DNA of 41,515 nucleotides from contig JAFXDE010000037.1 of the NCBI GenBank assembly GCA_017516315.1, positions 1 to 41,515 of the forward strand. Reading direction: 5' to 3'. Positions within the stretch are counted from its first letter, which is position 1; each line of letters opens with the position of its first letter. The notes beneath the pieces are model-generated. The model worked only from the letters and a program-made list of their open reading frames with translations, searched no databases and had not been told where the DNA came from. This DNA comes from Clostridia bacterium. GTDB lineage: Bacteria; Bacillota; Clostridia; Oscillospirales; Acutalibacteraceae. This document shows positions 1 through 41,515 of this stretch, piece by piece. The translations under genes and the position numbers were made by a program.

Positions 1-281
1 ATGCAAGCCTTACATGTTTCGAAGTCGGGGCCGTGGTCAAGATGAAGAGCGATGGGAAGGCCTGTTTCTTCTGCAGCAGCCTTAACCATAGCTACGAGAT
101 AGCCGTGAGAAGCGTACTTTCTTGCGCCTGCGGAAACCTGAAGGATAACGGGAGAATTGTGCTTTTTAGCAGCTCTTGTGATACCCTGGATGATTTCCAT
201 GTTGTTTACATTGAATGCACCGATAGCGTAACCGCCCTTGTATGCATCCTCAAACATTTTTTTAGTTGTTACTAATGCCAT
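1..281 (-). CDS. fba: Class II fructose-1,6-bisphosphate aldolase, N-terminal part (cut by window edge)
   Basis: Reading the minus strand from the ATG at 281 gives 93 codons that run off the left edge. The protein begins MALVTTKKMFEDAYKGG, followed by YAIGAFNVNNME, SPVILQVSAGARKY and LHLDHGPDFE. This is the N-terminus of zinc-dependent class II aldolases; the HLDHG stretch carries the conserved Asp and a zinc-ligand His of the family. The enzyme splits fructose-1,6-bisphosphate into two triose phosphates in cytosolic glycolysis and gluconeogenesis. The ribosome site AAAGGAG lies about 8 nt before the ATG, and a full consensus promoter lies 48-76 nt upstream, so the gene is probably transcribed by itself as well as by read-through from the operon ending at 360. 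Family assignment is secure; everything beyond residue 93 is outside the window. Confidence 0.93.
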   Translation of the reverse strand, partial: MALVTTKKMFEDAYKGGYAIGAFNVNNMEIIQGITRAAKKHNSPVILQVSAGARKYASHGYLVAMVKAAAEETGLPIALHLDHGPDFETCKAC

Positions 282-328
282 AGTTAACTACTCCTTTATT
301 TGAATTTGTTTATTAACTTAACAGATAA

Positions 329-357
329 AGTATACTCTGTTATTTTACGATTGTCAA
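329..357 (-). promoter_or_regulatory. Sigma-A promoter of the aldolase gene
   Basis: On the minus strand TTGACA (357-352), a 17-bp spacer and TATACT (334-329). The -35 box abuts the stop codon of the gene ending at 360, so there is no room for a terminator between them and read-through is possible. Confidence 0.85.
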
Positions 358-359
358 GA

Positions 360-2621
360 TTAAGCGTTTGGTGTGTAGGTGAATGCGAAGCAGTGTGAAC
401 GGATTCTGCCGCCCATTACCTTGATGCGAAAATCGTTACCGGTCATAATGGTACCGCCGACATTGATGGAGGAAACATAACCGATGTCATCTCTTACCGC
501 ACTGTCATGGGTAATGATACCGAGCCAGGTAGAGGGATCGCCTGAAAGGTCTATTTTGGCGTTTTCTTTAACGAGCTTCTTAAAATCATCGCTTGTAATG
601 GTATAGGTAGATTTGAAGTTCGGGTCAAGATAGTCGCCGTAGCTCTTTCTTCCTCCGCTGAGATAGGGAACTGATGCACCGATACCCTTGCCCCATACAT
701 TATAGTAAGAGGTGGTAACGCCTGCGCTCATAGCGTGGAAGGGAGTTACTGCTACATCGGAGCCGTTGGCGATGTAATAGCCGCCGGCCATTATGTCATC
801 GATTACGGAGTAAACTGTCTGTGAGGGAGTCTTTCCGAAGGCTGTGGCATCTGCACCGAGGTTGAAGCCGTTATACTTTGCAAAGGTATAGATAGCTACT
901 GCCTGTGCCTTAAGAGCCTCTACCTGGAAGGAGCCGCCCATTTCCGATTCTACTGCCGAGGCAAGAAAATCTCTTGTGTTATATTCTGTTCCTGCATATT
1001 TGATCTTTGCAGGATAAGCATCACCGGAAACTATCCTGGTGTTTTCGCCTGCATCATAGTAATAGTGAGCGAGAATCTGCCATGAGTTCCAGCCCTGTGC
1101 AGCGAGATAATTAGCACCTATCTGACTCATACCTACACCGTGGCCATAGCCGAATACATAGAAGGTAAAGACACCTTTGTCGGATTTAACGGCTGCTGTG
1201 GTGGAGACGGCTGAAACCTCGGGAGCCACCTGCTCAGTTACGCCGTTATTGAGCATATCGGGATTTTTAGTGGTGTTCAGAAAGGGGTTTTCAGTAGTGG
1301 TAGGTGCGGCGGTGGACTGATAGTATGCGGGATTATTTACATTGATGTCGGGAGGTGTGGTAGTAGTGGTCTGAGGCTTGAGCATAAAGTAGGTCATAAT
1401 CATAGGACTCACTAAAGCAAATATCAGAACTGCCACTGCGAAAATAAGCATACCCTTGGTAAGAGTGAATACACCCTCTTTAACTGCAGGTGCGGGTGCA
1501 GTCTCTTCCTTTTCTTCCTCATTCTCCTCGCTGTAATCTATCTTTGCGATGGCTGTATTGATTACCTCTGCCTTCTGACATACCACATCGGAAAGGATGG
1601 TTACGGCATGGGGGAGGATAAGAGGAATATCGTCGGGATTTACGGTGTTGATTTTCTTTGCCTTGGCTGTGCTTCTGTCTACTACTGCGACATAAGCATA
1701 GTAGGAGGTTTGTCCGTTTTCGTTTTCTGTGGAATAAACGGGAGAAATGGAAGCACCGAAATCGCAGTCCGTGTTATACATCGCCTCTCTTGCGTGGCGG
1801 ATAACCTTCATAGATTCGCTTTCCTTGGGAATTTCAGCACCCTCATCCTTGTTCTGAAGTGCTTCCTCGAAATTCGCCTCCTGGTCGTCCTCACTTTCAT
1901 CCTCGGGATCGGTAATTTCCACGAAGTTTACCGTTTCGGTAAGACCGTCGATTTTATCGTAGAGATTATAAATCCACATAGCAGCCTCACCGGTGGTGAG
2001 AGCTACCTTCTTTTCGAGCTTTATGAGAGAAGAAACGAGCTTTTCTGTAGCGGGAGTAATGTCGTAGTCGGGCATTTCGATTTCATCGCCTGCGAAATCA
2101 GCAAAGGGATTATTGTTCTGCTGATTGATAAAGGCGAGTATTTTATTCTCGTTTTCCGAAACGCTGGCGAGTACATCGTCGAGTCTCATAAAGTCCAGAG
2201 GGATAAATGTGAGCCTTCCTGAAAGAGCGTCACAGGTAAAGCCGCTGTAAAGACCGTCGGTGGTCAGGTGGATTACGCTGTTTTCGGGAATGAGACAGTG
2301 ACCCTCGACATCGATTTCCGAAACATCGTCACCTGCATTGAGAGTGATGAAATCGGCGATTTCGGGTGAGGAAACACTTTCGAGAATAAGCTTTGTGATA
2401 AGCTCTTTTTTTGCTTTGATGAAATCAGTATGCTCCGCGGCAACGATAATGTGCTTGCCTCTTTCGAGGGATGACATTACCGACTCGAACATTTCGCCGT
2501 AGCCTTCGAAATTTTCTATAGTTTCCTCTGAAAGGCCGAAACTGTCAAGTGCGAGACAGATTTTATATATAGAATCAGAGGAAAAGGCTGAAATGTCCTT
2601 TAGTGTGTATAAACGTATCAT
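360..2621 (-). CDS. CinA-like / transmembrane / permuted SpoIID-LytB fusion protein
   Basis: A 753-residue protein starting at an ATG with GGGAGG about 10 nt upstream. Residues 390-414 form one hydrophobic helix; 415-480 are a Thr/Pro/Asn linker; 485-753 are a SpoIID/LytB domain. That domain carries GYGHGVGMSQIGA (491-503), a hydrophobic-E-S-E-M segment with the probable catalytic Glu560, and ALKAQAVA (569-576). In known SpoIID the Glu block comes first and the GHGVGMSQ block last; here the order is reversed. Residues 1-360 look like a decayed CinA: LIPENS..TTDG..SGF...LSGRLTFIP (110-141) matches the family pattern LVPEDS..NENGTAPGF...GRKIIILP of the neighbouring CinA, and 204-320 resembles the CinA C-terminal domain without its AESCTAG motif. 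SpoIID enzymes are peptidoglycan lytic transglycosylases; here the domain would sit outside the membrane. It is the last gene of a five-gene operon. The CinA relation was read by eye. Confidence 0.8.
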   Translation of the reverse strand: MIRLYTLKDISAFSSDSIYKICLALDSFGLSEETIENFEGYGEMFESVMSSLERGKHIIVAAEHTDFIKAKKELITKLILESVSSPEIADFITLNAGDDVSEIDVEGHCLIPENSVIHLTTDGLYSGFTCDALSGRLTFIPLDFMRLDDVLASVSENENKILAFINQQNNNPFADFAGDEIEMPDYDITPATEKLVSSLIKLEKKVALTTGEAAMWIYNLYDKIDGLTETVNFVEITDPEDESEDDQEANFEEALQNKDEGAEIPKESESMKVIRHAREAMYNTDCDFGASISPVYSTENENGQTSYYAYVAVVDRSTAKAKKINTVNPDDIPLILPHAVTILSDVVCQKAEVINTAIAKIDYSEENEEEKEETAPAPAVKEGVFTLTKGMLIFAVAVLIFALVSPMIMTYFMLKPQTTTTTPPDINVNNPAYYQSTAAPTTTENPFLNTTKNPDMLNNGVTEQVAPEVSAVSTTAAVKSDKGVFTFYVFGYGHGVGMSQIGANYLAAQGWNSWQILAHYYYDAGENTRIVSGDAYPAKIKYAGTEYNTRDFLASAVESEMGGSFQVEALKAQAVAIYTFAKYNGFNLGADATAFGKTPSQTVYSVIDDIMAGGYYIANGSDVAVTPFHAMSAGVTTSYYNVWGKGIGASVPYLSGGRKSYGDYLDPNFKSTYTITSDDFKKLVKENAKIDLSGDPSTWLGIITHDSAVRDDIGYVSSINVGGTIMTGNDFRIKVMGGRIRSHCFAFTYTPNA

Positions 2622-2660
2622 TATATTTTTAACCTCCCAATAATAGGTTTGTTATAGTCA

Positions 2661-4430
2661 TCAGCCGACTTCCCAGCGACTTGCATTCACATAGGGGTTA
2701 TCGAGCTTCTTTTTATCGTAAAATGCCTGGGGGTATCTCGGATTCGGATTTACTGTTGCCTTGGAAACATCTACATCCGTGCTTTCACCGGGTCTTACGA
2801 GTCTGGCTACCACGACGAAGCGGGCATCGGTAAACTCATGCGAGCAGGTGGAAAGGGTGAGAAGCTTGTCTGTCGGCAGTACATCCACGCCGGTGTCGTA
2901 GAGAGAACGCTGACTCATTTCGTTGAGATAGACAGCGAAGCGGTCCTGAGTGCTTAGAGATGCGAAATAGTATCTGAACACATAGCCGTTATCGTCCTTT
3001 TCATAGGCGTTGGTGATAAATGCGGCTACGACCTTCCAGGAGTAATCCTTGTAAAGGGTATTGAAGGTGATTACGGGTGCAGCCTTGAAGCCGTCGATTT
3101 TTTTGTAGGCATCGAGAGCGCCGAAAACCGTACCGTTATTCATGTGATGGCCGAAGATGATGGTGTTCTGGTCCAGCTCAACGATATTATTTACATGGGT
3201 AACAAAGGGACAGCCGTACTTGGTGCTTTTTCCGTAGAAATTTCTTTCCAGATATTTCGAATCATTTTCAGCCTGCACGATGGGAAGACTGAGATTTACG
3301 CCCTTTGCCTCAAGATAACCGACAAAGTCCTTGTTTGTGGCATAAAGACGGGCATATTTCAGCTGGAGCCCCATAGGGAAAATCACATCGGGATATTCCT
3401 TCTGTATCTGTGCCCATTGCTGCTCTGCACTCTGAGAAGCGGTGGTGGTTTTATCCTTGTCGCCCTTATTGTTTTTCTTCGTGGTCGGCACCTCTGCGGT
3501 AGAGGGTTCGGTGATGATAAGGTCCGAAACACCTTCCTCGAGCTTATCGTTTTCTTTGGAAAGACGGTATTCGTTAAGGAGCATACCGGCAGAGATAACG
3601 ATAGCTACGACAGCTACACCGAGAACGGAACGCCGTATGATTTCGAAGCGTGAGAGCTTTTTCTTATGCTTTTTATCCTTCTCTGTTTTTTCTTCTGTAT
3701 TTGAGCTGATGTCTGTGACTGTCTCGTCAGCCGTATCTTCTATTTCAAAGCCGGCACCGAAGCCGAGAGGTATATCTTTGTTTCTTTCGGGTACAGGACG
3801 CTGATAGGAGGAAGAGCCTTTACCCTGTCTTAAGAGAATGGAGTTAAGCTCATAGGTGCTCATTTCCATTTCCTCTACCTTAAAGGAGCTTTTCTTTGCC
3901 GCAGGCTTGCGTGGAGGAAGATTTACCGTTTCCTCTTCGATTTCTATATCGTCAGCCATTGACGGCTTAACGGGAATAGGCTTCTGAGGTGCTGTGCTTT
4001 TCGGTACGGAAGCTTCTGCAGCTTCTTCTGCGTTTTCCTCTTCTTCGTAGTCACCGTACTCTTCCTCAGCTGCCGAAGGCTTATCAAAGTCCTCACTCTG
4101 ATAAAGGACTCTCATACCTGAATCTGTCTGCGGTGCCTCCTGAGGCGGCTGAAAGGGCTGAGGCTGAGGGAAGGGAGAAGCAGCGTACTGCTGAAAAATC
4201 ATATTGAGCTGCTCCTGTGTAAGGGGAACCTGCTGAGTGGGAAAGCCCGGCTGTGGATAAGGTGTCTGACCTACAGGTATATAGTATACAGGCTGTCCGT
4301 AGGGGTTAGGCTGTATATATACGGGCTGCTGTAAGGGTGGCTGTTCGGGAGTGACGGGAGGATTTTCGCCTGAGCCCTCAGGAGCTACACCCTGGGGAGA
4401 CATATCCTTGTCGTTGTAAATGTTTTTCAT
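2661..4430 (-). CDS. srtB: Class B sortase with long Pro-rich cytoplasmic N-terminus
   Basis: 589 residues. Residues 1-260 are a low-complexity cytoplasmic region, Pro/Gln-rich up to about 100, then acidic, then Lys-rich just before the membrane. Residues 267-287 are the membrane helix, 300-335 a Thr/Lys linker, and 350-550 the sortase barrel. The catalytic triad is visible as His428 in FGHHMNNGT, Cys529 in LTLSTCS and Arg537 in TDARF, which is the class B pattern. Sortases cleave a C-terminal sorting motif of secreted proteins and attach them to peptidoglycan or to each other. The N-terminal extension of about 260 residues is much longer than in typical SrtB. The gene starts 8 nt after cinA and ends 39 nt before the SpoIID-like gene. 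I saw no protein in this window with a clear sortase substrate signal, so its substrate is unknown. Confidence 0.92.
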   Translation of the reverse strand: MKNIYNDKDMSPQGVAPEGSGENPPVTPEQPPLQQPVYIQPNPYGQPVYYIPVGQTPYPQPGFPTQQVPLTQEQLNMIFQQYAASPFPQPQPFQPPQEAPQTDSGMRVLYQSEDFDKPSAAEEEYGDYEEEENAEEAAEASVPKSTAPQKPIPVKPSMADDIEIEEETVNLPPRKPAAKKSSFKVEEMEMSTYELNSILLRQGKGSSSYQRPVPERNKDIPLGFGAGFEIEDTADETVTDISSNTEEKTEKDKKHKKKLSRFEIIRRSVLGVAVVAIVISAGMLLNEYRLSKENDKLEEGVSDLIITEPSTAEVPTTKKNNKGDKDKTTTASQSAEQQWAQIQKEYPDVIFPMGLQLKYARLYATNKDFVGYLEAKGVNLSLPIVQAENDSKYLERNFYGKSTKYGCPFVTHVNNIVELDQNTIIFGHHMNNGTVFGALDAYKKIDGFKAAPVITFNTLYKDYSWKVVAAFITNAYEKDDNGYVFRYYFASLSTQDRFAVYLNEMSQRSLYDTGVDVLPTDKLLTLSTCSHEFTDARFVVVARLVRPGESTDVDVSKATVNPNPRYPQAFYDKKKLDNPYVNASRWEVG

Positions 4431-4437
4431 AGTTAAA

Positions 4438-5736
4438 TCAATTCCTCGGATAAGAGTTTATAAATTCCGTTATACTGCCCTCTGACCTTAATTCAGGGCT
4501 GTTTAATATGCAAAGTCTTAACTGATTGATAGCGTTTGAGGCAGAGACGAAGCGGTTATAATCTCTGCAGCTGCCGTTTTTTCTGCCGTGGAATTCCTTA
4601 AGGTAAAGGCTTTCTCCGTCGGTAACGGCGATATAGATAAGTCCGACTTCTTTTTTCGGGTCGTCGCTGGTGGGACCTGCCATACCCGTTACGGCTACAC
4701 CGTAATCTGCCCCGGAGAGCCTTTTGATTCCGAGAGCCATCTGTGCGGCGACAATTTCGCTGACGGCACCGAAACGGGAAAGGTCATCGGAGCTTACGCC
4801 TAAAAGCTTTTCTTTTATGTCGTCTGAATATGACACTACACCGCAGTGAAATACCTCGGAGGCTCCGCTTATGTCGGTGATTCTTTTAGCACAGAGACCT
4901 GCAGTACAGCTTTCGGCGAAGGCAGCGGTAAGCTTTTTTTCCTTCATAAGGGAAACAGTCGCCTCTTCGATGCTCTGAGCATCTATGCCGTAAATGTAAG
5001 AGCCGAGTCTTTCTTTAATCTCTGCGAGCAGGGGAGAAATAAGCTTATCGGCCTCCTCCTCATTTTCAGCCTTGGCTGTGATTCGGAGAAGGGCCTCACC
5101 GTCCTTTGCATAGGGTGCTACGGTAGGATTATCTTTTTCTAAAAGGTCGGCTACTCTTTCGCTCATAGCGCTTTCACCGATACCGAAGGTACGGACCGTG
5201 TGGGATTTTATTACAGAATCTGAGAATTTTTTAAGATAGGGGATAACCTGACGGCGGAACATAGGCTCCATTTCTCTCGGGGGACCGGGAAGAATAATAA
5301 TTTTTCTCCCCTTATTCTCCATAATGAAGCCGGGCGCAGTGCCGTTTTCATTGAGAAGAACCGTACTGTCCTCGGGAACGAGTGCCTGCTTGGCGTTGCT
5401 TTCGGGCATCCGGAGTCCCTTGCCGTAAAAATAAGATTTGATTTCCTCGAGTATATCCTCTCTCATAATAAGTCTTTTACCGAAATAATCGGCACATACT
5501 TCCTTGGTAAGATCATCCGGAGTAGGACCGAGACCGCCTGTAAGGATAACCGTGTCTGCCCTCGAAAAGGCAAGGTCAAGACAGGCCTTCAGTCTTTCCT
5601 CGTTATCACCTACGGTAGTCTGGTACATAAGAGAGATACCAAGGGCGGCGAGCTCTTTTGAAAGGAAGCGGGCGTTGGTATTAAGAATGTCGCCTAAAAG
5701 GATTTCCGTGCCTACGCTTATAAGCTCACAGTTCAA
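4438..5736 (-). CDS. cinA: CinA family protein (molybdopterin-binding-like domain plus NMN deamidase-like domain)
   Basis: Starting at the TTG at 5736 the protein is 432 residues and begins MNCELISVGTEILLGD, matching the usual CinA start. The GTG at 5745 is in frame, but it is part of the ribosome site AGAGGTG that serves the TTG, so I reject it. The N-terminal domain has ILTGGLGPTPDD and IILPGPPREM; the C-terminal domain has AFAESCTAGL, GASEVFHCGVVSYS and VAVTGMAGPTSDD, the hallmark of the PncC-like domain that deamidates nicotinamide mononucleotide in pyridine nucleotide salvage. In several bacteria cinA is also linked to competence and DNA damage. It lies 40 nt after thiI and 8 nt before the sortase, in the same operon, next to a gene encoding what looks like its own diverged copy. 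Confidence 0.95.
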   Translation of the reverse strand: MNCELISVGTEILLGDILNTNARFLSKELAALGISLMYQTTVGDNEERLKACLDLAFSRADTVILTGGLGPTPDDLTKEVCADYFGKRLIMREDILEEIKSYFYGKGLRMPESNAKQALVPEDSTVLLNENGTAPGFIMENKGRKIIILPGPPREMEPMFRRQVIPYLKKFSDSVIKSHTVRTFGIGESAMSERVADLLEKDNPTVAPYAKDGEALLRITAKAENEEEADKLISPLLAEIKERLGSYIYGIDAQSIEEATVSLMKEKKLTAAFAESCTAGLCAKRITDISGASEVFHCGVVSYSDDIKEKLLGVSSDDLSRFGAVSEIVAAQMALGIKRLSGADYGVAVTGMAGPTSDDPKKEVGLIYIAVTDGESLYLKEFHGRKNGSCRDYNRFVSASNAINQLRLCILNSPELRSEGSITEFINSYPRN

Positions 5737-5776
5737 AAGAATCACCTCTTTCTGAAATACAGAATTATTTTTTAAA

Positions 5777-6949
5777 TCAGTCTACAAATTCAAATCTTGT
5801 CGTTTCGACAGCTCTGTCTATCATTTCGCTGAAATCAAATACGCTTTCAGCCTTTTCGATAAGCTCGACGGTAGGTCTTGTTCTCGGGTGCTTCGGAGTG
5901 AATACGGTACAGCAGTCCTCGTAGGGAAGAATAGAGGTTTCAAAGGCGCCGATAGCACGGGAGATTTCGATGATTTCGTTTTTATCCATACCGATTAAAG
6001 GGCGAAAAACGGGCATATCTACTGCCGCATCCGTACAGGCGATGGCACCGAGAGTCTGGGAGGCTACCTGACCGAGGCTTTCACCGGTTACCAGAGCGCC
6101 GCAGTTATCTCTTTCGGCAAGTCTTACGGAAATTTTCATCATCATTCGTCTCATAATAATGGTGAAGAGCTCTTCGGGGCAGTGTTCCTTGATTGCTTCC
6201 TGGATTTCGGTAAAGTTTACTACTGCGAAGTTTACTCTTCCGCTGTATTTAGCCACGATGGAAACAAGGTCGCGAACCTTCATTTCAGCTCTTTTGCTTG
6301 TGTAGGGGGGAGCAGCGAAATGTACGGCGGAAAGCTGGAGTCCTCTTTTAGCCATCATCCAGCCTGCTACGGGGCTGTCGATACCGCCCGAAACGAGAAG
6401 AGCAACTCTGCCGGCCGTGCCGACGGGCATACCGCCTGCACCCTTTATCTGATTGCCGTGGATAAAGACATTTTTATCTCTTACCTCCACGGTTACGGTA
6501 ATGTCGGGATTATGAACATCCACCTTAAGAGAGGGGATGCTTCTGAGAAGATGGGCGCCTACCTCGCGGCAGATTTCGGGGGAGGTGAGAGGAAAGCGCT
6601 TATCGCTTCTTTTAGCGTTAACCTTAAAGGTCTTTACGCTTCTGAGCTCGTCTCCGAGATAGGAAAGGGCAGTATCCTTCATGCATTGAAGGTCCTTTTC
6701 CGTAACTGCCGCTTTAGAGAAGGCGACGATACCGAAAACCTTTTTTACGGTCTCTACTGCCGCGTCGAAATCCACATCCTCATCCACAGGCTCAGCCACG
6801 ATGGTTGACTGGGATTTAAGGAAGGTGAATTTACCTGCAGACTTTAAAAGTCTGCGCTTCATATTTTTTACGAGAACATCCTCGAAGGTGCTTCTGTTAA
6901 GACCCTTGAGGGCAAGCTCTCCATTTTTTATAAGTAATACTTCTTTCAT
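5777..6949 (-). CDS. thiI: tRNA 4-thiouridine synthetase ThiI (no rhodanese domain)
   Basis: 390 residues, with N-terminal ferredoxin-like and THUMP domains (about 1-165; the VFIHGNQIKGAGG segment precedes the PP-loop) and a PP-loop ATPase with LLVSGGIDSPVAGW at 184-197. It adenylates U8 of tRNAs and accepts sulfur to form 4-thiouridine; some relatives also supply sulfur for thiamine thiazole. The protein ends shortly after the conserved LPYEDCCTVFTPKHPRTRP stretch (341-359), so the C-terminal rhodanese domain of the E. coli enzyme is absent, as in Bacillus. Such short ThiI proteins receive sulfur straight from a dedicated cysteine desulfurase, which is the gene 10 nt upstream here. The start ATG is preceded by GAGGTAGAAA. 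Confidence 0.96.
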   Translation of the reverse strand: MKEVLLIKNGELALKGLNRSTFEDVLVKNMKRRLLKSAGKFTFLKSQSTIVAEPVDEDVDFDAAVETVKKVFGIVAFSKAAVTEKDLQCMKDTALSYLGDELRSVKTFKVNAKRSDKRFPLTSPEICREVGAHLLRSIPSLKVDVHNPDITVTVEVRDKNVFIHGNQIKGAGGMPVGTAGRVALLVSGGIDSPVAGWMMAKRGLQLSAVHFAAPPYTSKRAEMKVRDLVSIVAKYSGRVNFAVVNFTEIQEAIKEHCPEELFTIIMRRMMMKISVRLAERDNCGALVTGESLGQVASQTLGAIACTDAAVDMPVFRPLIGMDKNEIIEISRAIGAFETSILPYEDCCTVFTPKHPRTRPTVELIEKAESVFDFSEMIDRAVETTRFEFVD

Positions 6950-6959
6950 TTTCTACCTC

Positions 6960-8087
6960 TTATTTTTTCATAATTGCTTTCATAGCCTTATCGAGCATAG
7001 TGAGGAAATAGTCAAGCTCCTCTTCAGTGGTGAATCTCGAAAGACTTATTCTTAAGGACGAGTCGATTAAACTGTCGGGAAGCTTCATAGCTGTAAGCAC
7101 ATGGCTTTTGTGTCCCTTGGCACAGGCTGAGCCCGAGGAAACATAAATTCCGCAGTCGGAAAGGAAGTTTAAAAGGGTTTCGCTTCTGTAGCCGGGAAGT
7201 GAGATGTTTACGATATAGGGAAGAGAATCGTCGGGACTGTTTATTACTACGCCTTCTCTTTCTGTGAGCTTCTTTGTGAAGCTGTCACGGAGAAGAGTGA
7301 TTTTTTCGAGGGAGGCCTTTACCGTAAGCTCTTCGACGGCTCCCATAAAGCCTGCGATAGCCGGCATAGGCTCAGTACCGGGACGGATATCCCTTTCCTG
7401 CCCGCCGCCTACGGCAACAGGAGTCAGCTTAGTACCTTTTTTTACGAAGAGAGCGCCGACACCCTTAGGACCGTGAATTTTATGAGAGCTGACGGTCATA
7501 AGGTCTGCACCGAGCTTTTTTACATTAAGCGGAATTTTACCGAAGGCCTGTACGGCATCGATGTGGAAAAGAGCAGGAGATTTTTTTCTCCTTATGAGGG
7601 CGGCGATTTCACCTATAGGCTGAACAGCACCGACCTCATTGTTTACAGCCATAATACTGACGAGTACGGTTTTTTCGTTTATCGCATCGGAAAGAGCAGC
7701 GAAATCGAGTCTTCCTTTGCTGTCTGTGCCGATACGGACAACCTCGAAGCCTTCCTTTTCCAGTCTGTCAAAGGCCTTCTGTACGCTGGGATGCTCCACG
7801 GCAGAGGTGATAACTCTGTTGCCCTTTCTTTTGTTCGCGTAGGCTGCACCGAAAACGGCGAGATTATTACCCTCTGTTCCACCGCTTGTGAAAAAGATTT
7901 CCTCCTTTTCGCAGGAAAGAGTTTTCGCCACAGCTTCTCTTGCCTTAAGGAGAAGATTATCGGCCTCGATACCTTTTTCGTGAAGAGAGGAAGGATTGCC
8001 CCAACAGCTTTCCAAAGCATCGATCATATTCTTTTTTGCCTTTTCGCACACCTTGGTGGTGGCGCTGTTATCAAGATATGCGTACAC
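6960..8087 (-). CDS. Cysteine desulfurase (NifS/IscS family, probable ThiI partner)
   Basis: 375 residues, start GTG at 8087 with GGAGG 8 nt upstream; the nearby ATG is out of frame and stops after a few codons. It begins MYAYLDNSATTKVC. The PLP lysine is Lys203 in SSHKIHGPKG, the PLP-contacting TSGGTEGNN is at 67-75, and the persulfide Cys322 lies in SSGSACAKG. It removes sulfur from cysteine and passes it as a persulfide. As first gene of the operon and immediate neighbour of a rhodanese-less thiI it matches the NifZ-ThiI pair of Bacillus, so tRNA thiolation is its likely job; Fe-S cluster assembly cannot be excluded from sequence. Confidence 0.94.
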   Translation of the reverse strand: MYAYLDNSATTKVCEKAKKNMIDALESCWGNPSSLHEKGIEADNLLLKAREAVAKTLSCEKEEIFFTSGGTEGNNLAVFGAAYANKRKGNRVITSAVEHPSVQKAFDRLEKEGFEVVRIGTDSKGRLDFAALSDAINEKTVLVSIMAVNNEVGAVQPIGEIAALIRRKKSPALFHIDAVQAFGKIPLNVKKLGADLMTVSSHKIHGPKGVGALFVKKGTKLTPVAVGGGQERDIRPGTEPMPAIAGFMGAVEELTVKASLEKITLLRDSFTKKLTEREGVVINSPDDSLPYIVNISLPGYRSETLLNFLSDCGIYVSSGSACAKGHKSHVLTAMKLPDSLIDSSLRISLSRFTTEEELDYFLTMLDKAMKAIMKK

Positions 8088-8117
8088 AGGACATACCTCC
8101 TCATAATAATCCTTTTT

Positions 8118-8146
8118 ATTATACTATATAAGCTGAAAATATTCAA
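8118..8146 (-). promoter_or_regulatory. Sigma-A promoter of the desulfurase-thiI-cinA-srtB-spoIID-like operon
   Basis: Minus strand TTGAAT (8146-8141), 17-bp spacer, TATAAT (8123-8118), 31 nt before the GTG start. No comparable promoter is seen between the five genes, whose gaps are 8-40 nt. Confidence 0.8.
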
Positions 8147-8235
8147 CGGCACATTATCTAAATAAAGGGATATTTTTGTAAAATTTTCGTAAAATACTTT
8201 TATAAAATACTAATAATGTTTATAAGGAGAGAATA

Positions 8236-9573
8236 ATGGACAAAAAAAGCATCAATACGAAATGGAAGGCTATATGGGTTTTGTCGGCTCTGTGTCTGGC
8301 ACTTTTTATCCTTACAGCTATGAATTCCGCGAAGATTAAAAGACTCGAAAGAGAAACAGAGGTTCAGAGACAGAAGTATCTTTCGGAGTTCTGTGAAAAT
8401 CTGGACAGTATGACCGTGAGCCTGAATAAAAGCCTCTGTACCTCTACAGCAGAAATGCTCAATAAAACAGGAAACGATCTGCTGAGACAGGCGGCAGTAG
8501 CCAAGGTTAGCCTTGCCGGAATAACCGATGAGACTATTATAACTGACGAGATATATAAATTTTTGTCGCAGGCGGGAGATTATGCTCTTTATCTTTCGCA
8601 GAAGGAGAATTTTACTCTGACCGAAAAGGAGAGGGAGAAGCTGAAGGCTCTTTATTCTTATTCGCAGTATCTTTCCGACTCCTTCGAGGAGATAAGCAGT
8701 GACTATTATTCGGGACGGGTGGCATTTACGGAAAAAGTAAACAATCTGCTCGATTCTGCAGAATATGAGAGCATAAGCTTCTCTGATTCATTTACGGATG
8801 TACAGCAGACTATGGGCGATTATCCGACTCTTTTATATGACGGACCCTTTGCGGATGCGGTGATCAATAAAAAAGCTCTCGGTTTAAGCGGAGAGGAGAT
8901 TACTGCCCGTGAGGGAAGAAAAAAAGCTGCCGAATATCTTGAATGTGATGAGGGCGGTCTCAAAAGAGAGGCTGATACGGAGGGCACGATAGAGCTTTAC
9001 TGCTTTTCTTACGGTGACAGAACGGCAGGTATTACCAAAAAAGGCGGTATGCTTTGTTATATGACTGACCCTTCCTTTGTGGGAGAAGCGACTATCAGTA
9101 CCGATGAAGCGATAAAAAGAGGCAAGGAATATTTGAAAAAAGCGGGCTTCCCAGAGAGTATGAGAGAAACCTATTACACGACCTATGACGGAATATGTAC
9201 GGTAAATTATGCTTATGAAAGAGACGGGGTTGTCTGTTATTCTGATCTTGTGAAGGTGAGTGTGTCTTTGGAAACAGGGAAGGCTGTAGCTGTAGACAGT
9301 CGGGGTTATCTTATGAACCACAGGGAGAGAGAAGCGGAAAAAGAGAGGCTTTCCGAGAAAAAATGCAGAAAAATACTCTCGCCCTATCTTTCGGTAATAT
9401 CATCCAAGCTGACATTTATTCCGCTTGAAACAGGCAAAGAAGCTCTCTGCTATGAGTTCAGATGTAAGGACTCTGATAATCGGGAAATGCTGGTGTATAT
9501 TAATGCAGTCAGCGGAAAAGAGGAAAATATCCTGCTTCTCCTTTACAGCGACGGTGGAGTGCTCACTAAATGA
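8236..9573 (+). CDS. ypeB: YpeB-like germination protein with PepSY-type repeats
   Basis: 445 residues, ATG preceded by AAGGAGAG. Residues 11-30 are a signal-anchor helix; 31-200 are mostly helical, with coiled-coil character at the start; about 215-445 contain PepSY-like repeats (for example EEITAREGRKKAAEYL and STDEAIKRGKEYLKKAGF). The length and order match YpeB, the spore protein that keeps the cortex-lytic enzyme SleB inactive and in place until germination. In Bacillus and many clostridia ypeB directly follows sleB; here the upstream gene is the divergent desulfurase and no SleB-like gene is in the window. Expression in the forespore by sigma-G would be expected; an AATACTA at 8206-8212 is vaguely similar to its -10 element but has no convincing -35. 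Confidence 0.85.
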   Translation: MDKKSINTKWKAIWVLSALCLALFILTAMNSAKIKRLERETEVQRQKYLSEFCENLDSMTVSLNKSLCTSTAEMLNKTGNDLLRQAAVAKVSLAGITDETIITDEIYKFLSQAGDYALYLSQKENFTLTEKEREKLKALYSYSQYLSDSFEEISSDYYSGRVAFTEKVNNLLDSAEYESISFSDSFTDVQQTMGDYPTLLYDGPFADAVINKKALGLSGEEITAREGRKKAAEYLECDEGGLKREADTEGTIELYCFSYGDRTAGITKKGGMLCYMTDPSFVGEATISTDEAIKRGKEYLKKAGFPESMRETYYTTYDGICTVNYAYERDGVVCYSDLVKVSVSLETGKAVAVDSRGYLMNHREREAEKERLSEKKCRKILSPYLSVISSKLTFIPLETGKEALCYEFRCKDSDNREMLVYINAVSGKEENILLLLYSDGGVLTK

Positions 9574-9707
9574 CTTCTGAGCTTGTGAAAATTTATGCAC
9601 AGAGGATAAATATGCGACTGCCGTCGATTTTTTATCTTCATAATAGGATAACTTAAAACAAACATTAAAATAATTGTTAAACAAAAGTAAACAAAATCGG
9701 GAAAGTA

Positions 9708-9736
9708 TTGAAAAATTAACACAGAAGTTGTAATAT
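9708..9736 (+). promoter_or_regulatory. Orphan sigma-A-like promoter
   Basis: TTGAAA (9708-9713), exactly 17 bp, TAATAT (9731-9736). No open reading frame with a ribosome site follows on this strand before the terminator at 9796-9830; transcription would give an RNA of about 85-90 nt. Confidence 0.4.
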
Positions 9737-9742
9737 TATTTT

Positions 9743-9830
9743 ACAAAGATTGATAGTTTTTTCATTTTCATAGTTACCTCAATCAAATTCCCAACAAAAA
9801 TCCCTCGGTCAGACCGAGGGATTTTTGTTT
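9743..9830 (+). ncRNA. Candidate small RNA between ypeB and birA
   Basis: Defined only by the orphan promoter at 9708-9736 and the strong intrinsic terminator at 9796-9830. The first half is AU-rich without a clear fold, and there is no start codon with a ribosome site. It could equally be a late promoter feeding nothing; only transcript data would settle it. Confidence 0.3.
9796..9830. terminator. Bidirectional intrinsic terminator between ypeB and birA
   Basis: Perfect stem AAAAATCCCTCGGT / ACCGAGGGATTTTT with loop CAG, T-rich on the plus strand and, because of the flanking A run, also on the minus strand. It lies between convergent genes. Confidence 0.93.
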
Positions 9831-9848
9831 TACCGTATGCATAAATAT

Positions 9849-10616
9849 TTAAGGTCGTATACTGATTTCTCCGCTTCCTAAGGTTATAATTTCTCCCTTT
9901 TCGTTTTTTACGGTGAGGCGGCAGAAGGAGTCCGTATCAAGGGCAGTAGCTCTGAAGCTTCCGTCGGCGGAAATTACGGTTATTTCTTTGCCGAGAAAAA
10001 AGAGTCTTTCTCTGTACAGCGGAATGAAGGCTCTGCTTTTAATATTTCCGAGGTGATACATAAAACGGTTAACCGTTTCGGCTATAAGCTTTTCGCGAAG
10101 CTCACCTGAGGTTTCCGTAAGCGCACAGGCGATGTGGCGGATTTCTTCGGGAAAGCCTTCTTCCGGGAGAGCGAGATTTATACCGATGCCTACGATAATA
10201 TAATCGGCACCCTTTTTAGTGAAGGCACCCTCCGTAAGAATACCTGCAGCTTTTTTACCTTTTACATAGATGTCGTTCACCCATTTTATATCTGCTTTTA
10301 CACCTGCTACATTTTCGATGGCTTCGGCTGTAGCTGCCGCACACATAGGAGTTATGAGCGTACATTCCTCGGGGGAAATATCGGGATGAATAAGGATGCT
10401 CATATATATTCCTGTGTTTGCGGGAGAAAAAAAGCTTCTGCCTTTTCTGCCTCTTCCTGCGGTCTGAGCTTCTGCGACGAAGAGAACCGTATCCCTTTCT
10501 CCTGACAGAGCGAGCTTTTTCAGCTCGTCATTAGTGGAGGTTGTCTCTTTTACGGCTATTATTTTTATCTCGGAATTTTCCTCGGAAAGATGTACTCTTA
10601 TATCTGCTTCTTTCAT
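9849..10616 (-). CDS. birA: Biotin-protein ligase BirA, monofunctional type
   Basis: 255 residues from the ATG at 10616, which has GGAGAG 5 nt upstream; the ATG 57 nt further upstream has no ribosome site and would add an atypical tail, so I prefer the internal start. Visible motifs are ETTSTNDELK (24-33), GRGRKGRSF (54-62), biotin and ATP binding around KWVNDIYVKGKKAAGIL (111-127), and a C-terminal SH3-like domain ending in GSGEISIRP. The enzyme makes biotinyl-AMP and attaches biotin to a lysine of carboxylase carrier proteins. There is no N-terminal winged helix, so it should not repress biotin genes as E. coli BirA does. Confidence 0.94.
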   Translation of the reverse strand: MKEADIRVHLSEENSEIKIIAVKETTSTNDELKKLALSGERDTVLFVAEAQTAGRGRKGRSFFSPANTGIYMSILIHPDISPEECTLITPMCAAATAEAIENVAGVKADIKWVNDIYVKGKKAAGILTEGAFTKKGADYIIVGIGINLALPEEGFPEEIRHIACALTETSGELREKLIAETVNRFMYHLGNIKSRAFIPLYRERLFFLGKEITVISADGSFRATALDTDSFCRLTVKNEKGEIITLGSGEISIRP

Positions 10617-10709
10617 AAATACTCTCCAACATTCGAAATTTTTTATATTTTTACAAAAAATTGCATATTTCATTTTATCATTTTTCCCCGATTAAAGCAA
10701 TAGAGAGGG

Positions 10710-10742
10710 CTTAACAAAAGAAAAGTGCCTGTAATTGTTAAG
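10710..10742. repeat. Inverted repeat upstream of the TRAP promoter
   Basis: CTTAACAA (10710-10717) and TTGTTAAG (10735-10742), a perfect 8-bp pair spaced by 17 bp, ending 15 bp before the -35 box at 10758. It may be a regulator site or a weak terminator; no assignment possible. Confidence 0.4.
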
Positions 10743-10757
10743 ATTTTAGCGTAGTAC

Positions 10758-10787
10758 TTGACAAAAGGGGTGCAAATATATTAAAAT
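10758..10787 (+). promoter_or_regulatory. Sigma-A promoter of the TRAP transporter genes
   Basis: TTGACA (10758-10763), 18-bp spacer, TAAAAT (10782-10787). Predicted start near 10794 gives a 5' leader of about 104 nt before the ATG at 10898. Confidence 0.8.
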
Positions 10788-10799
10788 AGTTATCAAGTT

Positions 10800-10866
10800 A
10801 TAATCGTAAGATGAATAAAGGCTAATAAATATTCATTTTTGCCGATTATGAGTAAGGGCGTTGCCC
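10800..10866 (+). promoter_or_regulatory. Structured 5' leader of the TRAP substrate-binding protein mRNA
   Basis: Two nested stems, ATAATCG (10800-10806) with CGATTAT (10843-10849) and ATGAATA (10811-10817) with TATTCAT (10830-10836), followed by GGGC-GTT-GCCC (10856-10866). The ribosome site AGGAGG lies a little further down. It fits no riboswitch class I know, so its role is open. Confidence 0.45.
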
Positions 10867-10897
10867 GAAAATTATTATCCACAGGAGGAACACAATT

Positions 10898-11914
10898 ATG
10901 AAAAAATTACTCGCAGTTCTCCTCGCAGCTCTCATGCTCTTCACACTCGCAGCATGCGGCGGCAGCGGCGACGGAGAAGAAACCACAGCAGCAGGTACAG
11001 AAACCACTGCAGCAGCATCTGATGAAATCATCAAAACAATCACTGCAGGTACAGGCGGAACAACAGGTACATACTACGCCTTCACCACAGCAGTAGGTCA
11101 GATTCTTAACACTGACGATTACACCTTCAATGTAATTTCTACCGGCGGCTCACAGGCTAACATCGAAATGATCGCTGACGGTGAAGCACAGTTCGCTATC
11201 GTTCAGAACGACGTTATGAACTACGCTTACGAGGGCACAAACGGCTTTGCAGAAGCTATCACAGACTTCTCCGCAGTTGCTTGCGTATATTCAGAGGTTT
11301 GTCAGCTCGTAGCTACCAAGTCCTCAGGTATCTCTTCTCTCGCTGATCTTAAGGGCAAGACAGTAGCAGTCGGCGACGTAGGCTCAGGCGTTTACTACAA
11401 TGCTACACAGATTCTCGAAGCTGCAGGCCTTGACATCGACAAGGATATCAATAAGGTTACTGCTTCCTTCGGCGATTCAGCTACACAGCTTAAGGACGGC
11501 TCCATCGATGCAGCCTTCATTACTGCAGGTGCTCCCACCACAGCTATCACAGACCTTGCTACTACTACAGATGTAGTTCTCGTTGACCTCGGCGACGATA
11601 TCATCGATTCTCTCATCGAAAAGTATCCCTTCTATGAGAAGTTCGAGGCTACCGCTGACAGCACAAAGTACAGCTTTGTAACAGATACGGTAAACACAGT
11701 TGCTATCAAGGCTACATTCGTAGTTTCAAACAAGATGAGCGACGATCAGGTTTATCAGATCACCAAGGATCTTTGGGAAAAGCAGGCTGACATCGCTACA
11801 GCTCACGCTAAGGGTAATGAAATGGTTAAGGAAAATGCAGTAGCAGCTGTAGGTAAGGTTCCCGTTCATCCCGGTGCTGAAAAGTACTATAAGGAAGCCG
11901 GAATTATCGGATAA
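10898..11914 (+). CDS. TAXI-family TRAP transporter substrate-binding lipoprotein
   Basis: 338 residues with a lipoprotein signal: MKKLLAVLLAALMLFTLAAC, lipidated Cys20, then a Gly/Ser/Thr linker to about residue 45. The mature part has the TAXI pattern: ITAGTGGTTGTYYAF near the start, STGGSQANIEMIADGEAQFAIVQ, the SSLADLKGKTVAVGDVGSG segment, and ALYE-like VHPGAEKYYKEAGII at the end. It is an extracytoplasmic receptor that hands its ligand to the fused DctQM permease encoded next. Family members bind small carboxylates such as glutamate, but the ligand cannot be read from sequence. The codons are strongly biased, unlike the neighbours, which suggests high expression; the hairpin behind the gene may protect its mRNA and raise its ratio over the permease. 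Confidence 0.93.
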   Translation: MKKLLAVLLAALMLFTLAACGGSGDGEETTAAGTETTAAASDEIIKTITAGTGGTTGTYYAFTTAVGQILNTDDYTFNVISTGGSQANIEMIADGEAQFAIVQNDVMNYAYEGTNGFAEAITDFSAVACVYSEVCQLVATKSSGISSLADLKGKTVAVGDVGSGVYYNATQILEAAGLDIDKDINKVTASFGDSATQLKDGSIDAAFITAGAPTTAITDLATTTDVVLVDLGDDIIDSLIEKYPFYEKFEATADSTKYSFVTDTVNTVAIKATFVVSNKMSDDQVYQITKDLWEKQADIATAHAKGNEMVKENAVAAVGKVPVHPGAEKYYKEAGIIG

Positions 11915-11948
11915 TTCACTTTTCCTAAAATTTAATCAGTATGAAAAT

Positions 11949-11980
11949 AAATGCTGCACAACCTGCAGCATTTATTTGAC
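11949..11980 (+). terminator. Intercistronic hairpin between substrate-binding protein and permease
   Basis: AAATGCTGCA (11949-11958) pairs fully with TGCAGCATTT (11964-11973), loop CAACC, followed by ATTTGACTT with a broken T tract. Probably partial termination or 3'-end protection, the usual arrangement behind transporter binding proteins. Confidence 0.7.
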
Positions 11981-12031
11981 TTAATAAATCATTTTATTAT
12001 GTTTGAAATTTGAAGCAAAGGAGGCGGATTC

Positions 12032-14152
12032 ATGGACGAGAAAAAAGCTCTCGAAATCGAGGAAGCAGTCGATACCGATGCGATAATGCAGGAGTTTGAC
12101 CGTGAAAGCAATGTCCGTGTATTCACAGGCTGGAGAAAGAAAGTTATGACAGGTCTTATGTCGGCTTTCAGTGTTTATGTGGTGCTTATGGCTTTGGTTT
12201 TACAGAACGCAACCAAGCATACTAAGCTCACAACCTTCATGGCTTTCATTATGTTTATGGGGTATCTTATTTTTCCGGCCTATAAAAAGCAGACCAAAAA
12301 AATTAATTATGTTCCCTTTTATGATATAATCTTAGCTATAGCAGGTGCAGGCTCGTTCCTGTATTATGCTGTTTTCCAGGAAGATATTATCTTTATGTCG
12401 AGACGAATCGGAACCTTACAGATTGTAATTGCTCTTATAGCGATTATTCTTCTGGTTGAGCTTTGCCGCAGAGCCGTAGGCTTGCCTATTATCTTTGTGG
12501 TAGGGGCCTTCGTGGCCTATGCTTCCGTAAAGGCCTTTACGGCAAATCCCGACATAGCTCTCAGAAGTCTTATGTACAGCCTTTTCTATGATGTGGCTAA
12601 CGGACTTTTCTCTACTCCCGTTTATGTATGTACGACCTTTATCGTGCTGTTCATCATTCTCGGCGCTCTTCTCGAAAGAACGGGCATCGGCACATTTTTC
12701 GTTGATCTTGCAAACTCAATCGCAGGTTCATCAATGGGTGGTCCTGCAAAGGTTGCGGTTATCTCAAGCGCTCTCGAGGGTATGTACTCAGGCTCATCCG
12801 TTGCTAATACCGTAGGCAGTGGCTCGATCACTATTCCTATGATGAAAAAGACAGGCTATAAGCCTGAATTCGCAGCTGCTGTAGAAGCTGCAGCCTCTAC
12901 CGGCGGTCAGATTATGCCTCCTATTATGGGTGCGGCTGCCTTTCTTATGGCTGAAATGACAGAATTGCCTTATTCGAAAATCGCGGTTACTGCCATTCTT
13001 CCCGCTGCTCTTTACTTTATGGGCATCTTTATGATGATTCACTTCGAAGCAAAGAAGTTGGGTCTTAAGGGTCTTCCGAAGGATGCTCTTCCCAAATTCG
13101 GTAAGCTTATGCTTAAAAACGGTTATCTTCTTATCCCTATTCTTATGCTCGTTCTAGCAATGAACAAGTTCAGCGCAGGTATCTCAGCCTGTATCGCTAT
13201 TATGGGTGCCTTGATCGTTTCTCTTGTACCGAAAAAGCTCAATAAGGATAATGCGTGGAGATTAATTTTCCCTGCACTTCCTACTCTTGCCTTCCTTATA
13301 ATATGGATTGTCGGCGGACAGGTAAGCACAGCTATTCTCGTAGGTATGGTTTTATGCGTGGCTCTTTCCTTTATCACTAAGGATACTGCCATTCTTACAC
13401 CGAAGGTTGTTATTGAATCTCTCGAAAACGGTGCCAAAAATACTATTGGTGTTTCCGTTGCCTGCGGTATGGCAGGTCTTATCTCGGGTGTTGTTACCAT
13501 GACAGCTCTCGGTCAGCTTCTCATCAATACTCTCGTACCCATCGCAGAGAACAGTATGTTTCTTGCACTCTTCCTTACGATGCTTTGCTGTATCGTTCTC
13601 GGTATGGGCGTTCCCACTACGGCAAACTATGTTATTATGGCGACCATCACAGCACCTATTCTTATCAAGATGGGTCTTCCTGTTCTTGCAGCTCACATGT
13701 TCGTGTTCTATTTCGGTATCGTTGCGGATATTACACCGCCCGTTGCCCTGGCTGCTTATGCCGGCTCGGCAATTGCGAAGTCGAATCCGATGAAAACCGG
13801 TGTCACGGCGACGAGACTTGCCATCACCGCCTTCATCGTTCCTTACATTTTCGCGTACAGTCCGAAAATGCTCTTTATCGACAGCGCATGGTACGATGTT
13901 CTTCTTATTGCGACGACCTCTGTTATCGGTATTTATGTCGTTGCGGCGGGTATGGAGGGCTATATGTTCAGCAAATGTCCCTGGTGGCAGAGAATTATGC
14001 TTCTCGGCGGCGGTCTTCTTCTTATCATTCCCGGCGTGGTTACTGACCTTGCAGGTATCGCTCTTTCGGCAGTGGTTATCATTCTTCAGAAGCTTAAGGA
14101 TGAAAAGAATAAAGGTACACCTGTCTCGGCCGGTGTCAGTGATGCGGCTTAA
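12032..14152 (+). CDS. TRAP transporter fused permease DctQM (TAXI type)
   Basis: 706 residues with about 16-18 hydrophobic helices. The N-terminal third is the small DctQ-like part, the rest the large DctM-like part. Typical DctM segments are VIILGALLERTG-like FIVLFIILGALLERTGIG, SSALEGMYSGSSVANTVGSGS, AAASTGGQIMPPIMGAAAF, and GMGVPTTANYVIMATITAPIL. It works as a sodium- or proton-coupled secondary transporter that takes the ligand from the binding protein upstream. The start ATG has AAGGAGGCGG 7 nt upstream. No promoter is evident in the 117-nt gap, so it is co-transcribed through the hairpin at 11949-11973. The two genes form a complete TAXI TRAP system. Confidence 0.94.
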   Translation: MDEKKALEIEEAVDTDAIMQEFDRESNVRVFTGWRKKVMTGLMSAFSVYVVLMALVLQNATKHTKLTTFMAFIMFMGYLIFPAYKKQTKKINYVPFYDIILAIAGAGSFLYYAVFQEDIIFMSRRIGTLQIVIALIAIILLVELCRRAVGLPIIFVVGAFVAYASVKAFTANPDIALRSLMYSLFYDVANGLFSTPVYVCTTFIVLFIILGALLERTGIGTFFVDLANSIAGSSMGGPAKVAVISSALEGMYSGSSVANTVGSGSITIPMMKKTGYKPEFAAAVEAAASTGGQIMPPIMGAAAFLMAEMTELPYSKIAVTAILPAALYFMGIFMMIHFEAKKLGLKGLPKDALPKFGKLMLKNGYLLIPILMLVLAMNKFSAGISACIAIMGALIVSLVPKKLNKDNAWRLIFPALPTLAFLIIWIVGGQVSTAILVGMVLCVALSFITKDTAILTPKVVIESLENGAKNTIGVSVACGMAGLISGVVTMTALGQLLINTLVPIAENSMFLALFLTMLCCIVLGMGVPTTANYVIMATITAPILIKMGLPVLAAHMFVFYFGIVADITPPVALAAYAGSAIAKSNPMKTGVTATRLAITAFIVPYIFAYSPKMLFIDSAWYDVLLIATTSVIGIYVVAAGMEGYMFSKCPWWQRIMLLGGGLLLIIPGVVTDLAGIALSAVVIILQKLKDEKNKGTPVSAGVSDAA

Positions 14153-14164
14153 GTAAATATGATT

Positions 14165-14202
14165 AACCCGTTGTATTTTATGTACAGCGGGTTTTGTTTT
14201 TT
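14165..14202 (+). terminator. Intrinsic terminator of the TRAP operon
   Basis: AACCCGTTGTA (14165-14175) pairs with TACAGCGGGTT (14183-14193) with one G-T pair, then TTTTGTTTTTT. Confidence 0.9.
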
Positions 14203-14241
14203 ATTCACGAAATATTTACTTTAATATTTCTGTCCTTTCTC

Positions 14242-14270
14242 TTGACAAAAACACGGAAAACGAGTAAATT
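14242..14270 (+). promoter_or_regulatory. Sigma-A promoter of the 14334 gene
   Basis: TTGACA (14242-14247), 17-bp spacer, TAAATT (14265-14270). The leader to the ATG is about 57 nt. Confidence 0.65.
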
Positions 14271-14333
14271 ATAAGTAATGCTTAATTAGTATGGAAAAGT
14301 ATATAATCTCAGATAAAGGAGAGAATTATAATT

Positions 14334-15245
14334 ATGAAAAAAGAAATTAAAATCGCTATTGCTGTCGTGCTCAGCATCTGGTTCTTTGTAATGGGCTTCG
14401 AGCTCGGTATTTACAAGGAAAGAAAGGCTAATGTTCAGAGTGGCAACGAGGTGGTTAATACTGTTACACCTACAGCGCAGTCCACCACACAGCCTACTAC
14501 AGTTCCCACAACCGTGCCTACAACTGCTCCTACGACACTTCCTCCCGTTGTCGATCCTAACCAGAATTCGACAGCTCCCTCGGAAGCTGCTTCTACGGAG
14601 GCACCTGCAAATAATGATCCCTCATCTCTTTCAAAGGCACAGATAGTAGAAAAAATCAATACACACATGAAGGCTCTTAAATCAGAGCAGAACCTTCAGG
14701 CACATAAGACTGAAAAAATCGATGTTTCTGTAGTTGATTGCTCCGTTCCCGCAGCTATCAGCCTTATCAATAACATAATTTCAGGTATCGCAGGTACAGA
14801 GGAAGCCGATTATTCCTTCGCAAACGGTACTACTACAGCAGGCGAAACAGTGTATGCCTGCATCACTCCCGAAAGCAAGGACTTCTATATTGCTGAAGAA
14901 GGTGTTGCTACGGCTACGGCTACAGCATCCGGTACAGATACAGTTTATACCATAGTTCTCGTAGAAGAGAATACTACTCTTACCGCACCTGTTCCTACTC
15001 ACAACGCTACAACTGTAGGATATCTTGATATCGCTTCTCTCGACCTCCCCTCAGTAACGATCGCTACTGCAGATATGAAGTATCCCGGTTCAACCGTAGA
15101 AATTACTGTTAACGCTGACGGTAAGATTACCAAGCTCGTAAACAAGATTCCCATGAGTGGTAAAATCGGTGCCAAGATTTCCTTCTTTGAAGGCGATGCT
15201 ACCATCGAAGGCGGCCAGGACGAAAGCTGGACATTTACTTATTAA
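14334..15245 (+). CDS. Membrane-anchored or secreted protein with Thr/Pro linker, unknown function
   Basis: 303 residues, AAAGGAGAG before the ATG. Residues 5-27 are an N-terminal hydrophobic helix without a clear cleavage site, so probably a signal anchor. Residues 45-98 are a stretched Thr/Pro/Ser/Ala linker with repeated TTVP/TTAP units. Residues about 100-303 form an extracellular domain I do not recognise; it has a helical start (SLSKAQIVEKINTHMKALK), one Cys, then mostly beta-like segments with Thr- and Val-rich strands. Similar layouts (anchor, TP linker, small domain) are common among clostridial surface proteins. Flanked by its own promoter and terminator, so it is a single-gene unit. 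Confidence 0.85.
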   Translation: MKKEIKIAIAVVLSIWFFVMGFELGIYKERKANVQSGNEVVNTVTPTAQSTTQPTTVPTTVPTTAPTTLPPVVDPNQNSTAPSEAASTEAPANNDPSSLSKAQIVEKINTHMKALKSEQNLQAHKTEKIDVSVVDCSVPAAISLINNIISGIAGTEEADYSFANGTTTAGETVYACITPESKDFYIAEEGVATATATASGTDTVYTIVLVEENTTLTAPVPTHNATTVGYLDIASLDLPSVTIATADMKYPGSTVEITVNADGKITKLVNKIPMSGKIGAKISFFEGDATIEGGQDESWTFTY

Positions 15246-15259
15246 TTTCAAAAAATTTG

Positions 15260-15286
15260 AGAGCAACCCGACGGGTTGCTCTTTTT
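15260..15286 (+). terminator. Intrinsic terminator between convergent genes
   Basis: AGAGCAACCC (15260-15269), loop GAC, GGGTTGCTCT (15273-15282), then T4. Perfect 10-bp stem. Confidence 0.93.
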
Positions 15287-15299
15287 ATATGCCTTTATT

Positions 15300-16133
15300 T
15301 CATTTGAAAACCCTTGCGAATAATTCTATTCCCGAGGCTTTCATTACGGCACTGCTTGCATGGGAGCATACCGTACCGAGAAGCTTATTGCCTACGCTCA
15401 TAAGATGCGCATCTACTCCGAACACCATATCGGCTCTTTTATTTTTCATACCTCTGAGTATGAGATTGCACATTCTGTCACAGTCGGTGCTGATAAAATC
15501 CATAGCCTTCTGCGCCTTGCTTTCTATGGCTGCTCCCTGATTGCTGAAGATGTTTGTTTTGGTAAATCCGGGACAGACAAGGCCTATGTAGCATTCCTTT
15601 CTGTATTCCTCTCTTACAGCGTCGGTGAGACTTTTAAGGGCAGCCTTGCTGGCGGAATAAACTGATGTACCGGCTAAGGAGCAGAGGGCGGCCGAGGAGG
15701 CGATGTTTACTACTGAGGCGCTGTCAGACTCGAGAATGACCGGCATAAGCGCATTCATAGAGTAAAGGCAGGAGTAAAAGTTTATGTGCATCGCTTTGTC
15801 AAGCTCTTCTACGGTGTAATTGAGAAAACGGTCAAACTTCGGAAGTATGCCTGCATTGTTAATGAGAATATCGGGTCTGATATTTTCGTTTCTTACGGTT
15901 TCTGCGAAGCCTTCCCAGTTTTCCTTTACTGAAACATCGAAGGTATAGTAGGTGAAGCGGTCACCTTTATCGCCGAGGGAGCTTTTCAGCTTCAAAAGCC
16001 TTTCCTCGTTTCGTGCTATACCGATAACTCTGCATCCGTGTTCCTTTATGAGTCTTTCGGTAAGGTCTTTGCCGATGCCGCTTGAAGCACCCGTAAGGAT
16101 AACGGTTTTATTGTCATACCAACAGTTATTCAT
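15300..16133 (-). CDS. Short-chain dehydrogenase/reductase
   Basis: 277 residues, ATG with AAAGGTG upstream. The Rossmann glycine motif is GASSGIG (15-21), the NNAG motif is at 92-95, the catalytic Ser is near 146 (NIASSAA), and the YxxxK pair is Tyr159-Lys163 in YSASKAAL. It is a classical SDR that reduces or oxidises an unknown substrate with NAD(H) or NADP(H); Arg41-Asn42 after the second strand suits NADP. The C-terminus carries extra basic and hydrophobic residues after 230. The gene stands alone, with an unusual promoter region carrying a dyad in a 20-bp spacer, which suggests induction by a MerR-type regulator. Confidence 0.9.
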   Translation of the reverse strand: MNNCWYDNKTVILTGASSGIGKDLTERLIKEHGCRVIGIARNEERLLKLKSSLGDKGDRFTYYTFDVSVKENWEGFAETVRNENIRPDILINNAGILPKFDRFLNYTVEELDKAMHINFYSCLYSMNALMPVILESDSASVVNIASSAALCSLAGTSVYSASKAALKSLTDAVREEYRKECYIGLVCPGFTKTNIFSNQGAAIESKAQKAMDFISTDCDRMCNLILRGMKNKRADMVFGVDAHLMSVGNKLLGTVCSHASSAVMKASGIELFARVFK

Positions 16134-16168
16134 TTAATACACCTTTATTCTTTTTAAGATTTTTTAAT

Positions 16169-16200
16169 ATAATACCACCAAGGGGGTATGGGAGTGTTAA
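16169..16200 (-). promoter_or_regulatory. Promoter with dyad in a 20-bp spacer, MerR-type arrangement
   Basis: Minus strand TTAACA (16200-16195), 20-bp spacer, TATTAT (16174-16169). The dyad ATACCCCCTTGGTGGTAT (16189-16172) overlaps the spacer and -10. Long spacers with central dyads are the mark of MerR-regulated promoters; its GGGGGTAT half also resembles CsoR sites. No such regulator is in the window. Confidence 0.45.
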
Positions 16201-16279
16201 GAGTGTATTAACAAAAGATAAACTGAGTCTTATGCAGGCGTGATATACACATAAAAAGATTAAAGATGTTTTCTAAATA

Positions 16280-16308
16280 TTGACAAACAGACTTTTTTAG
16301 TCTATAAT
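16280..16308 (+). promoter_or_regulatory. Perfect-consensus sigma-A promoter of the secreted-protein gene
   Basis: TTGACA (16280-16285), 17 bp, TATAAT (16303-16308); start of transcription near 16315, leader of about 50 nt. Confidence 0.92.
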
Positions 16309-16365
16309 CAAAATACATAGGTGTCACATATACACCGAAAATACAAAATAATTGGAGGAATCCTT

Positions 16366-16815
16366 ATGAAAAAAGCATTAGCATTAATTCTTTCTATGCT
16401 TGTAATCTTCTCTATGTTCGGTATGGTTGCAGCTGCAGAAGGCGAAGAAACAGAGCTCGTTTCCGTAACATTTATGGTTGACGGTGAGGTTTACTACTAC
16501 ATCGAATGCTTACCCGGTGCAAATATCGTTGAGCGCTTACAGCAGGGAGATAATAAACTCGAAACACCTGAAAAGGATCTCGGCGACGGTTATGTTTACA
16601 CATTCAAGCATTGGGAAAATGCAGCTAACGGTGATATAAGATTTACCGGCAATATCCCTCCCGTTAATGAAGACACAGTTTATAACGCTGTTTTCAACGT
16701 AGAGGAAAAGGTTGACACACAGTCCTTCTGGGCATTCGTTACAACTATCTTCGAAAGAATCAATATGATTTTTGAATACTTCGCAAAGGTATTTGAAGGC
16801 GTATTCGATTTCTAA
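16366..16815 (+). CDS. Small secreted protein with one InlB-type beta-grasp-like repeat and amphipathic tail
   Basis: 149 residues from the ATG at 16366, which has TTGGAGG 8 nt upstream; the upstream GTG at 16321 lies too close to the predicted transcript start and lacks a ribosome site. Residues 1-24 are a signal peptide ending in MVAAAEG. Residues 32-112 look like a single InlB B-type repeat (VTFMVDGEVYYYIEC, YTFKHWENAANGD, PPVNEDTVYNAVFN), a fold found in many Gram-positive surface proteins. Residues 119-149 form a strongly amphipathic aromatic helix (FWAFVTTIFERINMIF and EYFAKVFEGVF). The perfect promoter and simple layout suggest abundant secretion. The tail recalls the aromatic helix near the end of the giant protein at 34558. 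Function unknown. Confidence 0.85.
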   Translation: MKKALALILSMLVIFSMFGMVAAAEGEETELVSVTFMVDGEVYYYIECLPGANIVERLQQGDNKLETPEKDLGDGYVYTFKHWENAANGDIRFTGNIPPVNEDTVYNAVFNVEEKVDTQSFWAFVTTIFERINMIFEYFAKVFEGVFDF

Positions 16816-16857
16816 GCTGAGATTCCCTAAGGGAAAAGAAAATCAAATCAGATACAC

Positions 16858-16897
16858 AACCATCGTAAAAGCGAAAGCTGATGCGATGGTTTTTTTC
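16858..16897 (+). terminator. Intrinsic terminator
   Basis: AACCATCG (16858-16865) pairs with CGATGGTT (16884-16891); an inner GC-GAAA-GC tetraloop hairpin sits on top; a run of T follows. Confidence 0.88.
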
Positions 16898-16914
16898 TTT
16901 GACAGTTTTTTTCA

Positions 16915-16943
16915 TTGACAAATAATCTTATAAATGGTATATT
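16915..16943 (+). promoter_or_regulatory. Sigma-A promoter of glnA
   Basis: TTGACA (16915-16920), 17 bp, TATATT (16938-16943). I see no GlnR-type dyad in the short leader. Confidence 0.85.
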
Positions 16944-16985
16944 TAATAATAATGAATTTTATCCCTTTGGAAGAGGAGGTATGTT

Positions 16986-18317
16986 ATGAGCATTTACACA
17001 AAGGAAGATATAATACGCATAACGAAGGAAGAAAAGGTAAACTTCATAAATCTGCAGTTTACTGACATCCTCGGCACACTTAAAAGCGTTTCCGTAACTA
17101 CAAGCCAGCTTGAAAAGGCTCTCAATAACCGCTGTATGTTTGACGGCTCATCCATCGACGGCTTCGTAAGAATCGAAGAAAGCGATATGTGTCTCTATCC
17201 TGACCTTGACTCTTTCGTAATTCTTCCCTGGGACGAATGCTCGGGTAAGACAGCGAGACTTATATGCGATGTTTATAATTCTGACGGTACTCCCTTTGAG
17301 GGCGACCCCCGTTATGTTCTTCGCAGAGCTATAAAGAGGGCAGCCGATATGGGCTACACCTGTAACATCGGTCCCGAATGCGAATTTTTCCTTTTCCATA
17401 AGGATGAACAGGACAAGCCTACCACCAGAAGCTATGACAAGGGCGGCTACTTTGACTTAGGTCCCGTTGACCGCGGAGAGGGCTGCAGAAGAGATATCTG
17501 TCTCTGCCTCGAAAAGATGGGCTTCGAAATCGAGGCCTCCCATCACGAGAATGCTCCTGCACAGCACGAAATCGACTTTAAATATGACGAGATTTTAAGA
17601 ACTGCCGACAATGTTATGACATTCAAGTATGTAGTAAAAAATCTCGCTAATCAGCATAATCTTTACGCTACCTTTATGCCTAAGCCTATTTACGGAATCT
17701 GCGGCTCGGGTATGCATATCAATCTCTCACTTTTCAACGGCGACAAAAATGTTTTCTGCGACGAAAATGACGAAAGAGGTCTCAGCGGTGTTGCCTATAA
17801 CTTTATCGCAGGTGTTATGCACCATATCAAGGCTATCACCGTTCTCACAAATCCCATCGTAAACTCTTATAAAAGACTTGTTCCCGGATATGAGGCTCCC
17901 GTTTACATCGCCTGGAGTGCTAAAAACAGAAGTCCTTTAATCCGTATTCCTACTGCAAGAGGTACGGGTACACGAATAGAGCTTCGTAATCCCGACCCTG
18001 CAGCAAATCCTTATCTCGTTATGGCCGCCATTCTTCAGGCAGGTCTTGACGGCGTGGAAAAGAAAATGACTCCTCCTGCTCCTGAGGATTCTAATATCTT
18101 TAAGCTTACGGCAGAGGAGAGAAGAGAAGCAGGTATCCATTCTCTTCCCAAAACGCTCTATGATGCAGTAAGAGAGTTCAGAAAGAGTGACTTTGCCAAG
18201 GAAGCAGTAGGCGAGCATGTTTGGAAAAAATACATCGAAGCCAAGGAAGAGGAATGGCGTGAATACAGCACCAGAGTTTCTCAGTGGGAAATCGATAAGT
18301 ATTTAGGTAAGTATTAA
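16986..18317 (+). CDS. glnA: Glutamine synthetase, type I
   Basis: 443 residues, AAGAGGAGGTATGTT before the ATG. Metal and substrate motifs are in place: [10 protein letters not shown] (51-60), GPECEFFLF with Glu131/Glu133, GSGMHINLS (240-248), [14 protein letters not shown] (292-305) with the flap Glu303, and NRSPLIRIP followed by [14 protein letters not shown]. The enzyme makes glutamine from glutamate, ammonia and ATP in the cytosol. Length and the lack of the 25-residue insert place it in the GSI-alpha group, which is controlled by feedback inhibition rather than adenylylation. It is a single-gene unit with its own promoter and a terminator behind. Confidence 0.97.
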
Positions 18318-18323
18318 TAATTT

Positions 18324-18358
18324 CAGGGCAACGGCAAAGTGCTGATTGCCCTGTTTTA
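18324..18358 (+). terminator. Intrinsic terminator or attenuator behind glnA
   Basis: CAGGGCAA (18324-18331) pairs perfectly with TTGCCCTG (18346-18353) followed by TTTTAT. The next gene starts 20 nt later without an obvious promoter, so some read-through into the dnaD-like gene is likely. Confidence 0.8.
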
Positions 18359-18377
18359 TCCCTGAAAGGTGTTAAAA

Positions 18378-19421
18378 ATGGAATATAAAATTAATCCGAT
18401 GGCTTTTGCGGGGATTTTTCCCGTGCCGAATTCATTGGTTGACGAAAACATAAGACTGGCAAGCGTGGTACAGTTGAAGGTCCTTTTATTTATTCTGCGT
18501 CACAGTAACGACGGAAAGACTGAGACTGAAATAATATCCGAGGCTCTTTCTCTGGAAGAGGATGATGTTAAGGACGCTATGATTTTCTGGGCAGAAAGAG
18601 GATTACTCATAAAAGACGGACAGCTTCCGGCTGCTTCACCTGTAGTGGAAAAAAAGGCAGAGAAAAAGGAAGAAAAGCCTGCCCCTGCAAAGGAAGAAAA
18701 AAAGGTGGCAGATATCACCGTTTCCCGTCCGTCCTACGAGGATGTAGCTAAAAGAATCAAGGAAAGCGATGAGGTGGTCGTTCTTTTACAGGAGGCACAG
18801 TCACTTTTAGGCAGGACCATAGGCTTTGACGGTCAGTCAGTTATTATTCAGATGCTTGATAGCTTCGGCTTACCGCCTGAGGTAATTCTTATGGCTATCG
18901 AATATTCTCTTTCTCTTAAGAAAACAGGCTGGGCAAGCATAGGCCGTGTAGCTAGGCGCTGGAGTGAGCTTGAAATAGATACTCTCGAGGGTGCTATGGA
19001 GTACATTGAGGAGCATAATATAGTAGACGAAACCTGGACTAAGCTCCGTGAAATGACTGAGATTTCAAACCGCAACCCTACCGAAAAGCAGAGAAAATAT
19101 ATGGTTGCCTGGGTTAAGGAATACGGCTATGATGCAGATATTATCCACTCAGCCTACGAGGAAAGCATAGATAATACAGGCAGGGTGAGCTTCCCTTATA
19201 TGGATAAGATTATCCGTTCCTGGAATGAAAAGGGAGTGAAAACCCTTTCTGATATACAGAACGAAAGAATGAAGTGGGAAACGGAAAAGAAAAGCCGTTT
19301 CTCTAAGGATAAGAAAAAGGATGAGGAGCCTAAGAAGGAGGCCTCCTACGATATCGACGAATATATGAAAAAGTCCATTAATCTGCAGTATGTAAAAAAT
19401 GATGCTGAAAGCGGGGTGTGA
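18378..19421 (+). CDS. DnaD-domain replication initiation protein
   Basis: 347 residues from the ATG at 18378; the AAAGGTG that would contain the alternative GTG at 18369 is its ribosome site. Residues about 1-85 are a winged-helix-like region, about 90-120 a Lys/Glu/Ala/Pro-rich linker, and 125-285 two DnaD/DnaB2-type helical domains. Both show the family signature near their ends, ASIGRVARRW in the first and FPYMDKIIRSWNEKGV in the second, the YxxxIxxxW-like motif used for DNA contact. A charged tail follows. DnaD proteins remodel DNA at the origin or at primosomes and help load the replicative helicase. The stop overlaps the region before the DnaI-like gene, so the pair is translationally coupled. 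Confidence 0.88.
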   Translation: MEYKINPMAFAGIFPVPNSLVDENIRLASVVQLKVLLFILRHSNDGKTETEIISEALSLEEDDVKDAMIFWAERGLLIKDGQLPAASPVVEKKAEKKEEKPAPAKEEKKVADITVSRPSYEDVAKRIKESDEVVVLLQEAQSLLGRTIGFDGQSVIIQMLDSFGLPPEVILMAIEYSLSLKKTGWASIGRVARRWSELEIDTLEGAMEYIEEHNIVDETWTKLREMTEISNRNPTEKQRKYMVAWVKEYGYDADIIHSAYEESIDNTGRVSFPYMDKIIRSWNEKGVKTLSDIQNERMKWETEKKSRFSKDKKKDEEPKKEASYDIDEYMKKSINLQYVKNDAESGV

Positions 19422-19423
19422 TT

Positions 19424-20398
19424 ATGGCTTACAAAAGAAGCGTATATCAGAGGGCGAAGGAAATATTGGATGAAAGAAAAAAGAACGCTGAGGCTGAGGC
19501 TGAGTTCCGACGCTCAGAGGTAATTATGAAATGTCCTGAGCTTCTTGATATTGAAAGAGAGATGGCACAGTGCGGTGCCGATGTGGTCAAGGCAGTAGGT
19601 ATGGGCGGAGATGTGGCTGAATATGTCAGAAATCTCGCCGTTAAAAATCTTGCCGCCCAGGATAAAAGAAAGGCACTTCTCAAAAGGGCGGGCTATCCCG
19701 AGAATTATCTCGATGTCAGATATAACTGCATCGTATGTAAGGATACGGGCTCTCATGACGGATATTACTGTCCCTGCTATAAAAAGCTGATCCGAGATGT
19801 GGCAAGAGATGATCTTGACGCCAATTCTCCGATTAAAAAGTGTACCTTCGATAATTTCCTGCCTAATTACTATCCCGATGTGAAGGATTCTCTTTTAGGT
19901 GTAAATCAGAGAGAGCACATGGTGAATACCCTTAATTTCTGCAGAGCCTATGCAGAGGATTTCTCGCTCAGCTCAAAGGGAATTATTATGATAGGTAAAA
20001 CAGGTCTCGGAAAGACTCATCTTTCTCTTGCCATCGCTAACCGTGTCCTCGAAAAGGGCTACGATGTTTACTATGACAGTATTCAGACTATTATGTATAA
20101 GCTGGAAAAGGAGCATTTCGGCAGACTTGCCCCCGAGGAAAGCATAAAGGATGATGTTCTTAACTGTGATCTTCTTATCATCGATGACCTTGGCGTGGAA
20201 TTCACCACACAGTTCACCGTCAGCGAGCTTCATAACATTATAAATACCCGTATGCTTCGCTCGCTTCCTACTATCATCAGCACAAATCTCGAGCTTTCCG
20301 AATTGGAGGAAAAGTACACCCAGAGAATAGCATCGAGAATAATGGGCTCCTGCTATCCTCTCAGATTCTGCGGTAAGGATATAAGACAGATGAAATAA
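19424..20398 (+). CDS. DnaC/DnaI-like helicase loader ATPase
   Basis: 324 residues from the ATG at 19424; the GTG at 19418 overlaps the dnaD-like stop. Residues 1-90 are helical, 100-120 a Cys cluster (C102, C105, C116, C118: NCIVCKDTG and YYCPCYKK) likely binding zinc, as in DnaI. The AAA+ core has Walker A GKTGLGKTH (191-199), Walker B LLIIDDLG (250-257), and an arginine-finger region RIASRI (301-306). It should load the DnaB-type helicase onto DNA with the DnaD-like protein encoded upstream. It ends with the usual C-terminal arginine-containing segment and is followed by a terminator. Confidence 0.93.
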   Translation: MAYKRSVYQRAKEILDERKKNAEAEAEFRRSEVIMKCPELLDIEREMAQCGADVVKAVGMGGDVAEYVRNLAVKNLAAQDKRKALLKRAGYPENYLDVRYNCIVCKDTGSHDGYYCPCYKKLIRDVARDDLDANSPIKKCTFDNFLPNYYPDVKDSLLGVNQREHMVNTLNFCRAYAEDFSLSSKGIIMIGKTGLGKTHLSLAIANRVLEKGYDVYYDSIQTIMYKLEKEHFGRLAPEESIKDDVLNCDLLIIDDLGVEFTTQFTVSELHNIINTRMLRSLPTIISTNLELSELEEKYTQRIASRIMGSCYPLRFCGKDIRQMK

Positions 20399-20448
20399 AG
20401 CAAAAATTTATTATATGCAACACCATATTATTCTATATAACAATTAAA

Positions 20449-20494
20449 ACAGATGTGTTTTAAGTCAGAAGCAACTTAAACACACCTGTTTTTT
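20449..20494 (+). terminator. Intrinsic terminator of the dnaD-dnaI-like operon
   Basis: ACAGATGTGTTTTAAGT (20449-20465) pairs, with one bulge, with ACTTAAACACACCTGT (20474-20489), then T6. The rest of the 333-nt gap to the tRNA holds only the tRNA promoter; I see nothing else in it. Confidence 0.88.
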
Positions 20495-20683
20495 GTTTTG
20501 ATTTTTGGTCAGCGCTTAGTGCAACAGCCTCATCCTTTTTGAAAACTGAATGTTTATATTACAGCCAAAGAAATGTTATTATATACATCTTGTCAGGTTC
20601 GTATTTATTATAACATATACACAGTCCCTATATTCGGATTTTGGTCAGAGAATAAAAATTTTTCTTTTTTTCTCTAAAAACCC

Positions 20684-20712
20684 TTGATTAAAGAGAACAG
20701 TTTTAGTATAAT
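20684..20712 (+). promoter_or_regulatory. tRNA-Thr promoter
   Basis: TTGATT (20684-20689), 17 bp, TATAAT (20707-20712), 20 nt before the tRNA. Confidence 0.85.
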
Positions 20713-20731
20713 CTAAAGGCAAAGTCAATAG

Positions 20732-20807
20732 GCTGGAATAGCTCAGTTGGTAGAGCAGCGCATTCGTAATGCGCAGGTCGCGTGTTCGAGTCACGTTTCC
20801 AGCTCCA
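20732..20807 (+). tRNA. tRNA-Thr(CGT), reconstituted at the left end of an integrated element
   Basis: 76 nt. Acceptor stem GCTGGAA/TTCCAGC, D arm GCTC-AGTTGGTA-GAGC, anticodon stem GCGCA/TGCGC with loop TTCGTAA (anticodon CGT, reads ACG), T arm GCGTG-TTCGAGT-CACGT, discriminator T, CCA encoded. Positions 20762-20807 are supplied by the element copy of the attachment core. Confidence 0.96.
20762..20807 (+). repeat. Attachment core attL
   Basis: 46 bp identical to 29640-29685; starts in the anticodon stem and ends with CCA of tRNA-Thr. The bases on either side differ between the two copies, which fixes the ends of the identity. Confidence 0.95.
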
Positions 20808-20879
20808 CCCATAAACCCTTGTGGCATAAGGCTTCGAGGGTTTTCTTCTTTTATGTGATTTGCCCTCATAAATACAATT

Positions 20880-20900
20880 TGGCGTTTATTTGGCGTTTAT
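20880..20900 (+). promoter_or_regulatory. Putative integrase arm-type sites, left end
   Basis: Two copies of TGGCGTTTAT at 20880-20889 and 20891-20900 (period 11 bp), 73 bp inside the left core. The same word occurs three times near the right core. Confidence 0.7.
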
Positions 20901-20923
20901 TGTGTAAAATTCAGATGTTTTTT

Positions 20924-20966
20924 ATATAAAAATTGACCTCTTTCCTTTTATCCGGGAGAGAGGTCA
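20924..20966 (-). terminator. Intrinsic terminator of the DUF3800 gene
   Basis: Minus strand TGACCTCT (20966-20959) pairs with AGAGGTCA (20941-20934), then ATTTTTATAT. It starts just after the stop codon. Confidence 0.8.
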
Positions 20967-20970
20967 TTTG

Positions 20971-21693
20971 TTATTTGCGATATGTCTTTTTATATATTTC
21001 AGGTAAATATGTTACTTTGAAATTTTGGGGTAGATTATCACAGTTTCCTTTTTGAGTTACCGCTTTGTAAAATAATCTGTTTGCTACGATATCTGCAGCT
21101 CGTACAAGTGCTTTAGATGAAGAATTGCAAAAGGTTACGGTAACACTTTTTAAATTCGGAAATATAGGTGGATAGAAAGCATCATACCTAAAATTAAATG
21201 TACCGTGCTTGAATTCTTCTTCTAATGATTCTTTTAATTCGTACAAGCCGTTGGTTGCGGTAGTATGTTCATCGATATAAAAATAAATATTATCAACTTC
21301 TTTAGGATTAATAATACCCTCGGAAATCATATTTTGAAAAAATCGTTTAACCGATATTTTATATGCATAATCTAAATAGCGTTGTTTAGATTTTTTATTA
21401 TCAAATATTTCCGGTAATATTCTTTTTTGGTCAATAACTGCTCCGAACTTGTAAACATTGTTTAATGAACGAAACAGAGAGGCTTTTGATTTGTTTGATA
21501 TTGAAGTAGCTTTGACTTCTTTACCTGGTTTTATTTTTTCGCTACGGCGTATTTGCTTTTCTACCGATAAATACATACGAGTTCTTTTTTCTTTTTCTTC
21601 AGCGCTGAAAAACACAATTCCGCCAAAAACAAAATATTCATTATGAACACAGTCAAAAACACCGGATTCATCTGAACAAACATATATGTTCAT
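20971..21693 (-). CDS. DUF3800 family protein
   Basis: 240 residues from the ATG at 21693 with AGGATG 8 nt upstream; a GTG-type start 27 nt further up would lie in the terminator hairpin of the leader. The family start YVCSDESG carries Asp8-Glu9; further acidic residues are Asp141-Glu142 in YFYIDEHT and Asp201 in RAADIVAN. These three positions match the RNase H-like metal site proposed for DUF3800. No function is firmly established for the family; it is frequent on mobile DNA. The gene is more AT-rich than its neighbours and holds no TGAGGGC word, which suggests separate acquisition. Its own strong promoter, a structured leader of about 98 nt and a terminator precede it, an arrangement like RNA-protein toxin-antitoxin loci. 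Confidence 0.88.
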   Translation of the reverse strand: MNIYVCSDESGVFDCVHNEYFVFGGIVFFSAEEKEKRTRMYLSVEKQIRRSEKIKPGKEVKATSISNKSKASLFRSLNNVYKFGAVIDQKRILPEIFDNKKSKQRYLDYAYKISVKRFFQNMISEGIINPKEVDNIYFYIDEHTTATNGLYELKESLEEEFKHGTFNFRYDAFYPPIFPNLKSVTVTFCNSSSKALVRAADIVANRLFYKAVTQKGNCDNLPQNFKVTYLPEIYKKTYRK

Positions 21694-21709
21694 TTTTTCA
21701 CATCCTAAG

Positions 21710-21807
21710 AAAAAAACCACCCTGATGGGTGGCCCCGTGGTCGACGATATTACATATCGCTTAAATGTTAATTCGATTACACGAGTATACAGCGTATTTC
21801 TACCTGC
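21710..21807 (-). ncRNA. Structured RNA upstream of the DUF3800 gene, ending in its own terminator
   Basis: Predicted from promoter to terminator. Reading the minus strand: a weak stem ATACG/CGTGT, then CGATAT-GTA-ATATCG (21759-21745), then CCACCC-ATCA-GGGTGG (21732-21717) followed by T7. CACGGG just before the terminator could pair back to CTCGTG upstream, enclosing the middle hairpin, and ACCAC could compete for GTGGT of the terminator. I recall that several 'DUF3800' RNA motifs upstream of such genes were proposed by comparative genomics; whether this belongs to one needs a covariance search. Confidence 0.6.
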
Positions 21808-21813
21808 AATTTT

Positions 21814-21841
21814 ATTATATCCAAAAGTAGCATATTGTCAA
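21814..21841 (-). promoter_or_regulatory. Strong sigma-A promoter of the DUF3800 RNA and gene
   Basis: Minus strand TTGACA (21841-21836), 16-bp spacer, TATAAT (21819-21814). Both hexamers match consensus. Confidence 0.88.
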
Positions 21842-21876
21842 CAAGATTTATAGCTTTTTGTGCAACTTGACGGATA

Positions 21877-21926
21877 TGTTTGTGATTGTTTGTGTTGTTT
21901 TATGTTATTTTGTGATGTTTTGCGTT
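21877..21926. repeat. Five 10-bp phased T/G-rich units
   Basis: TGTTTGTGAT, TGTTTGTGTT, GTTTTATGTT, ATTTTGTGAT, GTTTTGCGTT in direct succession, one helical turn each. The spacing suggests a bent or protein-covered site, but no function is known. Confidence 0.5.
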
Positions 21927-22029
21927 AAAGTTTTACTTTGTATTAAAGTCTATGAGGGCGTTATGCTTCTTTCTCGCCCTCATTCTGCATAGCGTGATAA
22001 AAAATAGAAAAAATTTCCATTGGTGTAAA

Positions 22030-22245
22030 TTATTCGGCCTCATCCGGCACATACTCCATAATGTCGCCAGGCTGACAATCGAGGAGCTTACATAATTTTT
22101 CTATTGTTCTTGTGTCGATTATACCGTCACCTGTACGTAATTTTTGGTATGTTGCTTGACTTATAAGATTTTCTTTTCGAATTTTATATGTGGTAATGCC
22201 TTTTTCCTTAAGTAATGCGATTAGTTTATCATACTTTATTGCCAT
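22030..22245 (-). CDS. Small Cro/C1-type HTH regulator
   Basis: 71 residues, AAAGAGG 7 nt before the ATG. Nearly all of it is one Cro/C1-type helix-turn-helix: YDKLIALLKEKGITTYKIRKEN, then SQATYQKLRTG as recognition region, then DTRTIEKLCKLLDCQPGDIMEYV. The last phrase is common in small regulators of Gram-positive mobile elements. It faces a consensus promoter in each direction across a 296-nt gap rich in GTGTA/TACAC words, so it probably represses both its own gene and the rightward operon starting at 22542. Confidence 0.92.
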   Translation of the reverse strand: MAIKYDKLIALLKEKGITTYKIRKENLISQATYQKLRTGDGIIDTRTIEKLCKLLDCQPGDIMEYVPDEAE

Positions 22246-22309
22246 ATAGATACCTCTTTCAAATAGGTTTGGGAATTAACTATAATAAGTCAACTATTCC
22301 ACTATACAC

Positions 22310-22338
22310 ATTATAACAGAATATGCACTATTAGTCAA
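22310..22338 (-). promoter_or_regulatory. Promoter of the small HTH gene
   Basis: Minus strand TTGACT (22338-22333), 17 bp, TATAAT (22315-22310). Confidence 0.85.
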
Positions 22339-22387
22339 GTGTACAATGTAAACGAAATATACACTATAACATTGTGTATGTTGTACA

Positions 22388-22416
22388 TTGACATACTCTT
22401 ACTTATGGTGTATAAT
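22388..22416 (+). promoter_or_regulatory. Perfect-consensus rightward promoter
   Basis: TTGACA (22388-22393), 17 bp, TATAAT (22411-22416). It drives the two small genes at 22542 and 22943 up to the terminator at 23351. Confidence 0.92.
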
Positions 22417-22446
22417 GTAATCACAAGGTTAAGGAAAGGCAACACG

Positions 22447-22509
22447 GTGGAAACAAGCCTGATACTAATGCGAACTGTACAGCAGACACTATCCCGTAAG
22501 CCCTCATAA
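22447..22509 (+). CDS. Possible 20-residue leader peptide
   Basis: GTG start with AAGGAAAGG about 7 nt upstream, 20 codons ending at a TGAGGGC word on the other strand. It lies in the leader of the rightward transcript. No similarity is recognised and it may be chance. Confidence 0.2.
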   Translation: METSLILMRTVQQTLSRKPS

Positions 22510-22541
22510 TTGACCAAATATAAAATAAAGGAGTAAAAACA

Positions 22542-22817
22542 ATGACTACAAACGAACTCACAACCAAAATCAGAGAGCTTAAGGAGCTGCAGGCCCTCAT
22601 TGATGAAGCAACAGCTGAGGCAGATGCAATCAAAGACGAATTAAAGGCGCATATGACCTCTGAGGGCAAGGAAGAAATGACAGTTGACATGTATAAGGTC
22701 AGATACACAGTAGTTAAAAGCAGCCGTTTTGATTCTGCATCATTCAAAAAGACACACGGAGATTTATATGAACAGTACAGTAAGCAGACCGAAACACGCC
22801 GTTTCAGCGTGGCATAA
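22542..22817 (+). CDS. Small protein with N-terminal coiled coil, unknown function
   Basis: 91 residues, AAAGGAG 9 nt before the ATG. Residues 1-40 are a charged helix likely to form a coiled coil (ELTTKIRELKELQALIDEATAEADAIKDELKAHM). Residues 45-91 read VDMYKVRYTVVKSSRFDSASFKK...YEQYSKQTETRRFSV; this kind of sequence is familiar from clostridial phages and integrative elements, where it is annotated as hypothetical. First gene after the strong rightward promoter, so made early and controlled by the small HTH protein. It holds two TGAGGGC words, coding QAL and SEGK. Confidence 0.85.
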   Translation: MTTNELTTKIRELKELQALIDEATAEADAIKDELKAHMTSEGKEEMTVDMYKVRYTVVKSSRFDSASFKKTHGDLYEQYSKQTETRRFSVA

Positions 22818-22881
22818 AGAAAAGCCCTTGTATCTCCACCGACCAAAGCGAAATACAAAAGGCTAATCAAAAACCCTGTCA

Positions 22882-22915
22882 AGAGAGGGTGAATTCATTA
22901 TATAATGCCCTCTCT
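22882..22915 (+). other. Hairpin in front of the 22943 gene
   Basis: AGAGAGGG (22882-22889) pairs with CCCTCTCT (22908-22915), 28 nt before the ATG at 22943. May stabilise or regulate the second cistron. The word CACCGACCAAAGC occurs both before this hairpin and again behind the 22943 gene (near 22838 and 23304). Confidence 0.45.
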
Positions 22916-22942
22916 GACTTGTCAAGAATAGGAGATAATAAA

Positions 22943-23293
22943 ATGATTGAAAACAAGACTACAAACGAAAAATACACCATTAACGGCAAAGATTTTGACA
23001 TTATAGGCTATGTTTCACCAAACGCCTGTGATAAAGGCGCAAGAGTGGAGAAAGATTATCCCGGCGCCGTACCGCTTTTGAATATTAAAATGATGTCAGA
23101 CTTTAAATGGCAATATTTATCTCTTATGAGCCGAATTGAAGGTCCTGAAGGCTATGAGAGCAGAGGTGAAGATGTACCGGCAGTTATTGAGAAGCTGAAA
23201 CAATGGCTCAGAGAACATATTGACTGCATCGGGGATTTGAAGCCTGAAGAACAGCAGAAAATTAACGCTGTTTTAAACGAATCCGCAGCTTAA
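22943..23293 (+). CDS. Small acidic protein, unknown function
   Basis: 116 residues from the ATG at 22943 with AGGAGA 8 nt upstream; the ORF extends 54 nt further but that part lies in the hairpin and has no ribosome site. Sequence blocks are KYTINGKDFDIIGYVSPNACDKGARVEKDYPGAVPLLNIKMMSDF, then a helical part ending WLREHIDCIGDLKPEEQQKINAVL. Compact and soluble; no motif is recognised. Second gene of the rightward operon. Confidence 0.82.
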   Translation: MIENKTTNEKYTINGKDFDIIGYVSPNACDKGARVEKDYPGAVPLLNIKMMSDFKWQYLSLMSRIEGPEGYESRGEDVPAVIEKLKQWLREHIDCIGDLKPEEQQKINAVLNESAA

Positions 23294-23350
23294 TGAATTA
23301 TTTCACCGACCAAAGCTAAAAACACCATATTAACCAACCACAGGAGATAC

Positions 23351-23388
23351 AAGAGCAGACAATTCACCGTTGTTTGCTCTTTTCTTTA
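23351..23388 (+). terminator. Intrinsic terminator of the rightward operon
   Basis: AAGAGCAGACAA (23351-23362) pairs with TTGTTTGCTCTT (23370-23381) through one G-T pair, then TTCTTT. Confidence 0.88.
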
Positions 23389-23444
23389 CCAATTTTGCCC
23401 TCATAGACCTTTTAAATGTTTTTATAATGACTTTTCATTTGCGG

Positions 23445-23930
23445 TTTTCTCTCGGTTTGTTCTCGGTTCGATTTGCCTTTTTCTCGAAGTTAGATTAATT
23501 TTCCTCGCGCGCGTACGTGTGAGAGATGTTTGGTTTTATAAGGTTGTTTTTATGCTTTATGAGGGCAGATTATGTCCTAAACTTAATACTGTTAAGAGCC
23601 GTTTAAAGGACTTTCATCCCTGTTTTACGCTCTCTTTTTATCGTGTTACATAACATCTGTCGAAATAGTGAAAAATACACTTTTCTCTTGATTCATTCTT
23701 GGTTCGATTTGCTTTTCCTCGCGCGCGTGCGCGTGAAAGAGGTCAAGTTTTGTCAAGTTGTTTTATACCGTTTATGAGGGCTGTTATGTCCTAAACTTAA
23801 TACTGTTAAGAGCCGTTTAAAGGGCTTTCGCGCCCTCTTTTATGCTCTCTTTTTATCGTGTCCGGATTAGTGTTTATTGAACAGGTGGAAAATGGCTTTT
23901 CTCTCTGTTCGCTCTCAGTTCGATTCTACA
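23445..23930. repeat. Non-coding tandem repeat, two full copies and a partial third
   Basis: Copies begin at 23445, 23681 and 23897 with TTTTCTCT and GGTTCGATT. Each full copy then has a CG-only run CCTCGCGCGCGT, a TTTATGAGGGC word, and a conserved block with the nested fold CCTAAACTTAA-TACTG-TTAAG...GTTTAAAGG, followed by a small second hairpin and GCTCTCTTTTTATCGTGT. Only the loop-proximal and hairpin bases of the second hairpin differ: GGA/TCC in copy 1, GGGC/GCCC in copy 2. The gap 23389-23914 holds no gene. Origin, incompatibility region or RNA are possible. Confidence 0.75.
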
Positions 23931-24619
23931 TTTGTCCTCATAAGCTGTATAAACTTTTCTATGCCCTTGGGTGTAATAAGTACCTGAATACCGCTGTGAC
24001 CGTTTCTGTCGCTGTAAAACTGCTTATGCTTGCATAATCCCTGGTCGATACTGCGCTGATATGCTCTTATATCTCCGTAACCGTCACGATAGGTATAGCC
24101 TGCTTGCATAAGTTCATTGATAAGTCTGTTTCTCGGTACACCTATCAGCTTAGCGGCATCTGTGAAATTAACTGACTTACCGTGAGCAATAACGTTGTCA
24201 TAATAGTCCGCTTTTGGCTTCATAACGCTGTTTTCTTCAATGAGGGCAGTGTTAACTGCTTTAACAGAATCAAGCTGTTTTTGTGCAAATTGCAAAGCTC
24301 TGCTCATAACCGATTCAGGAGAGTTCCATTTCTTTTCAAGCTCGATAAAATATTGTCTTGCCTGTTTGCCCTCAGAGCTTCTTTGAAGCATACATATCTC
24401 TTTTGACATTTCTATTGTTAGCTGATATTCTGTTTTAGGTCTGCCGCCTGTACTTTCACTCAAAAATGAGTAAAAGTCTTTTCCATCTTCAAAACCATAT
24501 TCACACATTCTCGGAAACCAATCCGTAAACGCTGTTTTTACATTCAAAAACTGATGCAATTCTCTTGCTGATACTGTCGGTCTGTCATTGTCATAATTAA
24601 CTGCTATTAAATCATACAT
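23915..24619 (-). CDS. Phage-type antirepressor (AntA-like N-terminus, KilAC C-terminus)
   Basis: 234 residues, AGAGG 9 nt before the ATG. Residues 10-95 match the AntA/AntB domain (VSARELHQFLNVKTAFTDW, GFEDGKDFYSF, RPKTEYQLTIEMSKEICML, KQARQYFIELEKKW). Residues 130-234 match KilAC: PKADYYDNVIAHGKSVNFTD, AAKLIGVPRNRLINELM, then the C-terminal LITPKGIEKFIQLM. Such proteins bind repressors and release the lytic or excision programme of phages and phage-like elements. It lies downstream of rep in the leftward block. Its presence shows phage ancestry of at least this part. Confidence 0.92.
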   Translation of the reverse strand: MYDLIAVNYDNDRPTVSARELHQFLNVKTAFTDWFPRMCEYGFEDGKDFYSFLSESTGGRPKTEYQLTIEMSKEICMLQRSSEGKQARQYFIELEKKWNSPESVMSRALQFAQKQLDSVKAVNTALIEENSVMKPKADYYDNVIAHGKSVNFTDAAKLIGVPRNRLINELMQAGYTYRDGYGDIRAYQRSIDQGLCKHKQFYSDRNGHSGIQVLITPKGIEKFIQLMRTNVESN

Positions 24620-24728
24620 AGTATTAACCTCTTTTATCTTTCTGTGCTGTGTTTCGTTCTAAAACTTTACACATTTTCAAGTCTTGTAAAAGCTGATATG
24701 AAAATTAGCTCGAATTTATCTTTTATGT

Positions 24729-25463
24729 TTATGAGGGCGTGACTTTTTGCACCTCTTTTACATACTTAAAGTACAAATAACCGTATTTCGTGCTTTTGAT
24801 TTCGACCAATTTATAGCCTTTAGGTGCTTGAGGTGAACTTTTTTCGCTGTATATACGCTTAACTTCGGCTATATCTTCCTTTTCGGGCGTTCTTGCATTA
24901 CGTGTCTGTTTCCATCGGTGCCCGCCCTGCTCAGGTGTCCAATGGTCAAAGAGATAATTTGCAAGGCCTGTATAGTCACAGCCATAATCAACACCACCGT
25001 AATAGTTATGCTCTCGCAGATTCTCTACAGAAATAATAGATCCGTATATCCACTGTTTATTGATAATATCTGCAGGTATGCCCTCAGAAAGCATATGTAC
25101 ATGAATACGGCGTGTGTTTTTACCTCTGCCCAGGTATATGAAGATAACGGCATCAGGGCGAGCGTACTTTAACCGGCGCACAAATAAATCTCTTATATGC
25201 TTTGCTTCATCAAAAGTATGTACTTCGTTTTCATTATCGAAGGTAAGAGTGCTGTATAAAGAGCCGGGAGAAAAGTTTTCATTGACAAGACGTGCGTGTT
25301 TACGCCTGGATATGCCTAATTTATGCTGTTCTCGCTCTTCTTCGGTATTAAATCTTAAGCGTGGCTTTGCCGTTATATCGTTCTTTGCTCTGTCAGATAT
25401 GCTGTATATCTCCTGTTCGCATACAACGCCTGAAAAGGTTCTTTTCTTTACTCTTTTTCGCAT
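24729..25463 (-). CDS. rep: HUH rolling-circle replication initiator (Rep)
   Basis: 244 residues, GGAG 10 nt before the ATG. Motif 1 is LYSTLTFDNE (69-78), motif 2 the His-hydrophobic-His metal site RIHVHMLSEG (His121, His123), motif 3 is DYTGLANYLFDHW with candidate nucleophiles Tyr164 and Tyr170. This is the pattern of small Rep proteins related to those of inoviruses, microviruses and rolling-circle plasmids. The protein nicks its origin, stays bound to the 5' end and primes unwinding. There is no fused helicase, so a host helicase is needed. The leader carries an 11-bp inverted repeat and an opposing promoter for a short antisense RNA, the usual copy-control layout of plasmids. Confidence 0.85.
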   Translation of the reverse strand: MRKRVKKRTFSGVVCEQEIYSISDRAKNDITAKPRLRFNTEEEREQHKLGISRRKHARLVNENFSPGSLYSTLTFDNENEVHTFDEAKHIRDLFVRRLKYARPDAVIFIYLGRGKNTRRIHVHMLSEGIPADIINKQWIYGSIISVENLREHNYYGGVDYGCDYTGLANYLFDHWTPEQGGHRWKQTRNARTPEKEDIAEVKRIYSEKSSPQAPKGYKLVEIKSTKYGYLYFKYVKEVQKVTPS

Positions 25464-25492
25464 TTCATCAAATCTCCGTCTGAATACTCATA

Positions 25493-25561
25493 TAAGGCGG
25501 TAAATTTGACATACAGACTATCTTGTGTTATACTATGTACACTCACATACTTACCGCCTTA
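25493..25561. repeat. Inverted repeat in the rep leader
   Basis: TAAGGCGGTAA (25493-25503) and TTACCGCCTTA (25551-25561), perfect 11-bp arms 47 bp apart, enclosing the promoter of the antisense RNA. In the rep mRNA the arms could close a long hairpin just before the ribosome site; it may also mark the replication origin. Confidence 0.75.
25506..25534 (+). promoter_or_regulatory. Promoter of the antisense RNA over the rep leader
   Basis: TTGACA (25506-25511), 17 bp, TATACT (25529-25534), pointing against rep. Confidence 0.82.
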
Positions 25562-25606
25562 GGGCGTGCCTTACATAAGTTGCCGCTTATGTGGGGCGTT
25601 TTTTAT
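25541..25606 (+). ncRNA. Probable countertranscribed RNA controlling rep
   Basis: About 66 nt from the promoter at 25506-25534 to the terminator at 25568-25604, entirely antisense to the rep leader. It covers one arm (25551-25561) of the inverted repeat, so binding would prevent or shift the leader hairpin. There is no open reading frame. Size and position match plasmid ctRNAs. Confidence 0.65.
25568..25604 (+). terminator. Intrinsic terminator of the antisense RNA
   Basis: GCCTTACATAAG (25568-25579), loop TTGCCG, CTTATGTGGGGC (25586-25597), then G and T6. Twelve pairs, two of them G-T. Confidence 0.88.
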
Positions 25607-25607
25607 T

Positions 25608-25841
25608 TCAAATTACTTTTCTTATGCCCTCATGAGTTTCTTTTTGACTTAATGAGGGCGTATTTAGCATTTCAAAGAGTCGGTCAAGGTTTATAAGCCT
25701 TTTATTGCCCACTCTCACAACAGGGATTTCACCTCTGTTTACTGCCGCCCTCAATGCTCTCAGAGTGTAAGCTGTAGCAGGATCAGCCTTTTTCAGCTCT
25801 GCAAATGCTTCCGGGAGAGTTCTCATTCGTGGCACAGACAT
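25608..25841 (-). CDS. xis: Excisionase-family DNA-binding protein
   Basis: 77 residues from the ATG at 25841 (AAGGCGG 7 nt upstream). It reads PRMRTLPEAFAELKKADPATAYTLRALRAAVNRGEIPVVRVGNKRLINLDRLFEML: a winged helix of the MerR/excisionase type, with the recognition helix around LRALRAAVNRGEI and the wing VVRVGNKRLIN. Such proteins bend DNA at the attachment sites and steer the integrase to excision. It precedes rep in the leftward block and nearly touches the small HTH gene upstream (1-nt gap). Confidence 0.85.
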   Translation of the reverse strand: MSVPRMRTLPEAFAELKKADPATAYTLRALRAAVNRGEIPVVRVGNKRLINLDRLFEMLNTPSLSQKETHEGIRKVI

Positions 25842-25842
25842 A

Positions 25843-26028
25843 TTAAACCGCCTTTCTGCTTGCAGAGATACTGTCAATTATGGCAAGTATTTTTATTTTT
25901 TCATCTTCGGGCAGTTCGTGACGGAGTTTTCTTGTCAATGTCATATCGCACACACCAAGTTTTTCGGCAATTTGCCAAAGGCGAACACCATTTTCTTTTG
26001 CTTTGATTCTGATTTCCTGATTATTCAT
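25843..26028 (-). CDS. Very small HTH protein
   Basis: 61 residues from the ATG at 26028 (AAGAGGTG 7 nt upstream); the long upstream extension of the frame has no ribosome site. The sequence is NNQEIRIKAKENGVRLWQIAEKLG, then VCDMTLTRKLRHELPEDEKIKIL. This is a minimal Cro-like helix-turn-helix of a kind common in elements of gut Firmicutes. As first leftward gene facing the larger repressor across 168 nt, it takes the position of Cro in a lambda-like switch. Confidence 0.85.
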   Translation of the reverse strand: MNNQEIRIKAKENGVRLWQIAEKLGVCDMTLTRKLRHELPEDEKIKILAIIDSISASRKAV

Positions 26029-26053
26029 TGTTTTACACCTCTTAAATTTAATA

Positions 26054-26089
26054 TTGACAACAACAACACATAATGATATACTTGTGTTG
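26054..26089 (+). promoter_or_regulatory. Promoter and operator of the repressor-integrase operon
   Basis: TTGACA (26054-26059), 17 bp, TATACT (26077-26082). A dyad CAACACA (26064-26070) / TGTGTTG (26083-26089) brackets the -10 box, so a repressor bound there would block transcription. A second TATAAT at 26111-26116 has no good -35. Confidence 0.7.
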
Positions 26090-26196
26090 CTGTCGTTTGT
26101 GTCACTGACATTATAATGCATAAAAATGTTGAAGTCAATACAAAACGATGCACAAAATCTAAATTCAACAAATATATGCAAGGGCGTGCTTTTTTT

Positions 26197-26985
26197 ATGA
26201 CAACAATTGAAAGCTTTTCAACAAAATTGAAAAAATTAAGGGAAGAAAAAGGATTAAATCAATCTGAATTAGGTGAGGCTTTGGGGGTGTCCAGGGGAAG
26301 TATCAGCTTTTATGAAAAAGCAGAGCGCATACCTGATATTGATTTTTTAGTGAAAACGGCAAAATTTTTTGACGTTCCTGTTGATTATCTATTAGGATTA
26401 AGTACTGTATCTGAAAAAGATGTCGATACTGATTTGAAAGCTGTTAGTGATTATATCGGTTTGGATTTTCAAATAGTAGAGATGTTGCATTTTTCTACAT
26501 TAGGCAGAAAACGCGACAATACCGGCAAGCCTAAAGAAGATGATTTTATTTTATTTATAAAAGAATTTTTAGGAGATTATAGTGAATTTTTAAATACAGA
26601 TGTTTGGGCGTATGATTCGGACAATATTCCTTCCTTGGCTCTTCATTATTTGTATTTGTTACAGGATTATAATAGCTTTTTAGATTATAGATTCGAACAA
26701 AAAGGCTTTTCTCTTGATGAAATTCCCGCGGATAATGTAGATAAATATTTACTGCATTTATATGAGATGAAGAGCCTATCAGATGAAAAGTGTAAAGTAA
26801 TCGATGAAGCCTACAAAAACATATTTGAGAGCTTGAAACGCTTGATAGAAAACTATTGTTTTAATGAACGTGCAAAGTCTTTTTGTAGCAAACAAAAAAT
26901 AGAAAAATATATTAATCTTCTTTATTGTGTAAAAGAAGGTAAAGAAATAACAGATGAACTGCTTTTTAATTTAGATTTAATTTAA
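26197..26985 (+). CDS. Cro/C1-type repressor with large C-terminal domain
   Basis: 262 residues from the ATG at 26197, whose ribosome site AAGGG is weak and distant; upstream in-frame starts have none. Residues 8-65 are a classical HTH (FSTKLKKLREEKGLNQSELGEALGVSRGSISFYEKAERIPD), followed by VDYLLGLS. The remaining 190 residues are mostly helical and Phe/Tyr/Leu-rich, with no LexA-type Ser-Lys dyad seen, so release is more likely by a partner such as the antirepressor than by self-cleavage. It is 12 nt upstream of the integrase gene and co-transcribed with it. AT-rich, no TGAGGGC words. Confidence 0.9.
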   Translation: MTTIESFSTKLKKLREEKGLNQSELGEALGVSRGSISFYEKAERIPDIDFLVKTAKFFDVPVDYLLGLSTVSEKDVDTDLKAVSDYIGLDFQIVEMLHFSTLGRKRDNTGKPKEDDFILFIKEFLGDYSEFLNTDVWAYDSDNIPSLALHYLYLLQDYNSFLDYRFEQKGFSLDEIPADNVDKYLLHLYEMKSLSDEKCKVIDEAYKNIFESLKRLIENYCFNERAKSFCSKQKIEKYINLLYCVKEGKEITDELLFNLDLI

Positions 26986-26997
26986 GAGGTGATTCGA

Positions 26998-28380
26998 ATG
27001 CCAACGATAGCGAAGCGGAATGACACATATAAAATAACCGTTTCAGCCGGTTATGATATAAACGGTAAACAGATACGCCGATATATGACCTGGAAGCCGC
27101 CCTCATCAATGACTTTGAAACAGGCAGAAAAAGAGGTCAAAAGGCAAGCGGTACTCTTTGAAGAAAGGGTGAAGAACGGCACTTATCTTGACGGATCTAT
27201 TAAGTTTGCCGATTTTGCGGAGCAGTGGTTTAACGATTATGCAAAAGAACATCTGAGGGCAACCACATACAAACGTTATAAATCAATGATGCCGAGAATA
27301 AACGCCGCTATAGGACATATGAAGCTCGAAAGAATACAGCCTCAACATCTTCTCTCTTTTTATAAAAACCTTGCTGAAACAGGTATAAGAGAGGATATGA
27401 AGTATACGGCTTGCTGCGACCTGCGTGCCCTCATAAAAGGTAAAAAAATGACTTTCAGAAGTATTGCAGAATCTGCAGGCATAGGAGAAAGAACAGTATC
27501 AGCTGCTGTTAACGGTCAGAATGTAACAGAAAAAACGGCTCTTGCCATATGCGGAGCTTTATCAGAGCCGATAGAGAATGTGTTTGCTCTTGTCGATGAG
27601 GGCAAAACGCTCTCTTCTTCAACAATACACTACTATCACAACGTAATATCTTCGATGCTGACTACGGCTGTACAGTGGCAGATTATATTTTCTAATCCTT
27701 GCGACAGAGTAAAGCCGCCTAAGGTGGGAAAGCCTGAGCCGAAGTACCTCGATGAAGAGCAGGCGAAGAATTTAATTGATTGTCTCCAGAATGAGGGCGT
27801 ACAGTTCCGGGTGATGATAGAGCTGTTAATGTTTACAGGCTTAAGACGTGGTGAATTGTTAGGCTTGGAATGGTCTGATATTGACTTTGACAATAAAATC
27901 ATAAACGTGCGCCGTAATTCTTTATATCTTCCTGAAATGGGTGTATTTGAAGATGAAACTAAAACTGCAGGCTCACAAAGAGCTTTTAAAATATCTGATG
28001 CAGTTATAGATTTACTGAAAGAACAAAGAACCTGGCAGGCATCACAAAGGCTTAAGCTCGGTGATAAGTGGATAAATTCAAACAGGCTCTTTACAGCTTG
28101 GAACGGGGAGCCGTTAAATCCCTCTACCTTAACAAGCAAATTCAGAAGATTTAAACAGAAGCATAATATTGAGGGCATAAGCATCCACGGATTAAGACAC
28201 ACAAACGCCACTCTGCAGATTGCCGCAGGTACTCCACTTACAACGGTTGCTCACCGCCTCGGCCATACCAATGCAAGCACAACCACAAAAATATATGCCC
28301 ACGCTATAAAGTCGGCTGATGAAGCTGCAGCTGAAGCAATAGCAGATATTTTAACTCTTGGCAGAAAACAAACAGTATAA
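26998..28380 (+). CDS. int: Tyrosine integrase with an HTH inserted in the core-binding region
   Basis: 460 residues from the ATG at 26998 with AAGAGGTG upstream. Residues 1-60 are an arm-binding AP2-like domain (YKITVSAGYDINGKQIRRYMTW); 66-135 begin the SAM-like core-binding domain. Residues 140-200 hold an insert reading FRSIAESAGIGERTVSAAVNG, ending near VFALVD, which looks like a Cro/C1-type helix-turn-helix; 205-240 finish the core-binding domain. The catalytic domain has Arg283 (TGLRRGEL), Lys322 (DETKTAGSQR), His397-Arg400 (HGLRHTN), His423 (LGHTNAS) and the nucleophile Tyr433 (KIYAHA). It recombines the 46-bp core in tRNA-Thr. I believe integrases of this layout are known in other clostridial elements. 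Confidence 0.95.
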   Translation: MPTIAKRNDTYKITVSAGYDINGKQIRRYMTWKPPSSMTLKQAEKEVKRQAVLFEERVKNGTYLDGSIKFADFAEQWFNDYAKEHLRATTYKRYKSMMPRINAAIGHMKLERIQPQHLLSFYKNLAETGIREDMKYTACCDLRALIKGKKMTFRSIAESAGIGERTVSAAVNGQNVTEKTALAICGALSEPIENVFALVDEGKTLSSSTIHYYHNVISSMLTTAVQWQIIFSNPCDRVKPPKVGKPEPKYLDEEQAKNLIDCLQNEGVQFRVMIELLMFTGLRRGELLGLEWSDIDFDNKIINVRRNSLYLPEMGVFEDETKTAGSQRAFKISDAVIDLLKEQRTWQASQRLKLGDKWINSNRLFTAWNGEPLNPSTLTSKFRRFKQKHNIEGISIHGLRHTNATLQIAAGTPLTTVAHRLGHTNASTTTKIYAHAIKSADEAAAEAIADILTLGRKQTV

Positions 28381-28388
28381 AAAAACAG

Positions 28389-28423
28389 ACCGCTTTCCTT
28401 TTTTGTGAGGTTAGCGGTTTTTT
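28389..28423 (+). terminator. Intrinsic terminator behind int
   Basis: ACCGCT (28389-28394) pairs with AGCGGT (28413-28418), with an inner CCT/AGG, then T6. It separates the sigma-like gene from the integrase transcript. Confidence 0.8.
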
Positions 28424-28499
28424 GATGTCCGTATTTTTGGACTTTGATATTTACTTTGTGAGATTCAGGCTTTAAAATGGGGGTATGAGGTGATGAAAT

Positions 28500-29381
28500 A
28501 TGACAAATGAAGAACTTATTCAAAAAATCAAAAGTTACCCGGTGGATAAAAGCAAGTATATGGCACAGCTGTACAATCAGAACAGAGGTTTTATATACAA
28601 AACTGCTCTCCAATACTCAAAAACTGCTGAAATAGACGATTTAATGCAAGAGGCGTATATTGTTCTTGATGAAGTTGTGCGAAATTACAGAACAGATATA
28701 AACATAAAGTTTATAACGTATTTCGGTAAGGTTTTAAGATGGCGTTTTTCTGCCTATACATTCAAAACTTCAACACCTATTAAAATGCCCTCAGAATTTA
28801 AAGAGTTAATAAGAAAATATCATCAGTTTAATCAGGTGTATTTTCAGAGTCACGGTGAAAAGCCTGCTGATGAGGAGTATATGAGGGCATTAAATATATC
28901 ACAAGAAACATTGGAGAGCTTGAAAACAGCAGTTATGCTTTTAAGTACGGTTTCTTTTGATGAACCTTTAAACGACGCGGAGGGCATATCTTTACAGGAG
29001 ACAATACCGGCAGACGAAGATATAGAAGATACAATAACCGAGTCTAAAGAAAGAGAGTACCTTAATAGTTGCCTTTATAGAGCTGTTGATAATTTGGATC
29101 CTCATAAAAAGAAAGCAATAACAGATTTTTACTTTAAAAATAAATCTGTTTCAGATACGGCCAAAGATTTGAATTTGTCTTTAGGCGTTGCACATGGACT
29201 GAAGACTAAAGCTATAAGAGAATTAAGAAGAGATTGGCGGCTATATAGAGCTGTAATAAAAGAAGAACATTATGATGATTCTGATAGTTACCGATATTCT
29301 TTAGGGCGTTTCAAAAGAAGCGGTTTATCTCCTGTTGAGATTATAGCCATAAGAAACGAAAGAGATAAAAATGTCGTTTGA
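28500..29381 (+). CDS. Sigma-70-like RNA polymerase sigma factor encoded by the element
   Basis: 293 residues, GAGGTGATGAAAT before the ATG. Region 2 is at about 28-85 (NRGFIYKTALQYS, AEIDDLMQEAYIVLDEVVRNY, FITYFGKVLRWRFSAY), a region-3-like segment at 100-160 (KPADEEYMRALNISQETLESL, then VSFDEPL), and region 4 at about 190-245 (LDPHKKKAITDFYFKNKSVSDTAKDLNLSLGVAHGL). It ends in an unusual basic tail of about 45 residues. Region 3 is kept, so it is fuller than an ECF factor. It would direct polymerase to promoters of the element or of a partner. It lies between int and attR, in the cargo position. Holds two TGAGGGC words. Confidence 0.85.
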   Translation: MTNEELIQKIKSYPVDKSKYMAQLYNQNRGFIYKTALQYSKTAEIDDLMQEAYIVLDEVVRNYRTDINIKFITYFGKVLRWRFSAYTFKTSTPIKMPSEFKELIRKYHQFNQVYFQSHGEKPADEEYMRALNISQETLESLKTAVMLLSTVSFDEPLNDAEGISLQETIPADEDIEDTITESKEREYLNSCLYRAVDNLDPHKKKAITDFYFKNKSVSDTAKDLNLSLGVAHGLKTKAIRELRRDWRLYRAVIKEEHYDDSDSYRYSLGRFKRSGLSPVEIIAIRNERDKNVV

Positions 29382-29454
29382 AAGCAAATTTGAAGCCCTG
29401 AGTCATAAAAATAGCATTAAACCCAGACGGCATAAGGGAAAGAGCTGTTTTTAA
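29371..29454 (+). CDS. Possible 27-residue peptide overlapping the sigma gene end
   Basis: ATG at 29371 inside the last codons of the sigma gene, preceded by GAAAGAGA; reads MSFESKFEALSHKNSIKPRR and ends KSCF. The overlap could allow translational coupling. No similarity recognised. Confidence 0.25.
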   Translation: MSFESKFEALSHKNSIKPRRHKGKSCF

Positions 29455-29500
29455 GCTTTGAAATAATTCAAATTTTTTCAAAATTTTTCCAAATTTATTC

Positions 29501-29541
29501 TGGCGTTTATTTGGCGTTTGTTTCGGTGTTTTGGCGTTTAT
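29501..29541 (+). promoter_or_regulatory. Putative integrase arm-type sites, right end
   Basis: TGGCGTTTAT at 29501-29510, TGGCGTTTGT at 29512-29521 and TGGCGTTTAT at 29532-29541, 99-139 bp inside the right core. Same word, orientation and 11-bp period as at the left end. Confidence 0.7.
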
Positions 29542-29639
29542 ATTTCGTGAAAGTCCGTGAAAGACAGATGTGCCGAAAATATAGATATGATGGGATAAAA
29601 TGACACCTTGTGAAACAGCGCTAACTCATAGAAATTAGT

Positions 29640-29685
29640 ATTCGTAATGCGCAGGTCGCGTGTTCGAGTCACGTTTCCAGCTCCA
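29640..29685 (+). repeat. Attachment core attR
   Basis: 46 bp identical to the 3' half of tRNA-Thr (20762-20807), without the 5' half, so it is not a working tRNA. Marks the right end of the element; chromosome-type genes resume after it. Confidence 0.95.
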
Positions 29686-29784
29686 TAAGGAACGGGGTAA
29701 ATCGCCTCGTTCCTTTTTCTTTTCGGTAATTTTCCGAGGGCAAAATAACCAAATATATTCTCTTTTTTTCAGCACATTAAAGCG

Positions 29785-29814
29785 TTGTAAACACGGTATT
29801 GACTATGCTATAAT
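29785..29814 (+). promoter_or_regulatory. Promoter of the transporter-LRR operon
   Basis: TTGTAA (29785-29790), 18 bp, TATAAT (29809-29814). Confidence 0.7.
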
Positions 29815-29848
29815 TACTTTATGTATAAAGAAAGGAGAGTGTGTTTGA

Positions 29849-31597
29849 TTGGGAAAAGTTAAATCATTTTTCACCGAAGTAAAAACTCACTGGAAAACAC
29901 CTGCTGAAGGTAAGTATGTTCCTTACAGAGAGTATAAGGATCTGTTCCTCGGTATAGGCGCGAACTATACAGGGTCTAAAATGCTTGAAAGCATCGGCTT
30001 CTGGGCATCCTGCTACCTGTTTATGTATCATTATAAGCTGCCTTACCTTACCTTCTCATTCATCGGCATTATAAATATGCCCCTCAACTATATCTGGACT
30101 CTTATAGGCTGGATAATCAATGATAATCTCGGATTTTTGCCGAAGAAAACAGAAAGAAAATTCTACGGACTCTATTTCTCTCTTATAGTTATAGGTCTCG
30201 TTATGATTTTCGGCAAATTCCCCTTCCTTGATACCTCGACAAATCCGCTTATCGTTTATCTTAACAATATGCAGAGCATCGGTATTACTGCCGCTTCTGC
30301 GCTTAAGATTCTCGGTACCCACATTCTTTGGAACGGTTGGGCAGGCTCAAGAAATATCTTCTACCGTAAAAAGCTTATTCCCAAATACGGCAGATATAAG
30401 TATTCGCTTTACTGTGATGTAATTCCCAAGTGCATCATGGTTATCCTTGTAGGCTGGCTTCCTCTTTACGAGATTCCCGATATGGTTACGAGAGTATGGA
30501 CAGCAAATCTTCTCTTCGCTTGCTTTAATATCTTTGGATTCGGCAACAATCTCGAAAATCTTTCGAAAACCATCAGTCCCAATATGCAGGAAAGACTTCT
30601 CGTTCGTACATATCCCGTTAAGCTCTCTCATTTTATCCACACTATTGTTTCTATCATCATTCCTGTCGTGGCAGATGCTCTTCAGGATGAGTGGGCTGAC
30701 ATCAATCTTTACCGTTGGGTTTATCCCATCGCATTCATCGTTCCTGCTGCTATAACAATGATTTATGCAGGCAGACTTAAGGAAAGAATTCCTCAGCCTC
30801 CCCTTGAAAAGAAGGTTCAGATTAATTTCTGGGACGGTATGTTCGGCGTTCTGCGTAACAAATACCTTCTTATCAATACCATCGTAGGTCTTATTGACTC
30901 TCTCGGTAACGGTATGCTCGCCATTACACAGATTGTATATCTTTATACCTTCCGTCTTTCTGGTTTGCCCTATACAATCATCGTTAATCTTATCTCTTTT
31001 GCGGGTACTCCACCCGATTTATGTGCACCCTTCTTCCTCAAAAGATTTAATTATAAGCAGATTATGATTTTCTATCAGCTGACCCGTGCTTTCGGTAACG
31101 CATTTTTAGTAGGTGCCTTCTGGTTCTTCGGCGATAATGTTCATATCTGCGGTCTGGCATGTATCATCGTTATGTTCCTTATGGAAATGACGAAGACCAT
31201 TCCCACCACTGCCGGTCACGATATGGGTACGCGTATCGGCGACTATCAGATGTATCTTTCAGGTGAAAGACTCGAGAGCTTCGCAGGTGTTTTCGGCTGG
31301 TTTACAGGCCCCATCACATCTTTCGTAAGCCTTATCATTCCTCTTATGCTTCTTAAATACGGCTTTAACAGTAACTGGGATGTTCTCTATATCGATTCAG
31401 CACGCTTTAAGATTATTGCAGTACCGCTTATTATCGATATAATCGGCTTCCTTCTTATGGCTATTCCCTACTTGTTCTGGGATTATGACAACGAGAAGCA
31501 GACCAAGGTTATTCAGGTTCTTCAGCGCCGTGCTGAGGTAACCCAGAAGAAGGCCGAGGAAGAGGGCGAAGCCGTCAGCGGCGGTTACATAGGTTAA
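29849..31597 (+). CDS. MFS/GPH-like membrane transporter
   Basis: 582 residues with about 11-12 hydrophobic helices. The start is a TTG at 29849: AAAGGAG lies about 12 nt upstream and an in-frame stop directly precedes it, so no longer start is possible. Segments such as YTGSKMLESIGFWASCYLF, LPYTIIVNLISFAGTPPDLCAPFFL, and the late cytoplasmic loop TTAGHDMGTRIGDYQMYLSGER resemble the glycoside-pentoside-hexuronide cation symporter branch of the MFS. A substrate cannot be named. The C-terminal 35 residues are a charged cytoplasmic tail. The gene ends 15 nt before a membrane-anchored LRR protein with its own strong ribosome site, so both are made together. Confidence 0.82.
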   Translation: MGKVKSFFTEVKTHWKTPAEGKYVPYREYKDLFLGIGANYTGSKMLESIGFWASCYLFMYHYKLPYLTFSFIGIINMPLNYIWTLIGWIINDNLGFLPKKTERKFYGLYFSLIVIGLVMIFGKFPFLDTSTNPLIVYLNNMQSIGITAASALKILGTHILWNGWAGSRNIFYRKKLIPKYGRYKYSLYCDVIPKCIMVILVGWLPLYEIPDMVTRVWTANLLFACFNIFGFGNNLENLSKTISPNMQERLLVRTYPVKLSHFIHTIVSIIIPVVADALQDEWADINLYRWVYPIAFIVPAAITMIYAGRLKERIPQPPLEKKVQINFWDGMFGVLRNKYLLINTIVGLIDSLGNGMLAITQIVYLYTFRLSGLPYTIIVNLISFAGTPPDLCAPFFLKRFNYKQIMIFYQLTRAFGNAFLVGAFWFFGDNVHICGLACIIVMFLMEMTKTIPTTAGHDMGTRIGDYQMYLSGERLESFAGVFGWFTGPITSFVSLIIPLMLLKYGFNSNWDVLYIDSARFKIIAVPLIIDIIGFLLMAIPYLFWDYDNEKQTKVIQVLQRRAEVTQKKAEEEGEAVSGGYIG

Positions 31598-31612
31598 AAG
31601 GAGGTATACACA

Positions 31613-33622
31613 ATGAAAGATAAAAAAGAAAAAGTCTTTAAGGGTATGACTGCCCCCGTTGATGTGCACCTCGATATTCCCGAAGAGGAAATATGGACCT
31701 ATAAGGTTGACGGACTGGCAGAACCGCATATAAATAAGCCTTTTACAAACTTTACTCTTAAGAAAATTGTTTTCACCGTTCTCCTTCTTATTGCAGTCGG
31801 TCTTTCCATGTATTTCAGCGTAAGAGTGGTAAGCCGTACGCCTTTTGAATATGATGAGATCGGTGACGGAACTTATGAATTCGTAAAGTTCAATAATACG
31901 GGCTATATCAAGCATCTTGATATCGATTATGCCGTAGAAATTGTTACAGACGAGGAAAATCCCGATGCTGCGACAAACTTTACTCTCCAGAAGGATGAAA
32001 GCAAGCCTATTTCAAAAATTCCTCAGTTCTGCTTTAACTGTGATGAAACCGTCGAAACGATTTACATCGGCAAGGATGTTAAGGAGATAGACGGCAAGGC
32101 ATTTTTCACCTGCAGAACTCTCAAGCAGATTATAGTTGACGAGGAAAATGAATATTTCTGCGATATTGACGGTGTTCTTTACAATAAGGATAAAACAGAA
32201 ATTATCCTCTATCCGATGAATCATCCCCAGTATCTCCGTGAAAAATACGGCTACAACGATACTATCTGGGCTGACGGCGAAAACAATATGGAATTCCGTG
32301 CAAGATATGAGGCGGATATTCTTACTTATGTGCTTCCGTCTACGGTAGAAACCATTGGTGAGCTTGCATTCTACGATCTTCCTCTTTCTACACTTTATTT
32401 ACCCGAAGGCCTTAAGAGAATCGAGACAATGGCAATTATGAGAAACTGGTGGATGACGGATATTTATTCCTATGAGTCCAGCACGGCCGAAGAGGACGAA
32501 ACAGGCTTCTCTGCCGTGGCAAAGCTCAGCGGAGTTTACCGTTCGCTTCCTGACGGACTCGAATACATCGGCTCAGACTCGATGAGCTACTGCGATGACG
32601 GTGCAGTTCTTCGCATACCTGCGAGCGTTAAGTATATCGGACACCACGCTTTCTTTGATACTGTTGAAAAGAGAGACGGTACCTTCCTCGGATACGACAA
32701 GGTTTATATTGCAATGAGCGAGGAAGAATTCGAAAATGTCGAAACCGGACCTCAGTGGATTCCCGAATATGACAGCGGTCTTCTCGATAAAAAGGTAGAG
32801 CTTGTCTTTAATGCCGAAAAGATTTATGAGGAGCCTGTTTCTTTGACGGAAAAGGAAGACGGCACCTATGAGCTTACTGCAGCGACAAACAGAGAAAACG
32901 CTACAGAGCTTAGGATAGATACGGCAGACGGTAAGGCTATTACCTCAATCGCACATCATCCCTTTGATTGGGACGAAAAAATCGAAACAGTTTACATCGG
33001 CAAGAGTGTAAATTCACTTTACGGTGAGTCATTTGTAAATCTTCGCGCTCTTAAGTCCTTTGTGGTAGACGAGGATAATGAAAGCTTCTGTGCGGTAGAC
33101 GGTGTGCTTTATACGAAGGATATGAAGACTCTTCTCTGCTGTCCCAAGGCTTATGAGGGCGGAGCTGAATTCACCGTCCCCGAAACCGTAGAAAATATCA
33201 GCCGTTCTGCATTCTCCGACTGTAAATTCGAGAAGATTTATCTTCCCGAGGGTCTCAAGAGAATAGAAAGCATGGCCTTCCTTAAGTCAGAGTCGCTTAA
33301 GGAAATCGTATCCTACAAGGGAGAAAAGACCTACGCTTCTCTTCCGGAGGGACTCGAATTTATCGGTCTCGACTGCTTTAACTATGCATCGGGTCTCAGC
33401 TATCTTTACATTCCGGCTTCTGTTAAGGAAATCGGCGCTTACAGCTTCTGCTACTGCGCCAAGGCAGATGAGAACGGAAACAAGACAGGTATCACCGAGG
33501 TGGATGTGGCTCTTTCTGAGGCGGATTTCAAAAAGATTACCACAGGTGACCATTGGGTACCCGAATTCAGAAATGCTGAAAACGAAATCGCAGCTGTTAA
33601 CTACTCTGCAGAGAGAAAGTAA
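31613..33622 (+). CDS. Membrane-anchored leucine-rich-repeat (BspA-like) protein
   Basis: 669 residues, AAAGGAGG 8 nt before the ATG. Residues 1-50 are cytoplasmic, 51-70 one membrane helix, the rest outside. The outside part is an internal duplication: about 75-400 and 405-665 each start with DGTYE and run through ETVYIGK or ETIYIGK, then VDEENE..FCDIDGVLY or VDEDNESFCAVDGVLY, then AF-type LRR_5 units, YLPEGLKRIE, and a closing segment IPASVK.IG. LRR_5 repeats of BspA type mediate binding to proteins or surfaces. Coupled to the transporter upstream, it may act as its accessory or sensor. This part is inference from position only. Confidence 0.88.
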   Translation: MKDKKEKVFKGMTAPVDVHLDIPEEEIWTYKVDGLAEPHINKPFTNFTLKKIVFTVLLLIAVGLSMYFSVRVVSRTPFEYDEIGDGTYEFVKFNNTGYIKHLDIDYAVEIVTDEENPDAATNFTLQKDESKPISKIPQFCFNCDETVETIYIGKDVKEIDGKAFFTCRTLKQIIVDEENEYFCDIDGVLYNKDKTEIILYPMNHPQYLREKYGYNDTIWADGENNMEFRARYEADILTYVLPSTVETIGELAFYDLPLSTLYLPEGLKRIETMAIMRNWWMTDIYSYESSTAEEDETGFSAVAKLSGVYRSLPDGLEYIGSDSMSYCDDGAVLRIPASVKYIGHHAFFDTVEKRDGTFLGYDKVYIAMSEEEFENVETGPQWIPEYDSGLLDKKVELVFNAEKIYEEPVSLTEKEDGTYELTAATNRENATELRIDTADGKAITSIAHHPFDWDEKIETVYIGKSVNSLYGESFVNLRALKSFVVDEDNESFCAVDGVLYTKDMKTLLCCPKAYEGGAEFTVPETVENISRSAFSDCKFEKIYLPEGLKRIESMAFLKSESLKEIVSYKGEKTYASLPEGLEFIGLDCFNYASGLSYLYIPASVKEIGAYSFCYCAKADENGNKTGITEVDVALSEADFKKITTGDHWVPEFRNAENEIAAVNYSAERK

Positions 33623-33631
33623 GTTAATAAA

Positions 33632-33670
33632 AAATCCCGTGTTCTGTTTTTAAATCTGAACACGGGATTT
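33632..33670. terminator. Bidirectional terminator between the LRR gene and tRNA-Ala
   Basis: AAATCCCGTGTTC (33632-33644) and GAACACGGGATTT (33658-33670), perfect 13-bp stem. T-rich on both sides; the T6 on the minus strand ends the tRNA transcript. Confidence 0.93.
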
Positions 33671-33675
33671 ATATT

Positions 33676-33751
33676 TGGTGGACCCGAAGAGGTTTGAACT
33701 CTCGGCCTTTCGGTTGCGAACCGAACGCTCTCCCAACTGAGCTACGGGCCC
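33676..33751 (-). tRNA. tRNA-Ala(CGC)
   Basis: 76 nt. Acceptor GGGCCCG/CGGGTCC with the alanine-specific G3-U70 pair, D arm GCTC-AGTTGGGA-GAGC, anticodon stem TTCGG/CCGAA with loop TTCGCAA (anticodon CGC, reads GCG), T arm GAGAG-TTCAAAC-CTCTT, A73, CCA encoded. A hairpin array begins only 10 bp from its 5' end, and I find no good promoter between them. Confidence 0.93.
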
Positions 33752-33760
33752 GTAAATATT

Positions 33761-33937
33761 TGCCGAAGGCAACTTCATTGTGTCGTAGGCACACTTCATT
33801 GACGGAGTCATTTCATTTACCGTAAGGTAACTTCATTCATTTATGTCAGTAAAATGAAGTACGGCTTAACAGCCGTAATGAAGTCAGCACCATAAATGCC
33901 GCTGTATGAAGTTATGTCCTGCGGACATAAATGAAAA
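33761..33937. repeat. Mirrored array of short hairpins with 8-nt linkers
   Basis: Hairpins TGCC-GAA-GGCA, GTGTC-GTA-GGCAC, GAC-GGA-GTC, TACC-GTAA-GGTA are each followed by ACTTCATT (33772, 33793, 33810 as ATTTCATT, 33830). After a 15-nt centre come AATGAAGT (33853), ACGGC-TTAACA-GCCGT, AATGAAGT (33877), CAGC-N12-GCTG, TATGAAGT (33905), TATGTCC-TGC-GGACATA, AATGAAAA (33930). Each stem has a different sequence yet pairs. The linkers of the two halves are reverse complements, so the whole can also fold back. Not a CRISPR array. Confidence 0.85.
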
Positions 33938-34026
33938 ATCCAAGTCAGATGTATGAGATTGCTAAGGACAGTTTACAAAAAACAGTCAATAATATCTACC
34001 GTGCATTGCAGAAGGAAAAGAAGTAA
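33931..34026 (+). CDS. Possible 31-residue peptide after the hairpin array
   Basis: ATG within the last linker of the array, reads MKNPSQMYEIAKDSLQKTVN and ends LQKEKK. It is a short amphipathic helix without a ribosome site; may be the remnant of a larger gene of the repeat element. Confidence 0.25.
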   Translation: MKNPSQMYEIAKDSLQKTVNNIYRALQKEKK

Positions 34027-34081
34027 CCAAGAGAGAGTAAAATCTTTCTTGGTTATTTCTTTTTAACTCACTATCCACACA

Positions 34082-34111
34082 TTCGACTAATCTTTCGTTA
34101 TAAGGTAAAAT
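34082..34111 (+). promoter_or_regulatory. Possible promoter of the tnpV-like gene
   Basis: TTCGAC (34082-34087), 18 bp, TAAAAT (34106-34111). The -35 box is weak. Confidence 0.45.
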
Positions 34112-34141
34112 AAACTTACCAAATAATAGGAGGTATTCACT

Positions 34142-34507
34142 ATGTCAAATAAAAATTCTATCAGTTATCGCCGTGTTGGTGACTATTTCATCCCTAACCT
34201 CACTATCCCACCTGAAGAAGCAAACATCACTCTTAGCAAATGGGGAATGATGCACAAAAATTATCTTGAAAAACATAAGAAGGTGCTTTTTAACACACTG
34301 CTTACACAAGGCAAACTTTATCAACACTGTGCTGAAATTGAAAACCAGGCAAGAGGTATGTTTGATACTCTCATTGAGCAGATGAAAGAAAGTGAAGGTG
34401 TTACAGAGCGACTTAAAGAACAGGATCAACTTGAATGGATTCAGAAGATGAATAATATTCAGCACCGAGCTAGTGAAATTGTGTGCAAAGAGCTGATATG
34501 CGTTTAA
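34142..34507 (+). CDS. TnpV-like transposon-encoded protein
   Basis: 121 residues, AGGAGG 8 nt before the ATG. It reads ISYRRVGDYFIPNLTIPPEEA, then GMMHKNYLEKHKKVLFNTLL, then GKLYQHCAEIENQA, and ends EWIQKMNNIQHRASEIV. This is the pattern of TnpV, a small protein first named on clostridial Tn4451-type transposons, whose role is not established. No recombinase is near it, so it is a solitary copy, perhaps left by an older element or moved with the hairpin array. Confidence 0.85.
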   Translation: MSNKNSISYRRVGDYFIPNLTIPPEEANITLSKWGMMHKNYLEKHKKVLFNTLLTQGKLYQHCAEIENQARGMFDTLIEQMKESEGVTERLKEQDQLEWIQKMNNIQHRASEIVCKELICV

Positions 34508-34523
34508 GTGTATTTTATAGAAC

Positions 34524-34556
34524 AATCCCCGACAGAACTCTGCCGGGGATTAACAT
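34524..34556 (+). terminator. Intrinsic terminator behind the tnpV-like gene
   Basis: AATCCCCG (34524-34531) pairs with CGGGGATT (34544-34551), inner CAGA/TCTG. The T tract is short (TAACATTTT). Confidence 0.75.
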
Positions 34557-34557
34557 T

Positions 34558-37500
34558 TTAATAGTGCGCTACTCCGCAACCACAAATTTTGTTCGTTCCG
34601 AAAAGCTTATAGAAGAATCTCAGTATCTTCCAAATAATACTCATAAAGCCGGATTTATGACAGTTACAGGAGCAATTATTACTCTTTGAGTCACCGCATT
34701 CCGTACAAACACCGTTTTGATAGTTATGACCTGTTGCTGAAAGTTCATTTACCTCAGAATAATCACATCTTGAACATTCCGCTATTTCAAGACCGTTTTC
34801 TGTACAGCTTGGTTGCTCTACTACGATGAAATCACCCATATTGTGTCCGAGTTTTGCCGTTTCATTAGCCTTATAAGCATATTTACATACGGAACAAGTG
34901 TAAGTAGTATAACCGCCGTTTGTACAAGAAGGAGCTGTTACAACTGATTTGTAGCTGTGTTCAAGCTTTGCTGTTTCAGTCTGCTTAACAAGAATTTCAC
35001 CGCAAACAGAACATTTCTTTCCTTCGGTAAGACCGGGCTTTGAGCAAGTTGCATTTACAGCAGCAAGAATTTCTTCTGTATGACCCTTTGCACTAATTAC
35101 TTTTGTTTCATAGTAATCACAGCGTGAGCAATCAGCTCTTTCTTCACCATCAGCAGTACAGGTTGCTTCCTTGGTTACTGTAAATGTACCCATATTGTGC
35201 TTGAGTGCATCTACAGTCTGACCCTTTGAAATTTCTGCTCCGCAAGCACCGCAGACAGTATCACCGGTGTAACCGCTTTCGGTACAGGTTGCGTCCTTCT
35301 TATTAACGGTTGTTTCTGTATGCCCGCTTGTAGCAATAAAGTCGGTTTCAGCATAACCGCAGGAAGTGCATATGCGCTTCTTAACGCCACCTACGATGCA
35401 GTTTGCTTCAATTTCGGTTGCCCAATCACCGAATGTGTGTTCATCGCAAAGAGTGAGATTGACGATTTCCATAACATCGTCGCAGATTTCACAGCATTTA
35501 ACTGCAAAGCCGTCATATTCACTTGTGGGTGAAAGAACAGTCTTCTGTATGCCCGCAATACAGTCGTGTGCTTCGACAACATTTACTGCGTAGGAGTAAG
35601 TGTTACCCTTATCATCTTCAATGTAAAGGACACCGCCGTTTGCATCTGCTGAAGTAAGAGAGATAGTGCCGTCGCCTGTAAAGGTGAGAACACCGTTTTC
35701 AAATACAGCAGATTCGTTATCACATTCGAGTGTGTAATTTTCAGCTGAAACACTTCTGTTTCTCAATGAGTAGGAAGCAGCAGGAACATAATATGCCGTA
35801 AACTTGACTGTACCTGTGGCATCCTTTGCCTTGAACTGTTCTTTTTCATTCTGAACAGCAATAACAGATGTATCTCTGTCGACGTAATTTTCGGGATTGT
35901 CAATACCGGGGATAAGCTGTAAGTAAGATGACACTTCATCACCTGTCGCACCGATTATAGCCTGTGATACGCCGTTAAGACGAGAGCCGATATTGGATAC
36001 ACCGTAATATTCGGGGCCAATGCCTGTAATACTGTATGACCAGGGAATAGTGGTTGTGCCTTCCTGATTGAAGATAACATCACCTAAAATAAACTTGGTG
36101 GGAAGTGATGTAACAAGAGTTCTTAAGGAATCAAAGATATTGAATGCTGCTGTTTCCTCTTCGGTTGCATAAGTAACAATTGCTTTTTTAAGAGCTTCAA
36201 CATTTGCTGTTACAGCTTCAATATCAGCGCTTGCTGCCCATGCAGCGGCATCTTCACCGATAAGCTCAAGCTCCTGTGCAAGACCTGTATCAACAAGCAT
36301 TGCAGCAGCTGTGAATACCTTGTCACCGCTTACAAGAGATTTTTCAATATCACGAAGCATTTCTGCGAGCTCGCTCTCAATATTCGCCTTTTCCAAAGCT
36401 TCTGCAGCAGCAGAAACAGTTGCGATAAGTGTGCTTGCGGCATCAAGACCTGACATAACAGCCTCATAGCCGTTCACAAATTCAGCGGCATAATCACCAA
36501 AGATTTCTTCAATCTCTTTAAGCATATATTCCGAGCCGAAGAGAATCTCTATTGAAAGCTCAATTACAAGCTTATCGCCGGGCTTGAATTCGGGAGCGAA
36601 TGCAAACCAAGATTCATCTGATTCAGATGTATAAACAATATCCTTTGTTCCGTCTGCGGGATCATATATAATCTTGCCCTGCTCAACCTCTGTGATAAGG
36701 TGTGAAACATTATAGAGAGTTCTGTCGGAAACATTGGTTAAGGTGATAGTTACGGGATAGTCTTCGCCGAAATAGGCTGAGTTGGGGAATTCGTAATGAA
36801 GATGGAGTGCATTTCCTGCCCAAACCTGGAGCTGATCTTCACAGGTAAAGGTATCATTGATTTCTTCACCTAAAGGCATAATCTTACCTGTGAGCTGTGC
36901 AGCAAGGTCGTAGCTACCCGCCTTATCACCTCTTACATACCAGTGAACTGACTTGCTTGAGCTTTCAGTAACTGTACCCATTTCCTGCTCAAGTGTCTGT
37001 TCGCCGTCTATCATATCGGCAAGAGAGAGACCGTCGGGAAGAGTAAGAGTTGCCTTAAGGTCTTCGAGTGTATCTGTAGCGGAATTATTGACAACAAGAA
37101 GCTCAACGTCAAACATTTCCTTAAGCCATTTGATTTCGCCGCGGATAATAAGATAGCAACGCTCTGAAACAGGCTGAATGATGATAGAAGGCTGATCATT
37201 AACAGGAGGACGATAGTAATAATTTGCTGTAGAGCCGGGTCTTGAATAGTAGCCTTCGCCTTCAACAACTACATTTGCAGGTGTATCTGCAATACCGACA
37301 ACCTTACCGCCTGCTGTATAAGTTTCAACAACTATCGGCGGAACATCATCGAAGACCAACTTCATCTCGGTTTTAACCACCTGCTGATTTCCGATTGCTT
37401 CGGTATCAATACCTGCATCTTCGATTTCTTCTTTGGTCATTACCTTCTGTGTCAGCTCGGCATCATAGGTTGACTTATCACTAAGACCGATTACGGGTAT

Positions 37501-40500
37501 ATCGTTTTCACCGTTTACTACGGTAATCTTAAAGCTTCTGGTAAGGCAATTTTTAGCATAAGCTGAAACTGTCTGTTCGCCTATAGGAAGAGTAACACTT
37601 ACTTTACCGTCAGCATCAGTATAGAATGTATTTTCGCCGTCATTTTCTGTGGCTATGTAAAGGCTTGCGCCCTTAATGGGCGAAAGTGTCTGTGCGTTTA
37701 CTACGGTGAAATTAACTACGCCGTAGTTTTCGTCGCCGTCTACATTGATTCTGTCGATAGTCTTAACATCTCTGTGACCGCAGGTGTCGCAGGTTCTTAC
37801 TTCGAGACCTTCGGAAAGTACGGTAGCTTCCTTTTCGGTTATCCATGCACCGTAAGCGTGGTCAGCCTTATCGAGATTTCTGTAAACAGTTGCACCGCAG
37901 ACATCACATACGCTCTGTTCCTTACCTGCTGAGGTACAGGTGGGTGCGCTTATCTGTGTCCATTCGGTATTTGTGTGACCGAGAGCAGCTACATATTCTC
38001 TTGCAACAAGCCAGGTGCGGCAGTCGGGGCAATACTTACCTTCGGTATAGCCCGATACTGTACAGGTGGCGGGAACTGCTTCATAAACCTCTGCATTTGC
38101 GTGATTGATGGCGGGTATTACTTCATGACCGCTTACCCATTCACCGCAGGAATTACAGAATTCACCGGCAGTAAAGCCGCTTTCGGTACAGGTTGCCTTT
38201 TCTTCAGCGAAGGTGCTTGTGGTGCCTTCATGGTTAGTGGCAGGAATGTCCACACGCTCTTCCACATATTCACCGCAGGTGGTGCAGAGGAGACCGCCGT
38301 AGAAACCGTCAACGGTGCAGGTAGGAGCCTTGTTTTCCTCTCTTACCTTTGTGGGATGGTTGAGCTTTGAAATAGTGCTGTGACCGCTGATGTAACTCTG
38401 ACAGTCGGGGCAGTAAACGCCTGCTGTGTAGCCGACCTCAGTACAGGTAGGCTCTACACGGTCTGTATTATATTTGTTTGCGTGGTTGAGAGCAGCTATT
38501 GCTGTCTGAGGCTCTATCCATACAAGACAGTCGGGGCAGTATTTACCTGCTTCGTGACCCTTTACGGTACAGGTGGGAGCGAGGTATTCACCTACGTAGG
38601 CGTTAGCGTGAGCTGTGGGACAGTCAAGGCAGATTACGGTAACAGTAGAATTAAGACCTCTGTAGCCTCCGATAGCATTCCATTTACCTAAAACATCAAG
38701 ATAGTAAATGGTTGTACCGTCAAGATAGTTTATGGAATAACCATTGAAATAAGTTATAGATGATGGAATGGTAAGATACTTAGGGTCATTATCACCGTAG
38801 AAAGCATTATAAGGAACACTTGTCATACCGCTACCTAATACTACGGTTTCAAGTGAACCGGAATATGCACAGAAGGCATTACCTACAGATGTTACGCTGT
38901 CGGGAACAGTAATTGAAACAAGAGCATCACAATTGTAGAAGTTGCTTGCACCTATAGTCTCTACGCCCTCCGGAATGGTAATGTTCTTAAGATATGCATT
39001 ATCTTTGAAAGCCTCTGCCTTGATTTCCTTAACGGTTGAAGGAATTACAAAGCTTTCATCAGTCTTACCTACGGGGTACATCATAAGAACAGTCTTATCC
39101 TTATTATATACCACACCGTCTTCACTTGAGTAGGTTTCGTTGTCCTCTGCCACATTGATAGCGGCAAGGCTGGTACAGCCTGCGAAAAGGTCAGATGTAA
39201 TGCTTGTGATTGATGCGGGAATATCCACAGATGTAAGTGCTGTACAGTTTCTGAATGCATCGGCTTTGATAGTTGTCACACCGTCTTCAAGAATGATGCT
39301 TTCAAGAGCAGCACAGCCATAGAAGGCTTCCTGACCCACAGTAGTAACAGTGCCGGGAACGGTGATTGATTTAAGGGCAATACATTCCTGGAAAGCTCGA
39401 TCACCAATAGTTTTAACACCACTGCCGATTGTAACACTTTCAAGCTTTTCGCAATTGCTGAAAGCATAACTGCCCAAAGACGTAACACTGTCGGGAATTA
39501 CGATTTCTGCAAGAGCATCGCAATCATAAAAAGAATAGTTTCCGATTGTGGTCAGATTTTCAGGAAGTATAATTTCATCGAGCGCATAACAAGCATCAAA
39601 AGTATAAGTGCTGATAGTTGACATTGTTGACGGAAGAGTAACATTTTTCAGTAATTTACAGCCGTAAAAAGCTCCATAACCTGTTATAGTAGTGCCCTCT
39701 TCATAAACAACTTCTGTGAGAGACGTGCAGCTTTGGAATGCATAATCACCTATAGATGTAACCGTGCCGGGAATGGTTACTTCAGTTAAAGCACCGCAAT
39801 TTGCAAAAGCTCTTTCGCCGATATTTTCGATATACTTGGGTAATACGAGATTGGTAAGTTTAGTACAGCTGTAAAATGCTTTATAATTTATATTTTTAAT
39901 GCTGTCGGCAAAATCTACTGTTGTAAGTGCATCACAGCTCTCAAAGGCACGTTCACCAATTGTCTCAACACCTTCTTTAAGTGTAACTTCTGTAATACCG
40001 TCACAGTCACAAAATGCACAGTTTGAAAGAGTTGCAATAGAACCGGGTACGGTAACGGATGTGAGAGCATCACAGTTATAAAATGCGTAAGTACCAATTA
40101 CAGTAAGGCCGTCAGCGAGAGTAATATCAGCCAAAGCACCGCAGTTAGCAAAGGCATCAGTACCCATTGTTGTAACTGATTTGGGAACTGTTACAGATGT
40201 AAGAGCATCGCAGTCTTCAAAAGCGTACTGCTCTATTGTTGTAACGCCCTCGGGGATTGTTACAGAGGTAAGCTTGTCATTATTCCGGAAAGCATACTCC
40301 TTAATTGTGGTAACAGTTGAGGGGATTGTGTATGATACATCTTCTTTAGCTTCGGGATATTTGATGAGAGTAGTCATATCCTTGCTGAAAAGAACACCGT
40401 CCACAGCACAGAGGGTTTCATTGTCAGCAGAAACGGTGATTTCCTTAAGCTTATCCATTTTGTTATATGTATCTCTGCCTAAGGTTGCCGTATTTTTGCC

Positions 40501-41515
40501 GAGGTGAAGAGTTTCAACAGCGGGACAGTTATAAAAAGCACTTGAACCGACAGATGTTACGCTGTCGGGAATTGAAATAGATTTAAGACCGCCACAGTCA
40601 TAAAAAGCATATTCTCCGATGAAGGTTACACCATTGGGAATTTCCACTTCGGTGAGAGCATCACAGTTGTAGAAAGCATATCTATCTATCGTGGTTACAC
40701 CGTCAGGAATTTCAATAGACTCAAGCCTTTGGCAATTATAGAAAGTATGATCCGGAATTGAAGTAACTCCACTGGGAATGTTTATACTTTTAAGATTATA
40801 GCAGTTATAGAAAGCGTATGTTTCGAAGTTTGTAACGCTTTCAGGAATAACAAGCTCTGTTAAACCTGAACACTCTCCAAATGTATAATATTCAATGGAA
40901 GTTATACCGTCAGGTATATTTACCTTTTTAAGCTCCTCGCAATCATAAAAAGCTTTATAACCGATAAATTGAACTGAATCGGGGATTATAATTTCTATGA
41001 TGTTATAATATTTTTGGAAAAACGCACACGCAGCAATAGCTTTTGTACCGTCTTTTATTGTAATTACTGTATCAACTGAAGGATAGCTGCCTTTATACTG
41101 ATAAAAGATTGTATTAAGATAAACCTCACCGTTGGGCTGTGCATTGTACCAAGCCGTACCGTAGAAGGCGTCAGCCTGAATTTCAAAGGCTTTATCGGGA
41201 ATATTGATTTCAGCAAGGTTAGTTGAATTATAAAATGCTTGATAGCCGATATACTCGATGGTATCAGGGAAGGTGATTTTATTGATGTATGCTACACCCT
41301 GGAAAGCATAATCATCAATTTTTTTAAGTGCGGGACCGAGGTCTACATCGGTAAGCTTTGAGCAACCACTAAAAGCATACTGACCGATTTCCTCAATACC
41401 CTTAAACTCAACAGTAATCATACCTGTCATACTGCGGAAAGCATAGTTACCTGCAGTCTTGATTCCCTCGGGAACGATAAGGGACACGATTTTCGAAGCA
41501 CCGTCAAAAGCATAG
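34558..41515 (-). CDS. Giant BspA-type LRR and Cys-repeat surface protein, C-terminal 2,318 residues (cut by window edge)
   Basis: The frame is open to the right edge; the GTG at 41487 is internal because codons before it continue a repeat (YAFDGASKI). Numbering from that GTG: 1-930 hold about 35 LRR_5 units of the form YAFYNC..L..V.IP..V..IG. About 950-1250 and 1975-2265 hold two sets of Cys repeats (PTCT..G...G.YCPDC or ATCTESGYTG, then VCGACG) spaced by H-containing segments, like zinc-ribbon-type repeats of clostridial surface proteins. About 1256-1335 is a carboxypeptidase-regulatory-like beta domain (SPIKGASLYI, YTDADGKVSVTLP). About 1440-1970 has beta-sandwich-like and helical parts without a named match. 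The last 40 residues read CSCNCHKSGFMSIIWKIL, FFYKLFGTNK and ICGCGVAHY: an aromatic helix between Cys pairs. No sortase signal is present. Secretion signal and start lie outside the window. Confidence 0.9.
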   Translation of the reverse strand, partial: YAFDGASKIVSLIVPEGIKTAGNYAFRSMTGMITVEFKGIEEIGQYAFSGCSKLTDVDLGPALKKIDDYAFQGVAYINKITFPDTIEYIGYQAFYNSTNLAEINIPDKAFEIQADAFYGTAWYNAQPNGEVYLNTIFYQYKGSYPSVDTVITIKDGTKAIAACAFFQKYYNIIEIIIPDSVQFIGYKAFYDCEELKKVNIPDGITSIEYYTFGECSGLTELVIPESVTNFETYAFYNCYNLKSINIPSGVTSIPDHTFYNCQRLESIEIPDGVTTIDRYAFYNCDALTEVEIPNGVTFIGEYAFYDCGGLKSISIPDSVTSVGSSAFYNCPAVETLHLGKNTATLGRDTYNKMDKLKEITVSADNETLCAVDGVLFSKDMTTLIKYPEAKEDVSYTIPSTVTTIKEYAFRNNDKLTSVTIPEGVTTIEQYAFEDCDALTSVTVPKSVTTMGTDAFANCGALADITLADGLTVIGTYAFYNCDALTSVTVPGSIATLSNCAFCDCDGITEVTLKEGVETIGERAFESCDALTTVDFADSIKNINYKAFYSCTKLTNLVLPKYIENIGERAFANCGALTEVTIPGTVTSIGDYAFQSCTSLTEVVYEEGTTITGYGAFYGCKLLKNVTLPSTMSTISTYTFDACYALDEIILPENLTTIGNYSFYDCDALAEIVIPDSVTSLGSYAFSNCEKLESVTIGSGVKTIGDRAFQECIALKSITVPGTVTTVGQEAFYGCAALESIILEDGVTTIKADAFRNCTALTSVDIPASITSITSDLFAGCTSLAAINVAEDNETYSSEDGVVYNKDKTVLMMYPVGKTDESFVIPSTVKEIKAEAFKDNAYLKNITIPEGVETIGASNFYNCDALVSITVPDSVTSVGNAFCAYSGSLETVVLGSGMTSVPYNAFYGDNDPKYLTIPSSITYFNGYSINYLDGTTIYYLDVLGKWNAIGGYRGLNSTVTVICLDCPTAHANAYVGEYLAPTCTVKGHEAGKYCPDCLVWIEPQTAIAALNHANKYNTDRVEPTCTEVGYTAGVYCPDCQSYISGHSTISKLNHPTKVREENKAPTCTVDGFYGGLLCTTCGEYVEERVDIPATNHEGTTSTFAEEKATCTESGFTAGEFCNSCGEWVSGHEVIPAINHANAEVYEAVPATCTVSGYTEGKYCPDCRTWLVAREYVAALGHTNTEWTQISAPTCTSAGKEQSVCDVCGATVYRNLDKADHAYGAWITEKEATVLSEGLEVRTCDTCGHRDVKTIDRINVDGDENYGVVNFTVVNAQTLSPIKGASLYIATENDGENTFYTDADGKVSVTLPIGEQTVSAYAKNCLTRSFKITVVNGENDIPVIGLSDKSTYDAELTQKVMTKEEIEDAGIDTEAIGNQQVVKTEMKLVFDDVPPIVVETYTAGGKVVGIADTPANVVVEGEGYYSRPGSTANYYYRPPVNDQPSIIIQPVSERCYLIIRGEIKWLKEMFDVELLVVNNSATDTLEDLKATLTLPDGLSLADMIDGEQTLEQEMGTVTESSSKSVHWYVRGDKAGSYDLAAQLTGKIMPLGEEINDTFTCEDQLQVWAGNALHLHYEFPNSAYFGEDYPVTITLTNVSDRTLYNVSHLITEVEQGKIIYDPADGTKDIVYTSESDESWFAFAPEFKPGDKLVIELSIEILFGSEYMLKEIEEIFGDYAAEFVNGYEAVMSGLDAASTLIATVSAAAEALEKANIESELAEMLRDIEKSLVSGDKVFTAAAMLVDTGLAQELELIGEDAAAWAASADIEAVTANVEALKKAIVTYATEEETAAFNIFDSLRTLVTSLPTKFILGDVIFNQEGTTTIPWSYSITGIGPEYYGVSNIGSRLNGVSQAIIGATGDEVSSYLQLIPGIDNPENYVDRDTSVIAVQNEKEQFKAKDATGTVKFTAYYVPAASYSLRNRSVSAENYTLECDNESAVFENGVLTFTGDGTISLTSADANGGVLYIEDDKGNTYSYAVNVVEAHDCIAGIQKTVLSPTSEYDGFAVKCCEICDDVMEIVNLTLCDEHTFGDWATEIEANCIVGGVKKRICTSCGYAETDFIATSGHTETTVNKKDATCTESGYTGDTVCGACGAEISKGQTVDALKHNMGTFTVTKEATCTADGEERADCSRCDYYETKVISAKGHTEEILAAVNATCSKPGLTEGKKCSVCGEILVKQTETAKLEHSYKSVVTAPSCTNGGYTTYTCSVCKYAYKANETAKLGHNMGDFIVVEQPSCTENGLEIAECSRCDYSEVNELSATGHNYQNGVCTECGDSKSNNCSCNCHKSGFMSIIWKILRFFYKLFGTNKICGCGVAHY

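Follow-up and report, generated by a model that had tools for sequence, protein, structure and literature searches.

An integrated element at tRNA-Thr gathers copies of one 7-mer

The DNA analysed here, a stretch of 41,515 nucleotides that we call the window, harbors an element integrated at tRNA-Thr and flanked by perfect 46-bp direct repeats (20762-20807 and 29640-29685), with the element proper spanning 20808-29639 (8.8 kb). Like Bacillota phage satellites and small integrative elements, it combines integrase, repressor, excisionase-like, Rep and sigma-like genes at a tRNA, and no structural genes were recognised among the element proteins scanned; unlike them, no helper was identified for it, and its Rep family is also present in a tailed phage, Phage nd12. 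The genes and the copies of the word TGAGGGC in the element are listed in Table 1.

Table 1. Features of the integrated element and positions of TGAGGGC within it
Feature	Position	Strand	Remarks
Integrated element at tRNA-Thr, including repeats	20762..29685	.	46-bp direct repeat
DUF3800 gene	20971..21720	-	zero word copies; possibly recent cargo
orf91	22542..22817	+	best PHROG match of unknown function; second, C-terminus of RecE-like exonuclease family
Replication initiation protein (Rep), likely rolling-circle	24729..25463	-	PHROG 3584; REP_ORF2-G2P below Pfam cut-off
HTH17, excisionase-like	25608..25841	-	candidate word reader in an alternative explanation
Phage-repressor-like gene	26116..26985	+	zero word copies
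Tyrosine integrase	26989..28380	+	XRE-like HTH between SAM-like and catalytic domains
Sigma-70-like protein	28500..29381	+	right end of element; counterparts in L118, L121, L123
TGAGGGC copy 1	20862..20868	-	as TTTATGAGGGC
TGAGGGC copy 2	21953..21959	+	hairpin partner of copy 3
TGAGGGC copy 3	21976..21982	-	hairpin partner of copy 2
TGAGGGC copy 4	22500..22506	-	
TGAGGGC copy 5	22593..22599	-	orf91
TGAGGGC copy 6	22661..22667	+	orf91
TGAGGGC copy 7	23397..23403	-	
TGAGGGC copy 8	23560..23566	+	duplicated unit
TGAGGGC copy 9	23775..23781	+	duplicated unit
TGAGGGC copy 10	24241..24247	+	AntA gene
TGAGGGC copy 11	24368..24374	-	AntA gene
TGAGGGC copy 12	24732..24738	+	Rep gene, 3' end
TGAGGGC copy 13	25080..25086	-	Rep gene
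TGAGGGC copy 14	25626..25632	-	HTH17 gene; hairpin partner of copy 15
TGAGGGC copy 15	25653..25659	+	HTH17 gene; hairpin partner of copy 14
TGAGGGC copy 16	25747..25753	-	HTH17 gene
TGAGGGC copy 17	27099..27105	-	integrase gene
TGAGGGC copy 18	27254..27260	+	integrase gene
TGAGGGC copy 19	27427..27433	-	integrase gene; alignment column common to four relatives
TGAGGGC copy 20	27597..27603	+	integrase gene
TGAGGGC copy 21	27792..27798	+	integrase gene; alignment column common to L123
TGAGGGC copy 22	28170..28176	+	integrase gene
TGAGGGC copy 23	28787..28793	-	sigma-like gene
TGAGGGC copy 24	28882..28888	+	sigma-like gene

TGAGGGC occurs 30 times on the two strands of the window against 3.75 expected, a count that none of 100 dinucleotide shuffles reached, and 24 of these copies lie at 20862-28888 with 6 elsewhere, the very figures that the original prediction had estimated by eye. 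For the element proper, the order-2 Markov expectation is 0.86, and the 24 copies use both orientations, as had been described, with 12 on each strand. The word ranks first among the 7-mers of the element (z 25), and ATGAGGGC, with 17 copies, first among its 8-mers. The maximal-order Markov expectation for TGAGGGC is 20.9, because the sub-words are themselves inflated by it, and this figure speaks neither for nor against enrichment. The 2.06 Mb draft genome holds 348 copies, making the element about 17 times denser than the remainder; the host flanks of the window themselves hold 6 copies versus 2.2 expected. The 21 one-mismatch variants of TGAGGGC total 14 copies in the element, versus ~22 predicted by how often they occur in the remainder of the window.

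Seventeen of the 24 copies lie inside genes, and within-gene synonymous shuffles of 8 genes (omitting the DUF3800 and larger repressor genes, which are word-free as originally reported) yielded 1.53 +/- 1.17 copies and a maximum of 6 in 2000, bearing out the claim that codon or protein constraints do not explain the word. The copies at 23560 and 23775 lie within a duplication of ~215 bp and are therefore not independent, and paired copies form two hairpins. TTTATGAGGGC occurs 5 times in the element, 2 of them inside genes.

Related elements of the genus carry the word or a replacement

Eight related elements, found in seven other genomes of the genus, differ in gene content, and seven of them hold TGAGGGC above expectation. 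The eighth, whose integrase is the closest (68% identical), has 0 copies of TGAGGGC and 39 of GCAGAGG; in the integrase gene, the TGAGGGC/GCAGAGG counts are 6/0 in the window element versus 0/8 in the sister element. As far as their sequences can tell, these relatives show a signal that is maintained and replaceable. The original prediction of a DNA-level signal kept by selection is thereby strengthened, considering the exactness of the word, the exclusion of codon context, its recurrence in relatives whose genes differ and its full replacement in the sister element.

Word density on the elements is ~0.6-4.4 per kb and the strands split 12/12, 20/19, 11/10 and 6/6, with 6/2 in L124. Polar segregation or packaging words, both of which had been suggested, should be strand-skewed, and skew of the kind seen in KOPS- or SRS-type guides is absent in the three elements with most copies (12/12, 20/19, 11/10); this near-equal strand use speaks against both functions.

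The word was also found at two integrative loci of the genus with another recombinase type and no match to the other genes of the element. L258, chosen for a word cluster seen beforehand, has 8 copies in 4.3 kb versus 0.31 expected, and L256, chosen independently of the word, has 6 in 3.4 kb versus 0.22 expected, the limits of both stretches being drawn around the copies themselves. TGAGGGC was absent from 18 of the 20 integrase-type loci examined in the genus, and a dispersed word from all 14 viral contigs scanned whose integrase belongs to this family, some of them near-identical; scanning viral contigs with an HTH17 alignment gave one locus, with no significant word. Loci with this Rep family numbered 4 among 54 scanned, and all four have a significant word.

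AGCGG words in elements of other genera

Among 31 integrase/HTH17-family loci of other genera, 24 have no significant word and 7 have one. AGCGG is contained in six of these seven top words versus none of five in 100 control loci, and is absent from both words of this genus. The AGCGG words are confined around the integrase at L154 (16 of 16 copies), L155 (11 of 11), L157 (15 of 15) and L299 (10 of 10), and less completely so at L287 (21 of 23) and L288 (7 of 9). The core itself is strongly denser inside at only two loci, L154 (8.3 versus 1.7 per kb) and L288 (4.5 versus 1.0), and mildly denser at L155, L157, L287 and L299 (4.4-5.8 inside versus 3.2-4.0 per kb outside), so that much of the signal resides in the bases around the core. 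In PMC8022716 and PMC5959072, AGCGG is given as a Chi or Chi-like word for B. subtilis and GAAGCGG for S. aureus, and the lists there show how few Chi words have been identified beyond Proteobacteria; PMC8022716 also describes it as unclear whether AGCGG itself stimulates recombination in B. subtilis.

Rep was rejected as the carrier of the word: TGAGGGC was never in the top three words at 53 Rep-homologue loci of other hosts (highest count 5), and AGCGG was contained in just 2 of 7 significant words at 52 of them. Pooling 48 Rep-family loci gave AGCGG a z of 10.9 and the top 5-mer, CCGCC, a z of 29.1, a test made uninformative by the dominance of GC-rich words. Four of the five phage records with Rep were examined; three small ones lack a word, and in the first 12.8 kb of Phage nd12 AAGCTGG fell just below the significance threshold.

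Host chromosomes and AddB

Chi words of the E. coli type are usually over-represented in the chromosome. In four of the five chromosomes sampled, the counts were near expectation or at most about twice as high: TGCAGAGG 14 versus 10.6 expected in 156 kb of G303, TGAGCGGC 6 versus 5.5 in 99 kb of G453, and ATGAGGGC 4 versus 2.0 in 100 kb of G324 and 6 versus 3.3 in 51 kb of G318. The sole clear enrichment was that of ATGAGGGC in G302 (11 versus 2.2 in 82 kb). With little enrichment outside G302 in these Markov tests, ATGAGGGC was rejected as a genome-wide host word; it exceeds its reversed control in many genomes of the genus, a control that lacks composition matching. TGCAGAGG is common in low-GC genomes of the genus, yet was likewise rejected, its G303 count not being above expectation. 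The genome-wide enrichment typical of uptake sequences was weak or absent in these samples, contrary to the suggestion of an uptake word. In the samples of G000 and G303 no 6-mer was more strongly avoided than GAGCGG, so restriction may shape word choice.

All 34 genus genomes searched gave a match to the AddB model TIGR02773, each below its curated cut-off, and the sole solved-structure match for both AddB proteins tested was B. subtilis AddB (3u44_B); on these matches, the hosts appear to encode AddAB. At the position of B. subtilis D41, the AddB of other genera has E in 30 hosts and D in 1 (31 read of 34 searched), while that of this genus has R or K in 27 and E in 3 (30 read of 34). We infer that position 41 touches the Chi-reading site and that its change may have altered Chi specificity in this genus; the change and the word are both genus-wide, and their association is therefore confounded with descent. 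The AddB of G303, whose element uses TGCAGAGG, has E at this position, like other genera.

A possible Chi-type signal of the host AddAB

We propose, at a probability of slightly under one half, that TGAGGGC, in its fuller form ATGAGGGC, serves as the Chi-type signal of this genus for the host AddAB, amplified on small elements. With the word gathered on both strands, AddAB entering linear or broken DNA from either end would soon meet it in the correct orientation, and would there halt DNA destruction and favor repair by RecA, recircularisation or the formation of concatemers. AddAB would thus be the reader, and the element, whose Rep looks rolling-circle, would pass through AddAB-sensitive linear forms. 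Rolling-circle plasmids accumulate high-molecular-weight linear DNA when AddAB/RecBCD is absent or when they carry Chi. The element may resemble them in its likely rolling-circle Rep and in the expected link of linear concatemers to AddAB, and differs in being integrated and in its many native word copies. A passage of PMC5615212 likewise describes linear concatemers of rolling-circle plasmids piling up when AddAB is absent.

This proposal is based on the exact, two-stranded and codon-independent enrichment, on the word being common to related elements and two other-type integrative loci of the genus, on its full exchange in the sister element and the element-confined AGCGG words in some elements of other genera, and on the AddB match in 34 genomes with an unusual position-41 residue in most. 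Also in its favor are the near-equal strands and the significant word at all four loci with this Rep family. The main evidence against it is that chromosomes are hardly enriched and that the AGCGG core alone is no more than mildly denser inside than outside in several other-genus elements. Further against it stand the 24 of 31 other-genus loci with no significant word, the absence of the word from 18 of 20 loci of the genus and from 14 of 14 viral contigs, the E in the AddB of G303 alongside its TGCAGAGG element, the failure of AGCGG to come top among pooled 5-mers, the confounding of word and AddB change with descent, and the unclear role of AGCGG in B. subtilis recombination.

Compared with the Chi words of AddAB (AGCGG in B. 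subtilis, GAAGCGG in S. aureus) and of its RexAB/RecBCD equivalents, the element's word is similarly short, exact, G-rich, asymmetric and lineage-specific, some related elements of other genera have AGCGG-containing words, and the hosts seem to encode AddAB; it is unlike them in being dense on small mobile elements with chromosomes hardly enriched, in its letters (TGAGGGC, TGCAGAGG) and in being known here from sequence. Of the functions first suggested, a site read by a protein of the element or host still stands, and a Chi-type signal, though unnamed there, falls under it and fits best; the evidence speaks against polar segregation or packaging words and against an uptake word.

More tentatively, small replicating elements of gut Bacillota might in general load up on whichever Chi word their present host uses, so that AddAB, a defence nuclease, becomes a protector, with the word being rewritten as the AddB specificity of the host lineage shifts. 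The Chi words of bacteria not yet cultured could then be read from such elements: TGAGGGC for this genus, TGCAGAGG for one of its genomes, and elsewhere AGCGG extended in lineage-specific ways. If true, host Chi words concentrated on mobile elements would be readable from sequence alone and the evolution of AddAB specificity would become traceable; small elements, which showed no recognisable AddAB inhibitor, would also have a survival route against the host's main DNA-end nuclease. In the literature, at the level of titles and abstracts, we did not find Chi arrays described on mobile elements or rolling-circle DNA.

Other readers and origins of the word

A rather unlikely alternative, at odds with the word at L256 and L258, which have no HTH17 match, is that TGAGGGC is recognized by a small DNA-binding protein that the element encodes, such as HTH17, and acts in silencing, copy control or partition like the dispersed stoperators of phages, the word following the specificity of the protein. 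A sequence-specific binder fits the exact word and the sharp element limits, and HTH17 ranks with the best-conserved genes across the genus elements (68-74% identity), orf91 being similar; repressors are divergent among them. Six of the seven TGAGGGC elements with a complete HTH17 share the helix RAAVNRGEIP and the TGCAGAGG element has RRAVNEGKIP, but L121 has the ATGAGGGC word with RADVNNGKIP. Moreover, nine of those 14 viral contigs have HTH17 relatives and no dispersed word, by eye the word is not tracked by the helix of the integrase insert, of HTH26 or of HTHsm, and a binder would not lead one to expect AGCGG across genera. The HTH insert of the integrase was rejected as the reader, as its helix is nearly the same in the window element and L118 and their words are different. 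Stoperators of mycobacteriophage L5 are mostly intergenic and in one orientation; the element, like L5, has a single asymmetric word scattered over a mobile genome in some two dozen copies, and differs in having 17 of 24 in genes, balanced strands and a word common to other-type elements. Even were the reader an element protein, a dense word that spans the element and is fully swapped between sisters would still make an identity system that is unusual and can be tested.

Somewhat less probable again is another host-level signal, whether an uptake word for natural transformation, a word by which a helper phage or conjugative element packages or transfers DNA, or an escape site from host defence. 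The word being common to elements of different type within one genus would suit it, as would the avoidance of GAGCGG. Uptake words of Neisseria form hairpin pairs, as two copy pairs do here, and those of Neisseria and Haemophilus are exact short words found both inside genes and between them, sometimes as inverted hairpin pairs; such words fill the host chromosome, however, while the element's word is concentrated on small elements and neither TGAGGGC nor TGCAGAGG fills the host chromosomes. Packaging or transfer borne by a helper is opposed by the lack of an identified helper and by the mostly balanced strands. Finally, an unselected spread of the word through duplication or mutation bias is very improbable: two copies do lie in the ~215 bp duplication, but the copies differ in gene, reading frame and flanking sequence, there is no excess of one-mismatch intermediates, and the same gene in the sister element has its word fully exchanged.

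A sharply defined word in an integrated element

The window is contig 45 in the draft genome G000 (2.06 Mb) and harbors an integrated element; features of both are collected in the table. Besides the integrase, full-length relatives of which with an XRE-like helix-turn-helix occur in other genera and in viral contigs, the element encodes a sigma-70-like protein, a phage-type repressor, an AntA/KilAC antirepressor, small helix-turn-helix proteins and a replication initiation protein (Rep; PHROG 3584, motif RIHVHML), the family of which is also found in the tailed Phage nd12 (66.5% identity). None of the element proteins scanned was recognised as structural. The small gene orf91 is possibly linked to recombination, judging by its sequence; it also weakly matches Siphovirus Gp157.

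Features of the window and their coordinates
Feature	Position	Remarks
Element, ~8.9 kb	between 46-bp perfect repeats 20762-20807 and 29640-29685	at tRNA-Thr gene
Hairpin of opposed TGAGGGC copies	21953-21982	stable, z -3.9
orf91	22542-22817	top PHROG match, function unknown; second, C-terminal part of RecE-like exonuclease family
Duplicated unit, roughly 215 bp	23445-23932	with CGCGCG-rich stretches
Hairpin of opposed TGAGGGC copies	25626-25659	stable, z -4.4
Tyrosine integrase	26989-28380	XRE-like helix-turn-helix between SAM-like and catalytic domains
Open frame outside element	34558-41487, minus strand	2309 codons

The original prediction that TGAGGGC is enriched across the element was right and the signal is real: the element holds 24 copies, 12 per strand, compared to 0.86 expected (window, 30 versus 3.75; 2.06 Mb draft, 348 in all), and in the k-mer count that had been proposed TGAGGGC ranked first among the element's 7-mers and ATGAGGGC first among its 8-mers. 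The enrichment does not extend to the 21 single-mismatch variants, which makes this a sharply defined word. Of the 24 copies, 17 lie within genes, in several frames, and codon constraint, already doubted at the outset, does not explain them, synonymous-codon shuffles inside 8 tested genes yielding a mean of 1.5 copies and a maximum of 6 in 2000 trials. The DUF3800 and larger repressor genes indeed contain none. Since two opposed pairs form stable hairpins, some copies may double as terminators.

The word recurs in relatives and in loci of another type

Integrase relatives were sought in 33 other genomes of the genus, of which seven were positive, giving eight loci (two in one genome; 46-68% identity). 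In the stretches around them (L118-L125, with element limits placed by eye and 2.7 kb of L122, a short contig, counted), TGAGGGC exceeded expectation in seven (P 1.4e-3 to ~1e-16), and in L123 all 21 copies, spanning ~9322-17405, extend to ATGAGGGC. The anticipated recurrence in homologous elements thus held for all except L118 (genome G303), which has no TGAGGGC in its element and instead carries 39 copies of GCAGAGG (1.6 expected), 37 of them as TGCAGAGG. Of these relatives, L118 has the integrase most similar to the window's (68%); the window gene contains six TGAGGGC and no GCAGAGG, the L118 gene none and eight, respectively, and their sites share no alignment column, though two pairs are adjacent. 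Some TGAGGGC integrase sites are inherited in common, one alignment column being occupied in five elements, and others are unique, a pattern of turnover around a maintained word rather than of fixed sites passed down.

We examined 20 more loci of the genus: 19 around PF00589 matches, covering 20 of the 26 listed matches outside the element's integrase family (some probably housekeeping recombinases), and L258 (G296), chosen for a previously seen ATGAGGGC cluster. L258 contains eight TGAGGGC in 4.3 kb, a tyrosine recombinase of a different type and no match to the element proteins, and L256 (G308) contains six in 3.4 kb and a recombinase similar in kind to that of L258, split across two frames (E 0.002 at best against the window integrase). 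The remaining 18 had at most 3 per 4 kb. Because L256 and L258 are of another type and carry the word, these two examples favor a reader supplied by the host.

Most significant words in other genera contain AGCGG

Alignment of the integrase or of HTH17, a small excisionase-like protein, identified 31 loci of at least 4 kb in other genera of the family. A significant dispersed word (-log10 P >= 7) was present in seven and absent in 24, among them L158 and L164, whose AGCGG words fell slightly under the threshold. Six of the seven words (TGAGCGGC, AGGAGCGG, CGAAGCGG, GAGCGGG, CAGCGGT and CACAGCGG) contain AGCGG, listed as the Chi sequence of B. subtilis, alongside GAAGCGG for S. aureus, in passages of PMC8022716, PMC5959072 and PMC4824097; a passage of the first describes recombination stimulation by AGCGG as unclear. 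The seventh, TCGAGGAG, lacks it. Of 100 controls, drawn from contig samples and AddB loci, five had a significant word, none with AGCGG; many of these controls fall short of the element loci in length, which lowers their power. The six words are confined mostly to the integrase vicinity (16/16 in L154, 15/15 in L157, at the lowest 7/9 in L288). Bare AGCGG per kb is 8.3 inside versus 1.7 outside in L154 and 4.5 versus 1.0 in L288, and mildly denser inside than outside in L155, L157, L287 and L299.

Counts in host chromosomes

Chromosomes were sampled as contigs, irrespective of mobile genes, with expectations from a third-order Markov model. The word is not chromosomal, sampled counts being near expectation: ATGAGGGC, 4 versus 2.0 in 100 kb of G324 and 6 versus 3.3 in 51 kb of G318; TGCAGAGG, 14 versus 10.6 in 156 kb of G303; TGAGCGGC, 6 versus 5.5 in 99 kb of G453. 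The exception is G302 (ATGAGGGC, 11 versus 2.2 in 82 kb). TGAGGGC itself reaches ~2x expectation in several hosts, even without being their element word (25 versus 12.8 in G317, 15 versus 7.6 in G453), and in the window's flanks (6 versus 2.2), with clusters of at most 4 per 4-kb stretch across 35 chromosome samples.

The most avoided 6-mer in both G000 (window outside the element plus L242-L244; 3 versus 29 expected, 79 kb) and G303 (L260-L267; 2 versus 52, 156 kb) was GAGCGG/CCGCTC, as under a restriction system with such a site; CCGCTC is the BsrBI recognition site. GAGCGG is also the word core in some related other-genus elements.

A possible Chi-type signal as the best explanation

The best explanation, to which we assign a probability of about one half, is that the word serves as a Chi-type signal for the host helicase-nuclease AddAB. 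AddAB degrades linear DNA up to a correctly oriented Chi. Linear head-to-tail concatemers of rolling-circle plasmids build up without AddAB, as stated in passages of PMC5615212; dense sites on both strands would spare the element from either end and pass it to RecA. The chief results against the Chi-type signal are that chromosomal enrichment is not clear and that bare-core AGCGG is only mildly enriched in several elements, the latter slightly lowering its odds. The reader may instead be an element-encoded protein or belong to a different system of the host.

Regarding the Chi-type signal, an AddB match was found in 34/34 genus genomes, none above the curated cut-off, and for G000 and G303 the matching protein aligns with solved B. 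subtilis AddB. Passages of PMC4824097 and PMC5959072, respectively, give B. subtilis AddB F68A and F210A as Chi-binding mutants and RecC residues including Q38 and T40 as affecting Chi recognition. The Q-x-T spacing of the latter seems to resemble AddB Q42/T44, and D41, the neighbour of Q42, may matter for Chi. At this position other-genus hosts have E (30) or D (1) in the 31 read of 34 searched, the six hosts of AGCGG-word elements included, and genus hosts have R/K in 27 of 30 read (34 searched), including all readable hosts of TGAGGGC-rich loci (G000, G302, G311, G323, G324, G296 and G308). E occurs in G303, G316 and G317, yet the element word of G303 is not AGCGG. The residue pattern is suggestive, but follows descent.

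Word density and Rep

The Rep family was present in 4 of 54 scanned loci (window, L118, L123 and L299), all with a significant word, and the window, L118 and L123 have the strongest words of all. Word density was 2.5-4.4 per kb in Rep-bearing genus elements, above that of Rep-less ones (L119, 0.56; L120, 0.75; L121, L122, L124 and L125, 1.5-1.8), a tentative trend in few elements. Of 14 viral contigs encoding an integrase of the element's family, none had a dispersed word. Among 52 Rep-family loci, seven had a word, two of these with AGCGG. Several of the Rep-family loci have AAGCTGG as a dispersed word, with 18 copies in L029 and 16 in L367; words containing GATC were prominent in L018, L020 and L046.
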